In this document: positions 1-64,000 of the stretch, piece after piece
How positions within the stretch are numbered: position 1 is the first letter of the stretch
How the letters are laid out: every line of letters starts with the position of its first letter
From: Eubacteriales Family XIII. Incertae Sedis bacterium
GTDB lineage: Bacteria > Bacillota > Clostridia > Peptostreptococcales > Anaerovoracaceae
DNA: 64,000 nt
Assembly (NCBI GenBank): GCA_031272365.1
Contig: JAISTX010000036.1
Coordinates: 1-64,000 of the forward strand
Direction of reading: 5' to 3'
The notes under the pieces: model-generated
Databases searched by the model: none
What the model was told of the DNA's origin: nothing
What the model saw: the letters and a program-made list of their open reading frames with translations, nothing else
Translations under genes and position numbers: made by a program

Positions 1-762
1 AAGCTCGAGCCGGGCGCGGACGTCGACCTCGGCAACAAGCAGTTCGGCGGCCAGGAGGCGCTCGTCGTCTTCGACAACGTCTTCGTGCCGAACGAGTACA
101 TCTTCCAGTGCGAAGAGGCGGAGTTTGCGGGCATGATGGTCGAGCGGTTCGCGGGCTACCACCGCCAGAGCTACGGCGGCTGCAAGGTCGGCGTCGGCGA
201 CGTCATCATCGGCGCGGCGGCGCTCGCGGCCGAGTACAACGGCGCGGCGAAAGCCTCGCACATCAAGGACAAGCTCATCGAGATGACGCACCTCAACGAG
301 ACGCTATACTCCTGCGGCATCGCGTGCTCCTGCGAGGGGCACCCGACGGCGGCGGGCAACTACCAGATCGACCTGCTGCTCGCGAACGTCTGCAAGCAGA
401 ACGTGACGCGCTTCCCGTACGAGATCGTGCGCCTCGCCGAGGACATCGCCGGCGGCCTCATGGTCACGATGCCGTCCGAGCTCGACTTCAAGTCCACGCT
501 GCCCGTGCCGACCGAGTCCGGCCTTACGCTCGGCGACTGGTGCAACAAATTTTTCAAGGGCACGGCGGACGTGCCGACGGAGAACCGGATGCGCATCTTG
601 CGCTTCCTCGAGAACATCTGCCTTGGCGCCTCGGCGGTCGGCTACCGCACGGAGTCGATGCACGGCGCGGGCTCCCCGCAGGCGCAGCGCATCATGATCT
701 CGCGGCAAGGGGACATCGAGGGCAAGAAGCAGCTGGCGAAGGACATCGCCGGCATCAAATAG
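1..762 (+). CDS. abfD: 4-hydroxybutyryl-CoA dehydratase / vinylacetyl-CoA isomerase, C-terminal part
   Basis: This enzyme dehydrates 4-hydroxybutyryl-CoA to crotonyl-CoA using FAD and a [4Fe-4S] cluster, in the 4-hydroxyphenylacetate-3-hydroxylase-like flavoprotein fold. The reading frame is open from base 1, so the N-terminal half, including the first two cluster cysteines, lies outside the window. The visible part has HRQSYGGCK at residues 54-62. The His-x6-Cys spacing equals the H292/C299 cluster ligands of the Clostridium aminobutyricum enzyme, with the catalytic Tyr (Y296) between them. The Glu of GGQEAL at residue 19 falls on the E257 position under the same offset of 238. About 253 residues are visible of the roughly 490 expected. 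The gene ends 23 bases before the CoA-transferase, so the two are probably one operon. The isomerase activity is intrinsic to the family. Confidence 0.93.
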   Translation, partial: KLEPGADVDLGNKQFGGQEALVVFDNVFVPNEYIFQCEEAEFAGMMVERFAGYHRQSYGGCKVGVGDVIIGAAALAAEYNGAAKASHIKDKLIEMTHLNETLYSCGIACSCEGHPTAAGNYQIDLLLANVCKQNVTRFPYEIVRLAEDIAGGLMVTMPSELDFKSTLPVPTESGLTLGDWCNKFFKGTADVPTENRMRILRFLENICLGASAVGYRTESMHGAGSPQAQRIMISRQGDIEGKKQLAKDIAGIK

Positions 763-785
763 CAGAAGATTGTTGAGGTTTGTGA

Positions 786-2081
786 ATGAGTGATTTGTAC
801 AATGGAAAACTGACCACAGCCGAGGAGGCCATCGGGAAGATCGGCAAGAGCGCGCATATCTGGTTGCACCATTGCGCCATGGAGCCGCAGGCGCTCGTGC
901 GCGAGCTGGTGCGGCAGCACGCGCGCTTCGACGGCGCGCGCGTCTACCACATGGTGCGGCTCGGGAAGCCGGATATCACGGAGCCGGAGTGCCGCGGGCA
1001 CCTGATCGACACGGGGCTGTTCCTCGGCGGGAACAGCCGGGCGGCGTACGCGGAGGGGGTGGTGGACTTCGTCCCGAACTTCTTCCACGAGTCCCCGTCG
1101 CTGCTGCGCAGGGGGCTGGTCCCCTGCGAGGTCGCGCTGATCCAGGTGACGCCGCCGGACGCAAACGGCTACGTCAGCCTCGGCGTGAGCGTGGACTACG
1201 CCCTCCAGGCGGCGCGGACCGCCTCCCTGGTCGTCGCGCAGGTCAACCGCCGCGTGCCGCGCACGCTCGGCGAGAGCTTCCTGCACGTGAGCGAGATCGA
1301 CTGGTTCGTGGAGGCCGACGAGGACATCTACCTCCTGAACCCCCCGAAGATCGGCGACGAGGAAAAGGCCATCGGGTCCAACTGCGCCGAGCTCATCGAG
1401 GACGGCAGCACGCTGCAGCTGGGCATCGGCGGCATCCCGGACGCTGTCATGCTGTTCCTCGAAACCAAGAAGGATCTGGGCATCCATTCCGAGATGATTT
1501 CGGACGGGACGCTCGCGCTCTTCGAGAAGGGCGTCATCAACAACTCGAAGAAGTCCGAGAACCGGGGGCGCATGACGATCACGTTCTGCATGGGCACGGA
1601 GAGGCTGTACGCCTTCGTGAACGACAACCCGGCCGTCGAGGTGCGGCCCGTCGACTACGTCAACCACCCCGTGACGGTCATGCGGCAGCACAAGCCGATC
1701 GGCGTCAATAGCGCGATCGAGGTCGACCTCATGGGTCAGGTCAACGCGGAGACGATGGGCTATAGGCAGTTTTCGGGCACGGGCGGCCAGGTCGATTTCG
1801 TGCGCGGCTGCTCGATGGCCGAGGGCGGAAAGGCGATCATCGCCATGCCGTCGTCGACGGTCAAAAAGGATGGCACGCGCCTCTCGAAGATCGTGCCGAT
1901 CCTCACGGAGGGGGCGGGCGTCACGACGCTGCGCACCGACGTGGACTACGTCGTCACAGAGCAGGGCGTCGCGCAGCTGAAGGGCAAGACGCTCCGGCAG
2001 CGTGCCCAGGAGCTGATCGCGGTGGCGCACCCGGATTTCCGGGCGTCGCTCGCCGAGGACTTCAAGAAGAGACTGGTATAG
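786..2081 (+). CDS. abfT: 4-hydroxybutyrate CoA-transferase
   Basis: This is a class I CoA-transferase of the AbfT/Cat2 type. It activates 4-hydroxybutyrate with CoA taken from acetyl-CoA or butyryl-CoA. Its 431 residues match the family length. The glycine-rich GIGGIPDAV loop lies near residue 215. The SEMISDG motif carries the Glu that forms the glutamyl-CoA thioester, about residue 236, close to Glu238 of C. aminobutyricum AbfT. The ATG at 786 directly follows a weak purine-rich site (TTGAGGTTTGTG). It lies between the dehydratase and the dehydrogenase, the standard partners of the 4-aminobutyrate or succinate-to-crotonyl-CoA route. An acetate CoA-transferase of the same family is the alternative, but the neighbours favour 4-hydroxybutyrate. 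Confidence 0.93.
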   Translation: MSDLYNGKLTTAEEAIGKIGKSAHIWLHHCAMEPQALVRELVRQHARFDGARVYHMVRLGKPDITEPECRGHLIDTGLFLGGNSRAAYAEGVVDFVPNFFHESPSLLRRGLVPCEVALIQVTPPDANGYVSLGVSVDYALQAARTASLVVAQVNRRVPRTLGESFLHVSEIDWFVEADEDIYLLNPPKIGDEEKAIGSNCAELIEDGSTLQLGIGGIPDAVMLFLETKKDLGIHSEMISDGTLALFEKGVINNSKKSENRGRMTITFCMGTERLYAFVNDNPAVEVRPVDYVNHPVTVMRQHKPIGVNSAIEVDLMGQVNAETMGYRQFSGTGGQVDFVRGCSMAEGGKAIIAMPSSTVKKDGTRLSKIVPILTEGAGVTTLRTDVDYVVTEQGVAQLKGKTLRQRAQELIAVAHPDFRASLAEDFKKRLV

Positions 2082-2106
2082 CAATAGGAGTGGTTTGGAG
2101 GATAGT

Positions 2107-3225
2107 ATGCAAGCATTGAAGTTGGTTCCCACAATACTGTATTATGACACCCTTGCGGCATTCCACGCGGAGTACGCGATCGGGGAGCGCGACCTCGTCG
2201 TGACGAACGAATGGCTGTACACCCCGTACATCGTGCCGCTTGGCGTGAAGACGAACGTCGTCTTCCAGGAGAAATACGGGATGGGCGAGCCGTCCGACGA
2301 GATGATCGACGGCATCGTCAAAGAGGCCGCGCAGTACGGCTACGACCGGATCATCGCGTTCGGCGGCGGCACGATCCTGGACATCTGCAAGGTGCTTGCG
2401 CTGAAGCAGCCGGGGAAGTCCGTCGACCTGTTCACGGGCGCGGCGCCGCTCGAGAAGGAGAAGACGCTCATTTGCATCCCGACCACGTGCGGCACGGGCT
2501 CCGAGGTCACGAACGTCGCGATCGCGGAGCTGAAGTCCCTACACGTCAAGAAGGGCATCGCGGCCGAGGAGACCTTTGCGGACCTGGCCGTGCTGATCCC
2601 GGAGACGATGAAGGGCCTGCCGGACAGGGTCTTCGCGACGTCCTCCGTGGACGCGCTCATCCACTGCATCGAGAGCTACCTGTCGCCGAAGGCGTCGCCG
2701 ATCACGGAGCTCTTCAGCAAGGAGGGCATCCGCCTGATCCTCGAGGGCTACAAGGCGATCGTCGAGCAGGGCGAGGCCGCGAAGGCCGCGCGCATGAAGG
2801 AGTTTGTGTACGCCGCGGTCTACGGCGGCATCGCGTTCGGCAACGCGGGCTGCGCGGCGGTCCACGCGCTGTCGTATTCGATCGGCGGGGCGTTCCACGT
2901 GCCGCACGGCGAGGCAAACTACCAGTTCTTCACCGAAGTCATGAAGACCTACGCGAAGAAGGCCCCGGGCGGCAGGATCAAAGACCTCGCGGACATCATC
3001 TCGGGCATCCTCGGGCTGCCCGCCGGCGTGGACGTCTACGTGGAGCTCGACACCTTCCTCGGGAAGCTCATCGCGAAGAAGCCGCTGCGCGAGTACGGCA
3101 TGACGGAGGCCCAGATCGACGAGTTCACGAAATCGACGGTGGACAACCAGCAGCGGCTCCTCGGGAACAACTACGTGCCCCTGGAGGACGGCGAGCTGCG
3201 GGAGATCTTCGTGGCGCTGTATTAG
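2107..3225 (+). CDS. 4hbD: NAD-dependent 4-hydroxybutyrate dehydrogenase (iron-type alcohol dehydrogenase)
   Basis: This group III iron-dependent alcohol dehydrogenase interconverts succinate semialdehyde and 4-hydroxybutyrate. The N-terminal nucleotide-binding part carries FGGGTILD and TTCGTGSEVTN. Likely metal ligands are D182 and H186 (VDALIHCIESY), H253 (CAAVHALSY) and H267 (HVPHGE). The length of 372 residues is normal for the family. I chose the ATG at 2107, which follows GGAGG with a 5-base gap, over an upstream in-frame TTG at 2095 that overlaps this site. It is the last gene of the cluster and is followed by a strong terminator. The substrate is inferred from close neighbours as well as the family. 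Confidence 0.92.
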   Translation: MQALKLVPTILYYDTLAAFHAEYAIGERDLVVTNEWLYTPYIVPLGVKTNVVFQEKYGMGEPSDEMIDGIVKEAAQYGYDRIIAFGGGTILDICKVLALKQPGKSVDLFTGAAPLEKEKTLICIPTTCGTGSEVTNVAIAELKSLHVKKGIAAEETFADLAVLIPETMKGLPDRVFATSSVDALIHCIESYLSPKASPITELFSKEGIRLILEGYKAIVEQGEAAKAARMKEFVYAAVYGGIAFGNAGCAAVHALSYSIGGAFHVPHGEANYQFFTEVMKTYAKKAPGGRIKDLADIISGILGLPAGVDVYVELDTFLGKLIAKKPLREYGMTEAQIDEFTKSTVDNQQRLLGNNYVPLEDGELREIFVALY

Positions 3226-3246
3226 TTTGTGCAATAACGATTCAAA

Positions 3247-3285
3247 GGAAATCGCTTCCGCCGACGCGGAAGCGATTTCCTTTTT
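3247..3285 (+). terminator. Rho-independent terminator of the 4-hydroxybutyrate cluster
   Basis: A perfect 15-bp stem (3247-3261 with 3266-3280) and a CGAC loop are followed by TTTTT at 3281-3285. It starts 21 bases after the dehydrogenase stop codon. Read on the minus strand it is followed only by TTTGAA, so it may also stop the converging ssb transcript, but less efficiently. Confidence 0.93.
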
Positions 3286-3304
3286 GGCCGCGCCGCGCGC
3301 CGTG

Positions 3305-3919
3305 TCAGAGGGATTCCGCCTGGGGCGCTGCCTCGGCCGGTGCCTCGTAGGGCATCGCCTCGGGCTGCGCCGCGTAGGCGGGCTGGGCCTCGTAGGCGGG
3401 CTGGGCCTCGTAGGCGGGCTGGGCCTCGTAGGCAGGCTGGGCTTCGTAGGTGGGCTGCGCTTCGTAGACGGGCTGGGCCGCGTAGGCGGGCTGGGCCTCG
3501 TAGACAGGCATCGCCCCGGCCTGCGCCCCATAGGGCGCCGCCCCCGCCGGTGCGGCCTCGGCCGGTGCTTCGCCCGCCGCCTCCGCCGCCGCTTTGGCGG
3601 CCTTGCTGTCGTCCGGCCAGGATATGAACTGGACGCGCTCCGCCGTCAGCTTGATGGGGTAGCGCTTGACCCCCTCCTTGTCCGTGTAGCTGTCGCTCCG
3701 GATGCGGCCGGTCACGCCGCAGGACACCCCTTTCTTCAGATATTTCTTGCAGACCTCCGCCTGCCGCCCGAAGACCGAGACGTTGATGTAGTCCGCGCGG
3801 TCCTCCTTGCTGAACGTGTCGTTGATGGCGACGCGCAGCGTTGTGATGGCCAGCCCCTCCTCCGTCCGTTTGAGATCCGGATCCTTTGTGAGCCTCCCGA
3901 TGATATTGACGCTGTTCAT
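3305..3919 (-). CDS. ssb: Single-stranded DNA-binding protein with an unusual repetitive tail
   Basis: The protein binds single-stranded DNA as an OB-fold. Residues 1-105 are a normal SSB domain (MNSVNIIGRLTKDPDLK at the start, YINVSVFGRQAE, LKKGVSCGVTGRI). The remaining ~100 residues are Ala/Glu/Pro-rich and include eight tandem YEAQPA-type hexapeptides. The canonical acidic C-terminal tip (DDDIPF-like) that recruits repair and replication partners is missing; the protein ends PQAESL. The start ATG has GGAG upstream with good spacing. The gene is monocistronic and sits away from rpsF/rpsR, so it may be a second SSB beside a housekeeping copy elsewhere, as seen for B. subtilis SsbB. At 204 residues it is longer than most SSBs because of the repeat. 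Confidence 0.93.
   Translation of the reverse strand: MNSVNIIGRLTKDPDLKRTEEGLAITTLRVAINDTFSKEDRADYINVSVFGRQAEVCKKYLKKGVSCGVTGRIRSDSYTDKEGVKRYPIKLTAERVQFISWPDDSKAAKAAAEAAGEAPAEAAPAGAAPYGAQAGAMPVYEAQPAYAAQPVYEAQPTYEAQPAYEAQPAYEAQPAYEAQPAYAAQPEAMPYEAPAEAAPQAESL
3358..3504 (-). repeat. 18-bp tandem repeat encoding YEAQPA units in ssb
   Basis: Eight in-frame copies of an 18-base unit (minus-strand sense TACGAGGCCCAGCCCGCC and variants) encode Y-(E/A)-A-Q-P-x. Several central copies are nearly identical, so copy number may vary between strains by slippage. Confidence 0.85.
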
Positions 3920-3970
3920 TCATTACTCCTTTCCCCCTAAGCGGGTGACAGCGATATACATAATATACAT

Positions 3971-3998
3971 ATATTACCATATAGAGAAATAAATGCAA
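3971..3998 (-). promoter_or_regulatory. Candidate promoter of ssb
   Basis: The minus strand reads TTGCAT, 16 bases, then TAATAT with TGG directly before the -10 (extended -10). It lies in an AT-rich stretch of 3930-4060 upstream of ssb. No sequencing of transcripts supports it; the call rests on consensus match. Confidence 0.5.
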
Positions 3999-4090
3999 GT
4001 GTTTTTTCACGGAATATGGTGTATACTTTTTTTTATTATATTTTGATGAAGGGTGCCGGATGCCGGTGCATCCGCCTTTTGATTTAAGAA

Positions 4091-4164
4091 TGGATTCCGG
4101 GTCAAGCCCGGAATGACAGAGGTTGGTTTCCGGGATCGCTTCGCGCCCCGGTATGACAGAGGTT
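4091..4164 (+). repeat. Two copies of an intergenic GGAATGACAGAGGTT-type repeat
   Basis: Two related units lie side by side (4091-4124 and 4125-4164). Each has an inverted CCGGG...CCCGG core followed by ATGACAGAGGTT. They lie in the leader of asd. Such CGGGTCAAGCCCGGAATGACA elements are dispersed palindromic repeats in many genomes, and nothing shows a regulatory role here. Confidence 0.6.
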
Positions 4165-4193
4165 TTGTTTTACATAGTGGAAGGAGATACTAT

Positions 4194-5228
4194 ATGGCAG
4201 CGCAGGGTGGATTACAGCTGAACGGCCGGAAGCCGGTCATCGCGGTCGTCGGGGCAACCGGCCTCGTCGGCGGCACGTTCCTCAAAGTGCTCGAGGAGCG
4301 CAAATTCCCGTATGAGAAGGCGTACCTGTTCGCGTCGGCGAAGTCGGCGGGCAAGACGGTCGCGTTCGGCGGCAAGGATTATATTATTGAAGAGCTCACG
4401 GAGACGGCGTTTGACGGCAAGGGCATCGACATCGCGCTCTTCAGCGCGGGCGGCGGCACGAGCGAGAAGTTCGCGCCCATCGCGGCGGCGGCGGGCGCCA
4501 TCGTCGTGGACAATTCGAGCCAGTGGCGCATGGACCCGGACGTGCCCCTCGTCGTGCCCGAGGTCAACCCGGCCGACGCCTTCGGCGCCATAGGCGGAAA
4601 GGGCATCATCGCAAACCCCAACTGCTCGACGATCCAGGCCGTCGTCGCGCTCAAGCCGCTCTACGACAAATACGGCATCAAGCGCGTCATCTACTCGACC
4701 TACCAGGCGGTCGCGGGCAGCGGCGTCAAGGGCATCAAGGACCTGGAGGAAGGCATAGCGGGCAACGACATCTGCGTCGCGTACCCCCACCCGATCTTCA
4801 ACAACTGCCTGCCGCATATCGACTCGTTCACGGAGAACGGCTACACGAAGGAAGAGATGAAGATGGTCAACGAGACGCACAAGATCCTCCACGACGACAA
4901 GATCGGCGTGACGGCGACGACCGTGCGCGTACCGGTCTTCACCTCGCACAGCGAGTCCATCAACGTCGAGTTCGAGAAGCCCTTCAAGGACGTGAAGGAG
5001 ATCCAGGACCTGCTGGCGGGCGCGCCGGGCATCATTTTGCGCGACGACCCGGCAAGCAACGTCTACCCGCTCGCGCGCGAGGCGTCGGGGACGGACCCCG
5101 TCTACGTCGGGCGCATCCGCAGGGACTTCTCCGTCGAGAGCGGCATCAATTTCTGGTGCGTGGCGGACAATGTGCGCAAAGGGGCGGCTACGAACGCGGT
5201 GCAGATCGCAGAAATTCTTTTGGATTGA
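4194..5228 (+). CDS. asd: Aspartate-semialdehyde dehydrogenase
   Basis: It reduces aspartyl-4-phosphate to aspartate semialdehyde with NADPH, the branch point to lysine/diaminopimelate, threonine and methionine. The Rossmann motif VVGATGLVGGTF is at residues 17-28, and the catalytic cysteine is C144 in NPNCSTIQ. Its 344 residues fit the family. I chose the ATG at 4194 because AAGGAG precedes it by seven bases; the open frame extends upstream to 4113 without a ribosome site. dapB, the next enzyme but one of the diaminopimelate route, follows 66 bases later, which supports a peptidoglycan/lysine operon. Confidence 0.96.
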   Translation: MAAQGGLQLNGRKPVIAVVGATGLVGGTFLKVLEERKFPYEKAYLFASAKSAGKTVAFGGKDYIIEELTETAFDGKGIDIALFSAGGGTSEKFAPIAAAAGAIVVDNSSQWRMDPDVPLVVPEVNPADAFGAIGGKGIIANPNCSTIQAVVALKPLYDKYGIKRVIYSTYQAVAGSGVKGIKDLEEGIAGNDICVAYPHPIFNNCLPHIDSFTENGYTKEEMKMVNETHKILHDDKIGVTATTVRVPVFTSHSESINVEFEKPFKDVKEIQDLLAGAPGIILRDDPASNVYPLAREASGTDPVYVGRIRRDFSVESGINFWCVADNVRKGAATNAVQIAEILLD

Positions 5229-5241
5229 GAATTGAGAATTG
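5224..5241 (+). repeat. ATTGAGAATTGAGAATTG intergenic motif
   Basis: A short 10-base-period repeat starts at the asd stop codon. Similar motifs occur at 20883-20898 and 47464-47486 on the plus strand and as a long array at 41043-41096 (minus sense). After this copy the sequence GTGACG-TTGATTTTTGTTGG resembles the stretch after the 20883 copy, so the dispersed element may be longer than the repeat itself. Confidence 0.55.
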
Positions 5242-5294
5242 TGACGCTTGATTTTTGTTGGATGTTGATTTTGATGGTTGATTGGTGAGGTTGG

Positions 5295-6065
5295 ATGAGG
5301 ATTGTTGTCAGTGGTTTTTTGGGGCGCATGGGGCGCGTTTTGTGCGAGGCAATAGCAGAGGCCGACGACCTTGTTTTGGTGGCCGGGTTTGATGTGGAAG
5401 ATGGGGAGAGTGGCGGCGTGCCGGTGTTTTCTGCCTCCCGGCTTTCGGAGGCGCCGGATGCGGATGTGGTGATTGATTTCTCCAGCTATGTTTTCACGCC
5501 GGATTTGCTCTCCTGGTGCTTGCAGACGACGACGCCGGTGGTGCTGGCGACGACGGCGCTTGGGGAGAAGGAGCTGGCGCTGGTCCAGGAGTCCGCGGAG
5601 GCGGTCCCTGTCTTCCGGTCGGCCAATATGTCGATTGGCATCGCGCTGCTCGCGAAGGCGGCGAAGCTGATGACGCCCCCGCTCGAGGACGGGTTCGACA
5701 TCGAGATTGTCGAGGCCCACCACAATCAAAAAAAGGACGCGCCGTCCGGCACCGCGATCCTGCTGGCGGACGCGATCAAGGCGGCAAGCGCGAAAGAGCG
5801 GGATTATTGTTATGGAAGAGAGGGGAAGGACGTGCTTCGGTCGTCTTCCGAAATCGGGATCCACGCGGTGCGCGCGGGGACGATCCCGGGCACCCACGAG
5901 ATCCTGTTCGCGGGGCCCGACGAGGTGATCGGGCTGAAGCACACGGTGTACAGCCGCCGCGTCTTCGCGACCGGCGCGCTCAAGGCGGCGCGTTTTTTGC
6001 ACGGCAAGCCGCCCGGCCTGTATTCGATGGACGATTTGATCGAGGGGTATGGTATACTGATCTAA
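5295..6065 (+). CDS. dapB: 4-hydroxy-tetrahydrodipicolinate reductase
   Basis: It reduces the dihydrodipicolinate precursor with NAD(P)H in the lysine/diaminopimelate pathway. The cofactor loop at the N-terminus reads [10 protein letters not shown]. The catalytic signature [13 protein letters not shown] is near residue 140. Its 256 residues are typical. The start ATG follows GGTGAGG with only four bases between, so initiation may be modest. It lies downstream of asd and 40 bases upstream of ackA; a shared transcript with asd is likely, with ackA less certain. Confidence 0.95.
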
Positions 6066-6105
6066 CGTCGATTCGATTTGGAATGGAGAAAACCAGGAGG
6101 AAGTT

Positions 6106-7302
6106 ATGAAGGTATTGGTGATCAATTGCGGTAGTTCGTCGCTCAAATATCAGGTGTTGGACATGACGACGGAGACGCTGCTTGCGAAGGGGCTGGTGGA
6201 GCGCATCGGCATGGAAGGGTCCGTGCTGACGCACGAGAAGACGAACATCGAGGACAAACTCGTGCAGGAAGTGGCGATGAAGGACCACAAGGACGCGATC
6301 GCGAACGTGATGGCGGCGCTCGCCGACCAGACGTACGGCGTCGTGAAGTCGATGGACGAGATCGGGGCGGTCGGCCACCGCGTCGTGCACGCGGGCGAGA
6401 AATACGCCCAGTCCGTGATCATAGACGAGAAGGTCATCGCGGCGCTCGAGGAGTGCGTCGAGCTCGCGCCGTTGCACAACCCGCCGAACCTGCTGGGCAT
6501 CGCGGCCTGCCGGGAGCTCATGCCGAAGACGCCGATGGTCGCGGTCTTCGACACGGCCTTCCACCAGACGATGCCGCCGGAGAGCTATATCTACGCGATC
6601 CCCTACGAATACTACACGAAATACGGCATCCGCCGCTACGGCTTCCACGGCACGAGCCACAAATACGTCGCGGAGCGGGCAGCCTACATGCTCGGCGTCA
6701 ACATCGCCGACCTCAAGCTCATCACCTGCCACCTCGGCAACGGTGCGAGCATCTCGGCGATCAAGCGCGGCAAATGCATCGACACGTCGATGGGCTTCAC
6801 GCCGCTCGCGGGCCTCGCGATGGGCACGCGCTCGGGCAGCATCGACCCCGCGATCATCAGCTTCATCGCGGACAAGGAGGGGCGCAACGCCGACGAGGTG
6901 CTCGACATCCTCAATAAGAAATCCGGCATGCTCGGCGTCTCCGGCGTGTCGAGCGACTTCCGCGACATCGCGGCGGCGATCGAGGACGGCAACGAGCGCG
7001 CCGAGATCGCGCTGAAGGTCTTCGCGCACCGTGTCCGCTACTACATCGGCGCCTACATCGCGGAGATGAACGGCGTCGACGCGATCATCTTCACGGCGGG
7101 CGTCGGCGAGAACGACGTCAACACGCGCGACGTCATCTGCAGCGAGCTGGGGAACCTCGGCATCAAGCTCGACCTCGTGAAAAACAAGGTGCGCGGCAAG
7201 GAGGCGATCATCAGCCGCGACGATTCCAAGGTGGCGATCCTGCTCATCCCGACGAACGAGGAGCTCGTCATCGCGCGGGATACTTACGGGTTGACAAAAT
7301 AA
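6106..7302 (+). CDS. ackA: Acetate kinase
   Basis: It converts acetyl phosphate and ADP to acetate and ATP, the substrate-level phosphorylation step of many anaerobes. The protein starts [16 protein letters not shown], the first acetate-kinase signature. [11 protein letters not shown] is the second signature, with its catalytic His, and GVGEND lies near the C-terminus. Its 398 residues match the family. A strong AGGAGG precedes the ATG by six bases. No pta lies beside it in this window. Confidence 0.97.
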
Positions 7303-7324
7303 ATGGGCTGTTTTATGTTATAAT
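7291..7324 (+). promoter_or_regulatory. Promoter of the 7369 lipoprotein gene
   Basis: An extended -10, TG-T-TATAAT (7316-7324), overlaps the region just after the ackA stop. A TTGACA at 7291-7296 lies 22 bases upstream of this -10, too far for the usual 17. The extended -10 probably drives initiation alone, or an alternative -10 TATGTT at 17 bases is used. Confidence 0.6.
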
Positions 7325-7368
7325 GAGACATTGTATCAGTTGCAAAAGTTTGATAGGAGGTTGTGAAA

Positions 7369-7782
7369 ATGAAGAAAAACAAGCTGTATTTGGTGTTGGT
7401 GGCGCTCGTTGTGATGGCGGCTGCCATGCTTTCCGGGTGCGGGAGCGACGAGGATATCATCGCGAAAGCCGCGGAGGAAGCCAACGAGATGTGCCCGATG
7501 CAGATAGACGCGTATACGTCGCTGGATAGCGTGGAAGCGGTGGATGGAAAGACGATCCAATACAACTACACGATGACCACCTACGCGGCGGCGGATGTGA
7601 CGGATGAGATGAAGACATCGATCCAGGAGACCGTCCCTCCGACAGTCATCGAGAACATCAAGAACACCGATGAGATGAAGGCGCTCCGCGACATGGAGGC
7701 GAGCTTCAGATACGTCTACAATTCCAACGACGGCGTAGAGCTCGTCGTCATCGACATCACCCCGGAGGACTACGCGGCGTAA
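7369..7782 (+). CDS. Small lipoprotein of unknown function
   Basis: This 137-residue protein has a lipoprotein signal: a positively charged start, a hydrophobic core and the lipobox LSGC with Cys24 as the lipidated residue. The mature part is acidic and mixed, with YTSLDSVEAVDGKTIQYNYT near the middle. It contains no motif I recognise; it resembles the small uncharacterised lipoproteins common in Clostridia. I chose the ATG at 7369 with GGAGG eight bases upstream, not the GTG at 7363, which is too close to that site. It has its own promoter and appears monocistronic. Confidence 0.8.
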   Translation: MKKNKLYLVLVALVVMAAAMLSGCGSDEDIIAKAAEEANEMCPMQIDAYTSLDSVEAVDGKTIQYNYTMTTYAAADVTDEMKTSIQETVPPTVIENIKNTDEMKALRDMEASFRYVYNSNDGVELVVIDITPEDYAA

Positions 7783-7788
7783 CGCAAT

Positions 7789-7848
7789 GTAGGGGCGAAC
7801 TGCGTTCGCCCGCAGAAAAAAAGTAGGGGCGAACTGCGTTCGCCCGAG
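7789..7848 (+). repeat. Two GTAGGGGCGAACTGCGTTCGCCCG palindromic repeats
   Basis: Two near-identical 24-base units (7789-7813 and 7823-7848) each form a GGGCGAA/TTCGCCC hairpin. Three relatives follow recA at 15808-15913. They are dispersed intergenic palindromes of the kind seen in many bacterial genomes. Confidence 0.8.
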
Positions 7849-7852
7849 CAAT

Positions 7853-7877
7853 GGCGGGCCCGCATAACGGGCCCGCC
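7853..7877 (+). other. Strong GC hairpin between two lipoprotein genes
   Basis: A perfect 10-bp stem GGCGGGCCCG / CGGGCCCGCC surrounds a CATAA loop. No T tract follows on either strand, so it is not a standard intrinsic terminator, though it may protect a 3' end. Confidence 0.55.
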
Positions 7878-7922
7878 GTGCTATGCCGAAAATGTATTTT
7901 TCAGCCTCGTTAAAGGTATTGC

Positions 7923-7931
7923 TGGTATACT
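7923..7931 (+). promoter_or_regulatory. Extended -10 promoter of the acidic lipoprotein gene
   Basis: TG-G-TATACT at 7923-7931 fits an extended -10. No good -35 lies at the expected distance. It is 46 bases upstream of the ATG at 7978. Confidence 0.5.
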
Positions 7932-7977
7932 AAAAACATCAGAAAAGTTTCATAACGTAGTTGAAAAGGAGGTTGTT

Positions 7978-8265
7978 ATGAAAGGTAAGAAGCTGTTGAT
8001 TGTTGTTGCGTTCGCGCTGGTCGCGATGTTCGCGTTCGCCGCGTGCGGCGGCGATTCCGGGGACACCGAGACGGCCACGACGGAAGAAGCCACGGATGAA
8101 ATCTCCGAGGAAGACGCCGCTGAGATCGCCGACGAGCTCTCCGATGAGGAACTCGCGGAGATCGAGGAAGCCGTCGCTGACGAAGGCAATGCGGCGGGCG
8201 AGGCTGCAGAAGAGGTAGCCGAGGACGCGGAGGTCGAAGAAGCGGCCGAAGAGGAAGCGGAATAA
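7978..8265 (+). CDS. Very acidic small lipoprotein
   Basis: This 95-residue protein has a lipoprotein signal with the lipobox FAAC and Cys23 as the lipidation site. The mature part is almost only Glu, Asp, Ala and Thr (for example EEDAAEIADELSDEELAEIE) and is probably disordered or helical. It has no recognisable domain. The start has GGAGG seven bases upstream. A surface-charge or spacer role is possible, but nothing in the sequence shows it. Confidence 0.75.
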   Translation: MKGKKLLIVVAFALVAMFAFAACGGDSGDTETATTEEATDEISEEDAAEIADELSDEELAEIEEAVADEGNAAGEAAEEVAEDAEVEEAAEEEAE

Positions 8266-8297
8266 AAGGGAGCGGCCCGGATTTTTTCCGGGAGCGG

Positions 8298-8326
8298 TTG
8301 ACAGCTGGGCCTGAAGTCCTTATAAT
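8298..8326 (+). promoter_or_regulatory. Consensus promoter of rpmF
   Basis: TTGACA (8298-8303), a 17-base spacer and TATAAT (8321-8326) are perfect matches to the housekeeping sigma consensus. The start codon of rpmF is 65 bases downstream. Confidence 0.9.
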
Positions 8327-8391
8327 ATAACAGTTGCGCTCGCGATTTCGACGCAGGCGCGGCGGACTACGGACGGCAGGGAGGTGTAACA

Positions 8392-8568
8392 ATGGCAGTT
8401 CCGAAACGAAAAACATCGAAGGCGAAACGCGACTCGCGCCGCGCGCCGAATATGCGCATGCTGGCGCCGGGACTCTCCGAGTGCCCCCAGTGCCACAGCA
8501 AGAAGCTCCCGCACAGGGTATGCCCCGTGTGCAACTACTATGACGGCAAAAAGGTCATAGAAGACTGA
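8392..8568 (+). CDS. rpmF: 50S ribosomal protein L32
   Basis: This 58-residue protein reads [17 protein letters not shown] at the start, the invariant L32 beginning. It carries two CxxC pairs (CPQCHSKKL and CPVCNYY) that bind zinc. The ribosome site GGGAGG lies ten bases upstream of the ATG. It has its own consensus promoter. In many Firmicutes rpmF follows a DUF177 (YceD) gene and precedes plsX; here neither is present, which is a small departure. Confidence 0.97.
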
Positions 8569-8601
8569 AACTTGTCATAGAAGATTAATATTCCAAAGAT
8601 A

Positions 8602-8628
8602 GCGGGCGCACCATGCGCCCGCTATAAT
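8602..8628 (+). promoter_or_regulatory. Palindrome abutting the -10 element of ftsK
   Basis: GCGGGCGCA-CCA-TGCGCCCGC (8602-8622) is a perfect 9-bp inverted repeat that ends where TATAAT (8623-8628) begins. Exactly six bases separate TATAAT from the ATG of ftsK, so transcription would start at the A of the start codon. The palindrome could be an operator or the 3' hairpin of rpmF; no T tract follows, which argues against a terminator. Confidence 0.6.
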
Positions 8629-8634
8629 ATATCC

Positions 8635-11418
8635 ATGGCGACAAAGAAGAAGAAAACGAGCAGCTCCAAGGCGAAAGCCTCCATCCGGGAAGCCCAGTTC
8701 CGGCAGATGCGCATCCGGCGCGAGATCGCGTCCATCGTCTGCATGGCGCTTGGGGTCTTCCTCGCGTTCGCGCTGCACTCGAGCTCGGCCGGCATCGTGG
8801 GCGGGTGGTTCGCGGCGCTGCTGTCGGGCCTGTTCGGCGCGATGGCGAAGGCGCTGCCGTTTTTCCTGATCGGGTTCGGGCTGTTCCTGCTGCTCGCGGT
8901 GCAGCGGCGTGTCAGCCTGCTGCCGGTCGTCCTGCTGTCGGCGGTGTTCCTCCTGCTCTCCGTGGTGCTCGCGGTGCACTTCGTCGAGGCCGACGGGACG
9001 ATCCCCGGCGGGGCGGGCTTCCTCAAGATTTTCAGCGACAGCGCGGGCGGCGAAGCCGGCGGGGTCGTGGGCATGTACGCGGCGATGGGCCTCGTGAAGG
9101 CCATCGGCAAGGTGGGCGTCTACATCCTCGTCATCGCGCTCATCGTCATCTGCGGGATCCTCTCGGTCGGCGTGCCGATGTCGCAGCTCGCGGCGGACGC
9201 GCGCGAGCGGGGGCAGGAGCGGCGCGAGGTGCGCGAGCAGCGGCGCGCGGAGCGCGAGGCGCTCTGGGCGCAGGAGGAGGCCGGCAACGAGGCGTCCGGC
9301 CGCTACTACGACAAAATCGCTGCGCCGGAGCGCCGGGCGCCGCAGCCCGGGCTGCGGTGGCCCTCGTTCCTCGTGAACGCGTTCAAGCCGGAGGTGGAGG
9401 ACGGGCCCATCCCGGACGGGCGGCAGAACATCCTCAACGCGGTGAAAAACGACGAGACCTACGGCGACGTGGGCGTGGACGGTAAGATCGGCGCGCCGGG
9501 CGCGGCGGCGCAGGAGCTACCGGAGGACCTGCCCTTCGTGCCGGACCCGGAGGGCTCGCTGAAGGAGGCCATCCGCGATTCGGCCTCGAAGGACGCGGCG
9601 GCCGCGGCGGCCGCGAAGCCGAGGCGCAAGCCGGAGGCCGGCGAGAAGATGCACTACGGCGCGCAGATGAGCGACGCAAACTACAAGCTGCCCCCGATCG
9701 ACCTGCTCGGGAAAGCGAGGAACACGGGCCTGAAGGAGACCAACCCCGCGCTGAAGGCCGGGGCGGCGAGGCTCGAGCAGGCGCTGCGGGATTTCCGCGT
9801 CGAGGCGAAGGTGGCGAAGGTGACCGTCGGCCCGACGGTCACGCGTTATGAAGTCGAACCGGATGTGGGCGTGCGCATCCAGAACATCCGCAGCCTCGAG
9901 CCGGACCTCGCGCTGAAGCTCGAGGTGAAGAGCGTGCGCGTCGTGCCGATGCCGGGCACGTCTACGGTCGGCATCGAGGCGTACAACGAGAACTCGACGG
10001 TCGTGACGCTGCGCGAGATCATCGACTCCGAGGAGTTCCGCGGGCAGAAATCGCGCATTGCGTTCGCGCTGGGCAAGAACATCTCGGGCAAGCGCATCGT
10101 CGCGGACCTGTCGAAGATGCCGCATCTGCTCATCGCGGGCACGACGGGCTCGGGCAAGAGCGTGTGCATCAATTCCATATTGCTGTCTTTGCTCTACCGG
10201 GCGCGGCCGAGCGAGGTGAAGCTGATCCTCGTCGACCCGAAGGTGGTCGAGCTGGAGGCTTACAGCGACATCCCGCATCTGCTTGTGCCGGTCGTGACGG
10301 ACCCGGAGCGGGCGTCGATGGCGCTCGCGTACGCCGTGGCGCAGATGGAGGAGCGCTACCGCATGTTCTCGGCCGAGGGCGTGCGCAACCTCGAGGGGTT
10401 CAACAACAAGCTCCGGCGCGAGGGGCGCACGGAGGAGGTCCTGCCGGAGATCGTGATCGTGATCGACGAGCTCGCGGACCTGATGATCGTGGCCTCGGCG
10501 AAGGTGCAGGACTCGATCTCGCGGCTCGCGGCGAAGGCGCGCGCGGCGGGGATGCACCTCATCGTCGCGACGCAGCAGCCGCTCGCGTCGATCCTCACGA
10601 GCGTGATCAAGGCGAACATCCCTTCGCGCATCGCGCTGTCCGTGGCGTCAAACTCGGCGTCGCGCGTCATCCTCGACCAGCCGGGGGCGGAGCGGCTCCT
10701 CGGCAACGGCGACATGCTGTTCGCGCCGGTCGGGGAGCGGGAGCCGATGCGCATCCAGGGCGCGTTCGTCTCGGACGCGGAGGTCGCGAAGGTGACGGCC
10801 TTCATCAAGAAGCAGATGGACCCCGACTACAGCCAGGAGGCGATCGTCGGCGTCGAGTCGGCGTTCGAGGGCGGCGGCACAGACGACGGCGACGAGTTTT
10901 TCATCGACGCGGTCGAGATGGTCGCGCAGACGAAGCTGGCGTCCGTGTCGATGATCCAAAGGCGGTTCCGCATCGGGTACAACCGCGCGGCGCGCATCGT
11001 GGACATGATGGAGGAGCGCGGCATCGTCGGGCCGTCGGACGGGACGAACAAGCCGAGGCGGCTCATCATGACGGACGCGCAGCTCGCGGGCTTCCTGTCC
11101 TCGGCGGGGCGCAAGGAGCCGGAGGGGTTCTTCGGCGGGGGCGACGCGGCGGGCGGCAAGGCCGCGCCGGCGGAGCCTGCGGAGCCGGAAAAGCCGTCAA
11201 AGGCGCCGAAGCCGGCCGCTGCGCAGGCGAAGGAGCCGGACTGGGCCACTGTGCCGGAGCCGGAGCCGGAGCCGGCGCCCAAGCTGGGCTTGGATCCGGA
11301 TACGGGCCCCCTCCCCTTCATGGCGGCGGACCCGGGCCCCGTCGACACCGAGGCGATGCGCCGCTATGTGACGACGAAGGACGGCGACGTCGATTTTGCG
11401 TCCATCTTCGACGAGTGA
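8635..11418 (+). CDS. ftsK: DNA translocase FtsK/SpoIIIE
   Basis: This membrane-anchored ATP-driven motor moves chromosomal DNA through the division or sporulation septum. Four hydrophobic segments lie between residues ~30 and 190, followed by an Arg/Glu-rich linker. The motor has GTTGSGKSVCINS (Walker A, about residue 502) and IVIVIDELADLMIV (Walker B, about 605). The C-terminal gamma winged helix, which reads polarity sequences, is near 765-810. A Pro/Glu/Ala-rich tail of ~110 residues after gamma is unusual; the family normally ends there. No ribosome site precedes the ATG; the -10 is six bases away, so the mRNA is probably leaderless. Its 927 residues are within range. rimO follows three bases after the stop. 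Confidence 0.95.
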   Translation: MATKKKKTSSSKAKASIREAQFRQMRIRREIASIVCMALGVFLAFALHSSSAGIVGGWFAALLSGLFGAMAKALPFFLIGFGLFLLLAVQRRVSLLPVVLLSAVFLLLSVVLAVHFVEADGTIPGGAGFLKIFSDSAGGEAGGVVGMYAAMGLVKAIGKVGVYILVIALIVICGILSVGVPMSQLAADARERGQERREVREQRRAEREALWAQEEAGNEASGRYYDKIAAPERRAPQPGLRWPSFLVNAFKPEVEDGPIPDGRQNILNAVKNDETYGDVGVDGKIGAPGAAAQELPEDLPFVPDPEGSLKEAIRDSASKDAAAAAAAKPRRKPEAGEKMHYGAQMSDANYKLPPIDLLGKARNTGLKETNPALKAGAARLEQALRDFRVEAKVAKVTVGPTVTRYEVEPDVGVRIQNIRSLEPDLALKLEVKSVRVVPMPGTSTVGIEAYNENSTVVTLREIIDSEEFRGQKSRIAFALGKNISGKRIVADLSKMPHLLIAGTTGSGKSVCINSILLSLLYRARPSEVKLILVDPKVVELEAYSDIPHLLVPVVTDPERASMALAYAVAQMEERYRMFSAEGVRNLEGFNNKLRREGRTEEVLPEIVIVIDELADLMIVASAKVQDSISRLAAKARAAGMHLIVATQQPLASILTSVIKANIPSRIALSVASNSASRVILDQPGAERLLGNGDMLFAPVGEREPMRIQGAFVSDAEVAKVTAFIKKQMDPDYSQEAIVGVESAFEGGGTDDGDEFFIDAVEMVAQTKLASVSMIQRRFRIGYNRAARIVDMMEERGIVGPSDGTNKPRRLIMTDAQLAGFLSSAGRKEPEGFFGGGDAAGGKAAPAEPAEPEKPSKAPKPAAAQAKEPDWATVPEPEPEPAPKLGLDPDTGPLPFMAADPGPVDTEAMRRYVTTKDGDVDFASIFDE

Positions 11419-11421
11419 CAC

Positions 11422-12723
11422 GTGAAAGTATTCATCGAGACCATCGGCTGCCCAAAAAACAAGGAAGATTCCGAGCGCATGGCGGGGCTGCTCGTGCGCG
11501 CGGGGCATGAGGTCACGGCGGACGCGGAGGCGGCCGACGCTGTTATTGTCAATACGTGCGGCTTCATCGAGGCCGCGAAGCAGGAATCCATCGAGGCGAT
11601 CTTCGACTACGCGCCGCTCCGGCAGCAGGGCAAGCGGCTCGTCGTGACGGGCTGCCTGGCGCAGCGTTATGCAAAGGAGCTCCGGGAGGAGCTGCCGGAA
11701 GCGGACGCGATCCTCGGCGTGAACGACTACGGGCGCATCGCGGAGGCGGTCGCGGGCGGCCGCGGGGGCACGGAGGGCGTGCCGGGCATCCTGGCCGGGC
11801 AGCGCGTGGCGCTGGACCCGCGCGCGACCTCGTACCTAAAGATCGCCGAGGGCTGCGACAACCGCTGCGCGTACTGCGTCATCCCCCAGATCCGCGGCCC
11901 CTACCGCAGCGTGCCGCAGGAGGCGGTGCTCGCGGAGGCGCTGGGGCTCGCGCGGGAGGGGTGCAAGGAGCTCGTGCTCATCGCGCAGGACGTGACAAAC
12001 TACGGTGCCGACCTGCCCGGCGGCCCGGCCCTGCCGGGGCTGCTCGAGGCGCTGTGCCGCGTGGACGGGCCCGAATGGATCCGCCTGCTGTACTGCTACG
12101 AGGAGCGCGTGACGGACGCCCTGATTGAGGCCATGGCCGCGCAGCCGAAGGTCTGCCGCTACATCGACCTGCCGCTGCAGCACGTCAGCGCGGGCGTCCT
12201 GAAGCGCATGGGCCGCCGCTCCACGCCGGACAGCATCCGCCGCACGCTCGGCAGGCTCCGCGCCGCGATGCCTGGCATCGTGATCCGCACGACCTTCATC
12301 ACGGGCTTCCCCGGCGAGACGGAGCGCGACTTCGGGGAGCTGATGGATTTTGTGGAAACCGAGCGGCTCGGGCGCGTCGGCGTCTTCGCCTATTCGCGCG
12401 AGGAGGGCACGCCGGCGGCCGCGATGCCGGGCCAGGTGCCGCAGGCGCTCGCGGAGGAGCGCCGCGATGCGCTCATGCAGCTGCAGACGGGCATCTCGCT
12501 CGAAGGCAACCGGGCGCTCGTCGGCACGGTGCAGGACGTCCTCGTGGACGGCAGGGAGGAGGATTGCTATGTCGGGCGCACGCGCGGGGACGCGCCGGAA
12601 ATCGACGGGGCGGTCATTTTCACCGCGCCCGGGCCCCCCATTTCTGATACAATAATAGGGACATTCGTGCGCGTGCGGATCACGGATGCGATGGATTACG
12701 ACCTTGTAGGAGAATTGCTATGA
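11422..12723 (+). CDS. rimO: Ribosomal protein S12 methylthiotransferase RimO
   Basis: This radical-SAM enzyme adds a methylthio group to the conserved aspartate of ribosomal protein S12. The N-terminal UPF0004 domain has ETIGCPKNKEDSE with a cluster cysteine. The radical-SAM motif CDNRCAYC places its ligands at C145, C149 and C152. A TRAM domain ends the protein. The start is GTG at 11422, three bases after the ftsK stop and without a clear ribosome site, so it relies on coupling. The N-terminal signature and context distinguish it from MiaB. Its 3' end overlaps pgsA by four bases (ATGA). Confidence 0.95.
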   Translation: MKVFIETIGCPKNKEDSERMAGLLVRAGHEVTADAEAADAVIVNTCGFIEAAKQESIEAIFDYAPLRQQGKRLVVTGCLAQRYAKELREELPEADAILGVNDYGRIAEAVAGGRGGTEGVPGILAGQRVALDPRATSYLKIAEGCDNRCAYCVIPQIRGPYRSVPQEAVLAEALGLAREGCKELVLIAQDVTNYGADLPGGPALPGLLEALCRVDGPEWIRLLYCYEERVTDALIEAMAAQPKVCRYIDLPLQHVSAGVLKRMGRRSTPDSIRRTLGRLRAAMPGIVIRTTFITGFPGETERDFGELMDFVETERLGRVGVFAYSREEGTPAAAMPGQVPQALAEERRDALMQLQTGISLEGNRALVGTVQDVLVDGREEDCYVGRTRGDAPEIDGAVIFTAPGPPISDTIIGTFVRVRITDAMDYDLVGELL

Positions 12724-13316
12724 ACCTTCCAAACAGATTGACGGTGTTGCGCATGGCGCTCGTGCCGGTCTTCCTCGTGCTGTTCTACCTGGGGCGGCAG
12801 GAGGAGGCGGTGGCGGGTTTGCCGCAGGCGGCCTACGCCGCGGGCGCGCTGCTCGTCTTCGGGGCCGCGTCGCTCACGGACATGCTCGACGGCAAGATCG
12901 CGCGGGCGCGCGGGCTCATCACCAATTTCGGGAAGCTCATGGACCCGCTCGCGGACAAGGTGCTCACGACGGCGGCCTTCGTCTGCTTCGTCGACGTCGG
13001 CTACATGCCCGCGTGGATGCTCATCGTCGTCCTCGCGCGCGAGTTCGCGATCACGGGGCTGCGCGGCGTCGCGGCGTCGGAAGGCGTCGTCATCGCGGCG
13101 GGCTTCACTGGCAAGCTCAAGACGGTGCTGCAGATGGCGGCCATCCTGCTGATCCTGCTCGAAAACGCGCTCATGGCGATCCCGGGCATGCCCGTCGCCT
13201 TGCTCTACTTCCTATCGATGATGTCCCTGCTCCTGCTCTGGGCCGCCATCGTCATGACCGTCTGGTCCGGGATCGAATACCTCTGGGCGGGGCGCCACCT
13301 GCTGAACGCGAAATAA
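12720..13316 (+). CDS. pgsA: CDP-diacylglycerol-glycerol-3-phosphate 3-phosphatidyltransferase
   Basis: It makes phosphatidylglycerol phosphate, the first committed step to anionic phospholipids, in the membrane. The CDP-alcohol phosphatidyltransferase signature DG-x2-AR-x8-G-x3-D-x3-D is complete (DGKIARARGLITNFGKLMDP, then LAD). Several hydrophobic helices follow. Its 198 residues are typical. The ATG overlaps the rimO stop, a sign of translational coupling. The order ftsK-rimO-pgsA-cinA-recA is common in Clostridia. Confidence 0.96.
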   Translation: MNLPNRLTVLRMALVPVFLVLFYLGRQEEAVAGLPQAAYAAGALLVFGAASLTDMLDGKIARARGLITNFGKLMDPLADKVLTTAAFVCFVDVGYMPAWMLIVVLAREFAITGLRGVAASEGVVIAAGFTGKLKTVLQMAAILLILLENALMAIPGMPVALLYFLSMMSLLLLWAAIVMTVWSGIEYLWAGRHLLNAK

Positions 13317-13329
13317 TTTGGAGGGCCAC

Positions 13330-14604
13330 ATGCCGAACGCATCCATCATCGCCGTCGGGACCGAGCTGCTGTTCGGGCAGACCGTCAACACGAACGCCGC
13401 TTACGTCTCGGAGCAGCTGCAGCTCCTGGGCATCAGCGTGCTCTACCACTTCACGGTCGGCGACAACCCGGGCCGCATGAAGCGCACCCTCGCGCTCGCC
13501 TTCGAGGAGAGCGACATCGTCGTGACGACGGGCGGGCTTGGGCCCACGCAGGACGACATCACGAAGGAGATGATCGCCGAGCAGATGGGCGCGCCGCTCG
13601 AGTTCGACGAGGAGGCGATGGCGCGGCTCGACGCGATCATGCGCGACATCGGCCGCGGCAACTACACGGAGAACAACAAGAAACAGGCCTATCTCCCGCG
13701 AGGCTGCACCGTCTTTTACAATAACGCCGGGACTGCGCCCGGTTTCGCGCTCGAGGCCGGGGGCAAGACCGCGATCGCATTGCCGGGGCCGCCGCGCGAG
13801 ATGAAGCGGATGATGCAGGAAAGCGCCATCCCCTACCTCGCAGGCAAGTCGGACAGCGTGATCTTCTCGAAGATGCTGCGCTTCTACGGCATCGGCGAGT
13901 CGGCGCTCGAGACCGCGCTCTTGCCGATCATCGACGGGCAGACGGACCCGACGGCCGCGCCGTACGCGAAGGAGGGCGAGTGCGCGGTGCGCGTCACGTC
14001 CATGCGGCGCACGGCGCAGGAGGCGGAAGCGGCGGTGGGCGGGGCGATCGAGCAGGCGCGCGCGCTGGCCGGGGCCTACCTATATAGTACGGAAGACGAG
14101 GAATACCACGAGGTCGTCGTGCGGCTGCTGCGCGAGCGGGGGCTGGTGCTCTGCTGCGCGGAGTCGTGCACGGGCGGGCTCTTCGCGGGCGCCATCACGT
14201 CCGTGCCGGGCTCTTCGGAGGTGTTCGACCGCGGCTTCGTGACCTACAGCAACGAGGCGAAGGTCGCGCTGCTCGGCGTTTCAAAGGAAACGATTGACCG
14301 GTACGGCGCGGTGTCGGAGCCGTGCTGCCGCGAGATGGCGCTCGGGGCGCTCGCGCGCTCGCGGGCGGACATCGCGGTCGCGGTGACCGGGATCGCGGGG
14401 CCGTCCGGCGACACCTGCGGGAAGCCGGTGGGGACGGGGTACTACGGGATCGCGTGGGCCGGCGGCGTCGAGGTGCACGAGCGGTATTTCCGGAACCGGG
14501 GGCGGCGCGTGAACCGGTCGGCGGCGGTGCTGGAGCTGTGCGACACGATCCGCAGGAAGCTCGAGGGGGCGGGCGGGCCGCCGGAAAAAAAGATATTGAC
14601 ATAG
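13330..14604 (+). CDS. cinA: CinA-family nucleotide-modifying protein
   Basis: The N-terminal molybdopterin-binding-like domain (IIAVGTELLFGQTVNTNA, GGLGPTQDD) fits the COG1058 ADP-ribose pyrophosphatase/NMN-related part. The C-terminal PncC-like domain (CCAESCTGGL, YSNEAKVALLGV, GIAGPSG) fits nicotinamide-nucleotide amidohydrolase. Its 424 residues match full-length CinA. I chose the ATG at 13330, preceded by TTTGGAGG, over an in-frame TTG at 13318. The gene is directly upstream of recA, as in many Gram-positive bacteria, where the two can be cotranscribed in competence or damage responses. Confidence 0.94.
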   Translation: MPNASIIAVGTELLFGQTVNTNAAYVSEQLQLLGISVLYHFTVGDNPGRMKRTLALAFEESDIVVTTGGLGPTQDDITKEMIAEQMGAPLEFDEEAMARLDAIMRDIGRGNYTENNKKQAYLPRGCTVFYNNAGTAPGFALEAGGKTAIALPGPPREMKRMMQESAIPYLAGKSDSVIFSKMLRFYGIGESALETALLPIIDGQTDPTAAPYAKEGECAVRVTSMRRTAQEAEAAVGGAIEQARALAGAYLYSTEDEEYHEVVVRLLRERGLVLCCAESCTGGLFAGAITSVPGSSEVFDRGFVTYSNEAKVALLGVSKETIDRYGAVSEPCCREMALGALARSRADIAVAVTGIAGPSGDTCGKPVGTGYYGIAWAGGVEVHERYFRNRGRRVNRSAAVLELCDTIRRKLEGAGGPPEKKILT

Positions 14605-14624
14605 TTTTGTATCTATGGTATATT
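14596..14624 (+). promoter_or_regulatory. recA promoter P1
   Basis: TTGACA (14596-14601), 17 bases, then TATATT (14619-14624), with TGG before the -10. It overlaps the cinA stop codon. It has no LexA box at its start and could give a constitutive recA level. Confidence 0.75.
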
Positions 14625-14644
14625 ATGGAATATAAAAAATCGGC

Positions 14645-14673
14645 TTGACTTGGGGGGCCGATTGGGGGATAAT
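14645..14673 (+). promoter_or_regulatory. recA promoter P2
   Basis: TTGACT (14645-14650), 17 bases, then GATAAT (14668-14673). The predicted start near 14680 lies next to the LexA box at 14682-14695, so this promoter is the damage-inducible one. Confidence 0.75.
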
Positions 14674-14681
14674 AGGTATAT

Positions 14682-14695
14682 AGAACGAACGTTCC
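14682..14695 (+). promoter_or_regulatory. LexA/DinR SOS box upstream of recA
   Basis: The site AGAACGAACGTTCC matches 13 of 14 positions of the Bacillus consensus CGAACRNRYGTTYC. Only the first base differs. It lies just downstream of the P2 start and 19 bases before the recA ATG. Confidence 0.88.
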
Positions 14696-14713
14696 GAACA
14701 AAGGAGAAGAGAC

Positions 14714-15805
14714 ATGGCGGAAATCAGCAAAGACGAAAAAGAAAAAGCATTGGAAGCGGCCCTGAACCAGATCTACAAGCAGTTTGGGCAAGGGGCTGTC
14801 ATGAAGCTCGGCGGGGACGCCGCGCAAAACATACAGGCCATCTCGACGGGCTCGGTGAGCCTCGACGTGGCCTCGGGCATCGGCGGCGTGCCGCGCGGCC
14901 GCATCGTGGAGGTGTACGGGCCGGAGTCGTCCGGCAAGACGACGCTCACGCTGCACATCATCGCCGAGGCGCAGAGGGCGGGCGGCAGGGCGGCCTTCAT
15001 CGACGCCGAGCACGCCCTCGACCCGATCTACGCGAAGAAGCTGGGCGTGGACACGGACGAGCTGCTCGTGTCGCAGCCGGACACGGGCGAGCAGGCGCTC
15101 GAGATCTGCGAGATGCTCGTGCGCAGCGGCGCGATCGACGTGATCGTCATCGACTCCGTTGCGGCGCTCGTCCCGAAGGCGGAGATCCAGGGGGAGATGG
15201 GCGACTCGCACGTCGGCCTGCACGCGCGCCTCATGAGCCAGGCGCTGCGCAAGCTCGCGGGCGCGATCAACCGCAGCAACACCTGCGCCATCTTCATCAA
15301 CCAGCTGCGCGAGAAGGTCGGCGTCATCTACGGCAACCCGGAGGTCACGACGGGCGGGCGCGCGCTCAAATTCTACGCCTCCATGCGCATCGAGGTGCGC
15401 CGCATCGAGTCGATCAAGTCCGGCGACCAGATCCTCGGCAACCGCACGCGCGCAAAGATCGTGAAAAACAAAGTCGCGCCGCCGTTCAAGCAGGCGGAGT
15501 TCGACATCATGTACGGCGAGGGCATCAGCAAGACGGGCGACCTGCTGGACTGCGCGGCCGCGGCCGACATCATCGACAAATCCGGCTCGTGGTATTCCTA
15601 TGCGGGCGACCGCATCGGCCAGGGCCGCGAAAACGCGAAGGCTTTTCTCTCGGACCACCCGGAGATCGCCATGGAGGTCGAGGGGAAAGTCATGGCGAAG
15701 CTGCAGGCCGACCGCGCGGCAGCGATGGGCGTAGAAGCCCCGGCCGCAGGCCCGGACGAGGACATCCTCCGCATAGACGAAGACGGCGTAGTGATCGAAG
15801 AGTGA
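14714..15805 (+). CDS. recA: Recombinase RecA
   Basis: It forms filaments on single-stranded DNA, catalyses strand exchange and triggers LexA self-cleavage. The Walker A motif GPESSGKTT is near residue 70, [15 protein letters not shown] carries Walker B, and the L2 region [16 protein letters not shown] follows. Its 363 residues and acidic C-terminus are typical. GGAGAAGAG lies about five bases before the ATG. It is preceded by two promoters and an SOS box and followed by a triplet of palindromic repeats rather than an obvious terminator. Confidence 0.98.
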
Positions 15806-15807
15806 CC

Positions 15808-15913
15808 GTAGGGGCGAACTGTGTTCGCCCGCAAAGCCAAAATCGTAGGGGCGGATGGCAATCCGCCCGCAGAGCCAAAATCGTAGGGGCGGGTGGCAAT
15901 CCGCCCGCAAGGC
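15808..15913 (+). repeat. Triplet of GTAGGGGCG palindromic repeats after recA
   Basis: Units start at 15808, 15845 and 15883 (period 37-38). Each has a GGGCG...CGCCC hairpin, and the first two are joined by GCARAGCCAAAATC. The first unit resembles the pair at 7789-7848; the other two are a GGATGGCAATCC variant. The regular spacing recalls a CRISPR, but the intervals are constant and short. Confidence 0.85.
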
Positions 15914-15914
15914 C

Positions 15915-16472
15915 CTACAACAACTTGTGCTTCTCGACCACGGCCTTTATGCGTGTCAGGACAAACCATAGGATCACGATGTAGACCGGGGTCATGGCGG
16001 CGTTCAGGCCGACGCGGAAGGGCAGGGCGGCGAGCGTTGCTTCCGCGCCTATATAGAGGTTGAGCCACAGCGTGTTCAAACCGAGGAAGACGATCCCGAG
16101 GTTGAGTACGGAGGGGATGATCGTCCGCAGCCATGTCACGGGGCGTTTGTATAGAAAGAGCGCAAACAGGAAACAGGTGGCCATCTCGCTGATCGCGTAC
16201 CACGGCGCGTAGGCGCCGCCCGCGCCCTGCGAGGCGACATAGCCGAGGAAGTCGCCCGCGAAGCCGAAGACGAAGCCCGCGATCGGGCCGAAGAACATCG
16301 CGCAGATCGCGTCCACGATGTGGGCGAGGGTGAAGACCTTGATGGTGCCGTTCAAATAGATGGTCAACGGAAAAAAGCCGGAGATGGCGCGCACCGCGAG
16401 GAGCATCGCCATGACGGCGATGTGCTTCGTCGTGAAGACGCCCTTCACGGCGAAAAATTCTTTGACAGACAT
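15915..16472 (-). CDS. folT: Folate ECF transporter S component
   Basis: This small membrane protein binds folate and works with the shared ECF energy-coupling module, which is not in the window. Its 185 residues hold about six hydrophobic helices, typical of S components, with PIAGFVFGFAGDFLGYVAS in the middle. On sequence alone the substrate would be unclear; the tetrahydrofolate riboswitch directly upstream makes folate the best call. I chose the ATG at 16472 (MSVKEFFAVKG), eight bases after GGAGG, over an upstream in-frame ATG at 16487 that overlaps the riboswitch-proximal leader. It stands alone between two repeats and its own promoter. Confidence 0.88.
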   Translation of the reverse strand: MSVKEFFAVKGVFTTKHIAVMAMLLAVRAISGFFPLTIYLNGTIKVFTLAHIVDAICAMFFGPIAGFVFGFAGDFLGYVASQGAGGAYAPWYAISEMATCFLFALFLYKRPVTWLRTIIPSVLNLGIVFLGLNTLWLNLYIGAEATLAALPFRVGLNAAMTPVYIVILWFVLTRIKAVVEKHKLL

Positions 16473-16514
16473 AACAAAATCCTCCATCCGAAATCTGTCG
16501 GGGCAGGTCCACCT

Positions 16515-16552
16515 GCACCGGACGCTTTCGGAAACCGAGGATTCGTCCGTGC
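16515..16552 (-). promoter_or_regulatory. Hairpin after the THF aptamer (probable expression platform)
   Basis: Arms 16515-16524 and 16544-16552 pair over nine bases with one bulge, and an inner TCGG/CCGA stem extends the helix. It starts at the aptamer's last base and ends 30 bases before GGAGG. No T tract follows, so control is more likely at translation than by termination. Confidence 0.55.
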
Positions 16553-16660
16553 GTAGCGAACGCGATGCCGCACCGCGAGGTCTTGCGCTTTGCGCGGTAC
16601 CTTCTTCGTTTGCGGGCTACATTCCATCCCGCAACACTTGACGCGCAGCATCTACTCTAC
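16553..16660 (-). ncRNA. Tetrahydrofolate (THF) riboswitch
   Basis: The minus-strand leader of folT matches the THF-I aptamer core in order: AGUAGAUG in P1/P2, CGCGU-x-AAGUGU, a stem closed by an AUGGAAUGUAG loop, AACGAAG, CGCGGUG, then GCAU...CGCUAC closing P1. The loop matches AUGGGAUGUCG of the Streptococcus mutans aptamer at most positions. P1 closes with GUAG (16657-16660) and CUAC (16553-16556). An extra GCGCAAAGCGC hairpin sits in the P3 side. THF binding normally lowers expression of the folate transporter downstream. Confidence 0.92.
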
Positions 16661-16671
16661 TGTATGCACAC

Positions 16672-16700
16672 AGCGTACCATGGCGAGGGGGCCATGGCAA
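16672..16700 (-). promoter_or_regulatory. Candidate promoter of the folT transcript
   Basis: On the minus strand TTGCCA, 17 bases and TACGCT with an adjacent TGG (extended -10). The spacer contains a CCATGGC...GCCATGG inverted repeat (16678-16697). The start would fall about five bases before the riboswitch P1. Confidence 0.5.
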
Positions 16701-16728
16701 GGATTTCTTTGCCCTATTTTTTGGAGTT

Positions 16729-17547
16729 TTATAGCAGCTTTTGCTTGACCGTGTTCCAAAAATAGTAATCTTTGAACCGGAGCAGGGTGACGGTCTTCTC
16801 GGACAGGCCGATCGCGATACGCGTGACGCCCTTCAGGTGGGACTCGATGCCGTCGACCGCGATGCGCGTTTTCTGGCGCGCCGCCTGCGCCTTCGTCAGC
16901 CCCTCGGAAACGGGGTAGACGCACACGGCGAGGTCGGGCGGCAGCAGGATGCTGCTCGTGAAGGAGCGGTAGGCCGCGCTGTTCACGGGGGCGATCGGCG
17001 TGACCTGGAGGAGCGGGATGCGCGGGTCGACGATGCCGCCGCCGAGCGCGTAGTTGTACGCCGTGCTGCCCGCGGGCGTCGCCACGATGATGCCGTCGCC
17101 GCTGAAATTTTCGATGAAACGGTCGCCGATGTAGATGTCGAGGTGGCAGAGGCGGGAGCCCTCGCCGCGCACGACGATCTCGTTGAGCCCCTGCACGCGC
17201 AGCACGCCCCCCGCGTGCTCGCAGGTGCCCTCGACGGTGCGGTATTCCTGCCGCTGGTAGTCCCCGGCCTTGTATTTTTCGATGAACAGGTCGATGTCCG
17301 CCTCGTCGAGCTCCTGGAAGAAGCCGAGGTGGCCTGTGTTGATGCCGACGAAGGGCGCTTCCGGGAAGTCGTAGCGGTTGAGCGCGTGCAGGAAGGACCC
17401 GTCGCCGCCGATGCAGACGATGAGGTCGGCGCCGGCCACCTCGTCTTCCCGCACCCGGAACCCGGCGGCGGCCAGCTTCGCCTTGACGTCCGCCGCGACC
17501 TTGCCGGAGCCCGGCCTTTTGTGCTCGATGACGGCGATCGTCCTCAT
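16729..17547 (-). CDS. nadK: NAD kinase
   Basis: It phosphorylates NAD to NADP in the cytoplasm. The GGDGSFLHAL motif with the catalytic Asp is near residue 50, NTGHLGFF follows, and the GDGIIVATPAGSTAYNYALGG block is complete. Its 272 residues are typical. The start ATG at 17547 overlaps the pepF stop (ATGA), so the two are translationally coupled; the open frame continues upstream inside pepF but has no conserved residues there. It ends about 30 bases before the folT promoter. Confidence 0.95.
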   Translation of the reverse strand: MRTIAVIEHKRPGSGKVAADVKAKLAAAGFRVREDEVAGADLIVCIGGDGSFLHALNRYDFPEAPFVGINTGHLGFFQELDEADIDLFIEKYKAGDYQRQEYRTVEGTCEHAGGVLRVQGLNEIVVRGEGSRLCHLDIYIGDRFIENFSGDGIIVATPAGSTAYNYALGGGIVDPRIPLLQVTPIAPVNSAAYRSFTSSILLPPDLAVCVYPVSEGLTKAQAARQKTRIAVDGIESHLKGVTRIAIGLSEKTVTLLRFKDYYFWNTVKQKLL

Positions 17548-19352
17548 AGCCGCCCCGTCAGCCCGTCGAACTCCGTGACGAGGTCGGAGAACATCGCAAG
17601 CCCCGCCGCGACCGTCTCCGGTTTGTCCATGTCCACGCCCGCGATGCGCAAAAGCTCGATCGGGTCGTCTGAGTCCCCGGTAGTGAGGAACTCCCGGTAG
17701 GCCGCCGCCGCGGGCGCGCCCTCGGCGAGGATCTTCTTCGCGATGGCCGCCGCCGCCGAGAAGCCCGTCGCGTACTGGTAGACGTAGAAGGCCCGGTAGA
17801 AATGCGGGATGCGCGACCATTCGAGGCGGATGAAATCGTCCGTCTCCACGCCTACGCCGAAGTATTTTTCGTTCAGGCCGCCGTACATTTCCGAGAGCGA
17901 TTCGCTGGTGAGCGCCTCGCCGCGCTCCGCCGCCTCGTGCGTCAGCTTCTCGAACTCCGCGAACATCGTCTGGCGGAAGACCGTTGTGCGGTATTCCTCG
18001 ATGAAGATGTTCAGGTAGTAGGCGCGCTCCGCGTCCGACTGCGCGCCCGCGAGCAGATGGCGGACGAGCAGGTTCTCGTTGACCGTCGAGGCGACCTCCG
18101 CCGTGAAGATCGAATGGCTGCCGTAGGTGAAGGGCTGCGTCCTGCGCGTGTACCAGGAATGCATCGAATGCCCCATCTCGTGCACGAGCGTGAAGACGTC
18201 CTTGATCTTGCCCGTGTAGTTGAGCAGGATGAAAGGGTCGCTGTCGTAGCAGCCGAAGGAGTAGGCGCCGCTGCTCTTCCCTTCGTTCTCGTAGACGTCG
18301 ATCCAGCCGCCGCGCGCGCCGGCCTGGGCCTGGGCCACGTAGTCCTCGCCGAGCGGCGCGAGCGCCCGCCCCATGATGGAGACGGCCTCGTCGAACGGGA
18401 TCTCCCGCTCGTCGTAGGCGGTGAGCGGTACGTAGACGTCGTACATCGCGAGCTTCTCCCCGTCCGGGATGCCCAAAAGCCGCTTCCGCGCGCCGAGGTA
18501 GCGGTGCAGCACGGGCAGGTTGTCGTTCACGGCGCAGATGAGCGAGTCGTAGACCGCCTCCGGCACGTTCGCGCCCGCGAGCGCCTTGGCGCGGGAGGAG
18601 GGGTAGCGGCGGATGGACGCCGTGACCGCGTCGACCTTCGTGTTGTAGCGGTAGCTGGCGGCGAGCGTGTTCCTGTGGCCGGCGTAGACGCTGTACAGCG
18701 CCTCGTACGCCGCCTTGCGCACCGCCCGGTCCTTCGATTCGAGGAAGCGGATGTACGTGCCGTGCGTCAGCTCGCAGGGCGTCCCGTCCTCGCCTATGAC
18801 CTCGCCAAATTTCATGTCCGCGTCGTTCAGCATCGTGAAGATGTCGTTCGTCGCGCCGAGCACCTCGGACAGCTTCGCGAGCAGCTCCTCCTCGGGCTGC
18901 GGGAGCACGTGCTCCTTTTCCCGCAGGATCTTCCGCAGCACGAAGCCGTACCGCCCGGCGAGCTCCGGCTCCTCCTCCTGGAAGGCCCGGATCGTTTCCT
19001 CATCGATCGCCGTGATCTCCGGCGTGAAGAACGCGCCGAGCGCGGAGATCTTCGCGAGCAGCTCCTGCACGCGGCTCTCCATCGCCTGGTACCGCGCGAC
19101 CGTGTTGTCCTCGTCGCGCCGCTGGCGCGCGTAGACGTAGAGCCGCTCCGCGATCTGCCAGTACTCCTCGTGCTTCCCGAGCGCCTCCAGCAGCACGCCC
19201 GCGCCCTCCGAGAGCCGCCCCGCGTAGCCCGAAAACGCCTCCGCAAGCGCAAGGACGCGCGCAAAATCCGCGTCCCAGAGGGCTTCGTCCGGGTAAACCG
19301 CCCCAAGGTTCCATTTGTACCTGTCGTCTATTTCGCTTCGTTTCTTTGCCAA
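17544..19352 (-). CDS. pepF: Oligoendopeptidase F
   Basis: This M3B zinc metallopeptidase cleaves short peptides in the cytoplasm. The zinc motif HEMGHSMHSW is near residue 390 and the third ligand region lies in the next helix block. Its 602 residues match the family. The start is TTG at 19352 with GGGAG six bases upstream; no ATG in this frame fits. nadK is coupled downstream. Confidence 0.95.
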   Translation of the reverse strand: MAKKRSEIDDRYKWNLGAVYPDEALWDADFARVLALAEAFSGYAGRLSEGAGVLLEALGKHEEYWQIAERLYVYARQRRDEDNTVARYQAMESRVQELLAKISALGAFFTPEITAIDEETIRAFQEEEPELAGRYGFVLRKILREKEHVLPQPEEELLAKLSEVLGATNDIFTMLNDADMKFGEVIGEDGTPCELTHGTYIRFLESKDRAVRKAAYEALYSVYAGHRNTLAASYRYNTKVDAVTASIRRYPSSRAKALAGANVPEAVYDSLICAVNDNLPVLHRYLGARKRLLGIPDGEKLAMYDVYVPLTAYDEREIPFDEAVSIMGRALAPLGEDYVAQAQAGARGGWIDVYENEGKSSGAYSFGCYDSDPFILLNYTGKIKDVFTLVHEMGHSMHSWYTRRTQPFTYGSHSIFTAEVASTVNENLLVRHLLAGAQSDAERAYYLNIFIEEYRTTVFRQTMFAEFEKLTHEAAERGEALTSESLSEMYGGLNEKYFGVGVETDDFIRLEWSRIPHFYRAFYVYQYATGFSAAAAIAKKILAEGAPAAAAYREFLTTGDSDDPIELLRIAGVDMDKPETVAAGLAMFSDLVTEFDGLTGRL

Positions 19353-19431
19353 TGCTTTCTCCCTATGCTATTATTGTTTTATATGGAGACAAGTATACCA
19401 TACAACCTGACGGGGGCAGAGGGCTGGCGCC

Positions 19432-20259
19432 ATGGATGAGAGGCCGATTGGGTTCTTCGATTCCGGCTTGGGCGGCCTGACCTGCATCCCGCACATCATG
19501 CGGTCCCTGCCGGGCGAGCGCATCATCTATTTCGGCGACACGGCGCGCACGCCCTACGGGTCGAAGGCCCCCCGGACCATCCTGGGCTTCGCGCGGGAGA
19601 TCGCGGACTTCCTCGTGGCGAAGGGCGTCAAGATGATCGCGATCGCGTGCAACACGGTCAGCTCGATCGCCATGGACGACCTGCGCGAAAGGCATCCCGG
19701 CATCCCCATCCTCGGCATCATCGAGCCGGCCATAGCGGCTGTCGCCGCCACGTGCACGGCGGGCAGCCATGTCGGCGTCATCGGCACGAAGGCCACGATC
19801 GGCAGCGAAGCCTACCCGAAAATGTTATTGCGGTCCTCGCCCGGGCTGGACGTCTACGGCCAGGCCTGCCCCGCGCTCGTGCCGCTCATCGAGGAGGGCA
19901 TCATACAGCACGAGATCATGGACCTGACGCTGCGGTACTACCTCGAGCAGTTCCTTTCATACAATAACATTGACACGCTCGTGCTCGGATGCACGCACTA
20001 CCCGCTCGTGCGGCGCAATATCGAGAAGCTGTACCCGGGCCTGCGCATCATCGACCCGTCCGAGGAGATGGCGGGGAGCGTGACGGGCGCGCTCGTGCGC
20101 GGCGGCCTGTGCGCGGAGGGGCCGGGGCAGGGGGAGAACATCTTCTACGCGAGCGACCTGTCCGAAAACTTCATGAACATGATTCAGCGGATCTTTGCGG
20201 GATCGGATCTGCGGGTGACGTTCAAAACGGTTGACATAGAAGAGATGCGGGCGGAATGA
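19432..20259 (+). CDS. murI: Glutamate racemase
   Basis: It makes D-glutamate for peptidoglycan. The N-terminal signature is IGFFDSGLGGLT. The two catalytic cysteines are visible in AIACNTVSS and LGCTHYPLV. Its 275 residues are typical. The ribosome site is weak (GAGGG eleven bases upstream of the ATG). The gene diverges from pepF with a 79-base gap that must hold both promoters. Confidence 0.95.
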   Translation: MDERPIGFFDSGLGGLTCIPHIMRSLPGERIIYFGDTARTPYGSKAPRTILGFAREIADFLVAKGVKMIAIACNTVSSIAMDDLRERHPGIPILGIIEPAIAAVAATCTAGSHVGVIGTKATIGSEAYPKMLLRSSPGLDVYGQACPALVPLIEEGIIQHEIMDLTLRYYLEQFLSYNNIDTLVLGCTHYPLVRRNIEKLYPGLRIIDPSEEMAGSVTGALVRGGLCAEGPGQGENIFYASDLSENFMNMIQRIFAGSDLRVTFKTVDIEEMRAE

Positions 20260-20305
20260 GAGGCAGAGCAAGAGGCAGGAGTGATATCCGGAGGGAGGTG
20301 AGCGC

Positions 20306-20893
20306 GTGGATTTTGAAGAGCTGATGGAAATGCTGGAGATTGAAACGCCGTCGGAATTTGTATATTTCGAGCAATTTGCGGAGCTGGTCGAATGCCCCGA
20401 GGACATTTCCTCGGACGCCGTCGCGCAGCTTGTGTCGGAGTCGGAGCCGGACGCGCTCTCCGAGCTGACGGAGACGTATTTCGAGGATCTGCTCAAATTT
20501 GTGCCGGACGACGAGAGCGAGCTGTACACGCTTTTGCAGACGATCAGCACGACGCTGCAGAGCCTCGCGGACGGCATGGCCGGCGCGGAGGGCGACGAGA
20601 ACGCGCGGCTCTACGCGGACGAGCTGGTCAAATTCCGCGGCTGGTTCCTGTTCGACGGGCGCGTGCGCTGCACGGACCAGGCCGAGGGCGTGGAGTCGGA
20701 TCTGTCCGTCATGGAGGCGCTGACGAACGTGCGGCTGCAGAACCTGGACGGCGGCGACTACACCTACGATTTTGAGGAGGCGCTGGACTACCCGCTCGAC
20801 GAGTACGTTGTGTCGCTGACGCATTTGCTCGAGGACGACTACGGGAGCGGGGACGACGAGGACGGGGAAGACTACCGGGACATTGAGGATTGA
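20306..20893 (+). CDS. Acidic protein of unknown function
   Basis: This 195-residue soluble protein is strongly acidic, especially at both ends (it closes with DDEDGEDYRDIED). It has no signal peptide, no membrane segment and no motif I recognise. The middle (YADELVKFRGWFLFDGRVRC) looks like a folded core. The start is GTG at 20306 with GGGAGGTG a few bases before. It lies 46 bases after murI and 12 bases before the pseudouridine synthase, so it belongs to a murI operon. Confidence 0.75.
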   Translation: MDFEELMEMLEIETPSEFVYFEQFAELVECPEDISSDAVAQLVSESEPDALSELTETYFEDLLKFVPDDESELYTLLQTISTTLQSLADGMAGAEGDENARLYADELVKFRGWFLFDGRVRCTDQAEGVESDLSVMEALTNVRLQNLDGGDYTYDFEEALDYPLDEYVVSLTHLLEDDYGSGDDEDGEDYRDIED

Positions 20894-20905
20894 GAATCCA
20901 AAACC

Positions 20906-21820
20906 GTGACGGGTGATTTGCGTTGGGTTGTTGCCGAGCTGCAGGACGGGATGACCGTGCGGACCGTGCTGCGGCGCTCCAAGGGGGTCTCCTCGCGGCT
21001 GATGCGCAAGGCCATCTATGACACCGGGGAGCTGTTTGTGAACGGTTCGCCCGCGCGGTTCGTCGACAAGGTGCGGGCCGGCGACGAGATCCGGCTCGTG
21101 TTCCCGGAGGAGAAGAGCGGCTTTGCGCCGCAGGACATACCGATTTCCGTGATCTACGAGGACGACGACTTGCTGGTCCTGGACAAGCAGCCGGGCATCG
21201 TCGTGCACCCGACGAAGGGGCACGCGGACGGCACGGTCGCGAACGGGGTCATGCGGCATATGCTCGCGCGCGGCGAATCCTACAAGATCCGCTTCATCAG
21301 CCGGCTCGACATGGACACCTCGGGCGTGCTGCTCTGCGGCAAGAACGCCCACGCGCAGACGGATTTCGCGCGGCAGGCGGCGGACGGGGCGGTCGACAAG
21401 ATCTATCTCGCGATCGTCCATGGCGCGCTGCGCGGCGGGGGCCTCATCGACACGCCGATCGCGCCGCCGTCCGACGGGACGCCCCGCCGCACGGTGAAGC
21501 CCGAGGCGGAGGGCGGCTACCCCTCGCGGACGGAGTGGGCGTGCGAGAAGGTCTTTGCGCCCGCCGCGTCCGGCGGTCGGACGTATAGCCTAGTGCGGCT
21601 GCGCCTGCTGACCGGGCGCACGCACCAGATCCGCGTCCATATGGCGTCCATCGGGCACCCGGTGGTGTTCGACGCGCTGTACGGCGAAACGCCCGGCGGC
21701 GCACAGCGGCGGCAGCTGCTGCACGCGGCGGCGCTGCGCTTCCGGCACCCGAGGGACGGGCGGGCGCTTGGCTTCGAGGCGCCGCTGCCGCAGGATATGC
21801 AGGATTTCTTAAAACTTTAA
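20906..21820 (+). CDS. RluA/RluD-family pseudouridine synthase
   Basis: It isomerises uridine to pseudouridine in rRNA. An N-terminal S4-like domain (SSRLMRKAIYDTGELFVNG) precedes the catalytic domain. SRLDMDTSGVLL carries the catalytic Asp, and LLTGRTHQIRVHM is the second family motif. Its 304 residues fit RluD-type enzymes. The GTG start at 20906 has no convincing ribosome site and lies at the edge of an ATTGAGGATTGAGAATCC repeat-like stretch; a start a few codons later is possible. Which rRNA position it modifies cannot be read here. Confidence 0.9.
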   Translation: MTGDLRWVVAELQDGMTVRTVLRRSKGVSSRLMRKAIYDTGELFVNGSPARFVDKVRAGDEIRLVFPEEKSGFAPQDIPISVIYEDDDLLVLDKQPGIVVHPTKGHADGTVANGVMRHMLARGESYKIRFISRLDMDTSGVLLCGKNAHAQTDFARQAADGAVDKIYLAIVHGALRGGGLIDTPIAPPSDGTPRRTVKPEAEGGYPSRTEWACEKVFAPAASGGRTYSLVRLRLLTGRTHQIRVHMASIGHPVVFDALYGETPGGAQRRQLLHAAALRFRHPRDGRALGFEAPLPQDMQDFLKL

Positions 21821-21861
21821 TCTTACTTCAATATTTTTCTTTTTTTACCCCACAAAAACCG

Positions 21862-21886
21862 TATAGTAGACGAATAATCTACTATA
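21862..21886 (+). promoter_or_regulatory. Palindrome upstream of the InlB-repeat protein gene
   Basis: TATAGTAGA-CGAATAA-TCTACTATA is a perfect 9-bp inverted repeat, about 80 bases before the start codon. It sits in the only AT-rich part of the 147-base gap and looks like an operator or mRNA leader hairpin. TATAGTAG recurs at 27190-27197, before the next surface gene. Confidence 0.5.
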
Positions 21887-21967
21887 AGCATTATTTGTAT
21901 ATAGAGCGTCTTCCGGGGCAAGGTTTCTTCTGCCGCCCCGGGGGGCAGAACGTGTGCGGGGTGGGGC

Positions 21968-24900
21968 ATGTTACAGAAACAAATGGTATTTGCACGTATT
22001 TTGACTCTCGTGTTGATCGCGGCCATGCTGGTGCCGACGGTGACGTTCGCGGACGACGCGGAAACCCCTTCCGGGGAAGTCTCCGTCCAATCCGAACCCT
22101 CTTCCACGGTGAATGTTTCGCCGGAAGAGGGCGGCCTGCAAGCCGCCGGGCCTGCGCAGGAACCCGCAGTGCCTGAAGACCCAGCTGCCGAAGAGGCGGA
22201 GGGGCAAGCAGCGGAGGAGTCGGCAGAGGAGCCAGCCGGGGAGCTTATAGAGGAGCCGGCAGGGGAAACCGCGGAAGAGCCTGCGGCGGAGCCCGCGCCC
22301 AAACCCGTCGTCGGGGAGGCCGTCGTGCTGGGCGATATCGAGCCGCTGGACGGCGCAGGCCCCTGGACGGTGACCTTCAGCGTGGAAGGCGATACGGACG
22401 CTATCGAAGCGCAGACCGTGGACGACGGCGATGCCGCCTACGAGCCCGGCGCGCCGGCGGTCCCGCCGGGCAAGACGGGCTTTCTGGGCTGGTCGGCCTT
22501 CGACCCCGCCGTGCACGAGGCCTACGCGGATGACGAATTCTATGTATTCCAGACGCCCGTGAAGGGCGACCTCACGCTCTACGCCGTCTTCTCGGACGTC
22601 TACCTGATCCAATACAAGGACGCGCCGGGGGGCACGGTCGTGCAGACGCGCGCGCTCCGCCCGGGCGCAGTGATCCCGGGCCCCGACAAAGCGGTCGCGG
22701 ACGGCATCGCGGCGCCTACCGGGAAGCGCCTCCTCTACTGGTACGTGGAGGGGGGCAGCGATCAGGCGCCGTTCGGCTTCGGGTCCGTCACGGCGACGAG
22801 CGATTTGGTGCTCGTGCCGTATTTCTCGGACGCGTGGGTCGTCCTCTTCCAGACGGCCGGCAGCTACGTCGAGCCGCAGCTGGTCGTGGACGGGCAGAAG
22901 GCGGAGCGGCCGGCCAACGACCCGGTGCGCGCCGGCTACACCTTTGTGCGTTGGGCCGCAACGCCGGACGGCGCAGAGGACTTCGATTTTGCGAACACGG
23001 AAATACACGCCACCACGACGGTCTACGCGGTGTGGCAGGCGGAGGACATAGCTTATACCATCGTATATTGGTACGAGAAACCGCGGCTGCCGCTCGACTT
23101 CGACGCGGACGACACGGCAAACTACGCCTACCACAGCTCCGTCCCGGCGGTGGCGCTGCCCGCCGCCCTGAAGAAGCCCGCCGGCAGCGTGCTTTCGTTC
23201 ACGCCGGCGGACCTCGCCATCATGGAAGCGGCAAAGCCATTCCCCGATTTTTCGGAGCTCTATCGGGTCAGCCAGGCCAGCGTCAACGGCGACGGCACGA
23301 CGGTGGTGAATCTTTATTTCACGCGCAAGGTCTATACGTTCGTCTTCGACATGCACGCCACGAAGACGCAGGTGAACAGCCTGGACGAGAACAACAACAC
23401 CAGTCCAAGCGGGGCGGATCCCCTGAACTCGTCCTACATCACGATCGGCGGGGTGGACTACCAGTCGGGCGGGGCTTCCGGGCCCAAATACCAGTTTGAG
23501 ACGAAGTACGAGATGCGGCTCGACGACGTATGGCCCAGCTATGGGAACGTGGTCTCCGGCAACGCCAGCTTCGAGCTGTACGGCTGGTTCATCGGGAACT
23601 ATGCGGGCGTGCCGCACAGCGACCGGCTCGAGGCGGTCGCCGACCTGCTGAAGGCGGCGGAGGTCGCCTCGCCGGCGACGGACGACGAGCGGACGCTGAC
23701 TTTCGCGCCGCAGTGGCAGGCCGTGGGCGCGCACGTGCCGCACAGCAGGCTGTATTATTTGCAGATCCCCAACCCGTCCGCCGAGATCCAGGCGCAGGCG
23801 ACGGAGCTCGGCGACACGTCCGCCGAGACCATCGACATCGCCGGGAAGGTGTGGCGCACCTATGTGAAGTACAACGGGAAATATTACAAGCTCGAACGTG
23901 GCGAGAACGGCTATCAGGACAACAACACGAAGGCGCAGTCCGTGGTCTTCCCGGCTTACACGTTCCAATACGCGGGCAACGTGCCGACCCCGCCGAACTA
24001 CCCCTATTCGAAGCTCCATATGGGCATCACGAAGGGGAGCGGGGCCTACCATTTCTACGCAGACGGCACGAAGCACGACAAGAACGACGACACCGCCCAG
24101 TACATCTACTTCCTGTACGACGCCTCCGGCGAGGATCTGTCCTTCAACCCGATGGGCGCGGCCGGCGACTACCCGACGCAGCTGCTGACGGCCGGCACGC
24201 CGCTGAAAGACTACGAGCCGGAGCAGCCGGAGCGGGAGGATTACACGTTCAAGGGCTGGTACGACAACCCGGATTTCAACGGGAGCCCGATTGACTTCGA
24301 GACGGCCGTGATGCCGGCGGAGCCGCTGATGCTCTTTGCGAAATGGGTCCCGTCGGCGATCACCGTGCGCTTCTACGACGGCATTGGCGGCGCCTACCTC
24401 GGGGAGGACAAGGACCTCTACGCCGTGGACGGCGGCACGGTCGCCGACCCGGGCTACTACATCGTGAACGAATCCTACGAAGGCAAGGGGCAATTCCTCG
24501 GCTGGGTCTGGCTCGTCATGGGGCAGCACCCGCTCGCGTTCGGCTTCGGCACGCAGACGCTGCACAGCGACCTGGAACTCTATGCGCAGTGGAAGACCGA
24601 GGGCTTCACGATCACCTACCTCGGCGCGGACGGGGCGCCGTTCTCGCCGCCGCTCGACGGGGAGGAATACGCGCTCGGCACCAACACGCGCGTGAAGCCG
24701 TGGCCGCAGGACGCGGCGGTGCCGGACGGCCAGGTCTTCCAACGCTGGGTCACGGACGGCGTGGACGACGGGAAGCTGTACTACCCGTACAGCGAGCTGC
24801 CCGCGCCGATCAGCGGCGACCTGGTGCTCCGGCCCCTTTTCGCGCCGCTCAAGGAATCGGTGTCCTATACCTACCACCCGGCCACGGCCGGCGCGGATCC

Positions 24901-26854
24901 GGACGAGGACGTCGTCATTTGGATGCAAAAGAACGAGGCGGGCCGGGCGCTCGCGGGCGCGATTTTCACCCACCCGGCGAAGGAGCTCATCGGCTGGTCG
25001 CCGACGGAGGAGGGGGCGCGGGACGGCACGGTCGACGCCGCCGCCGGCGACTACGCCATAGGCGCCGCGCTCGCGAACACGGGCAGCGAAAGCCGCGAAT
25101 TTTACGCGATCTGGCGCGCGAAGACCTACGCGCTGACCTTCCAGGCCGGCACGGGCGGCCGCCTGACGGGCGCGGGCCTGTCGAACGGCAAGAAGATCGT
25201 GGACGGCATCCCGCACGAAACCCCATGGGACAACGAATGGGCGCCGGGCTACGAAGCGGACGCCGGCTGGCATTTCGTGGACTGGACGCCTACGCAGCCG
25301 TCCACCGTGACCCAGTCGCAGATCTTCACGGCCAATTTTGAAAAGGACGAATACCAGGTGACCTACGCGCCGGGCGACCACGGCACGTGGGAGGCGGAGG
25401 TGCACACGCCGCTCTACTACGGCGACGACACGCCGGCGCCGACCGTCGACCCGACGGCCGCGCACGACGCGGGGTACACGTTCGTGGGCTGGGGCGAGGA
25501 TATCGCCGAGGCCGTGACCGGGAGCAAGACCTATACGGCGCAGTGGCTGGCAAACAAGGATACGGCGTACACGGTGGAATATTATTATCAAAACGAGGAC
25601 GGCTCCTACCCGCAGTCGGCGGACGATCGCGACGGGCGGCAGGGCATGACGGGCGAGACGGCCCGGTTGACAGACGCCGACCGGGAGCCTTCGGACGCGG
25701 GCTTCGCCTATACGGGCGACGATTTCGAGGGGAACGTGACGGAGGGCGTGATCGCGGGCGACGGCAGCCTCGTGCTGCGCGTGCATTTCAAGCGGCTGTT
25801 CACGGTGGCATACGCGAGGGGGGACCACGGGATCTGGGAGGACGAGGCCTTTGGCGGGCTCGACTATGGCCAGGCGACGCCGGCCCCGGCGGTGGATCCT
25901 TCGGCGCCGGGCAGCCATGACGCGGGCTGGACGTTCGCGGGCTGGGATCTTGACGGCGGCGCGGTGGACGCGCAGGTCACGGGGGACCGCGTGTACGTCG
26001 CGGTGTGGCGGGCGAACACCGACACGCCGTACGCCGTCGAATACTACTATGAGAAGCAGGCAGCAGGGGGCGCTACGGCCTATGGCCAGACACCGGACGA
26101 AACGGCGCAGCGCACGGGCACGACAGGGCAGGACGTGGGCATCACGGCGGCCGACCGGGTGCCGCGCCTGGACGGCTATTCGCTGGACGCGTCGCGCAGC
26201 GGGGGCTATAGCGCGGTGCTCGCAGGTGACGGCTCGACGGTGCTGCGCGTGTACTTCGCCCTGCAGCTCGGCTATACGGAGATCGTGGAGGCCGTCAGCG
26301 CCACGGACATCACCGACGTCACCGGCGGCGGCGGCGGTGGCGGAGGCGGCGGCGCGGCGGCGCCAGTGGCGGCAGCGGCGGCGGCCCCGGCAGCGGCAGC
26401 TGCGGCGGCAGCGGCGCCGGTCGTGATCCCGCCGGCGGACACGCCGCTCGTGGCGGCGGAAAGCGAAGGCCCGGAGACCATCGCGGACGTGGAGCCGCCG
26501 CTCACGACGAAAGAGGGCCCCGTCTGGGCGCTCCTCAACCTGATTTTGACAGCCGCCTGCGCCGCGGCCTTCGTGCGGGCCCTCGCCCGGGCGAAGCGCC
26601 GGAAAGCGGGGGGCGGCGAGGCACCGGCCGAGGAGGCGGATGCCAGGGCCAAGCGCCGGCGCGCGGCGCTGCGCGCCCTCGCGGGCGGCAGCTTCGCGGT
26701 ATCGGCCGTACTCTTCGCCCTGACGGAAAATATCAAAAATCCGATGGCGCTGACCGACGCGTGGACGCTGTGGCATGTGGCGCTGGCCGTGCTGGCCGTG
26801 CTGCTGGCCTACCTCTGCGGGGGGAAGGCCAGGGCTGCGCAAAACAACGCGTAG
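21968..26854 (+). CDS. Giant InlB-repeat surface protein with a C-terminal membrane anchor
   Basis: This 1628-residue secreted protein has a signal peptide (residues 1-28, cleavage near TFA-DD) and a Glu/Pro/Ala-rich stretch (to ~115). Many beta-grasp Listeria-Bacteroides (InlB B) repeats follow between ~130 and 1450. Clear copies show GYTFVRWA, YTFKGWYDNPDF and YTFVGWGEDI, and MucBP-like pieces read YTVEYYYQNEDGSYPQ. A poly-Gly then Ala/Pro linker (~1450-1490) leads to three hydrophobic segments (~1516-1538, 1571-1590, 1597-1618) separated by Lys/Arg-rich loops. There is no LPxTG motif, so the anchor is membrane-type. The likely role is adhesion or host-surface contact. The ribosome site is a weak GGGGTGGGG. 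Confidence 0.9.
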   Translation: MLQKQMVFARILTLVLIAAMLVPTVTFADDAETPSGEVSVQSEPSSTVNVSPEEGGLQAAGPAQEPAVPEDPAAEEAEGQAAEESAEEPAGELIEEPAGETAEEPAAEPAPKPVVGEAVVLGDIEPLDGAGPWTVTFSVEGDTDAIEAQTVDDGDAAYEPGAPAVPPGKTGFLGWSAFDPAVHEAYADDEFYVFQTPVKGDLTLYAVFSDVYLIQYKDAPGGTVVQTRALRPGAVIPGPDKAVADGIAAPTGKRLLYWYVEGGSDQAPFGFGSVTATSDLVLVPYFSDAWVVLFQTAGSYVEPQLVVDGQKAERPANDPVRAGYTFVRWAATPDGAEDFDFANTEIHATTTVYAVWQAEDIAYTIVYWYEKPRLPLDFDADDTANYAYHSSVPAVALPAALKKPAGSVLSFTPADLAIMEAAKPFPDFSELYRVSQASVNGDGTTVVNLYFTRKVYTFVFDMHATKTQVNSLDENNNTSPSGADPLNSSYITIGGVDYQSGGASGPKYQFETKYEMRLDDVWPSYGNVVSGNASFELYGWFIGNYAGVPHSDRLEAVADLLKAAEVASPATDDERTLTFAPQWQAVGAHVPHSRLYYLQIPNPSAEIQAQATELGDTSAETIDIAGKVWRTYVKYNGKYYKLERGENGYQDNNTKAQSVVFPAYTFQYAGNVPTPPNYPYSKLHMGITKGSGAYHFYADGTKHDKNDDTAQYIYFLYDASGEDLSFNPMGAAGDYPTQLLTAGTPLKDYEPEQPEREDYTFKGWYDNPDFNGSPIDFETAVMPAEPLMLFAKWVPSAITVRFYDGIGGAYLGEDKDLYAVDGGTVADPGYYIVNESYEGKGQFLGWVWLVMGQHPLAFGFGTQTLHSDLELYAQWKTEGFTITYLGADGAPFSPPLDGEEYALGTNTRVKPWPQDAAVPDGQVFQRWVTDGVDDGKLYYPYSELPAPISGDLVLRPLFAPLKESVSYTYHPATAGADPDEDVVIWMQKNEAGRALAGAIFTHPAKELIGWSPTEEGARDGTVDAAAGDYAIGAALANTGSESREFYAIWRAKTYALTFQAGTGGRLTGAGLSNGKKIVDGIPHETPWDNEWAPGYEADAGWHFVDWTPTQPSTVTQSQIFTANFEKDEYQVTYAPGDHGTWEAEVHTPLYYGDDTPAPTVDPTAAHDAGYTFVGWGEDIAEAVTGSKTYTAQWLANKDTAYTVEYYYQNEDGSYPQSADDRDGRQGMTGETARLTDADREPSDAGFAYTGDDFEGNVTEGVIAGDGSLVLRVHFKRLFTVAYARGDHGIWEDEAFGGLDYGQATPAPAVDPSAPGSHDAGWTFAGWDLDGGAVDAQVTGDRVYVAVWRANTDTPYAVEYYYEKQAAGGATAYGQTPDETAQRTGTTGQDVGITAADRVPRLDGYSLDASRSGGYSAVLAGDGSTVLRVYFALQLGYTEIVEAVSATDITDVTGGGGGGGGGGAAAPVAAAAAAPAAAAAAAAAPVVIPPADTPLVAAESEGPETIADVEPPLTTKEGPVWALLNLILTAACAAAFVRALARAKRRKAGGGEAPAEEADARAKRRRAALRALAGGSFAVSAVLFALTENIKNPMALTDAWTLWHVALAVLAVLLAYLCGGKARAAQNNA

Positions 26855-26862
26855 CAGAAGCC

Positions 26863-27022
26863 GGATTTCTAGCCGATTTTGCATCGAGTTCGCGGATAAA
26901 ACGCCAATCCGCGAACTCGATTGAAATTTGGTAGCGCAGAGGCCGGATTTCCCACCGATTTTGCATCGAGTTCGCGGATTGCGCGTTTGCCCGCGAACTC
27001 GATTGAATATTCGGTATCGCCA
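26863..27022 (+). repeat. Two ~80-bp direct repeats, each with a large hairpin, in the 26855-27239 gap
   Basis: This 385-base gap has no gene. It opens with two copies of an ~80-base unit (about 26863-26940 and 26941-27022). Each contains an inverted repeat: 26883-26897 with 26907-26921 (15 bp), and 26965-26977 with 26991-27003 (13 bp), both with ATCGAGTTCGCGG arms. The loops differ while the arms are conserved, suggesting selection on structure. No T tract follows. The rest of the gap is an AT-rich stretch with the promoter of the next gene and its ~95-base leader. Confidence 0.8.
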
Positions 27023-27108
27023 TTCCCTGCGCCAAGTGGCCGCAACCCCGTCCATACGCAAAAAAACAAAAAAACACACAAAATTGCTAAAAACATAATA
27101 ATAAAATA

Positions 27109-27137
27109 TTGCAATTTTATTATAAAATACGTATAAT
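27109..27137 (+). promoter_or_regulatory. Promoter of the pilin-like surface protein
   Basis: TTGCAA (27109-27114), 17 bases, TATAAT (27132-27137), in an AT-rich block. The predicted leader is about 95 bases and contains a CCCTATA...TATAGGG inverted repeat (27187-27193 with 27217-27223). Confidence 0.7.
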
Positions 27138-27239
27138 ACCTTTAATTGTACGCGTTTGTTTGCCGGTTTTTATCGGACGTGGGTTTCCCTATAGTAGGAT
27201 GGGGTGAAATATTCCATATAGGGTGAAGGGTAGGCTACG

Positions 27240-30200
27240 ATGAAATTGAAGAAGCTTTGCGCGATCGCGTTAATGGTGGCGATGACCGTTGTCTATTGCG
27301 GTGTCGCTTCTTTTGCGTCTGAATCGGAAAGCCCCGGTTCGGGGGCGGAGGAGCCCGGCACGGAAACCGAGACGGCCGCTCCGGCGGAGGATCCCGGCAC
27401 GGAGGGCGCGTCGGCCGATCCGGCCTCAACAGCGGATCCGGCCACGACGGCGGGGGAGCCCGCCACGGAGGCCGACCCGGATGCGCCGGTGGACCCGGAC
27501 GACCCGGGTGCGGCGGTCGAGCCGCTGTCGCCGGAGGGCGGCGAGGCGATCGAGCCACTGTCGCCGGGTGATCCGACGGATGTGACGCTCAACGTCTACT
27601 ATTGGATCAATCCCCAGACCAGGAATTGGGTCAACGGGTACCAGCATTCGACGCGGCCTACCGGCCCCGGCCTCACGGCGGAGTTGGTCGACAAGGACGG
27701 CAATACGCACACGGCGTCGGTCGTGAACGGCGTCGCGACCTTTACGGGCGTCCCGGAAGGCACGGTGACGTTCAAGCGGATCGTGGCAACTGGTATCACG
27801 CTTGCCAATGAAAATACAACGGATGCAAATTGGCCGGATTTGAACTCGACGCCGCGCGACTACAGCGGCACGCCGGAAGTCCTGGAGATGACCTCGGATG
27901 CGGCCACGCATTCGAGAGATGTCTGGCTCCGGATGACCACGTACAAATATGACCACGTGGACATCCGCTTCACGGGATCCATGCAGGTCGACGTCGACGG
28001 GAAGAAATACGAGCTCGGCGCACAGGTCATCAGCGACAACCTGACCGCGTCCGTGACGGATTCGACCGGCACGCACAACTACCCGCCTTCCGGTTCGAAC
28101 TGGCGGGCGCGTACGGACCCGGACGACCAGGAGTTTTCGAGCATGTCCAATGACTATGGGTACGGCACGCCGCAGTTCCCCGTGTCGCTGGACAACTGGC
28201 TTACGGGGGCGGAGTTTACGATCGGCGGCAAGCTGCGGCTGGACACGGACGACGTGAAGGGCATCCCGTACTATGAAGCCCTGTTTGAAAAATACTGGAA
28301 CTCGGTATCGGGCTACTATGAAGTGCCGTTCTCCGGCTACCACCCGGAGATGAACATCTGCACGCATATGCAGGGCGAGGAGAAGTATGGCTCAGCCTCG
28401 GGCTTCGACTTCAAGATCGCGCTGCAGGATCTGGTCCCCTACATCACGAAGGGGAAGGCGGTCATCGAGAAATACGTCTGGGCGGACTTCGGCATGAAGG
28501 AGCCGTTTGACGGCGAGGGCGACAAATTCGAATTCGCCATCTTCAAGCGCGACGCGAACGGGGACCCGGTAGGCTACCCGAACGACCCCGTCACAACGGG
28601 CACGGTCACGATCGACGACCAGGAAAACTTCGGGTCGGTGGTCTCCGTCGTGAAGAACCACGGCACGATCACGATCGAGGGCCTGGACATCGGGCAATAC
28701 CTCGTCTACGAGACCAACGAGGGCGAAAACGGTTATTCGATCATCAGCGAGAACGGCCTGCCCTTCACGATCGTGGAGAAGCAGGAGGAGCAGATCCCGG
28801 TCACGACCTTCCACAACGCGAAGGACGCGACGATCCGCATCAAGAAGATCGTCTCGAAGCCCTCCGGGGCGACGGGCATCCCGACGACGTTCTATTTCGA
28901 CATCTTCGAGACGGACAAGGAGGGCGCAAAGGTGACGCCCGCCATCTATACGAACATCGCGGTGCCGGCCGGGCAGACGGTGACGGTGCAGGATACGCAG
29001 GAGAAGATCATCTTCGGGCATACCTATATCGTGGAGGAAAAAAACGCGGAGGTTTCCGGCTACAAGCTGACGGTCACGGCGACGCCGGAGGGCGGCGAGG
29101 TCGAGATCGTGGAGGGCGACGACCTGGTCACGTTCACGAACACCTACGAGCGCATCAAGGGCAAGATCGAGCTGAAGGTCAAGAAGACGATCACGACGCC
29201 GGAGGGCGGCGCGGACCCGGAGACGGTCCCGGACTTCACGTTTGAGCTGACGCAGACGACGGGCGCGGATTCGGACACGAAGCTGGCGACCGGGGCCATC
29301 CTCAGCCCGAACCCGAAGCAGGTCACGATCGACGGCGGCGACCTTTTGGACGGCGACGAGACGGCCACGTTCGGCGAGATCGCGGACGTGGCGCAGGGCA
29401 CCTACTACTTCACGATCAAGGAGGTCGTCCCGGCCACAGTGCCGGAGGGCTTCGTCTACGACGAGGTCGTGCGCTATGTCACGGCGACGGTGAACAGCGA
29501 CGGCACGACGACGTATTCGATCAAGGCCGGCAAGGACGGCACGGCGTCATCCACGGGCACGGCGAGCTTCGAAAACGTGTACGAGTCGCTTTCGGCGGCG
29601 CTCAAGGTCTACAAGAAGATCGAGGTGCTGCCGGAGGGCGGGCCCGAGCCGGATGAGATCCCGGCGTTCACGTTCACGCTCTACGGCTACGACGAGGACG
29701 CGTCCGCATGGGAGACGGAGAAATACGACCTCGGCAAGGACGCGGATGACAACGACAACAACCCGGTCAGCACCTCCTCGCAGACGCTGTCCGACTACGC
29801 GGACGGGCTCGAGGTGGCGTTCGCGCCCGTGACGGGGCTGCGGACGGACCATGTGTACTACTTCAAGATCGTGGAGTCGATCCCGGCGCTGCTGCCTGCG
29901 GGCTGGGCGTTTGACGACGCCCCGTGGTACGCGGTGGTGACGGTGGACGAAGAGGGCGCGGTGACCGTGGAGTACTTCGACACGGACCCGACGGAAGACG
30001 ACGGCGAGGCGGCGGAGAAAGCGGTCTTCACGAACACCTACCAGACGTTCTCGGCGGCGCTCGACGTGAAGAAGAAGCTCGCGCTCAGTACGGGCGGGGG
30101 CGGCATCGGGCTCGATGACATCCCCACGTTCGAGTTTACGCTCGAGCAGGTCGTGAAGACCGAAGGGGAGATCGAGGTCGTGACGGAGGACGACGGCGGC

Positions 30201-33089
30201 GTGCTCGGTGAGACGGGGAAGGAGACGAAGACCGTGTCCTACACGACGTTCGACACGGAGCCGGTCGACATCCCGTTCAGCGCTTTCGAAGGCCTCTTGG
30301 CGGGCAAGACGTACATCTTCCGCATCACGGAGACGGTCCCCGACCCGGTGCCGGAGGGCTGGACCTATGACGAAACGGTGTACTTCGCGGCTATTGCGGT
30401 GCCGGCCGACGCGGAAGGCGACGACGATGTGGTCGTGAGTTATTATACGAGCTACCCCGACGCGGGGGCTACGCCGATCGGCGATAGCGACCTGCCGGTG
30501 GCCTTTGTGAATGAGTTCACGCCGATGATCGCGCTGCAGGTCGACAAGGATTCGATCAAGCGCACGAGCGCGGCGTACAGCTCCTCGACGTTCGGCGCGA
30601 CGGACGAGGACATCGAGAATGTCGCGGGCATCGGCGGGCCGGACTTCGTGCAGTACCAGTACGACATCGACTTCCGCTCCGCTTCGAACGTGCCGCTTTC
30701 GGAATTCTACGTGGTGGATCCGCTTGAGGGCGTCGCGCTCGACCATATCCGTCTGGACGAGATCTGGACGCCGGTCGTGTACGGGCTGCTGCGCGACGCG
30801 GGCAAGGACTATACTTACCTGATCGAATACCGGACGAGCGCGGGCAGCGACTGGAAGCCGTGGACCGGCGGCGCGCGCGGCGACGGGTACTACGACGGGA
30901 CGCAGTCGGTGCACCTGTCCGTCAAGGACGACCTCGGGCTCGACAACGAGACCGAGTGGGTCACGGCGTTGCGGTTCTCCTTCGGCGCGGTGGACGTCGG
31001 GTTCACGAGCAAAAACTACGCGGACGCAAGCGTCAACGGGGATTACTACTCGTTTGACGACGACGGCAATTTCATCGGCATCAACCTGGACAAGCTCGGC
31101 ACGCCGAACTCGGAAGAAATCGTCCTTGTGGATGATATCGTCGACGGCTACCTGCCCCGTGCGGCGGTGGGGCCGACGTCGGCGCCTGCTACGGGCCTCG
31201 CGGCGGTGGAGCCGCTCGCGGCCGTTAGCCCGAGCGCGGAGACGCCTGCGGCCGTGATCGCGCCTTTGGACGCGAACGGATTTGGGTATGACGAGGCCAC
31301 GGGCCTCACGGACTGGTCGGATGCGTCGATCACGTCCGGGTTCACGGGCATGCCGATCACGCTGCTCGTGCACGCGGTCTCGCCGCTCGAGGATGTGCGC
31401 GGCGACGACATCGTCGGATCCGCGAGCGCCTACGGCGGCACCGGCATGTTCGGCTACGGGATCATGGACGCGGTCGTGACGCGCAACCTCTCGGCCCCGT
31501 CGCCCATCCCGACGCCGGCGCGGCCGTCGATCGTGCGCGACGACCCAGCGCCCCCGACCGTGAACGTTTCCGGCGGGGATCTCGTGCTGACGCGCGTGCG
31601 CTCTGCGGTGAACACGATCTACCGGAACGTGCCGCGCACGGGCGATACGGCATGGATCGAGATGATGGTCATCATGGCCGCGGCATCGCTGGCCCTGATG
31701 CTGCTCCTGCTGCACAGCCTGCGGCGGTCGCGGAAAAAGAGCCTCGCGGCGGCGGCGGCGAAGTCCGCGCGCAACTCGTTCTTCGCGGTCTTCCTGCTCT
31801 GCGGGATGATGGCCTGGGTGGCGGCGGCGCCGCTCTCGGTGCACGCGTCATCGGAGGCGGGCTCCGGCGCGAGCGAAAATGTGACGATTGAGTTCCTCTA
31901 CGAGGAAGGGCAGGAGAGCGAGGTCGCTATCCCGGATACGGTCTCGCGCTTCGGGCGCAACTACAAACTGGTCTCGACCTCCGACCCGGCTTTGGCGTCG
32001 ACGAAGGAGCGTACCTATACGTTCAAGCTCGAGGGCGGCGCGATCACGCAAGCCGAGCTGGAGGCGTTCGCGGCCGAGCAGGGCCTCCCGGGCGAGCTTG
32101 TGGCGAAGATCACGGGCACGGGGGCAACGGTCCCCGTGGACACGGTGCACGCCGTGGCGGTCGCCTTTGTGCCGGCGACCAATGACATCGAGGCGATCGA
32201 GCTGGTCGACACGCTCCCGGCGTCGGCGGTGGATCCGGCGCAGGAGCAGATCCCGGAGACAATCACGGGCTATACGGTGAAGAGCGCGGCGGACGGCGAC
32301 ACGGACGTGGAGATCGACCTCGTGCGCGAGCTGTCCGAGGACACGCTCAAGAAGGGCGGCATCACGACGAGCCCCGTCAAGGACCGGCCGGTGCTGACGG
32401 CGGCGCAGAAGTCCGCGAAGGACCCGACCGTCGTCTACGAGGCGACGACCTATGACACGAAGATCGTCTATCGCGGCACGGAGCAGGTCCCCGGGTGGCA
32501 AAACATCACGGTGACCTACAGCAACCCCGCGGAGACGTACAAGACGTATATCGTGAAGGCGGTCTATGAGCCGACGGATCCGCCGACGACGACGGTCACG
32601 AGCACGAGGTATGTGGATGTCGTGGTCGCGGGCGGCGGCGGCACAGGCACAGGCGGCGGCGCGGCGGCGGCCGGCACAGGCGGCGGTGCGGCGGCCGGAG
32701 GCGGCGGCGCGGCAGCCGGCGGTGGCGCGGCAGCCGGCACAGGCGGTGACGCGACAGGCGGCGACGGCGGTGTCATCATCCCCGACGACGAAGTGCCCCT
32801 CGACCCCGGCGACGGGGACGGCGGCGATGGCGCGACCAAGCCGGACACGACGATCGAGGACGAAAAACCGCCGCTCATCGACGGTGGCGATGCCATCATC
32901 GACGGCGACGGCGACGGCGGCGGCGTTGGCGGCGGCCTCAGCGGCATCTTGGCGAGCATCACCAGCTTCCTAAGCAAGCTCATCACGTGGCCGTGGATCC
33001 TTGTGCTCGCAGCGGTGGTGGCCATCATTATTGTGGCTGCCGTCGTATCGGCGCGCCGCAAGCACCGCGCGGAAACCGAGACGGAATAG
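27240..33089 (+). CDS. Giant pilin-like surface protein, apparently two secreted proteins fused
   Basis: The 1949-residue product starts with a signal peptide (1-26) and a Pro/Ala/Glu-rich stretch. A Cna-B/SpaA-like block follows (~400-640). At least three repeats resemble the streptococcal pilin isopeptide-linkage domain, near 640-780, 783-935 and 937-1095 (for example VYKKIEVLPEGGPEPDEIPA and TFTLYGYD). A DUF11-like region runs to ~1460. At ~1464-1469 is VPRTGD, then a hydrophobic segment and RRSRKK, the layout of a sortase sorting signal. Directly after it comes NSFFAVFLLCGMMAWVAAAP ending in VHA-SSEAG (~1510-1535), which looks like a second signal peptide. A second ectodomain, a Gly/Ala linker and a C-terminal membrane segment (~1918-1940) with RRKHR complete it. 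No stop codon separates the halves. Confidence 0.88.
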   Translation: MKLKKLCAIALMVAMTVVYCGVASFASESESPGSGAEEPGTETETAAPAEDPGTEGASADPASTADPATTAGEPATEADPDAPVDPDDPGAAVEPLSPEGGEAIEPLSPGDPTDVTLNVYYWINPQTRNWVNGYQHSTRPTGPGLTAELVDKDGNTHTASVVNGVATFTGVPEGTVTFKRIVATGITLANENTTDANWPDLNSTPRDYSGTPEVLEMTSDAATHSRDVWLRMTTYKYDHVDIRFTGSMQVDVDGKKYELGAQVISDNLTASVTDSTGTHNYPPSGSNWRARTDPDDQEFSSMSNDYGYGTPQFPVSLDNWLTGAEFTIGGKLRLDTDDVKGIPYYEALFEKYWNSVSGYYEVPFSGYHPEMNICTHMQGEEKYGSASGFDFKIALQDLVPYITKGKAVIEKYVWADFGMKEPFDGEGDKFEFAIFKRDANGDPVGYPNDPVTTGTVTIDDQENFGSVVSVVKNHGTITIEGLDIGQYLVYETNEGENGYSIISENGLPFTIVEKQEEQIPVTTFHNAKDATIRIKKIVSKPSGATGIPTTFYFDIFETDKEGAKVTPAIYTNIAVPAGQTVTVQDTQEKIIFGHTYIVEEKNAEVSGYKLTVTATPEGGEVEIVEGDDLVTFTNTYERIKGKIELKVKKTITTPEGGADPETVPDFTFELTQTTGADSDTKLATGAILSPNPKQVTIDGGDLLDGDETATFGEIADVAQGTYYFTIKEVVPATVPEGFVYDEVVRYVTATVNSDGTTTYSIKAGKDGTASSTGTASFENVYESLSAALKVYKKIEVLPEGGPEPDEIPAFTFTLYGYDEDASAWETEKYDLGKDADDNDNNPVSTSSQTLSDYADGLEVAFAPVTGLRTDHVYYFKIVESIPALLPAGWAFDDAPWYAVVTVDEEGAVTVEYFDTDPTEDDGEAAEKAVFTNTYQTFSAALDVKKKLALSTGGGGIGLDDIPTFEFTLEQVVKTEGEIEVVTEDDGGVLGETGKETKTVSYTTFDTEPVDIPFSAFEGLLAGKTYIFRITETVPDPVPEGWTYDETVYFAAIAVPADAEGDDDVVVSYYTSYPDAGATPIGDSDLPVAFVNEFTPMIALQVDKDSIKRTSAAYSSSTFGATDEDIENVAGIGGPDFVQYQYDIDFRSASNVPLSEFYVVDPLEGVALDHIRLDEIWTPVVYGLLRDAGKDYTYLIEYRTSAGSDWKPWTGGARGDGYYDGTQSVHLSVKDDLGLDNETEWVTALRFSFGAVDVGFTSKNYADASVNGDYYSFDDDGNFIGINLDKLGTPNSEEIVLVDDIVDGYLPRAAVGPTSAPATGLAAVEPLAAVSPSAETPAAVIAPLDANGFGYDEATGLTDWSDASITSGFTGMPITLLVHAVSPLEDVRGDDIVGSASAYGGTGMFGYGIMDAVVTRNLSAPSPIPTPARPSIVRDDPAPPTVNVSGGDLVLTRVRSAVNTIYRNVPRTGDTAWIEMMVIMAAASLALMLLLLHSLRRSRKKSLAAAAAKSARNSFFAVFLLCGMMAWVAAAPLSVHASSEAGSGASENVTIEFLYEEGQESEVAIPDTVSRFGRNYKLVSTSDPALASTKERTYTFKLEGGAITQAELEAFAAEQGLPGELVAKITGTGATVPVDTVHAVAVAFVPATNDIEAIELVDTLPASAVDPAQEQIPETITGYTVKSAADGDTDVEIDLVRELSEDTLKKGGITTSPVKDRPVLTAAQKSAKDPTVVYEATTYDTKIVYRGTEQVPGWQNITVTYSNPAETYKTYIVKAVYEPTDPPTTTVTSTRYVDVVVAGGGGTGTGGGAAAAGTGGGAAAGGGGAAAGGGAAAGTGGDATGGDGGVIIPDDEVPLDPGDGDGGDGATKPDTTIEDEKPPLIDGGDAIIDGDGDGGGVGGGLSGILASITSFLSKLITWPWILVLAAVVAIIIVAAVVSARRKHRAETETE

Positions 33090-33090
33090 T

Positions 33091-33924
33091 ATGAAAACGG
33101 ACGAAACGCTGGTTCACTCAGAGGCGCCCGAAGACGGGCGCGAGGGGGTGGACCAGCGTTTGCCTAACGGCGGTATTGCCAAAGCGGCAAAAAAATCCGG
33201 CAAGCGGCTACGCAAAGGCGTCGGCAAGGCGTTCTACAAACTGGACAAGCTCGAGGTCGGCTACAACAAGATCTGCGATGCGTTCGGCAAGCTGCGCTTT
33301 GAAACCCACAGGGCCGTCGTATTGTGGCTGCTGGTGGCAATCCTCTTTGTAGCTGTGGTATTGCTCATGGAGCCCATAGGCAGCATGGCCATGGATCTCC
33401 CCAGCAATGCGAATCTGGAGCGGGGGATGATGATCGCCCTGTTCGCGATGGGGGGGCTGTTCTACATAGCGGCAAAGAGCTTCGATGCCCGCGAAAGAGG
33501 GGAAGGCGAAAAGGTCCAGGCCCTCTTCCACGATTTCCTGCGGCGGCGGGATGGCACGGCCTGGGAGGGCGATATCCGCATCTATTATTCGATTTTGAAA
33601 GAGGAATCGGACTTTCGGATCCCCGGCCTCACCAATATGATCGAGCAGTATTACAAGGAGGCGGACGCCGGGAAGCGCGCGTGGCCTTCCTTCGAGCTGC
33701 GCACGGGGCTGTATGCGGTCTGGGAGAAGGAGCGTGCGGAGGCCGCGGCGGCCGTGACGCGCAAGCAAAACCAGGCAAGCCTGTCGGCGCCGACCGGGAA
33801 CGGGATCGGCCTCTTCGCCGGGATCGTCGGCGTCGCGTCGCTGGTCTCTCTGGCCATCGCCATCATGAGCCTGGTGTCCCCGGGCTGGCTCGAGGAAATC
33901 ATAGGGAAGCTCGCATCCACCTAA
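33091..33924 (+). CDS. Membrane protein of unknown function next to the pilin-like gene
   Basis: This 277-residue protein has a basic, charged N-terminal cytoplasmic part (~1-70), two hydrophobic helices (about 72-92 and 107-122), a soluble middle and a third helix near the C-terminus (~245-265). I do not recognise the family. The ATG lies one base after the stop codon of the giant surface gene, so translation is coupled to it and the two products may act together at the membrane. The 3' end overlaps the convergent abiEii stop by four bases. Confidence 0.75.
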   Translation: MKTDETLVHSEAPEDGREGVDQRLPNGGIAKAAKKSGKRLRKGVGKAFYKLDKLEVGYNKICDAFGKLRFETHRAVVLWLLVAILFVAVVLLMEPIGSMAMDLPSNANLERGMMIALFAMGGLFYIAAKSFDARERGEGEKVQALFHDFLRRRDGTAWEGDIRIYYSILKEESDFRIPGLTNMIEQYYKEADAGKRAWPSFELRTGLYAVWEKERAEAAAAVTRKQNQASLSAPTGNGIGLFAGIVGVASLVSLAIAIMSLVSPGWLEEIIGKLAST

Positions 33925-34790
33925 TCCCGCTCAACCGCCGCGCCGTGGCAGTCGTCGATTTTCATCTGGTCGGCGAGTTGCAGGAAATAGTCCAGCGTCC
34001 AATGGTCGAGCCTCGCGATGTCCTCCACGAAATAGGATAGCTCCGCCTTGACCTTTGCGATGTCCGAGGACGATATCTTTTCCTTGAGCAGCGTGCGGAA
34101 CCCGCCCGGCGTCAGGTCTTCGGAGATATGGCCTCCCTGCTTTGCGCGTGCGTTGAAATGGATGAGGTCCAACGCGACGCCCTGCCGCACGTACCATTCG
34201 AAATCGTACCAGTCGCGGCCTTTTACGCGGTTTTTCCACTGGCGGTAGAGGAGTGCGCTCATCTTGCCCGCGTATGCGGACTCGAGCGCGTAGCAGTGCA
34301 CCATGAAGGAATAGGGTATGTGCACCGGCTTGAGCGTCGTCCAGAAGTCCAGCGGCGGGTCCGTGTCGATCTCGATCTTGATCCGCATCTGCGGGAGCCG
34401 CCCGCCCTGCAGGTTGTACAGCTCCGTCGTATCCTTCAGAAACGCCGAGTCGACAAACGTCAGGTGCCCCTTCTTTTCCTTGCGCGTGATGGTCACTTGC
34501 TCGTGCCCAAGCATCAGGAACTCCTGCTTGATATAGGGGAACCACGGCTCGAGCGTAAACTCGGGATCCGGCAGGATCAACGTGAAATCCATGTCCTCCG
34601 AAAAACGGTCGAGGCCGTAGCAAAGCCGCAAGGCCGTGCCGCCGTAGAACGCCGCCTTTTCGAAGAACCCGCCGCGGTGCAGCCCCGCAAGGATCGTCTG
34701 CTGCATGATTTCGCGTACGGCATTTGTGTATCGAATCGGCAGGCTGACATCATAGTTTTTCAGCAAATCGTCAAGCAAGTATACGGCCAT
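33921..34790 (-). CDS. abiEii: AbiEii/AbiGii-type nucleotidyltransferase toxin
   Basis: It is a type IV toxin of the DUF1814 family. Such proteins use a DNA-polymerase-beta-like nucleotidyltransferase fold to block growth of phage-infected cells. The core YGGTALRLCYGLDRFSEDMD spans residues ~49-68, with the GG and the SEDMDF acidic pair. Its 289 residues are normal. GGAGG lies nine bases before the ATG, and the start overlaps the abiEi 3' end by 20 bases, as expected for a coupled toxin-antitoxin pair. The nucleotide target cannot be read from the sequence. Confidence 0.9.
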   Translation of the reverse strand: MAVYLLDDLLKNYDVSLPIRYTNAVREIMQQTILAGLHRGGFFEKAAFYGGTALRLCYGLDRFSEDMDFTLILPDPEFTLEPWFPYIKQEFLMLGHEQVTITRKEKKGHLTFVDSAFLKDTTELYNLQGGRLPQMRIKIEIDTDPPLDFWTTLKPVHIPYSFMVHCYALESAYAGKMSALLYRQWKNRVKGRDWYDFEWYVRQGVALDLIHFNARAKQGGHISEDLTPGGFRTLLKEKISSSDIAKVKAELSYFVEDIARLDHWTLDYFLQLADQMKIDDCHGAAVERD

Positions 34791-35424
34791 CCAAGAGTAC
34801 CTCCTTCAGCAAGCGGATCTCCCGCCGCTTGATGCCGACCTCTATGACCTGATCGAATATACCAAAATCAATTTCCCCCAGATCGGACAACACCGCGCGG
34901 ATGTCCTCCTCCAAATATTCCACCATCGCGCCGAACGACTGCAGGCGCAGCCCCGGCGTGAGGATGATCAAATCGCAAAGCGCCTTTTCCGGTGAGGCGA
35001 TGTCATAGCCCAGCCCCACCCAGGATTCATGGCGCACGCCGATATGGAAATAATCCTCCGGCACATGAACGTACCGGAACCAGCCGATCGGCGTCCGGAT
35101 ATCCCTCGACCGTCTTGTCGTCACCGATGATGTATAATAAACCGTTTCCGGGATGATGTCGTAATGATGTAGCGACAACGCATAGTACAGCGAAATATAC
35201 GACGGCCCGTAAAGCCTCCCCGCGATGACATCCTGCGACACCATCTTCACGCCGGTCTTCTTCGATGGCGCGGGCACGTACAGCCCCTTCTTGAGCCGGA
35301 TCAGCGTCCCGTCCTTTGCAAGGCGCGCGATCTTGTCGTGCGGCGACTTATAGCCCCGGTAAAGGAGGGCAAGTTCCCCATATGTGAGCGGCATCGGCCC
35401 GATTTCAGTAAAATCTACATACAT
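34771..35424 (-). CDS. abiEi: AbiEi-type antitoxin / transcriptional repressor
   Basis: The protein represses its own operon and counters AbiEii. The N-terminal ~60 residues form a winged helix (LTYGELALLYRGYKSPHDKI, then LKKGLYVPA), and the C-terminal part follows the AbiEi_1 pattern (SPEKALCDLI). Its 217 residues fit the short AbiEi class. The ATG at 35424 has no ribosome site and lies exactly six bases from the -10, so it is probably translated from a leaderless mRNA. A perfect palindrome covers the -10. Confidence 0.88.
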   Translation of the reverse strand: MYVDFTEIGPMPLTYGELALLYRGYKSPHDKIARLAKDGTLIRLKKGLYVPAPSKKTGVKMVSQDVIAGRLYGPSYISLYYALSLHHYDIIPETVYYTSSVTTRRSRDIRTPIGWFRYVHVPEDYFHIGVRHESWVGLGYDIASPEKALCDLIILTPGLRLQSFGAMVEYLEEDIRAVLSDLGEIDFGIFDQVIEVGIKRREIRLLKEVLLDGRILA

Positions 35425-35459
35425 AATCGAATTTTATTCGATTTTCCGTGCAATGTCAA
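35425..35459 (-). promoter_or_regulatory. abiE promoter with a palindromic operator over the -10
   Basis: On the minus strand TTGACA (35454-35459), 17 bases, TAAAAT (35431-35436). AATCGAAT-TTT-ATTCGATT (35425-35443) is a perfect 8-bp inverted repeat that contains the -10. This is a plausible autorepression site for AbiEi. The predicted start is the A of the start codon. Confidence 0.8.
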
Positions 35460-35497
35460 CTAAAATGGCAGCTGTACCAATGCATGCTCTTGGTTTG

Positions 35498-35506
35498 TGG
35501 TATGAT
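35498..35506 (+). promoter_or_regulatory. Extended -10 upstream of the DUF6273-like lipoprotein
   Basis: TG-G-TATGAT sits 24 bases before the start codon, followed by GGAGG. No -35 is clear. It diverges from the abiE promoter. Confidence 0.5.
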
Positions 35507-35529
35507 GAACCATATGGAGGAGCATCGTG

Positions 35530-36387
35530 ATGAAGATGGAAATAATAAAGAGAATTGCGTTGATTGCGGTTGCTTTGTTGGTGGCGCTGACTTTTGCCTC
35601 TTGCGGGCAGGATGCCGGCGGGGGCAGCGGCTCCGGGACGGCGGGTTCGTCCCAGCTGGCCGCGGCGTCCGCCGGGGAGCCTGAGCCCGAGCCTGAGCCC
35701 GAGGGGCCGCCCGTCGCCGGCGGGCATATCTTCTTTGGGACGTGGGATGGCGCCCCCATCGAATGGCGCGTGCTGGAGGTGCAGGACGACCGCGCATTGC
35801 TGATCTCTGAGGAGATTTTGACTCTGTGGCAGTATATGGACGCCGAAACGCTGCGTTCCTGGATTGATGCGGAACGCACCGGTGCGACGTGGGCGCGCAG
35901 CGGCCTTAGGACCTGGCTGAACGGGGAGTTTCTGGACGAAGCGTTTACGGAAGAGGAGGTGGAGACCATTCTGCTCACAGATGTCGAGACCCCCGGCAAC
36001 GGCGTGATCGCCGGCAGCGAGCCGACGCAGGACAAAGTCTTCCTCCTGAGCCGGGAGGAGGCGGTGCAGTATTTTCCGACCGACGAGGATCGGGCCGTCT
36101 GGTATACAAAGGCGGAAGAGGATGTCCAAAAAGTGGTGGATGCCGTAGTGAACGGCACCATATACACAGGCGCCGAAACGCCCGAAGAGGAGCTGCGGCT
36201 CGAGATCGAGGAGAGGCTGAATACCAACGAGCTCGGCAAACGCCAGCCGCATTACTGGTGGCTCCGCTCCTCGGCGTCAGCCATGTGGGAAAACTCGGCG
36301 GTGGTAAACGACAGAGGCGAAATCTCGGATCAGTTCTGCTGCAACTGCCACGGCGTCCGCCCCGTGCTGTGGGTGGAAGTAAGCTGA
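35530..36387 (+). CDS. Lipoprotein with a DUF6273-like domain
   Basis: This 285-residue protein has a lipoprotein signal with lipobox FASC (Cys25), then a Gly/Ser/Ala/Pro/Glu linker to ~residue 60. The mature domain has the pattern of DUF6273: IFFGTWDGAPIEWRVLEV near its start, RTWLNGEF in the middle, and WWLRSS with GVRPVLWV at the end. That family is common in gut Clostridia and has no established biochemical role. The site GGAGG precedes the ATG at 35530; a GTG one codon earlier is the alternative. It lies between abiE and the GNAT pair and may not belong to either. Confidence 0.82.
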   Translation: MKMEIIKRIALIAVALLVALTFASCGQDAGGGSGSGTAGSSQLAAASAGEPEPEPEPEGPPVAGGHIFFGTWDGAPIEWRVLEVQDDRALLISEEILTLWQYMDAETLRSWIDAERTGATWARSGLRTWLNGEFLDEAFTEEEVETILLTDVETPGNGVIAGSEPTQDKVFLLSREEAVQYFPTDEDRAVWYTKAEEDVQKVVDAVVNGTIYTGAETPEEELRLEIEERLNTNELGKRQPHYWWLRSSASAMWENSAVVNDRGEISDQFCCNCHGVRPVLWVEVS

Positions 36388-36414
36388 GGGAGTATTCTCT
36401 TTGCCAGAGGGGCA

Positions 36415-36442
36415 TTGCATTTTGCAGTTGTGCGGGTATAAT
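36415..36442 (+). promoter_or_regulatory. Promoter of the GNAT toxin-like pair
   Basis: TTGCAT (36415-36420), 16 bases, TATAAT (36437-36442), followed by a ~35-base leader with AAGGAGGTG before the ATG. Confidence 0.7.
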
Positions 36443-36481
36443 ATAAATACTACAAGGCTGACACGCAAGGAGGTGAACGCA

Positions 36482-36664
36482 ATGGCGACAAGCAGCATAT
36501 TCAGCAATATCCATATCACGGACGAGGCTTCGTGCCGTGCGTTCCTTGATGCGGTTGAGGCGTCCGAGAAGGCGGCAAAAAACCAGGTTCGCGTACCGAT
36601 CAAGATCAGGGAATTGACTGCAGAAGAAGAGATTGCGGCGGTGTTCAGGAAGGACGAGAAGTGA
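36482..36664 (+). CDS. Small antitoxin-like partner of a GNAT protein
   Basis: This 60-residue protein reads MATSSIFSNIHITDEASC at the start and has no membrane segment. It is preceded by a strong AAGGAGGTG and its stop codon overlaps the next gene's GTG start by four bases. Small proteins of this style often occur directly before a GNAT acetyltransferase in Clostridia. The antitoxin role is inferred from size, order and coupling. It lacks the DUF1778 ribbon-helix-helix pattern of the classical TacA/AtaR antitoxins. Confidence 0.65.
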   Translation: MATSSIFSNIHITDEASCRAFLDAVEASEKAAKNQVRVPIKIRELTAEEEIAAVFRKDEK

Positions 36665-37245
36665 CGCCGGACTTTTTTTCGGTAAAACTGCAAACGGTGA
36701 TTAAAACGATGCCAGTGGAGAGAGTGAACGAGATTCTCTCCACTTTTTCGTGCCCACTCAACGATGACATCGAGCATTTCCTGAAGGAGCGCGCGGTCGA
36801 GTTCTCGAACAAAGGCATTGCGCGCACTCATCTCGTGATGCGAGGGGAAGGGGATGGGCTTGAATTGCTCGGCTACTATACGCTGGCGAACAAGATCCTG
36901 ACGATCGCTGCCGATAGCATGTCCAAGACCACAAGAAGTCGCATCGAACGCTTCGGCGTGATCGATACCCATACCGGCCTGTACAATGTTCCGACGCCAT
37001 TGATCGCGCAGCTCGGCAGGAATTTCTCGGAATGCCTCTTATATAGCATTGCCGGAGAGGAACTGCTCGAGGCCGCCTGCAGCAAGGTTGCGGATATTCA
37101 GGCAGAGCTCGGCGGGCGGCTGGTCTATATTGAATGCGAAAACACATCAAAGCTCATCGACTTCTATTCTCGAAACAATTTTCGCATCATGGACAGCGGA
37201 AAACCAAAGGCTGGCGGCTTGATCCAGATGATCCGGTTTCTTTGA
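36661..37245 (+). CDS. GNAT acetyltransferase, possible toxin
   Basis: This 194-residue protein has the GNAT fold pattern. The N-terminal FSCPLNDDIEHFLKERAVEF and the following THLVM...LLGYYTLANKIL recall GNAT toxins such as TacT and AtaT, which acetylate aminoacyl-tRNA. An acetyl-CoA loop is not obvious, and the C-terminus (LIDFYSRNNFRIMDSG) has the usual late GNAT strand-helix pattern. The start is GTG overlapping the upstream small gene. A non-toxin acetyltransferase is the alternative. Confidence 0.7.
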   Translation: MTPDFFSVKLQTVIKTMPVERVNEILSTFSCPLNDDIEHFLKERAVEFSNKGIARTHLVMRGEGDGLELLGYYTLANKILTIAADSMSKTTRSRIERFGVIDTHTGLYNVPTPLIAQLGRNFSECLLYSIAGEELLEAACSKVADIQAELGGRLVYIECENTSKLIDFYSRNNFRIMDSGKPKAGGLIQMIRFL

Positions 37246-37269
37246 TGTGGAAGCGAGGAGAGGTGATAT

Positions 37270-38811
37270 ATGTTTGGGAGAATTGTAAAGTCGGCAAAGG
37301 GGCATACGAAAAAGCAAGCCCCAATAAGCTCTTTCGGGGTTGGTGTATTCCAAGTCGCCATCACGGTTGCATTTATTCTTTGGTACTATTTTCATGACAA
37401 AATAAGCAGCGCAGAACGCGAAGAATGGCTCATTTTACAATGGCTCGACGAAGATCCTGTCAAGGTGTTTGCTCCATGCGTTTTTGTTGGGATTTTAGTC
37501 TGGTTGAGCCTTTTGTGCAAGAAGAACAGAAAAGTCAGTCGCGAACCACGATATAGCAATGTCATTGTTTCTATCATCTGCACGTATACTACGATACTGT
37601 TCCTTTATCGTTTTTCATTCCCGGGTTACTCTGATATGGAAGAAAGCCCATATCGGTATATTCTCGTTGGCATCTTCACGCTTGCATTGGTGACGTCAAT
37701 TTTTTCTTATTTAATCTGTCGATGTTATTACCACAATGCTTACAAGAATGAATATTTGGATCCAGATTGTGCACTTGTCATGCTAAAGGACACTTGCGTT
37801 GAGGAAAACTTGGCATACTGGCAAGCTTATCGAAAGAAGCAATTCATTGACGAGCGGTCAGACCAAAAGACAAGCAGCGAAATCGAAGAAGGGAACCTGG
37901 ATGTTTACAGCGAGGTGATGTGGCGGCTATTTTATTACGGAGGTGAGAAGGATAAGGAGGACAAGGTTTTCAAAAAAAAGACATTCAGGTTGCTTCTGGC
38001 GATGATACCGATCTGCCTGTTTATCACGTATGCTTTTTTCAAAGAAAGCGCAGAGTTTTTTTACGAAAGCCCCCTAAATCAAGAGTTTTACATGAATCCT
38101 GGATGGCTATCGGCATTGAATAATAACACATCCTTGATGGTATTGGCTTATATGGCGATGTTCGGCACTTTTGTCGCCATTGGATATGTTACGGTCTGGA
38201 CATTCACAATGGCGAACACTGTCAGTTGTATCGCGAACTGGAAGACTCGCACCTCGTCCCCTATGGAACCAGCGGCAGACAGGGATTATGCTCAATTAGA
38301 TAAGTGGGTGTTCTTTTCCAGCCTCTTCTTCTGGATAGATATTTTTGCCTTGATGATGTTTATTCTATTCAACAGGTATGTAGCCTATGCATCCGATAGT
38401 AAAATCAAAGATACCTTTCTCAATTACTTACAAGGGCAACAGCCGAGCATAGTCATGTTTGTTCTGAGTTTGTTTGTGTCAATCGTTTGCTTTTATGCAT
38501 TGTTTGTATTCGTGTATTATCCATACCGGTGCATTCGGTCTTCTGTGCGCCGCGCAATCAATGAGAGCATCATGGAAGTACAGAGGCCGTTATGTGATGA
38601 GAAAATGCAGTTGAAAGAAGCGGTAATAAAAAAGAAGCGCGAAGAACTGATGCAAACGCAGAAAATCATAGAATCCTTAAGAAAAAGCCCAACAACAATT
38701 AACGAACCGAAAATACATCCCTATATCACGTTCACTGCCCTATACCTTGTTCCTATCGTGTTATCTATCATCGCCATGACACTGGGCATGAACCAATCTG
38801 TGGTACAATGA
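37270..38811 (+). CDS. AT-rich polytopic membrane protein of unknown function
   Basis: This 513-residue protein has about eight or nine hydrophobic segments (near residues 25-40, 70-80, 105-120, 138-155, 240-260, 290-315, 350-370, 395-425 and 490-510), with charged loops and a Lys/Glu-rich stretch around 445-470 that could form a coiled coil. I do not recognise the family. Its base composition is clearly more AT-rich than its neighbours, and its codons are unlike those of the surrounding genes, so recent transfer is likely. GAGGTG lies before the ATG. It follows the GNAT pair by 24 bases and may be part of that accessory module. Confidence 0.75.
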   Translation: MFGRIVKSAKGHTKKQAPISSFGVGVFQVAITVAFILWYYFHDKISSAEREEWLILQWLDEDPVKVFAPCVFVGILVWLSLLCKKNRKVSREPRYSNVIVSIICTYTTILFLYRFSFPGYSDMEESPYRYILVGIFTLALVTSIFSYLICRCYYHNAYKNEYLDPDCALVMLKDTCVEENLAYWQAYRKKQFIDERSDQKTSSEIEEGNLDVYSEVMWRLFYYGGEKDKEDKVFKKKTFRLLLAMIPICLFITYAFFKESAEFFYESPLNQEFYMNPGWLSALNNNTSLMVLAYMAMFGTFVAIGYVTVWTFTMANTVSCIANWKTRTSSPMEPAADRDYAQLDKWVFFSSLFFWIDIFALMMFILFNRYVAYASDSKIKDTFLNYLQGQQPSIVMFVLSLFVSIVCFYALFVFVYYPYRCIRSSVRRAINESIMEVQRPLCDEKMQLKEAVIKKKREELMQTQKIIESLRKSPTTINEPKIHPYITFTALYLVPIVLSIIAMTLGMNQSVVQ

Positions 38812-38817
38812 GTCTTG

Positions 38818-39258
38818 ATGAAAAACGACTTGGATAGCGGCCTTTTGCTGGAGAAGGCGCGTGCCGTGTTTGCGGCGGACAAATACTTGATGCTCACGGG
38901 CGTGCGGATCGACGAGGTCGGCGCGGACTCGTGCCGCTGCTCGCTGGTGGTCGAGCCGCAGCATATGAACGCGGGCGGCGCGGCGCAGGGCGGGGCGGTC
39001 TACACGCTCGCGGACTCGGCGTTCGCCGTCGCGTGCAACATCGGGCACTTGGAGCGGGGCGAGGCGCTGATCACGGTGAGCCAGTCGGCGTCGATTTCGT
39101 ATCTAAGGGCGGTCCCGCTGGGCGCGAAGCTCGAGGCGTTTGCGCAGAAGGTCGGCGGCGGCAAACGCTCCTCGGTCTACCGCATCGACGTGACGGCGGA
39201 AGACGGCAAGCCCGTGGCGACGATGACGGGCAACGCCGTCACGGTCCCCAAACGATAG
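38818..39258 (+). CDS. PaaI-family hotdog thioesterase
   Basis: It hydrolyses acyl-CoA thioesters. The hotdog active-site helix is NAGGAAQGGAVYTLADSAFA, with Gln in the place of the more common His, followed by VACNIG as in PaaI. Its 146 residues fit. The ATG at 38818 (or TTG 38815) has no ribosome site; TACAAT with a preceding TGG at 38801-38809 ends eight bases before it, so the leader is near zero. The acyl substrate is unknown. The gene converges on xpt. Confidence 0.85.
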   Translation: MKNDLDSGLLLEKARAVFAADKYLMLTGVRIDEVGADSCRCSLVVEPQHMNAGGAAQGGAVYTLADSAFAVACNIGHLERGEALITVSQSASISYLRAVPLGAKLEAFAQKVGGGKRSSVYRIDVTAEDGKPVATMTGNAVTVPKR

Positions 39259-39265
39259 AATCCCC

Positions 39266-39889
39266 CTAAGGAGCCGGCGTACCAGGAGCCGGCGCATCCG
39301 GAGCAGCCGCATCCCCGAAATGGATGACGCCGCTTTCGATGGAGGCCACGACCGCGAGCGACTCGACGCGCACGCCTTTCTCGCGCAGTTTCGCGCCGCC
39401 GCCCTGGAACGCCTTCTCGATCACGATGCCGCAGCCGAGGACCTCCGCGCCCGCCTGGCCGCAGATGTGCAAAAGCCCCAGCGCCGCCTGGCCGTGCGCG
39501 AGGAAATCGTCGATGATGAGGCAGCGGTCGCCCGCCGAGAGGAATTTTTTCGCGACGCGGATCGCGCTGAGCTTGCGTTTCGTGAAGCTCATGACTTCGG
39601 AGAAATAATATTCGTCGTCCATCGTGCTCGGCTTCTCCTTCTTGGCGAACACGACCGGCACGCCGCCGAACGCGCGCGCTGTGAAGGCAGCGACCGCGAT
39701 GCCCGACGCCTCGACCGTGAGGATCTTGTCGACGCGGTCCGCCACGTCGCCGAAGCGCCGGCGGAACTCCGCGCCCATCTCCTCGAACAGATCCACGTCG
39801 ATCTGGTGGTTGAGGAAGGTGTCCACCTTCAGGATCTCGGTCCCGATGGCGACCCCGTCGCGCACGATGCGGTCCTTCAGTTTGTCCAT
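39266..39889 (-). CDS. xpt: Xanthine phosphoribosyltransferase
   Basis: It salvages xanthine to XMP with PRPP. The PRPP motif LIIDDFLAHGQAA is present, with VEASGIAVAA upstream. Its 207 residues exceed the usual ~190 because of an Ala/Pro tail (DAPAPGTPAP). The start overlaps the sppA 3' end by 13 bases, so it is translated as the second gene of that operon. No purine riboswitch precedes it here. It fits the purine uptake genes 6 kb away. Confidence 0.92.
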   Translation of the reverse strand: MDKLKDRIVRDGVAIGTEILKVDTFLNHQIDVDLFEEMGAEFRRRFGDVADRVDKILTVEASGIAVAAFTARAFGGVPVVFAKKEKPSTMDDEYYFSEVMSFTKRKLSAIRVAKKFLSAGDRCLIIDDFLAHGQAALGLLHICGQAGAEVLGCGIVIEKAFQGGGAKLREKGVRVESLAVVASIESGVIHFGDAAAPDAPAPGTPAP

Positions 39890-41034
39890 TGCACCATCGG
39901 TTGGGGCGCGCCCGCCTCCGCCTCTTTCTCCACGAGGTCGAGCACCGCCGCGACGTCGCCCTTCAGGGCGCTGTCGTCGCCGAGGCCGAAGAGGCTCAGG
40001 TCGGCAAATTGGAGCCCGAGCGAGCTCGCGAACGACGTGTCCGGCCAGTAGTAGGCGTCTATGAGCTCCACGCCGCCGCCGACCTCGTCGAGGACGTGGG
40101 CCTCCGCCTCGCGCTCGCCCATGATGCCGTCGATGAGCCCGTTGCCCAAAGCCTGCTGCGCCGAGTACAGGCGCCCGTCCGCAAGGCTGCGGACGACCTT
40201 CTTCTCCATGCCCCGGCTCTCGCTGATGATGTCTACAAACTGGTCATACGCCTCGTCGACCATGACCTGGAAGATCTCCTTCTGCTCGTCCGTGATCGGG
40301 TCGAAATAGCTCCCCATCGCCTTGTTGCGCCCGCTCGTGATCGTCTCCGTCTTGACCCCGTGCTCCGTGAGGAAGTCGGAGACGTCGAAGAGCGTGCCGA
40401 TGGTGACGCCGATCGACCCCGTCCAGGTGTTGCGGTTCGCGTTGATCTCGTCCGCCGCCGCCGCGACGTAGTAGCCGCCCGACATGGCCGAGCTGCCCAG
40501 ATAGGCATAGATCGGGCGGTGCGTCTGCTCCTTGTACTCCATCAGCTTCAGGTAGAGCGCGTCGCTTTCGTAGACCGTGCCTCCCGTCGTGTCGAGGTAG
40601 AGGAGGATCGCCTTGTTGTCCCTGTCCCCGATGAGCGTGTCGATCGTCTCGATCGTCCAGTCGTGGTGGTAGCCGTAGTCCGAGGACACCGTGCGGTCCC
40701 CGTTCGGGCCGATGGCGCCGACCACCGAAATCCTGGCCACGTAGGGGATGCCCGGCGGTTCGAACGCCGCGCCCGCGCCGATGGATCCACTCGAGAACGA
40801 GTTTACGAGCGCACTGAGGATCGCCGCGCCCGCCGCCGCCAGCACGATGAGCGCGAGCACGACCGCCGCGATCACGACCAGCGTCGAGCGCACCGGGGAG
40901 GGCATGCGCCACTTCGTCTTCCCCTGCGGCTGCGTCGGCGGCGGCATCTGCCCCGGCCCGCCGTAGGGCGAGGCATACATCACGCCCGGCCCTTGTTGCA
41001 TGTTCTTATTTTTTCCAAACATCTTCAAATCCAT
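39877..41034 (-). CDS. sppA: Signal peptide peptidase SppA (S49 family)
   Basis: This membrane serine protease degrades cleaved signal peptides. After a Gln/Gly/Pro-rich cytoplasmic start of ~45 residues there is one membrane helix (~50-75). The S49 core follows, with the catalytic Ser in SSAMSGGYYVA and the Lys expected downstream in the TGSIGVTIG block region. Its 385 residues fit the short Gram-positive form. The ATG at 41034 lacks a ribosome site; an ATG four codons later (41022) is possible. The upstream gap is filled with CAATTCT tandem repeats. Confidence 0.9.
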   Translation of the reverse strand: MDLKMFGKNKNMQQGPGVMYASPYGGPGQMPPPTQPQGKTKWRMPSPVRSTLVVIAAVVLALIVLAAAGAAILSALVNSFSSGSIGAGAAFEPPGIPYVARISVVGAIGPNGDRTVSSDYGYHHDWTIETIDTLIGDRDNKAILLYLDTTGGTVYESDALYLKLMEYKEQTHRPIYAYLGSSAMSGGYYVAAAADEINANRNTWTGSIGVTIGTLFDVSDFLTEHGVKTETITSGRNKAMGSYFDPITDEQKEIFQVMVDEAYDQFVDIISESRGMEKKVVRSLADGRLYSAQQALGNGLIDGIMGEREAEAHVLDEVGGGVELIDAYYWPDTSFASSLGLQFADLSLFGLGDDSALKGDVAAVLDLVEKEAEAGAPQPMVQWTN

Positions 41035-41042
41035 CCCAAATC

Positions 41043-41096
41043 AACAATTCTCAATTCTCAATTCTCAATTCTCAACTCTCAATTCTCAATTCAAAA
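41043..41096 (-). repeat. CAATTCT tandem repeat between thrS and sppA
   Basis: Seven to eight copies of a 7-base unit (CAATTCT on the plus strand, one copy CAACTCT) fill the 56-base gap and touch the thrS stop. On the minus strand this reads GAATTGA-GAATTGA, the same motif as at 5224 and 47464. Confidence 0.85.
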
Positions 41097-42836
41097 AGCC
41101 TTGCTCCGCACCTCTTCCAGCATCATCTCTTTCAAAGCCTCCGCCGCCATCGGCTCCAGCTCCCCCCGCTTCGACGACCGCACGGGCACGACGCCCGACG
41201 TGGCCTCCTTCTCGCCGATCACGACGATGTACGCGTCCCGCGCGTTGCGCGCCTCGCGGATCTTGTAGCCGATCTTCTCGTTGCGCCCGTCGACCTCGGC
41301 CCGGAGCCCCGCCGCGCGGAACTGCACGCACAGCCCCTCCGCGTACGCGTTCCACTCCGTCGCCACCGTCAGGAACCGCACCTGCACGGGCGCGAGCCAC
41401 AGCGGGAACTTGCCCGCGAAATGCTCCGTCAAAATGCCGATGAAGCGCTCGATCGACCCGAAGATCGCGCGGTGCAGCATCTGCGGCACGTGCTTCTCCC
41501 CGTCGCTGCCGACGTAGGTGAGCTCGAACCGCTGCGGCATCTGGAAGTCGAGCTGGATCGTCCCGCACTGCCACGTCCGCCCCAGCGAGTCCTCGAGATG
41601 GAAGTCGATCTTCGGCCCGTAGAAGGCCCCGTCGCCCTCGTTGATGATGTAGGGGATGCCGAGCCGCTCGACCGCGCGCTGCAGCGCCGCCTGCGCCCGG
41701 TCCCAGTCCTCCTTCGACCCCATCGAGTCCTCGGGCTGCGTCGAAATCTCCACGTGGTACTCAAACCCGAACAGCTTGTAGATGTAGTCCGTGAGCTCGA
41801 TGACGCCGACGATCTCGTCCTCCGTCTGCTCCGGCAGCATGAAGATGTGCGCGTCGTCCTGCGTGAACGTCCGCACGCGGAACAGCCCGTGGAGCGCCCC
41901 CGACAGCTCATGCCGGTGCACCTGCCCCAGCTCGCAGAGCCGCAGCGGCAGGTCGCGGTACGAATACATCTTGTGCTTGTAGATCAGCATCGCGCCCGGG
42001 CAGTTCATCGGCTTGACCGCGTAGTCGCCCTCGTCGATCTGCGTGAAATACATATTGTCCTTGTAATGGTCCCAATGCCCCGACGTGTGCCACAGCGCCT
42101 CGTTCAGGATGAGCGGCGTGCGGATTTCGAAATAACCGCGCTTCTGATGCTCCTCCCGCCAAAACTGCTCGAGCGCGTCGCGGATGATCATGCCGCCCGG
42201 CAGGAAGAACGGGAAGCCCGGCCCCTCGTCGGTGAGCATGAACAGCTCCATCTCCTTGCCGATCTTGCGATGGTCGCGCTGCTTGGCCTCCTCGATCTTG
42301 TCGAGGTATTCCTTGAGCATATCCTGCGAAGGGAAGCTCGTGCCGTAGATGCGCTGCAGCATCTTGTTTTTCGCGTCCCCCCTCCAATAACTGCCTGCCA
42401 CGCTCGTCAGCTTGAACGCGCCGATCTGCCCGGTCGACTCGATGTGCGGCCCCTTGCACAGGTCGGTGAAGTCCCCGATCTTGTAGAAGTCGAGGCTGTC
42501 CGCGTCCACGAGATCCTCGATCAGCTCCCGTTTGTACGGCTGCTTCGCCCCGTCCGCCCACGCGAGCGCTTCCGCCCGCGGCAGCGCGTAGTGCTCGAGC
42601 TTGATGTTTTGTTTGACGATGCGCTTCATCTCCTTTTCGATGCTCGCGAGGTCCTCGTCCGAGAACCGGTGGGGCAGGTCGAAGTCGTAGTAGAAACCGT
42701 CCGCGATCGCCGGCCCGATCGCCAGCTGCGCCTCCGGCCACAGCCGCAGGACGGCCATCGCCAGGACGTGCGACGTCGTGTGCCGGAAGGCTTCGCGCGC
42801 TTCCTCGTTGTTCCAATCGATTTTTGCCAGTGCCAT
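41091..42836 (-). CDS. thrS: Threonyl-tRNA synthetase lacking the TGS domain
   Basis: It charges tRNA-Thr. The editing domain (HTTSHVLAMAVLRLWPEAQ) starts right at the N-terminus, and class II motifs follow, including HRHELSGALHGLFRVRTFTQ. The zinc Cys lies in MNCPGAMLIY, and a C-terminal anticodon-binding domain ends the protein. At 581 residues it is shorter than the ~640 of the usual enzyme because the N-terminal TGS domain is missing. The ATG at 42836 has AAAGGAG upstream; the open frame runs further but has no such site. Confidence 0.95.
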   Translation of the reverse strand: MALAKIDWNNEEAREAFRHTTSHVLAMAVLRLWPEAQLAIGPAIADGFYYDFDLPHRFSDEDLASIEKEMKRIVKQNIKLEHYALPRAEALAWADGAKQPYKRELIEDLVDADSLDFYKIGDFTDLCKGPHIESTGQIGAFKLTSVAGSYWRGDAKNKMLQRIYGTSFPSQDMLKEYLDKIEEAKQRDHRKIGKEMELFMLTDEGPGFPFFLPGGMIIRDALEQFWREEHQKRGYFEIRTPLILNEALWHTSGHWDHYKDNMYFTQIDEGDYAVKPMNCPGAMLIYKHKMYSYRDLPLRLCELGQVHRHELSGALHGLFRVRTFTQDDAHIFMLPEQTEDEIVGVIELTDYIYKLFGFEYHVEISTQPEDSMGSKEDWDRAQAALQRAVERLGIPYIINEGDGAFYGPKIDFHLEDSLGRTWQCGTIQLDFQMPQRFELTYVGSDGEKHVPQMLHRAIFGSIERFIGILTEHFAGKFPLWLAPVQVRFLTVATEWNAYAEGLCVQFRAAGLRAEVDGRNEKIGYKIREARNARDAYIVVIGEKEATSGVVPVRSSKRGELEPMAAEALKEMMLEEVRSKAF

Positions 42837-42857
42837 GATTTTTGCTCCTTTGGATAT

Positions 42858-42866
42858 ATTGTAACA
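42858..42866 (-). promoter_or_regulatory. Extended -10 promoter of thrS
   Basis: On the minus strand TG-T-TACAAT sits about 20 bases before the start codon, after the 42873-42903 hairpin. This short leader leaves no room for a T-box. Confidence 0.55.
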
Positions 42867-42872
42867 CAAGTA

Positions 42873-42903
42873 CAGGATCCCCCGAAGGGTTCGGGGGATC
42901 CTG
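42873..42903 (-). terminator. Hairpin between the aldehyde dehydrogenase and thrS genes
   Basis: A perfect 14-bp stem CAGGATCCCCCGAA / TTCGGGGGATCCTG with a GGG loop lies 26 bases after the aldehyde dehydrogenase stop on the minus strand. The following bases (TACTTGTGTTAC) have only a weak T stretch, so termination may be partial. Confidence 0.6.
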
Positions 42904-42928
42904 CCATACTTGCGCAAACGCCGAAAGG

Positions 42929-44380
42929 TCAGTATTTGGATTTCGACGTGTCCATGATCACGAGCTTCGTCTCCGACAGGCAGTTGAGGATCCAGGGGCC
43001 GAGGATGCGGCCGTTGCCGGACTTCTTCGCGCCGCCGAACGGGGCCAGGTAGTCCCAGTAGTTTGTGTGCTCGTTGATGAGCACCGTGCCGTGCTGGAGG
43101 TTGTCCGCGAAGAACCAGGCGTTGTTCAGCCCGCTCGTGAACGCGGCCGAGCTCAGCCCGTACATCGTGTTGTTGGCGATCTCGACGGCCTCCTCGCGGT
43201 CCTTGAACGGGATGAGCGGCGCGACCGGGCCGAACGTCTCCTCGAAGTTGAGCTGCGCGTCGGCGGACACGTTCGTGATCACCGTCGGCTCGAAGTACAG
43301 GTCCTTGTGCCCGCCGCCGAGGACGACCTTCGCGCCCTTCGCCACCGCGTCGTCGATGTGGCGGATCACCTTCTCGAGCCCCGTGGCGTCGTGCAGGGGG
43401 CCGACCGCGACCGACGGGTCGAACGGGTCGCCCGTCTTCATCTTCGACACCTTCGCGATGAACTTCTCCGAGAACTCCTCGTAGACGGCCTCGTGCACCA
43501 ACAGGCGCTCCGCGCCCGAGCAGACCTGGCCGGCGTTGTAGTAGATGCCCACGATGCTGGCGTCCACGGCCGCGTCGATGTCCGCGTCGTCCATGATGAT
43601 CATCGGCCCGTTGCCGCCGAGCTCGAGCACCCGCCGTTTCAGGCCGCCCTCCTTCGCGGCGATGAGCCCGACCTCCGTGCTGCCCGTGAAGGTGATGCAG
43701 TCGACGAGGTCGTGCCGGAACAGCTGCGTGCCGACGCTGCCGGGGCCGAGGACGAAGTTGACGACGCCCTTCGGGAAGCCGGCTTCCACGAAGCATTTGA
43801 TGAAATCCTGCCCCGTGAACGGGCAGAAAGACGTCGGCTTGAACACGCTCGTGTTGCCGAGCACGAGCGCGTAGGGCGTGTACTCCGCGATGAGCGCGAT
43901 CGGGAAATTCCATGGCGTCACCGACGCCACGACGCCGATCGCCTCCTGCTTGACGACGAGCTTCTTGCCGTTCTCACGCTCGAACGTGCTCGGCGGCGCC
44001 GGCGTGCGGAACCGCTTCGCCTCCTCGACGGCGTCCAGCAGGTTGGGCAGCCCGAGCTCCATGACCTCCTCGACGGATTCCGCGTGGATCTTGCCCATCT
44101 CGCGCGTCATGTTGCGCGCCATGTCGTCGGCGTATTTCTCGAAGCCGATCTTCGACGCCTCCTCGAGCAGGTCGCATTTCTCCCGCAGCGACACGCGCGC
44201 CCATTCCTTCTGCGCGGCCTTCGCGCTCTTCACCGCCGCGTCGACCTGCGCCTCCGACGCCGCGCGGAAGCTGCCGATCGACTTGCCGTCGATGGGGCTG
44301 ATGACCTGTTTCTCCTCGCCTTCCCCGTCGACCCATTCCCCGTTGATGTAGTTTTTCGCATAGAGCATTTCTTCAGACAT
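42929..44380 (-). CDS. NAD(P)-dependent aldehyde dehydrogenase
   Basis: It oxidises an aldehyde to the acid. The Rossmann/active-site order is complete: VTPWNFPIAL, FTGSTEVG, ELGGNGPMIIMDDADID with the catalytic Glu, and the nucleophile in NAGQVCSGAERLL, then EETFGPVAPL. Its 483 residues are typical. Succinate-semialdehyde or lactaldehyde dehydrogenase are the best subfamily guesses. A succinate-semialdehyde role would fit the 4-hydroxybutyrate cluster, but that lies 40 kb away in the window. It follows the NCS1 permease by 38 bases on the same strand. Confidence 0.9.
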   Translation of the reverse strand: MSEEMLYAKNYINGEWVDGEGEEKQVISPIDGKSIGSFRAASEAQVDAAVKSAKAAQKEWARVSLREKCDLLEEASKIGFEKYADDMARNMTREMGKIHAESVEEVMELGLPNLLDAVEEAKRFRTPAPPSTFERENGKKLVVKQEAIGVVASVTPWNFPIALIAEYTPYALVLGNTSVFKPTSFCPFTGQDFIKCFVEAGFPKGVVNFVLGPGSVGTQLFRHDLVDCITFTGSTEVGLIAAKEGGLKRRVLELGGNGPMIIMDDADIDAAVDASIVGIYYNAGQVCSGAERLLVHEAVYEEFSEKFIAKVSKMKTGDPFDPSVAVGPLHDATGLEKVIRHIDDAVAKGAKVVLGGGHKDLYFEPTVITNVSADAQLNFEETFGPVAPLIPFKDREEAVEIANNTMYGLSSAAFTSGLNNAWFFADNLQHGTVLINEHTNYWDYLAPFGGAKKSGNGRILGPWILNCLSETKLVIMDTSKSKY

Positions 44381-44418
44381 TTTTCTTGACCCTCCTTATA
44401 GTTGGATACATCATACCA

Positions 44419-45861
44419 CTAAAACCCGCCCAGGCCGCGCGGGGCGACGGCGAGCTTCGTGACGAGAATATAGACGGCGCCCGCGACGATCGTCGCCGGG
44501 AGCGTCGCGCTCAGATACTCAAACAGCAGATGGTACTCGTACGTGATCGGGTTGAGCATCGAGAGGTAGGTGGCGATCCCCGCGAGGAATCCGATGATGG
44601 ACGCGGGGTTGACGCCGCCGAAGAAGTAATAGTCGCTCCCCCGGCTTTCCGAGTAGAGCGCCTTCAGGTTGATGTTCTGCTTGCGCAGGATGAGGTAGTC
44701 CGCGATCATCACGCCGCAGAGCGGCCCCATCGACATGCCGAGCAGGGCGAAGAACACGCCGGAATTGTCGGAGAACCAGCTCGGAAACCCGCCGGAGATG
44801 ACCGCCGTCGGCCCGAGGACGATCAGGCAGGTCTTCATCCAGCCCATGTTCTTGATGGCGCCAAGCTGCTTCAGCCCGAGCGCGCCGCTGTAGGTGCCGA
44901 CGACCGTGATGCCGATGCTCGCCAGGATCAGGAACAGCAGCGCGACGATCGCAAAGATTGTCGTGGCCGTCGTGAAGCCCACGTCGCCCTCCGCGAGGGT
45001 CAGCAGATAGTCCGTCGGGTACGGGCTGCCCGTGACGAGGGCGGTGTACAGCCCGATGAGGCTGACGAGCCCCGTTGCGAGCCCGAGGCAGAACGCCGCC
45101 GGCCACATCGCGTGCTTCGGGTTGCCCGTCATGCGCGTGAGGCCGCCGATGTACGCCCACCAGGACGCGACCGACCCGACGAGGATCTCGAACCCGAGCA
45201 CGTAGTTGATCTTCAGGTCCGGGTCCGCGTAGGACGGCTCGGCCGTCCGGATGCCCTCGAGGCCGTACTGCTTCACGACGAAGAAGAACACCGCGAACGC
45301 GAGGATGACGATGAGCACCGACAGGTACTTCGAGGCGTTCTGGATGCCGGTCGCCCCGTTTTTCAGCAGCAGCCAGATGAGGAAGACCCCGACGACGGAC
45401 GCGATGCGCGCGACGCCGTCCTTCGCTTCCGCATCGATCACGCCCGCCATGTACAGCCCGCTCCCGATCGCCTGCCCGAGCAGCACCATCAGCACCGTGT
45501 TCCAACCGACGATGGAGAAAAATTGCGCGACGAGCGGGATGCCGTAGCCCCGCGTGCCGAACGACAGCTTGGACGCCGTGATGATGTCGATGCCGTAGCG
45601 CACGCTGCTCGGCACGCCGGCGAAGATCACGAGCATCATGCCGACGAGGCTGCCGGCGCACATCGCGATGCTGCCCATGAAGGCATTCAAATAATAAGAG
45701 ACATAGCCGCCGATGACGTAGCTCCACGACGCGAGGCCGCTCGTGAGCATGATGGTGATGATGGCCTTGAGGCCCCATTTCCGCTCCTCCGGGAGCAGCG
45801 GGTAGGTGCCGTTGATCGCCTCGGCCGTGAAGGCGTCCACGGATTGGCCGTTCCCGCTCAT
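44419..45861 (-). CDS. NCS1-family permease (nucleobase, hydantoin or thiamine type)
   Basis: This 480-residue protein has about twelve hydrophobic helices and the NCS1 pattern: LASWSYVIGGYVSYYLNAF early, then GTRGYGIPLVAQF and GSVASWWAYIGGLTRM in the middle. Members take up purines, cytosine, uracil, allantoin, hydantoins or thiamine with a cation. The exact substrate is not shown; BMP/Nup and Xpt nearby favour a nucleobase. The ATG at 45861 overlaps the stop of the 54-residue membrane gene (ATGA), and it lacks its own ribosome site, so its synthesis depends on that small gene. Confidence 0.88.
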   Translation of the reverse strand: MSGNGQSVDAFTAEAINGTYPLLPEERKWGLKAIITIMLTSGLASWSYVIGGYVSYYLNAFMGSIAMCAGSLVGMMLVIFAGVPSSVRYGIDIITASKLSFGTRGYGIPLVAQFFSIVGWNTVLMVLLGQAIGSGLYMAGVIDAEAKDGVARIASVVGVFLIWLLLKNGATGIQNASKYLSVLIVILAFAVFFFVVKQYGLEGIRTAEPSYADPDLKINYVLGFEILVGSVASWWAYIGGLTRMTGNPKHAMWPAAFCLGLATGLVSLIGLYTALVTGSPYPTDYLLTLAEGDVGFTTATTIFAIVALLFLILASIGITVVGTYSGALGLKQLGAIKNMGWMKTCLIVLGPTAVISGGFPSWFSDNSGVFFALLGMSMGPLCGVMIADYLILRKQNINLKALYSESRGSDYYFFGGVNPASIIGFLAGIATYLSMLNPITYEYHLLFEYLSATLPATIVAGAVYILVTKLAVAPRGLGGF

Positions 45862-46022
45862 TTCAACCACCACCCAACCAGCATCAGCACCATGGGCAGC
45901 CCGAAGCAAACGACCAAAAGGGCGATGACCTGGCTTCTGGTCATCTTCTCGCCTTCGTACGACGGGTCGCTCGCAAGCTCGAGCCTCTGCTTCAGGGATT
46001 CCTCAAAATTGTCTTCCATCAT
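45858..46022 (-). CDS. 54-residue single-span membrane protein coupled to the NCS1 permease
   Basis: It has a charged N-terminal half (MMEDNFEESLKQRLELASDP, with SYEGEKMTRSQ after it) and one C-terminal hydrophobic helix (VIALLVVCFGLPMVLMLVGW). A strong GGAGG lies nine bases before the ATG at 46022. Its stop overlaps the permease start by four bases. By position it could be an accessory subunit or a translational switch for the permease. I do not recognise the family. Confidence 0.78.
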   Translation of the reverse strand: MMEDNFEESLKQRLELASDPSYEGEKMTRSQVIALLVVCFGLPMVLMLVGWWLK

Positions 46023-46097
46023 AAATAACCACCTCCTGATCAAAAAATACAAAAAGAGAAGAGAACGAATGATTCGAGCGAAATTCCGGGCAGGGTT

Positions 46098-46127
46098 ATT
46101 ATATAAAGAAACGGATAAATTTGTCAA
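46098..46127 (-). promoter_or_regulatory. Promoter of the small membrane protein and NCS1 permease
   Basis: On the minus strand TTGACA (46122-46127), 18 bases, TATAAT (46098-46103). The gap 46023-46290 is AT-rich and divergent; apart from this promoter and the bmpA promoter I see nothing else in it. Confidence 0.8.
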
Positions 46128-46225
46128 GAATATTTTGACAATTCATAAAATTTTGAATCATTGCCTATAAATTCTATATATTGTGGTTTTTTTTCGGTTT
46201 CGATGGATTCTTTAACAAAATGTGC

Positions 46226-46254
46226 TTGTCATACGGTTGGTTATTCTCTATAAT
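46226..46254 (+). promoter_or_regulatory. Promoter of the BMP/Nup transporter operon
   Basis: TTGTCA (46226-46231), 17 bases, TATAAT (46249-46254). AAGGAGG follows about 30 bases later, before the bmpA ATG. Confidence 0.82.
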
Positions 46255-46290
46255 TGAAAGACAGATGCAGTTTCATCGAAGGAGGAAAGT

Positions 46291-47460
46291 ATGAAAAGAG
46301 TTCTGATTTTATTGTTGGTGGCCTTGATGGTCTTCACGCTCGCGGCTTGCGGCGGCGGCTCGTCCGGCGCGGCGGACACGGGCAGCGCCACGGCGGACGC
46401 GGACAACCCGGCGGGCGCGAGCGGCGCGTCCGAGGAGCCGGCGGCCACGCCGGTGAAGGTTGGCTTCATCTATATAGGCGCCATCGACGACGGCGGCTAC
46501 ACGCAGGCGCAGCACGCGGGCACGGAGGCGCTCAAAGAGGCGCTCGGCGACAAGGTGGAAACCGCCTACCTCGAGGGGATCGACGACACGAACACGCAGG
46601 CGGCCCAGGACGCGGCGAAGCAGCTCATCGACCAGGGCTGCTCGGTCATCATCGGCACGAGCTTCGGCTTCGGCGAGGGCCTGTTCGAGCTGGCGGAGTC
46701 CGGCGACTACGACGACATCATCTTCCTGCACTTCTCGGGCAGCAACATCAACGACACGAACTTCGGCAACTATTTCGGCGCGATGGAAGAGCCGCGCTAC
46801 CTGACGGGCATCATCGCGGGCATGCAGACCGAGACGAACAAGATCGGCTATGTCGCCGCCTACCCGTACACGGAGGTCAAGATCGGCATCAACGCCCTCG
46901 CGCTCGGCGCGCAGTCCGTCAACCCGGACGCGACCGTGCAGGTCGTCTACATCAACAGCTGGTATGACCCGGCGGCCGAGAAGGCGGCGGCGGAAGCGCT
47001 GCTCGCGCAGGGCTGCGACGTGATCGCGCAGCACGCCGACACGCCGGGGCCGCAGATCGCGGCGGCGAGCGCGGGCAAGCTCTGCATCGGCTACAACCTC
47101 GACAACAGCGGGCTGGAGGGCCTGGAGGACGCGTTCCTGACGGCGCCGACCTGGCACCACGACGTCTTCCTCGTCCCGACGATCCAGGCGATCATCGACG
47201 GCACGTGGACGCCGGAGTCCTACTATGGCAGCCTCGCGGACGGCTATGTGGACCTCGCGCCGCTGACGGCGAACGTGACCGAAGAGGCGAAGGCGAAGGT
47301 CGCGGAGGTGCGCGCGCAGTTTGAGGCGGGCGAGCCCGTCTTCGTCGGGCCGATCGAGGACAACGCGGGCAACGTCGTCGTGGCGGAGGGCGAGAGCCTG
47401 GACCGCGCCGGCATCTGGTCCATGGAATACCTCGTGAAGGGCGTGACCGCTTCCGAATGA
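46291..47460 (+). CDS. bmpA: BMP-family nucleoside-binding lipoprotein
   Basis: This is the substrate-binding part of a nucleoside ABC transporter. The signal peptide ends with lipobox LAAC (Cys20). A Gly/Ser/Ala linker follows. The BMP domain starts KVGFIYIGAIDDGGYTQAQ near residue 52 and contains ANVTEEAKAKV near the end. Its 389 residues are typical. It is the first gene of a four-gene operon with an ATPase and two permeases. Purine nucleosides are the usual ligands of this family (PnrA/BmpA). Confidence 0.92.
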   Translation: MKRVLILLLVALMVFTLAACGGGSSGAADTGSATADADNPAGASGASEEPAATPVKVGFIYIGAIDDGGYTQAQHAGTEALKEALGDKVETAYLEGIDDTNTQAAQDAAKQLIDQGCSVIIGTSFGFGEGLFELAESGDYDDIIFLHFSGSNINDTNFGNYFGAMEEPRYLTGIIAGMQTETNKIGYVAAYPYTEVKIGINALALGAQSVNPDATVQVVYINSWYDPAAEKAAAEALLAQGCDVIAQHADTPGPQIAAASAGKLCIGYNLDNSGLEGLEDAFLTAPTWHHDVFLVPTIQAIIDGTWTPESYYGSLADGYVDLAPLTANVTEEAKAKVAEVRAQFEAGEPVFVGPIEDNAGNVVVAEGESLDRAGIWSMEYLVKGVTASE

Positions 47461-47463
47461 TCA

Positions 47464-47492
47464 ATTGAGAATTGAGCATTGAGAATCATTGA
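47464..47492 (+). repeat. ATTGAGAATTGAGCATTGAGAATC intergenic motif
   Basis: Three copies of an ~10-base unit lie after the bmpA stop, as at 5224 and 41043. It ends about 20 bases before the ATPase start. Confidence 0.5.
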
Positions 47493-47512
47493 CTGTGGGT
47501 TGAGTTTGGTTG

Positions 47513-49033
47513 ATGGCTGACGATGTGCGGCCTGATGTGCCCGCGATTGAGATGCGCGGGATATCGAAAGCGTTTGGGTCCGCTGTCGCGAACAGGGATA
47601 TCGACCTGACGGTGCGCTATGGGGAAATCCATGCGCTGCTGGGCGAGAACGGCGCGGGCAAGAGCACGCTGATGAACATGCTGTCGGGGATCTACCGCCC
47701 CGACAGCGGTTCTATTTTTGTGGGCGGCCGGGAGGCCGTCTTCGCCGCCCCGAGGGATTCCATCAAGAGGGGCATCGGCATGATCCACCAGCATTTCAAG
47801 CTCGTGGACGTGATGACCGCCTGGGAAAATATCGCGCTGGGCAGCGCGGGCGGGCTGCTGCTGAACCGGAAGCGCATCTCCCAGGAGATCACGGAGCTGT
47901 CGGACCGGTACGGCCTCGACATCAAGCCGGACCGCAAGGTCTACGAGATGAGCGTAGGCGAGAAGCAGACGCTCGAAATCCTCAAGGTGCTGTACCGAGG
48001 GGCGCGGATCCTCATCATGGACGAGCCGACGGCGGTGCTGACGCCGCAGGAGATCGGCAAGCTGTTCGCCATCATCCGCAATATGAAGGAGCAGGGCTGC
48101 GCGATCGTGATCATCACGCACAAGCTGAACGAGGTGATGGAGGTCAGCGACCGGATCACCGTGCTGCGGCGCGGCGAGGCCATCGCGACCGTGGAGACGG
48201 CCTGCGTGGAGATCCCGTCGCTGATCGAGATGATGGTCGGGCGCCGCATGGACCTGTCGATCAAGCGCCCGCCGTGCGAAGGGGCGGAGGAGCTGCTGCG
48301 CGTGGACGGCGTGACGGTCACGGGCAAGGACCGCAAATCGGCGCTCGACGGGATCAGCTTCACGCTGCACAGCCATGAGATCCTCGGCGTCGCGGGTGTC
48401 GCGGGCAGCGGCCAGAAGGAGCTCTGCGAGACCATCGCGGGGCTGCAGGCCGCGGAGAAGGGGCGCATCTTCTTCGAGGGGCAAAACATCCTCGGCAAGT
48501 CGCCGAGGGACATCATCCGCCTCGGCATCCGCATGGGCTTCATCCCCGAGGACCGGCTCGGCATGGGCCTCGTCGGCTCGATGGACATCGTGCACAATAT
48601 TATTCTCAAAGAATACCAGGGCCAGAAAGGGGTCGTGCTCCGGCGGGGGCCGAGCGCGCAGAAAGCGCAGCGCATCGTCGAGCGGCTCGACATACTGACG
48701 CCCTCCATCCACACGCCCGTCTCCCGGCTGTCGGGCGGCAACATCCAGAAGGTGCTGCTCGGCCGCGAGATCGACAGCGACCCGAAGGTCCTCATCACGG
48801 CCTACCCGGTGCGGGGCCTCGACATCGGCGCCTCGTACCGCATCTACGACCTTCTCAACGAGCAGAAGGCGAAGGGCGTCGGCATCATCTTCATAGGCGA
48901 GGACCTGGACGTCCTCATCGAGCTCTGTGACCGCATCCTCGTATTGTCGGGGGGGTGCGTCACAGGCGAGCTCGATGGGGCGCGGGCCAGCAAGGAGGAG
49001 GTCGGCTTCCTCATGACGGGGGGCGCGGCATGA
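47513..49033 (+). CDS. nupA: Nucleoside ABC transporter ATP-binding protein
   Basis: This 506-residue protein has two fused ABC domains, as in YufO/NupA and sugar transporters of the RbsA type. The first has GENGAGKSTLMNML and IMDEPTAVLTP. The second has a degenerate P-loop, GVAGSGQKEL, with LSGGNIQKVLLGRE as signature. The second domain is typically catalytically weak in this family, and TAYPVRGLDIGA is the expected variant of its Walker B region. The ATG at 47513 has no strong ribosome site; a TTG just before it is also possible. The stop overlaps the permease start. Confidence 0.92.
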   Translation: MADDVRPDVPAIEMRGISKAFGSAVANRDIDLTVRYGEIHALLGENGAGKSTLMNMLSGIYRPDSGSIFVGGREAVFAAPRDSIKRGIGMIHQHFKLVDVMTAWENIALGSAGGLLLNRKRISQEITELSDRYGLDIKPDRKVYEMSVGEKQTLEILKVLYRGARILIMDEPTAVLTPQEIGKLFAIIRNMKEQGCAIVIITHKLNEVMEVSDRITVLRRGEAIATVETACVEIPSLIEMMVGRRMDLSIKRPPCEGAEELLRVDGVTVTGKDRKSALDGISFTLHSHEILGVAGVAGSGQKELCETIAGLQAAEKGRIFFEGQNILGKSPRDIIRLGIRMGFIPEDRLGMGLVGSMDIVHNIILKEYQGQKGVVLRRGPSAQKAQRIVERLDILTPSIHTPVSRLSGGNIQKVLLGREIDSDPKVLITAYPVRGLDIGASYRIYDLLNEQKAKGVGIIFIGEDLDVLIELCDRILVLSGGCVTGELDGARASKEEVGFLMTGGAA

Positions 49034-50115
49034 TCCTGCCGCTGCGGATCACGAAAAAGGACGACGTGCCGAGGCGCCAGATGGCGGCCGTCCTCGTGGT
49101 CTCCATCGGGCTCGCGCTGTTTTTCTCCGGCGTCGTCATGCTCTTTTTCGGGCTCAACCCGATCCAGGTGTTCGGGACGATCGTGCAGGGCGCGTTCGGC
49201 ACGGCGATGCGGCTGGAGCAGACGATGATCAAGGCGGTGCCGCTCACGATCGCGTCGCTGGGCATCCTCGTCGCCTTCAAGATGAAGTTTTGGAACATCG
49301 GCGGCGAGGGGCAGATCATGATGGGCGCGTTCGCGGCGTCGTGGGTCGCGCTCTACCACCAGGGCCTGCCCGCCGGCGCGATGCTCCCGCTCATGGCTCT
49401 GGCGTCCATCGCGGCGGGCGGCGTCTGGGCGCTCATCCCCGCGATCTTCAAGGCGAAGATGGGGACGAACGAGACGATCTTCACACTGATGATGAACTAC
49501 ATCGCGATCAAATTTGTGATGTACCTGCAGTACGGGCCGTGGAAGGACCCGGCCTCGCAGGGCTTCCCGAAGATCCCCAAATTCCCGGACGCGGCGCTCC
49601 TGCCCGACGTCGGCGGCATGCACGCGGGCTGGGTGCTCATGCTCGCCCTCACCGGCCTCGTCTTCCTGTTCATGAATTTCACAAAGAAGGGCTACGAGAT
49701 CGCGGTCGTCGGCGAGAGCCTCGACACGGCCCGGTACGCGGGCATGAACATCCCCGCGATCATCATGACCGCGATGTTCATCTCCGGCGGGCTCTGCGGC
49801 CTCGTCGGCTTCGTCCAGGCGAGCGCGATCGAGAAGACGCTGACCTGGGGGCTGTCTTCAAACTACGGCTTCACCGCGATCATCACGACCTGGCTCGCGC
49901 GGCTCAACGCGGTCACGACGCTCTTCGTCTGCCTCGCGTTCGCGGTGCTGCTTCAGGGCGCGGACTACATCCAGCTCGCGCTGCACGTGCCGGCGGCGGT
50001 CGCCCAGGTCGTGCAGGGCATCATCCTGTTCTTCGTGCTCGGCAGCGATTTCTTCCTGCGTTACCGCGTGAAATGGATCGGCCTGGCGCGCGCGAGAAAG
50101 GAGGCCGTGCAATAA
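49030..50115 (+). CDS. nupB: Nucleoside ABC transporter permease (YufP type)
   Basis: This 361-residue integral membrane protein has about nine hydrophobic helices and a GGEGQIMMGAFAA motif near residue 93 characteristic of the branched-chain/nucleoside permease family. The ATG overlaps the ATPase stop codon (ATGA). The second permease follows one base after its stop. It forms the channel with the next protein. Confidence 0.92.
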   Translation: MILPLRITKKDDVPRRQMAAVLVVSIGLALFFSGVVMLFFGLNPIQVFGTIVQGAFGTAMRLEQTMIKAVPLTIASLGILVAFKMKFWNIGGEGQIMMGAFAASWVALYHQGLPAGAMLPLMALASIAAGGVWALIPAIFKAKMGTNETIFTLMMNYIAIKFVMYLQYGPWKDPASQGFPKIPKFPDAALLPDVGGMHAGWVLMLALTGLVFLFMNFTKKGYEIAVVGESLDTARYAGMNIPAIIMTAMFISGGLCGLVGFVQASAIEKTLTWGLSSNYGFTAIITTWLARLNAVTTLFVCLAFAVLLQGADYIQLALHVPAAVAQVVQGIILFFVLGSDFFLRYRVKWIGLARARKEAVQ

Positions 50116-50116
50116 T

Positions 50117-51043
50117 ATGGAAGCCTTCCTCGCTGCCGCCATCGTTGCCGCCATGCCGCTCCTCTTTGCGACGCTCGGGGAGCTCCTCACGGAGAAGTCC
50201 GGCTCGCTGAACCTCGGCGTCGAGGGCATGATGCTCATCGGCGCCGTCATCGGCTTCATCACCGCGTATGGCACGGGAAGCCCGGGGGCGGCCCTGCTCG
50301 GCGCCTTCGGCGCGGGCGCGGCCGGGGCGCTCATCTTCGCCGTCGTGACCGTGACGCTGCGCGGCAACCAGGTCGTGACCGGCCTGACGCTGACGATCTT
50401 CGGCAGCGGCTTCGCCTCTTTCGTCGGCGACCCCCTGATCGGCAAGTCCGTGCCGAAGACGGTGCAGGCGTTCTTCGCCCCGGCGCCGGTGCCGGGCCTG
50501 TCGGAGGTGCCCTTCATCGGCCCCGTCTTCTTCCGCCAGGACGCCTTCGTCTACCTCGGCTACGCGCTCGTCGTATTGATTTCGATCTATCTGTACAAGA
50601 CGCGGCCGGGGCTGAATATGCGCGCCATCGGCGAGAGCACGGCGGCGGCGGACGCCTCGGGCGTCGCGATCGACTTCCACAAATACGCGCACATCCTGTT
50701 CGGCGGCGGCCTCTGCGGCCTCGGCGGCGCCTACCTCGCGCTCGTCTACGTGCCGATGTGGCAGGCGGACGTCGTGACGGGGCGCGGCTGGATCGCGGTG
50801 GCGCTCGTCATCTTCGCCTCGTGGAACCCCGCGAAGGCCTTCGCGGGCTCCTTCCTCTTCGGCGCGCTGTCCATCCTCGGGTTCCGGCTCCAGAGCATGG
50901 GCTTCCACATCTCGCAATACCTCGTGGACATGTTCCCCTATATCGCGACGATCGCGATCGTCATCATCTCCACGCACAAAAACCGCAAGGAGGATCTCCC
51001 CCCTGCGGACCTGTCTGTCCCGTATTTCCGCGAAGAGCGGTGA
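50117..51043 (+). CDS. nupC: Nucleoside ABC transporter permease (YufQ type)
   Basis: This 308-residue membrane protein has the second permease pattern: LTEKSGSLNLGVEGMMLIGA near the N-terminus, and GRGWIAVALVIFASWNPA late in the protein. It is translated with the preceding permease (one-base gap). It ends the operon, 6 bases before the convergent regulator gene. No terminator is visible. Confidence 0.93.
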   Translation: MEAFLAAAIVAAMPLLFATLGELLTEKSGSLNLGVEGMMLIGAVIGFITAYGTGSPGAALLGAFGAGAAGALIFAVVTVTLRGNQVVTGLTLTIFGSGFASFVGDPLIGKSVPKTVQAFFAPAPVPGLSEVPFIGPVFFRQDAFVYLGYALVVLISIYLYKTRPGLNMRAIGESTAAADASGVAIDFHKYAHILFGGGLCGLGGAYLALVYVPMWQADVVTGRGWIAVALVIFASWNPAKAFAGSFLFGALSILGFRLQSMGFHISQYLVDMFPYIATIAIVIISTHKNRKEDLPPADLSVPYFREER

Positions 51044-51049
51044 GGTTCC

Positions 51050-51529
51050 CTATTCCATCTTCGTGAGCGCCGGCTCGTCCATCTGGAAGAGCAGGTCGTT
51101 GATTTCGTAGATGTCCAGCCTTTTGCGCAGGCCGAAGGCGATGATGGCGTCGCGCCGGTTCTTGAGGTAGAGCTCGCTGTGCCCCGCGAGCTTCAGGGCG
51201 CGGCGGCATTCCTCGGCGTCCATCGAGAGCCCGATGGCGAGCGCGAGCAGCTTGTCGCGGGAAGGGTGCTTGTCGCCGGAGAAGATTTGGTAGGCGAACG
51301 ACTCGGAGATGTCGGCGGCCTTGATGGCGTCGGCGCGCGAGATGCCCTTCTTCTTGACGATCTGCTGCAAGTAACCGGAGAGTTCGACGCCCTGGAAGCC
51401 GTCGACGTGGTCGCGCAAAAAATCGCGGATGTTGTCGTAGCGACGCATCGCGTCCTCGATGTCGACCGTCGACTTCCGTTCGTATTCGGAATAACAAGCC
51501 GTCGGGCTCTTGTCCACTGCTGTACCCAT
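51050..51529 (-). CDS. XRE-like helix-turn-helix regulator
   Basis: This 159-residue protein has an N-terminal tail and a helix-turn-helix block near residues 55-90 (KKGISRADAIKAADIS, then ESFAYQIFSGDKHPSRDKL), followed by a helical C-terminus (AEECRRALKLAGHSELYLKN). The HTH resembles regulators of the XRE class. The ATG at 51529 follows TACAAT by six bases with no ribosome site, so the mRNA is probably leaderless. It is divergent from the giant adhesin gene and shares a 137-base gap with it, so control of that gene is plausible but not shown. Confidence 0.78.
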   Translation of the reverse strand: MGTAVDKSPTACYSEYERKSTVDIEDAMRRYDNIRDFLRDHVDGFQGVELSGYLQQIVKKKGISRADAIKAADISESFAYQIFSGDKHPSRDKLLALAIGLSMDAEECRRALKLAGHSELYLKNRRDAIIAFGLRKRLDIYEINDLLFQMDEPALTKME

Positions 51530-51535
51530 GCCCGT

Positions 51536-51541
51536 ATTGTA
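51536..51541 (-). promoter_or_regulatory. -10 element of the XRE-like regulator
   Basis: TACAAT on the minus strand ends six bases before the ATG. The -35 at 17 bases is poor (TTCCGC). The spacing equals that at ftsK and abiEi. Confidence 0.5.
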
Positions 51542-51596
51542 CACCATTTTCGGGCGGTGCGGAAAAAAACTTCAAACTCTGCTGTTGGTGTAAGAC

Positions 51597-51641
51597 TTTT
51601 CCCGGCTTGCACTATAAAATTGTGAAAAACCGGGGAATGTT
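51597..51641 (+). promoter_or_regulatory. Promoter region and shared leader motif of the giant adhesin gene
   Basis: TATAAA (51613-51618) is a likely -10, lying between TTTTCCCGG (51597-51605) and CCGGGGAA (51630-51637), a near-perfect inverted repeat. GAAAAACCGGGGAATGTT (51624-51641) recurs with one base less at 62743-62759 before the second adhesin gene, so this leader is conserved between the two. Confidence 0.55.
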
Positions 51642-51666
51642 GTTATTTGTTTAGGAGGAAATGGAG

Positions 51667-54600
51667 ATGTCCAATACGCGTTTTCTGTCGAAGGCGGCGG
51701 CGTTGTTGCTCGCTGTCTGTCTTGTTTTTGCGCTATGCGCACAGATGAGCGCCGGGGCCTGGGCTTCGGAGGGGGATAGCGCTTCTGAGGAAACCGCAGG
51801 CGCGGAAGCCGCGCCGGCGGAAGGCAGCAGCGGCGGCGAGGGCAGCGGCAGCAGCGCCGCCACCGGCGGTGACAGCGGCGGCAGCGGCGGCGATAGCGGC
51901 GGCGGGGATTCCGCGGGCGCCCCGGCGGAACCCGGCGGCAGCGCCGGCGCAGCGGCATCCGAAGGGGGCAGCGCCCCAGCCGAAGAGGCGTCCTCCGGGT
52001 CGTCGGCGCAGGCCGCGGCAGGCGGCAGCAGCGCGAAAGCCGCCGAATCGGCAGCGGCCGGCGCGCTGGCAGGCGGCGTCGAGGCGCTGGGCGACATCGA
52101 GCCGCTGGACGCGGTGGTCACGATAGACGGAGTCCAGTACCATCTGATGGACTATCCCTGGGACGGCCCGGGGCGCGCTGTACTCATATCGTATATGGGC
52201 GGTAACCCCTATGTCCATATCGAAAGAGAAATCCATCTTGAGGACAAGACCTATATGGTAGAAGAAATCAGCGACCACGCTTTCCAAAATACAGGCGTGG
52301 CGGAGATTGATCTGCGCGATGCTTTCCCGCTCCGCAGAATCGGCAGCTATGCCTTTGCAAACTGCGCCAGCCTGCAGCGCCTGATGCTGACAACCAATGT
52401 GCAGGATGTAGGGGAGAAAATCCTTGAGAACGCCAACTCGAACGCCGAGGTATACCTCTACGAAAGCTATAGCGACACGTATGCCTCGGTGCCGGCCTCC
52501 TGGAATCCCGCGTGGAGCGAAGGCTTCAGCGGCACGCTCAACGGCGTGCCGGTCGGCTCGACGCAGTCGAGCGGCTTTGCCTATACGGTGAAGGATGACG
52601 GCACGCTCAAGCTGGATCGTTACATCGGAGGAGACGCTGCGGAGGTCACGATCCCGGCCGAGATCGACGGCAAGACCGTCACAGAGCTCGCGGCCAATCT
52701 GTTCTATTACAACTACAATGCCTTCACGGGCAACATCACAGTCCCGGCGAGCGTGCAGATCGTGCCCTCCGGGGCGTTCAACGGTACCACGGGCGATATC
52801 TACCTGCCTTTCGCCGTGGACGCGGTTCCGGCCGGCTGGAGCGCGTACTGGGCGTCCGGCGCCGAAGGGCGGTTTTATTTCAATGGTACGCTCGTAGCAG
52901 CGATTCTGATCTATACGCTTAACAGCGACGGCGCCGGCTATACGGTTGAGGACATTTCGAACAACCCTGTCTCTGCGGAAATCCCCGCAGTCTGGAAGGG
53001 CAAACCTGTGACCGCGATCGGCGCCTACGCGTTCAACAGCCGGAGCCGCCTCACGAGCGTGACGATCCCGTCCTCGGTGACGAGCATCGGCAACCAGGCC
53101 TTCAGTGAAAGCGGGTTGACGGCGATCGACATCCCCTCTTCGGTGACGAGCATCGGCACCGGCGCGTTTTACTACTGCCGCAGCCTCGCGCAGGTGACGG
53201 GGGGCGAGGGGCTGACCTCGATCGGAAACAGCTCCTTTGGCTATACAGCCATCACGAGCTTTCCCCTCCCGGATACGATCACGACCATCGAGCCCTACGT
53301 CTTCACCAACTGCACCAACCTTGCCAGTGTGACCATCCCTGATTCGGTGACGAGCATCGGAACCTATGCGTTCTACGGGTGCTCCAACCTGGCGTCCGTG
53401 ACGCTGCCCGGGGGGCTGACCTCGATCGGGAACACCGCCTTCTGCTTCTGCACCAGCCTCACCTCCATCACGCTGCCGGCCAGCCTCACTTCGATTGGCA
53501 CCAGCGCGTTCAGCCAATCGGGGCTTACGGGCATCACGATCCCGATCGGCGTGACGACGATGGGGAGCCGTGTTTTCTACGGTTTGGACATGGACATCTA
53601 CTGCGAGGCCGCTTCCAAGCCCGCTGGCTGGGCATCCGACTGGATCAGCGGCTGCACCGGCACCGTGTACTGGGCCGGCGCGCAGTCCGGGATCACGCTT
53701 ACCTACAGCTATTCCGCGGACACGGATTCCTATACCGTGACCGGCGCTTCCGGCGAAGGGGCGGCGGCGAGTGTCCCGGCCGTCTACGATGACAACGCGC
53801 ACGGCGTACGCCCTGTCACAGCCATCGGCGCGGGCGCGTTCCAGGGCCTGTCGCGCATCACGTCCGTGACGATCGGCGCCAACGTGCAGATGATCGGCAA
53901 CCAGGCATTTCGAAATCTCACCACGCTGAAGACCGTGACCTTTGAAGAGGGCAGCGCGCTGACGAGCATCGGCGACAGCGCGTTCTACGAAGCGGGCATC
54001 ACCAGCCTCATCCTGCCGGACGGCGTGCAGAGCATCGGAACCTACGCATTCTACCGTTGCGTCAGCCTCACAGAGGTCACGCTGCCCGAAGGCTTGACCA
54101 GCGTCGGAAGTGCCGCGTTCAGCCAGATTGCGGTTACAAGCATCGACGTCCCGGGCAGCTTGGAGACCCTGCCGAGCTTCGGGACGAATCTGACGAGCAT
54201 CACGCTCCACGAAGGCCTCAAGACCATCCCTGCCTCGCTGGGCAATACGAAGATACAGAGCATCCACATCCCGGCCAGCGTGGAGTCGATCGGCTACAAC
54301 GCGTTCACGAGTTGTTTCTACCTTGAGACCGTGACATTCGCGGAGGGGAGCAACCTCGCCTCGATCGGGGACTCCGCGTTTGCGTCCTGCTCGGCGCTCA
54401 CAGAGATTTCGCTGCCGGATAGCCTGACGACGATTGGAAGGCAGGCATTTTCCGGTTCAAACGCCTTCGCGCGTTTTGATATCCCGATCGGGGTTGCGAG
54501 CGTGGGCGCCAGCGCCTTCAGCGGAGACAGCTTCGACATCTACTGCGCGGCAGCGGCGCAGCCCGCGGGCTGGGACGCGAAATGGAACAGCGGGCATACA

Positions 54601-57600
54601 GGCACCGTCTACTGGAACGGCACAGCCGGCATCGAAACCACAGAGGACGGCTACCGCTTCGTGCTGAACGCGGACGGCGCGGGCTATACGTTGGCTTTGT
54701 ACGACGGGAAGGCATTCCAAAGCCTTTCGTCCATGCAGGAGGTCACGCTCGCGATCCCCGGCAGCTTCAAGGACAAGCCCGTCACGGCCATTGCGGACGG
54801 CGCGTTCACGAGCGCCCTTCAAAGCAACCGCTACGGGCTCATCCACCTGTCCATCCCCGCGAGCGTGAAAACGATCGGTGCCTCCGCCTTCTCGGCGAAC
54901 AGCGGCGGCATCAGCTACACCTCCGGCGGCATCACCCCGCTCAGCCCCGGGGACGAGCGGGACTATTCCGGCTACACCTGGGGCGCGGTCGTATCCGTGG
55001 CCTTCGGCGAGGGCAGCGCCCTCGAGTCGATCGGCAGCTATGCGTTCGCGTCGGCGGCGATCACCGAGATTGCGTTCCCGCAGGGGCTCCGTATCATCGG
55101 TAATGATGCCTTCGAATATGCGAGCCTCGAAGGAGACCTGGACATCCCGGCCAGCGTGACGTCCATCGGCAGCGGCGCTTTCGAAGGCTGCTGGAGGTTG
55201 CAAAAGGTCACGTTGCACGAGGGGCTTGGGAGCATCGGGAGCTACGCGTTTGCGGCCTGCTACACATGGACCAGCGATCAAGGCTGGATCTATGGCCTGT
55301 CCGAGATCAACATCCCGCTCTCCGTGGAGACGATCGGAGCCTATGCCTTCAGATCGAACAAGACGACGATCTACTGCGCCGCCGCCGCCAAGCCGGACGG
55401 CTGGGCAAGCAACTGGACGGGCACATCTTTCGACGGGACGGTCATCTGGGGCGTGGGCGGTTCGCTCACCGACGCGCAGGCCGTGGCGGCGGACAGGGAC
55501 GCGCTGACCTGGGATACGATCAAGGCCGGCAACACGGCGCAGACCTCGGTGACGGGGGACTTGAGCCTGGCAGCGGCCGGCGCAAACGAGACGTCGATCG
55601 CGTGGGCGGCCAGCCCGGCCGGCTACGTCGCGGCGGACGGCCAGGTGACGCGCCCGACCTATACGCAGGGCGACCAGAGCGTCACGCTGACGGCGACGAT
55701 CACGAAGGGCGAGGCCAGCGCCACGCGCACCTTTGCCATAACAATCCTGCGCGCCGACCGCAACGACGAAGAATCCGTGGCCGGCGCGCGCGACGCCCTC
55801 ACGTGGGCCCTCATCGCGAACGGCAACGCCGCGCAAAACAACGTGACGGGGGATCTCAACCTCCTCACAGCGCACACCTACGGCACGAGCGTGTCGTGGG
55901 CGTCGAGCAAGCCGGAGTACATCGCCGGGGACGGCCAGGTGACGCGCCCGTCCTGGACGCAGGGGAGCCTGGGCGTCATCCTAACGGCGACGATCACGAA
56001 GGGCGAGGCCAGCGCGACGAAGACATTCAGCGTCACCGTGACGGCGCTGCCGATTTCCGACCAGGAGGCCGTGAGCAACGTGGCCGCCAACCGGATATCG
56101 TGGAACGCCATCCGGGGCGCGAACGCCAGCCAGGATGCCGTGACGGCCGACCTCAACCTTGCCGGCGCGACCGACCCGACGTACGGGACGACGATCACGT
56201 GGTCGTCGAGCGACGAAGCGGTGGTCGCGGCGGACGGCCAGGTGACGCGGCCGGACAAAGACACGGGCGACCTTTTCGTCACGCTGACAGCGACCGTCAC
56301 GAAGGGCGAAGCGGTAGCGACGAAGGCGCTCACCGTGAAGGTGCTCTCCGAGATCACGGACAACGCGGCGGTGCTGGAGGTCGTGACCGGCCTGTCCTGG
56401 GACACCATCAAAGGCGAAAACAACATCGAGCCGGCCGTCGCCATCTACGACCTGGTGCTGCCGACAGGCGGCGACTACGAAACGACGATCACATGGAGCA
56501 GCGACATGCCGGACGTGATCGAGGTGGACGGCACGGTGGTGCGGCCCGGCGAGGGCACGCCCACGCCGATCGTCACGCTGACGGCCATCGTGGGCAGGAA
56601 CGGGGTCGAAGCCAGAAAGACGTTCAATATCTATGTGCGGCCGGTTGATACGGCCGCGCCGGCCGTCGCGTGGATCACGCCGCAGGACGGCGCGTCCATC
56701 GGGCCATCCAGCAAGACGGTGCGCGTGCGCGTCACGGACGCGACCGCCATCGACACGATCAGCGTCCAGTACAAGGTCGGAGACGGCGGCACCTATACCG
56801 AGATCGCCGGCGCGACCGCCGTCGGCACGCGGAGCAAAGAGCTTTCGGCGGCGCTGCCGGTGGGCGATCTCTCCCACGGCGACGAAGTCTACGTGCAAAT
56901 CAGCGCGGCAGACGTGGACGGCAATGCCCTGACCGCGCATACGGTGACGTACACCGTCGACAAGCAGGTGGCCGCGCCCCTCACGGCGGAGGCCAATGTG
57001 GACAACGCCGCGTCCGATGGCTACGCGCAGATTTCCTGGACCGCGCCGGACGACGCGGACATCACGGGCTTCAGCGTCTACCAAAACATCGCGGGCAGGG
57101 GCTGGACGCTGGCAGGCCAGGTCGCAAGGCAGGCGGGTGTGACCGCGTACAGCGTGAAAAATTATTCCATCAGCAAGGAGGCGCTCTCGCACACCTTCCG
57201 TGTGGAATCCTTCGACCGCGTCGGCAATACGGCGGGGATCGAGGCCGATGCCGTCATGACGCCGAACCGGACGCAGCCCGAGGCGTACTACTACGGCGAG
57301 CGGACCGTGGAGGCGACGTTTGCGTTCACGGCCAACGCGTCGTATTCGCAGCATTACTGGCCGATCACGGCGTACAGCTTCGACTTCGGCGACGGGACGC
57401 CGGTGGTGTCCGGGGCGTCGGCGGTCGTGGAGCACACCTACGCGGAGCCGGGCGACTACACCCTGACGCTGACGGTGACGGACAGCAAGGGGCAGAGCGA
57501 TGCGAAGGAGTTTGCGATCCAGGCGGTGGCGCCGGACGCGGCCGCGAAGGTCGAGGTGACGGTGAAGGCTGCGGGCGGCGGGGCGCTGCCCGGCGTGCCG

Positions 57601-60600
57601 GTGTTCTTCGACCTCGGGTCGGAGGCGCAGGTCTACAAGACGTCGGACGGCAGTGGCAAGGCTGTCTTCAGCGGCGAGCCGGGCATCCACACGGTGGGCA
57701 GCCTCGGCACGGCCAACGACTACCTGCCGGCGGAGGCCAATGTGACGCTCGTGGCCGGCCAGGTCGCGCAGGTCACGCTGACGCTCGAGAAGGAGCCGAT
57801 CGTCGAGGGCGAGTTTGAGATCCACAAGATGACGCTCGAGGAGATCCTCGATGCGGGCATCGACGTGAGTGATCCGGAAAACCACTACATCGCGGAGATC
57901 ACCTTCTACCTCTTCTATGAGGAGCAGGTGTTCAGCGGCGGCGGCGTCATCGTCGACACGGAGTACAGAGGCGGCGGGTTTGCCGGGCCTTCGGGCGATG
58001 TGATCTACCCGCAGGTCATCGTGACGCAGCCGGGGGAGGGGGCGGAGCCGATCGTCACGGTCGCCTACCTCGAGATCCCGGCGACGGTCTCGGCGCTGAA
58101 GGACTTCTACGACGTGAAGCTGCATATCCTGAACAACGCGGACGAGGCGTACAGCCTGCTCGCGAACACGGTCACGCTGAACGTGCCCGACGGGCTCACG
58201 ATCATGGACACCCAGGTGAGCGCGGGGCAGACGGTGACGATCCCCGAGATCGCGGGGCAGAGCGAGGAGGTCGTGCGGTGGATCCTGCGCGGCGACCAGA
58301 TCGGCGAGTATGAGATCTCGGCGGACTACACCGGCACGGTGGACGTGTTCAACTGGCCGCTGTCCGCGCAGTTCCTCGCGCCGGACAAGATCGTTGTGGA
58401 GGGGCTCACGGGGCTTGAGGCGCGGCTGGATATCAGCGACATCGTGACGCACCCGTTCTACTACAACCTGTCGCTCATCAACAACAGCGACCGCGACATC
58501 TACTATCCGGATATCGCCTCGCCGCCGGTGAACGAAGAGGGCGTCGAGCTCATCCTGTATGCCTCCGAGCATTTCACGGCGGCGCAGGCGGCGTTTGCCG
58601 ATACCCTGAACACGGGCCAGGTGCTGTCAGACGAGGGGTATGCCTCGGAGCTGCCCGACGGGCTCACCGTCCTGCACCCGGGCGAGAAGATCGTGCGGCA
58701 CTACCGAATCAAAATGAACAACCTGGGGCCCGGGGTGCCAGTCGATTGGAGGCATTTCTCATTCCAAAGGTACTACGAAGGCGTCTTAAGAGGCAAGGCC
58801 AAGCTGACAAACTACTACGCCGTCTGCGAAAACGCATACGGGCTGGAGGTGACCATCTACCCGCGCGACCCATCCTGGTTCTCGGACGACTATGTCGAGC
58901 CCCCGGAGGAGGGGATGACGGACGAGGAGGCCGTGGCGGCGGATGCGGACGCGCTGACCTGGGACGCGATCCGGGGCGAAAACACGGCGCAGGATGCCGT
59001 GACGGGCGATCTGGCGCTGCCTGCGGCCGGCGAAAACGGCACGGCGGTCAGCTGGGCTTCGACCGATACGGCGGCCGTGGCGACGGACGGCACGGTGACC
59101 AGGCCCGCGGCTTCGGCCGGCGACAGCGCCGTCACGCTGACGGCGACCGTCACGAAGGGCGAGGCGTCCGCTACGAAGACGTTCGTGCTGAAGGTGAAGG
59201 CGGAGCCGCCCGTGGTGGACCCGGAAGCGGCGGTCATCACGGTGGGGACGCCCACGGGGCCCTACCGCGCGGGCGAGCAGGTGGTCGTGCCGGTGCGCAT
59301 CGAAAAGAACCCCGGGTTCATCTCGCTCTTCTTTGAAGTGGCGTACGACGAGGACGTGTTCTCCATCGCGGAGATGGACACGGCGGGCGGCGTGCTCGAC
59401 GGGACGAGCGGGCTTGACGGCGAGGGCAGCCGGTGGTTCTTCGTCTCCTTGACGCCGGCAGAGGGCGACGGGTTGCTGTTCAACATCGTCTTCGACATCG
59501 CGGAGGACGCGCCCGCGGGCGGCTACGACATCACGATCGGCCTCCTGAACGGCGACGCGGACATGTTCATAGGCTTGAACGAGGACGAGGAAGAATACAG
59601 CATCCCTGTCAGCTTCGTGGCGGGCGAAATCGAGGTGGCGGACCTCGAGACGCCGACGGCGGCGGATCTGGACTATGACCTGCCGAAGACCGTGACGTAC
59701 ACCGGCGCCGCGCAGGCGGTGGCGGTCGGCAAGAAGACGGCGGGCATCGGCGATGTCACGGTCTGGTACGCGGGCACAGGCGGGACGGTGTATGAGAAAT
59801 CCCAGACGCCTCCGGTGGACGTGGGCACGTATCAGGTGTCGGCGGATGTCGCGGACGCGCGGGCAAACGGCTACGCGGCGGCGGAGGGCATCGCGCTCGG
59901 GACGCTGACGGTGGCGAAGGCGGCGGCGCCGGTGATTACGTGGCCTGTGGCCTCGGCGATCACCTACGGCGACACGCTCGCGGACGCGGCGCTCACGGGC
60001 GGCTCGACGGAGTACGGCTCCTTTGCCTGGACGGACGACACGATCTGCCCGTCCGCGCCGGGAGGCGACTTCGAGGTGACGTTCACGCCGAGCGAGGCTA
60101 CGGAGAAAAATTATGAAACCATCACGGATTTGACGGAAGACGTGCATGTCACCGTGAACAAGGCCGGCAGCATCACGGTCACGTACCCGTCCGCTTCGGC
60201 GATCCGGTACGGGCAGACGCTCGCGGATTCGGCGCTCACGGGCGGTTCGACGGAGTACGGCACGTTCGCGTGGACGGACGGCTCGATCGCCCCGGCGGTG
60301 CCGGGCGGCAGCTACGGCGTGACGTTCACGCCGAGCGATGAGACGCTGGCAAACTACGAAGGGGTGACCAACCCGGCGGCGGACGTGGCAGTCGTTGTGG
60401 AGAAGGCGATCGCGCCCTCGATCACGTGGCCTTCGGCTTCGGCGATCACGTACGGCCAGACGATCGGGGATTCGACGCTGACGGGCGGCACCGAGGGCTA
60501 TGGCACATTCGGCTGGGCGCCCAGCGTCGACACGGACGCGAAGCCCGGGGCGGGCAGCGTGTTGGTGGACGTGGCGTTCACGCCGAGCGAGGAGACGCTT

Positions 60601-61590
60601 GCAAACTATGAGGAGATCGGCACGCGCACGCAGCCGGTCATCCTCATCGTGAACAAGGCGGCGGCGCCGGCGATCGAATGGCCTTCGGCTTCGGCGATCA
60701 CGTACGGCCAGAAGATCGGCGACGCCGAGCTGACGGGCGGCACCGAGGGCTACGGCACGTTCGGCTGGGCGGATAGCGTCAATCTCGACTGGGCGCCCGA
60801 CGCCGGGAGCTACCCGGTCCTTGTGGAGTTCACGCCGAGCGCGGGCACGCTGGCAAACTACGAGCCGATCAGCCCGCTGATCAAGGCGGTGACGCTGGTC
60901 GTGGACAAGGCGGAGGCGCCCGAGATCGAGTGGCCGGTGGCTTCGGCGATCACGTACGGGCAGGCGGTCAGCGCTTCCACGCTCTCGGGCGGCACGGAGG
61001 GCTACGGCTCCTTCGATTGGGCGCCGGGCGTCGATGTGGATGAACGGCCGGACGCGGGCACGTACAGCCTGGAAGTGGTGTTCACGCCGAGCGAGGGCAC
61101 GCTGGCAAACTACGAGGCGGTCAGCCCGCTCACGCGGGCGGTCACGCTCCTCGTGAACAAGGCGCCGGCGCCGGCCATCACATGGCCGACCGCCTCAGCG
61201 ATCAACGAGGGGCAGCCGCTGTCGGCTTCGACGCTGACGCCTGCCTCGAACGCGTACGGCACCTTCGCCTGGACGGACGGCACGATCGAGCCGGCGGCGC
61301 CGGGCGGGGCGTACGAGGTGACGTTCACGCAGACGAATGAAAACTACGAGCCGGTGACGCCGGCGGTGCAGGACGTGGATCTGATCGTGGTGGCGCTGCC
61401 CGGCGACAGCAACGGCGACGGGAAGCTCGACGCGCGCGACGCGACGATGGCGCTGCGGGCGGCCATGGGCCTCGCCACGCTGACGCCGGCGCAGTTTGCG
61501 GCGATCGACCTCGACAAGGACGGCGTCATCACGGCGGCCGACGCGACGAACGTGGCGCGCCTCGTGGCGGGCCTCGCGCCCAAATTCTGA
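51667..61590 (+). CDS. 3307-residue leucine-rich-repeat adhesin with cohesin and dockerin modules
   Basis: A signal peptide (~1-34) and a Gly/Ser/Ala-rich linker (~35-140) lead into BspA-type LRR_5 repeats (~150-1260, as in SVTIPSSVTSIGNQAFSESG). Then come four atrophied bacterial Ig (aBig_2-like) domains (~1266-1655, DALTWDTIKAGNTAQ), Ig/FN3-like modules (~1660-1860), a PKD domain (~1880-1958, FDFGDGTP), a carboxypeptidase-regulatory-like domain, an unassigned region and another aBig (~2418-2512). A type I cohesin follows (~2521-2660, KNPGFISLFFEVAYDEDVFS), a MBG-like unit, and six ~80-residue repeats (~2757-3240). A C-terminal dockerin ends it (~3246-3307) with two calcium loops, DSNGDGKLDARD and DLDKDGVITAAD. 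I chose the ATG at 51667, eight bases after GGAGG. Confidence 0.93.
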   Translation: MSNTRFLSKAAALLLAVCLVFALCAQMSAGAWASEGDSASEETAGAEAAPAEGSSGGEGSGSSAATGGDSGGSGGDSGGGDSAGAPAEPGGSAGAAASEGGSAPAEEASSGSSAQAAAGGSSAKAAESAAAGALAGGVEALGDIEPLDAVVTIDGVQYHLMDYPWDGPGRAVLISYMGGNPYVHIEREIHLEDKTYMVEEISDHAFQNTGVAEIDLRDAFPLRRIGSYAFANCASLQRLMLTTNVQDVGEKILENANSNAEVYLYESYSDTYASVPASWNPAWSEGFSGTLNGVPVGSTQSSGFAYTVKDDGTLKLDRYIGGDAAEVTIPAEIDGKTVTELAANLFYYNYNAFTGNITVPASVQIVPSGAFNGTTGDIYLPFAVDAVPAGWSAYWASGAEGRFYFNGTLVAAILIYTLNSDGAGYTVEDISNNPVSAEIPAVWKGKPVTAIGAYAFNSRSRLTSVTIPSSVTSIGNQAFSESGLTAIDIPSSVTSIGTGAFYYCRSLAQVTGGEGLTSIGNSSFGYTAITSFPLPDTITTIEPYVFTNCTNLASVTIPDSVTSIGTYAFYGCSNLASVTLPGGLTSIGNTAFCFCTSLTSITLPASLTSIGTSAFSQSGLTGITIPIGVTTMGSRVFYGLDMDIYCEAASKPAGWASDWISGCTGTVYWAGAQSGITLTYSYSADTDSYTVTGASGEGAAASVPAVYDDNAHGVRPVTAIGAGAFQGLSRITSVTIGANVQMIGNQAFRNLTTLKTVTFEEGSALTSIGDSAFYEAGITSLILPDGVQSIGTYAFYRCVSLTEVTLPEGLTSVGSAAFSQIAVTSIDVPGSLETLPSFGTNLTSITLHEGLKTIPASLGNTKIQSIHIPASVESIGYNAFTSCFYLETVTFAEGSNLASIGDSAFASCSALTEISLPDSLTTIGRQAFSGSNAFARFDIPIGVASVGASAFSGDSFDIYCAAAAQPAGWDAKWNSGHTGTVYWNGTAGIETTEDGYRFVLNADGAGYTLALYDGKAFQSLSSMQEVTLAIPGSFKDKPVTAIADGAFTSALQSNRYGLIHLSIPASVKTIGASAFSANSGGISYTSGGITPLSPGDERDYSGYTWGAVVSVAFGEGSALESIGSYAFASAAITEIAFPQGLRIIGNDAFEYASLEGDLDIPASVTSIGSGAFEGCWRLQKVTLHEGLGSIGSYAFAACYTWTSDQGWIYGLSEINIPLSVETIGAYAFRSNKTTIYCAAAAKPDGWASNWTGTSFDGTVIWGVGGSLTDAQAVAADRDALTWDTIKAGNTAQTSVTGDLSLAAAGANETSIAWAASPAGYVAADGQVTRPTYTQGDQSVTLTATITKGEASATRTFAITILRADRNDEESVAGARDALTWALIANGNAAQNNVTGDLNLLTAHTYGTSVSWASSKPEYIAGDGQVTRPSWTQGSLGVILTATITKGEASATKTFSVTVTALPISDQEAVSNVAANRISWNAIRGANASQDAVTADLNLAGATDPTYGTTITWSSSDEAVVAADGQVTRPDKDTGDLFVTLTATVTKGEAVATKALTVKVLSEITDNAAVLEVVTGLSWDTIKGENNIEPAVAIYDLVLPTGGDYETTITWSSDMPDVIEVDGTVVRPGEGTPTPIVTLTAIVGRNGVEARKTFNIYVRPVDTAAPAVAWITPQDGASIGPSSKTVRVRVTDATAIDTISVQYKVGDGGTYTEIAGATAVGTRSKELSAALPVGDLSHGDEVYVQISAADVDGNALTAHTVTYTVDKQVAAPLTAEANVDNAASDGYAQISWTAPDDADITGFSVYQNIAGRGWTLAGQVARQAGVTAYSVKNYSISKEALSHTFRVESFDRVGNTAGIEADAVMTPNRTQPEAYYYGERTVEATFAFTANASYSQHYWPITAYSFDFGDGTPVVSGASAVVEHTYAEPGDYTLTLTVTDSKGQSDAKEFAIQAVAPDAAAKVEVTVKAAGGGALPGVPVFFDLGSEAQVYKTSDGSGKAVFSGEPGIHTVGSLGTANDYLPAEANVTLVAGQVAQVTLTLEKEPIVEGEFEIHKMTLEEILDAGIDVSDPENHYIAEITFYLFYEEQVFSGGGVIVDTEYRGGGFAGPSGDVIYPQVIVTQPGEGAEPIVTVAYLEIPATVSALKDFYDVKLHILNNADEAYSLLANTVTLNVPDGLTIMDTQVSAGQTVTIPEIAGQSEEVVRWILRGDQIGEYEISADYTGTVDVFNWPLSAQFLAPDKIVVEGLTGLEARLDISDIVTHPFYYNLSLINNSDRDIYYPDIASPPVNEEGVELILYASEHFTAAQAAFADTLNTGQVLSDEGYASELPDGLTVLHPGEKIVRHYRIKMNNLGPGVPVDWRHFSFQRYYEGVLRGKAKLTNYYAVCENAYGLEVTIYPRDPSWFSDDYVEPPEEGMTDEEAVAADADALTWDAIRGENTAQDAVTGDLALPAAGENGTAVSWASTDTAAVATDGTVTRPAASAGDSAVTLTATVTKGEASATKTFVLKVKAEPPVVDPEAAVITVGTPTGPYRAGEQVVVPVRIEKNPGFISLFFEVAYDEDVFSIAEMDTAGGVLDGTSGLDGEGSRWFFVSLTPAEGDGLLFNIVFDIAEDAPAGGYDITIGLLNGDADMFIGLNEDEEEYSIPVSFVAGEIEVADLETPTAADLDYDLPKTVTYTGAAQAVAVGKKTAGIGDVTVWYAGTGGTVYEKSQTPPVDVGTYQVSADVADARANGYAAAEGIALGTLTVAKAAAPVITWPVASAITYGDTLADAALTGGSTEYGSFAWTDDTICPSAPGGDFEVTFTPSEATEKNYETITDLTEDVHVTVNKAGSITVTYPSASAIRYGQTLADSALTGGSTEYGTFAWTDGSIAPAVPGGSYGVTFTPSDETLANYEGVTNPAADVAVVVEKAIAPSITWPSASAITYGQTIGDSTLTGGTEGYGTFGWAPSVDTDAKPGAGSVLVDVAFTPSEETLANYEEIGTRTQPVILIVNKAAAPAIEWPSASAITYGQKIGDAELTGGTEGYGTFGWADSVNLDWAPDAGSYPVLVEFTPSAGTLANYEPISPLIKAVTLVVDKAEAPEIEWPVASAITYGQAVSASTLSGGTEGYGSFDWAPGVDVDERPDAGTYSLEVVFTPSEGTLANYEAVSPLTRAVTLLVNKAPAPAITWPTASAINEGQPLSASTLTPASNAYGTFAWTDGTIEPAAPGGAYEVTFTQTNENYEPVTPAVQDVDLIVVALPGDSNGDGKLDARDATMALRAAMGLATLTPAQFAAIDLDKDGVITAADATNVARLVAGLAPKF
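59937..61398 (+). repeat. Six tandem ~80-codon repeats in the giant adhesin
   Basis: Six copies of a ~240-base unit encode ITWPSASAITYGQ...FTPS...NYE...VNKA. Copies 2-5 are the most alike and the sixth has diverged. They form a stalk-like spacer before the C-terminal dockerin and are a likely site of copy-number change. Confidence 0.88.
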
Positions 61591-61645
61591 TCGGCGGAGT
61601 GGAATGGGATCAACTTGAATGAGCAGGAATAGGAAGGGCAGGGAG

Positions 61646-62665
61646 ATGAGAGGAAGGAAGAAGAGGATGGCGAGGGCGCTGCGCGTCCTTGTGGCCGCGG
61701 CGGCGTTGGCTGTCGCGGCCGGCGCGGCGCCGGTCTGCGCCTATGCGGCGGGGGATGCGGTGATCGCGGTCGGCACGGCCGGCGAGAAGGCGCCCGGCGC
61801 GGAGTTTTCGGTCCCCGTGACGATCAAGGGCAACCCCGGGTTCGCGTCGGCGGTGCTGACGGTGGACTACGCGGAGGCGGCGCTGGAGCTCGTCGACATC
61901 GACACGGCGGGCGGGATTTTGAACGGCAAGGCGACGAAGGACGTGGGCTCCGGCACCATCGGCAGCGCCTCGACGCAAAACGACAAGACCGGGGACGGCA
62001 CGCTCTTCACGCTGAAGTTCCGCGTGAAGGACGGCGCGGCGTCCGGGCGCTACGAGATCGGCGTGGGCGTCAAGGACGGCAACGTGAAAAATTTCGTGAA
62101 CGCGGACGTCAAGCCGGTCAGCGTGACGTTTGCCAAGGGCAATGTGGTGGTCGGCGCGGGCAGCGGCACGGGCAGTGGCACGGGCAGTGGTTCGGGCTCC
62201 AGCTCCAGCGGCACGGCGGGCAGTGGCACGTCGTCGTCCGGCGGGAGCACGTCCTCGTCCGGCGGCACATCGTCCTCGTCCGGCGGCACGGCTTCGTCCG
62301 GCGGCACGTCGTCTTCGTCCGGCAGTGCGTCATCATCGGGCAGCACGTCCTCGTCCGGCGGCGCGACTTCGTCCAGCGGGACATCGTCGTCCGGCGGCGC
62401 GGCGTATTCAGACGGCACGTACGCGTATGACGGCACGGAAGGCGCCGCGGCAGGCGGTGCGGCAGGCGGCGACGCATCCGCGGGCGCGCAGACGCCCGAA
62501 GGCGCGGACGCGTCCGGCGGCACGGCGGCCATCGGCGACGCGGAAACGCCGCAGGCCAGCGGCACGGCGCCCGGCATCCAGCGGTGGCTCCCATTCCTCA
62601 TAGGCGCCATAGCCGCCATAGCAGCCGTAGTGCTCATCTACCGGAGGCAGCGGGCGCAGGAATGA
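61646..62665 (+). CDS. Membrane-anchored cohesin protein
   Basis: This 339-residue protein has a signal peptide (~1-34) and one type I cohesin domain (~36-175: VIAVGTAGEKAPGAEFSVPV, with GNPGFASAVLTVDYAEAALE after). A Ser/Gly/Thr linker of more than 100 residues and a C-terminal membrane helix with a basic tail (WLPFLIGAIAAIAAVVLIYR) follow. This is the layout of a cell-surface anchoring scaffoldin. The cohesin shares the DTAGG(I/V)L segment with the cohesin in the adhesin upstream. I chose the ATG at 61646, after GGAAGGG, over 61619. It lies 55 bases after the adhesin and is probably cotranscribed. Binding to the adhesin's dockerin is an inference. Confidence 0.9.
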   Translation: MRGRKKRMARALRVLVAAAALAVAAGAAPVCAYAAGDAVIAVGTAGEKAPGAEFSVPVTIKGNPGFASAVLTVDYAEAALELVDIDTAGGILNGKATKDVGSGTIGSASTQNDKTGDGTLFTLKFRVKDGAASGRYEIGVGVKDGNVKNFVNADVKPVSVTFAKGNVVVGAGSGTGSGTGSGSGSSSSGTAGSGTSSSGGSTSSSGGTSSSSGGTASSGGTSSSSGSASSSGSTSSSGGATSSSGTSSSGGAAYSDGTYAYDGTEGAAAGGAAGGDASAGAQTPEGADASGGTAAIGDAETPQASGTAPGIQRWLPFLIGAIAAIAAVVLIYRRQRAQE

Positions 62666-62675
62666 TGCCGGCAGA

Positions 62676-62704
62676 TTGACAATCGGCGGGTTGTCCCGTA
62701 TGAT
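62676..62704 (+). promoter_or_regulatory. Promoter of the second adhesin gene
   Basis: TTGACA (62676-62681), 17 bases, TATGAT (62699-62704). A second candidate -10, TATACA at 62729-62734, sits closer to the conserved leader motif at 62743-62759. Confidence 0.75.
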
Positions 62705-62742
62705 TTGGCTATCAATGGTTGCGACTCATATACACTACTGCT

Positions 62743-62759
62743 GAAAACCGGGGAATGTT
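62743..62759 (+). promoter_or_regulatory. Leader motif shared with the giant adhesin gene
   Basis: GAAAACCGGGGAATGTT matches 51624-51641 and is followed, as there, by TAGGAGG and an ATG. It is probably part of the mRNA leader and may be a shared regulatory site. Confidence 0.6.
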
Positions 62760-62781
62760 TTTGGTATAGGAGGGTAGGGAG

Positions 62782-64000
62782 ATGTCCAATACGCGTTTTC
62801 TACCGAAGGCGGCGGCTTTACTGTTCGCTGCCTGTCTTGTTTTTGCGCTGTGCGCGCAGACGAACGCCGGGGCCTGGGCCTCGGAGGAGGGCAGCGCCCC
62901 AGCGGAGGCCGCGCCTGAGCAGGGCGGCATCGAGCCGCTGAGCAGCGGCGAGGCCGTGCTGGACGGCATCCACTACTGGCTGGAATACAACGACGAGGAT
63001 GAAGGCAACGAAGCCCCCGGCACCGCGAAGATCACGGGGTACGACGGTGGCGCCCCTGTGATCGATATCCCAGACGAGATCTCCGCCGAGGGCAGGGCTT
63101 ATACAATAACAGAAATCGCGGACCGCGCCTTCGCCGGCTCCGGCGTGAAGGAAGTGCACCTCGAAAACAGCACGATGCTCGCAAAGGTCGGCAGCGGCGC
63201 GTTCGCGGACTGCGCCAGCCTCGAGTCCCTGACGCTGGCCACGCGGATCTGGGACGTGGGCGAGAAGATCCTGGAGGGCGCCTCACAGGGCGCGCAGGTG
63301 TACGTCCTTGACGCGCAGGGGGCATACGCAAACGCCCCCGCGTCTTGGAACCCCCAGTGGCTGGAGGGCTTCAGCGGCAGTGTCAACGGAAAATCGGTCG
63401 ATGCGCCGCAGCCGGCGGACTTCTCCTACTCCGTGAAGGGGGACGGCACGATCAAGCTGGAGCGGTACGAGGGGGCGAACACGGACATCGTGATCCCGTC
63501 CGAGATCGAGGGCAAGGCGGTCACGGAGCTCGGCGGCTACCTGTTCATCTGGGTGGATGATGCTTTCACAGGGAGCATCACGGTCCCAGACAGCGTGCAG
63601 ACCGTCGCGGCCGGCGCGTTCAGCGGCACCTCCGGCGACATCTACGTGGCGTTTGAAGCGGATGCGCTCCCTGCCGGCTGGGACCCGGACTGGGCATCCG
63701 GCGCGGGCGGCAATTTTTATTTCAACGGCGAGCAAGTCACGGCGCTCCTAAATTATTCGCTCAATGCCGACGGGCTCGGCTACACGGTGACGGGCGTTTC
63801 GAACAACCCGGAGGAGGTGGCGATCCCCGCCGTCCACAAGGGCCTGCCCGTGACGGCCATCGGCGCGAACGCGTTCCAGTACAAGAGCGCCCTGGCGCAG
63901 GTGGCGATCCCGTCCTCCGTGACGGCCATCGGCCGCCACGCCTTCTCCTACAGCGGCCTGGAGTCGCTGGACATCCCGGCCTCCGTGGAGAGCATCGGCG
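62782..64000 (+). CDS. Second leucine-rich-repeat adhesin, N-terminal part
   Basis: The frame is open to the window end, so only ~406 residues are visible. The signal peptide (MSNTRFLPKAAALLFAACLV) differs from the giant adhesin's at only a few positions. A short linker and then LRR_5-type repeats follow (VTAIGANAF, SSVTAIGRHAFSYSGLESLD). The repeats keep the same order as in the giant adhesin, including the unusual PASWNP and EGFSG block near residue 190-200, so the pair arose by duplication. The start has AGGAGGG seven bases upstream. Whether it ends in a dockerin cannot be seen here. Confidence 0.92.
   Translation, partial: MSNTRFLPKAAALLFAACLVFALCAQTNAGAWASEEGSAPAEAAPEQGGIEPLSSGEAVLDGIHYWLEYNDEDEGNEAPGTAKITGYDGGAPVIDIPDEISAEGRAYTITEIADRAFAGSGVKEVHLENSTMLAKVGSGAFADCASLESLTLATRIWDVGEKILEGASQGAQVYVLDAQGAYANAPASWNPQWLEGFSGSVNGKSVDAPQPADFSYSVKGDGTIKLERYEGANTDIVIPSEIEGKAVTELGGYLFIWVDDAFTGSITVPDSVQTVAAGAFSGTSGDIYVAFEADALPAGWDPDWASGAGGNFYFNGEQVTALLNYSLNADGLGYTVTGVSNNPEEVAIPAVHKGLPVTAIGANAFQYKSALAQVAIPSSVTAIGRHAFSYSGLESLDIPASVESIG

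Follow-up and report, generated by a model that had tools for sequence, protein, structure and literature searches.

Three consecutive genes in the 64,000-nucleotide stretch analyzed here (the window; C4:1-64000 of a 2.92-Mb draft assembly with 88 contigs and 89% completeness) appear to encode a two-tier, membrane-rooted scaffold, a reading to which we assign a probability of about 0.68. In such a scaffold the dockerin of a "leaf" protein would bind the cohesin of an adaptor, and the dockerin of the adaptor would in turn bind a membrane anchor. Cohesins and dockerins are used by other bacteria to assemble fibre-digesting enzyme complexes. The role of the present modules is probably the modular surface display of LRR adhesins together with other, mostly nonenzymatic, proteins. 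We infer the pairings, their calcium dependence, the docking of leaf proteins on internal cohesins and the adhesion itself from sequence, and the label "adhesin" is a presumption taken solely from the LRR_5 family. The features of the locus are collected in Table 1.

Table 1. Features of the cohesin-dockerin locus (coordinates are window positions unless preceded by C4)
Feature	Coordinates	Strand	Evidence
Gene 1, 3309-aa LRR adaptor scaffoldin, longest frame	51661..61590	+	Pfam matches; RBS
BspA-type LRR_5 arrays, gene 1	52258..55266	+	PF13306 matches
Internal cohesin, gene 1	59230..59637	+	PF00963 above cut-off; custom profile E 7e-45
Stalk, six tandem ~82-aa beta repeats joining cohesin to dockerin, gene 1	59908..61380	+	Repeat spacing, alignment, AlphaFold2
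C-terminal type I dockerin, two calcium loops, gene 1	61399..61575	+	PF00404; alignment
Gene 2, 348-aa single-cohesin membrane anchor	61619..62665	+	Pfam Cohesin; hydropathy; sequence
Anchor cohesin, gene 2	61757..62152	+	PF00963 E 1.5e-10 whole-genome; custom profile; Foldseek
Ser/Gly-rich linker, gene 2, ~140 residues	62156..62575	+	Composition
C-terminal membrane helix and short basic tail, gene 2	62576..62662	+	Hydropathy, motif check
Promoter-like TTGACA-17-TATGAT 5' of gene 3	62676..62704	+	Consensus match; regional frequency no higher than shuffles
Gene 3, 5' part of 1530-aa LRR adaptor paralog	62782..64000 (stop at contig position 67374, beyond window)	+	Sequence, Pfam, custom profiles
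Internal cohesin, gene 3	C4:65743-66150, beyond window	+	Custom profile
Dockerin, gene 3	C4:67183-67359, beyond window	+	Pfam, custom profile

The product of gene 1 is, as judged from its sequence, a secreted protein, and its LRR_5, aBig_2, PKD_4, Cohesin and Dockerin_1 domains all lie above the Pfam cut-offs. Translation probably starts at 51667, a choice favored because an AGGAGG is located just 5' of this codon and the paralog is in agreement. The LRR_5 match (PF13306) has an E-value of 2e-148, and Dockerin_1, covering residues 3247-3300, scores 34.1 bits against a cut-off of 22.9. An alignment shows the calcium-loop residues to be intact in both loops of this dockerin and of its counterpart in gene 3. 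The initial description of gene 1, as an LRR protein ending in a two-loop type I dockerin, is thus upheld. TAL-effector matches that arose when the PDB was searched with the dockerin were set aside as short repeated stretches. One unit of the stalk, modeled by AlphaFold2 from an alignment of the six in-window repeats, is predicted to form a compact beta-rich domain (pLDDT 96.7), and a search with that single unit returned no solved relatives at E 0.001. The internal cohesin (residues 2526-2626) scores 25.4 bits in Pfam, where the cut-off is 24.1. Its presence would make gene 1 an adaptor, a protein that docks by its own dockerin and accepts a partner by its own cohesin.

Gene 2 follows gene 1 after 28 bases by its longest frame and probably starts at 61646. 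Its product begins with a signal-type N terminus, followed by one cohesin, a long Ser/Gly linker and a membrane helix, the same layout that had been proposed from the letters and that Pfam, composition and hydropathy bear out. The helix is C-terminal, and a basic tail follows it. The linker is 90% S/G/T/P/A. In the Pfam protein scan the cohesin scores 40.9 bits (cut-off 24.1; E 3e-10); the confidence of its structural model is modest (pLDDT 65), and the top Foldseek matches of the model are solved cohesins. None of the nine anchors that we inspected, gene 2 included, has an LPXTG-like motif. As the genome nevertheless encodes sortases and one LPFTG surface protein, attachment by a membrane helix looks truly unlike that of the R. 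flavefaciens anchor ScaE, discussed below. A weak 47-residue match to our two-row anchor alignment in L083, a MAG of the Clostridia recovered from the cecum of water buffalo, is not used as evidence; none of the ORFs listed there encodes a cohesin.

The third gene was correctly recognized as a paralogous LRR protein, and it too ends in a dockerin, located beyond the window. It carries LRR_5 (E 3e-110), aBig_2, an internal cohesin, a stalk shorter than that of gene 1 and a dockerin that scores 36.7 bits with PF00404 (cut-off 22.9) and is 93% identical to the gene 1 dockerin. The gene 3 internal cohesin scores 16.5 bits in Pfam, under the cut-off of 24.1, and 146 bits with a custom profile that counts this same cohesin among its own rows. 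Both LRR genes are preceded by a common upstream leader, AAAACCGGGGAATGTT. The duplication, which the sequence-only reading had placed in the N-terminal region, is real and encompasses the whole architecture, with ~52% identity between genes 1 and 3 over the N-terminal half and 59-76% over the cohesin, stalk and dockerin. The suggestion that one anchor serves several clients fits the finding of two adaptors with near-identical dockerins flanking a single anchor. Whole-genome searches with PF00963 and PF00404, proposed beforehand as a check, supported both domain types at these sites. The E-values, 1.5e-10 for the gene 2 cohesin, 1.2e-7 for the gene 1 cohesin and 6.5e-10 and 1.5e-10 for the two dockerins of the locus, exclude chance as their source. 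The internal cohesins of the two LRR proteins were absent from the earlier description of the locus.

That description had the cohesin-dockerin pair showing LRR proteins in place of enzymes. This is still the best reading, and the cassette contains no recognized glycan-degrading enzyme; what does not stand is a simple anchor-client pair, because with an internal cohesin in both LRR proteins the cassette looks two-tiered. In the arrangement that we favor, the C-terminal helix of the 348-residue anchor would fix the protein in the cytoplasmic membrane, and the Ser/Gly linker would bear one cohesin outward through the wall. Linkers of 100-140 residues, when extended, would be long enough to span a Gram-positive wall. 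With calcium bound, the C-terminal dockerin of the 3,309- or the 1,530-residue LRR adaptor would dock into the anchor cohesin, with the LRR arrays held out past the stalk of tandem beta domains, and the free internal cohesin of the adaptor would accept a leaf-class dockerin protein encoded elsewhere in the genome.

Besides the cassette at C4, the genome has three loci of this kind. A custom profile built from the domains of the locus finds 12 cohesins. Five are located on single-cohesin membrane-helix proteins, one each on contigs C4, C76 and C58 and two at C22, and the other seven are distributed over five adaptors that bear both cohesin and dockerin. The adaptors are the two LRR proteins at C4, an LRR protein at C76 (1,642 residues), an aBig_2 protein at C58 (893 residues) and a three-cohesin scaffoldin at C22 (913 residues), and the module order is cohesin, repeat stalk, dockerin in all five. 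LRR, internal cohesin and dockerin are combined in one protein in gene 1 by Pfam and, by the custom profile, in gene 3 and the C76 protein. The custom dockerin profile marks 14 places, one of them a fragment; Pfam adds a dockerin on C27, whose protein we count though it is too divergent for the custom profile, and the genome thus has ~14 dockerin genes. The dockerin of the C58 adaptor is degenerate. By these profiles nine of the dockerin proteins lack a cohesin, and these are the leaf proteins. They contain GLUG motifs, Big_3, another LRR type recognized by eye and long unassigned regions, and one contains DUF4874-DUF4832. NCBIfam supplies no useful names for the dockerin proteins, yielding just partial LRR-adhesin matches far under the cut-off.

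The long unassigned regions, present in several large leaf proteins, could conceal enzymes of unrecognized families. The locus would then belong to a disguised degradative complex, similar to a cellulosome or mucinolysome, in which the LRR proteins are accessory binders. Cohesin-dockerin mucinolysomes do occur in gut bacteria (PMC12997984). In addition, the DUF4874-DUF4832-dockerin protein, which could be enzymatic and is the sole dockerin protein with candidate enzyme-like domains, has an architecture also present in a rumen secretome (PMC7480376). Against this, Pfam scans of all the dockerin and cohesin proteins of the genome detected no domain typical of a glycoside hydrolase, a CBM or a peptidase, the C22 multi-cohesin scaffoldin being likewise free of a CBM, and GH9 is absent from the 89%-complete assembly although the same search worked in control genomes. 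The GH48 search gave no signal in the controls and is not counted as an absence. We consider a degradative complex unlikely, and membership in a cellulosome proper is rejected because dockerin-bearing glycoside hydrolases are missing.

Gene order and phylogeny bear on which modules pair. An anchor gene adjoins all five adaptor genes vs. one of the nine leaf genes, for which the chance probability is 0.003 if the loci are independent; as they are partly duplicates of one another, the figure is indicative at most. When 21 dockerins drawn from four genera are placed on a tree, the distinction between adaptor and leaf dockerins requires one change, where shuffled labels require a mean of 6.6 and none of 500 shuffles is as low; the branch dividing the two classes is itself weakly supported (61/73), owing to the shortness of the domain. 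In the cohesin tree one cluster (80/94) unites the anchor cohesins from LRR-type loci, those of C4, C76 and C58 and a fused one in G078, a genome of the same genus; the internal cohesins of the LRR adaptors form another (90/58). At the C22-type loci anchor and internal cohesins are intermixed, and the tree does not support a clean split between the two kinds over all genera.

The fused cohesin in G078 lies in an ortholog of gene 1 (44% identity over 881 residues, 49% over cohesin and stalk). There, an anchor-type cohesin that is 54% identical to the gene 2 cohesin is located ~30 residues past the dockerin, and the fusion protein has no membrane helix. Fusion of neighboring genes is a classical sign of a functional link. 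The G078 fusion would fit chain formation equally well, as dockerin and anchor-type cohesin share one polypeptide that lacks a membrane helix. Indeed, every adaptor contains both partner modules, and its dockerin might bind the internal cohesin of another adaptor to build self-assembling filaments that the anchor merely roots; the dockerin of R. flavefaciens ScaH binds its own cohesin (PMC5301203). Such filaments are improbable in our view, given that the internal cohesins of the LRR adaptors fall in a different cluster from the anchors encoded beside them and a dedicated anchor adjoins every adaptor. Moreover, filaments would leave the distinct class of leaf dockerins without a partner.

Comparison with further genomes shows that parts of the system recur. 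The C22 order, a scaffoldin with two membrane anchors, is also found in two genomes of other genera, G030 and G198; in G198 a contig end truncates it. G096 has the LRR-cohesin-stalk arrangement, and its contig ends ahead of any dockerin. By eye, the anchor-type protein in G054 seems to finish in S-layer-homology-like repeats instead. Of the 297 genomes searched from this family, 52 contain a match to PF00963 and 81 a match to PF00404, and cohesins near those of this system (custom profile, E 1e-12) are present in 13 genomes from 11 genera. These recurrences also bear on whether the modules could be nonpairing structural leftovers in LRR proteins that are secreted or bound to the wall by other means. 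The modest Pfam scores of the internal cohesins, 25 bits in gene 1 and 16.5 bits in gene 3, would suit leftovers, as would the degenerate C58 dockerin. We regard this explanation as very improbable, since the calcium loops of both locus dockerins have kept their residues and the dockerin classes, operon order and fusion recur over genera.

The closest parallels to the two-tier scaffold come from Ruminococcus and other gut bacteria. In R. flavefaciens FD-1 the dockerin of ScaI, an LRR-Coh-Doc protein, bound the sortase-attached anchor ScaE in an ELISA, more weakly than did CttA, ScaH and ScaF (PMC5301203). The resemblance lies in a protein that combines LRR with one cohesin and a dockerin and in a single-cohesin surface anchor. 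Most of the other LRR-protein dockerins of R. flavefaciens bound none of the cohesins tested (PMC5301203), which counts against the two-tier reading, and those cohesins were mostly type III whereas our profile best matches type I/II cohesins. The systems also differ in attachment, which for ScaE is by sortase through LPXTG and for gene 2-type anchors by a membrane helix. Moreover, ScaI is a minor component of a cellulosome rich in enzymes, whereas the present LRR adaptors are found in cassettes with their own anchors and almost no recognizable enzymes.

Single-cohesin proteins with a C-terminal transmembrane helix, from non-cellulolytic genomes with scaffoldins, are described in a 2024 survey (PMC11557425). 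An example is Lachnoclostridium sp. MSJ-17, which likewise has such a protein, many dockerin proteins and few fibre-degrading enzymes; the passage on genomes of this type describes neither LRR adaptors nor dedicated adaptor-anchor operons. LRR_5-dockerin and DUF4874-DUF4832-dockerin proteins of Ruminococcus sp. ERACg_42 were detected in the secretome of a rumen consortium, and both domain pairs are shared with the genome analyzed here. They are reported as cellulosomal, and the passage on them describes neither an internal cohesin nor an own anchor (PMC7480376). In the mucinolysome of Limousia the dockerins of multi-cohesin scaffoldins are predicted to bind one single-cohesin surface anchor, as we propose for our adaptors, although in that case the clients are mucin-degrading enzymes and peptidases and the anchor has an LPXTG motif (PMC12997984). 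Finally, group-4 dockerins have been suggested to aid in structuring the cell surface (PMC2930009). From the reports on ScaI and ScaE, LRR_5-dockerin proteins, transmembrane anchors and group-4 dockerins it follows that every element of the proposed system has a precedent, and the layout of an LRR-Coh-Doc protein with an anchor is that of ScaI and ScaE. In the open literature that we compared we found neither an LRR adaptor on a transmembrane rather than an LPXTG anchor nor a genome in which dedicated cassettes of adaptor and anchor recur and enzymes are almost lacking. More tentatively, and at somewhat less than even odds, the genes may represent a complete multi-tier network with a surface coat of LRR and other nonenzymatic proteins, in place of enzymes, as its output and with dedicated cognate membrane anchors, present in several genera of one family.

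To date, LRR-dockerin proteins have figured in accounts of rumen cellulosomes as odd accessory parts. Because the LRR-Coh-Doc proteins described here stand beside what appears to be their own anchor, with almost no enzymes, a candidate partner is directly testable. The cohesin-dockerin pairs could also enlarge the repertoire of protein clips available to engineers. If the proposed pairings are true, cohesin-dockerin assembly would be, besides a device for digesting fibre or mucin, a means of exchanging the surface proteins carried by a fixed root in the membrane.

The adaptor gene (gene 1) and its LRR paralog (gene 3) have a 5′ leader, AAAACCGGGGAATGTT, and the start region in common, and an upstream copy of this leader was absent from the remaining dockerin and cohesin loci examined. 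Because leader and start region are shared, the duplicated stretch includes sequence that is likely regulatory.

One unit of the gene 1 stalk was modeled with very high confidence (pLDDT 96.7), and a structural search with this model returned no relative among solved structures at E 0.001. Pfam MBG_3 matched weakly, and only on the neighboring unit. The repeat may have a fold undescribed so far.

Features noted in the source genome (G000) and in a relative of the same genus (G078)
Feature	Location	Detail
5′ leaders, genes 1 and 3	window 51626-51660 and 62744-62781	shared sequence
Stalk, gene 1	window 59908-61380	~82-aa repeats; AlphaFold2 model of one unit
Surface-type ORF	window 21968-26854	1628 aa
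Surface-type ORF	window 27240-33089	1949 aa
Locus with a large LRR surface protein (L088)	G000:C73:1-19000	3910-aa open frame
Dockerin fragment (L030)	G000:C14, 10716-10847	short frame
Dockerin and anchor-type cohesin fusion (L075)	G078:C64, aa 1857-2082	2269-aa frame

Both surface-type ORFs of the window are very large and carry Listeria-Bacteroides repeats or weak SpaA-like matches. Elsewhere in the source genome, in locus L088, an LPFTG surface protein and two sortases are encoded behind the LRR frame. The LRR proteins of this genome seem to be displayed in two ways, through sortase linkage and through dockerins. The L030 fragment, directly behind an intact dockerin gene and close to the contig end, is perhaps a broken duplicate.

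Four genomes of the family (G008, G058, G122, and G249) each have 12 to at least 21 dockerin matches. PF00963 cohesins are few or none in three of them, G008, G122, and G249; these genomes are rich in dockerins, and their cohesins are either missing or escaped detection. The G078 ortholog of gene 1 (locus L075) holds a dockerin and an anchor-type cohesin naturally fused in a single polypeptide, a ready-made single-chain object for testing the pair.
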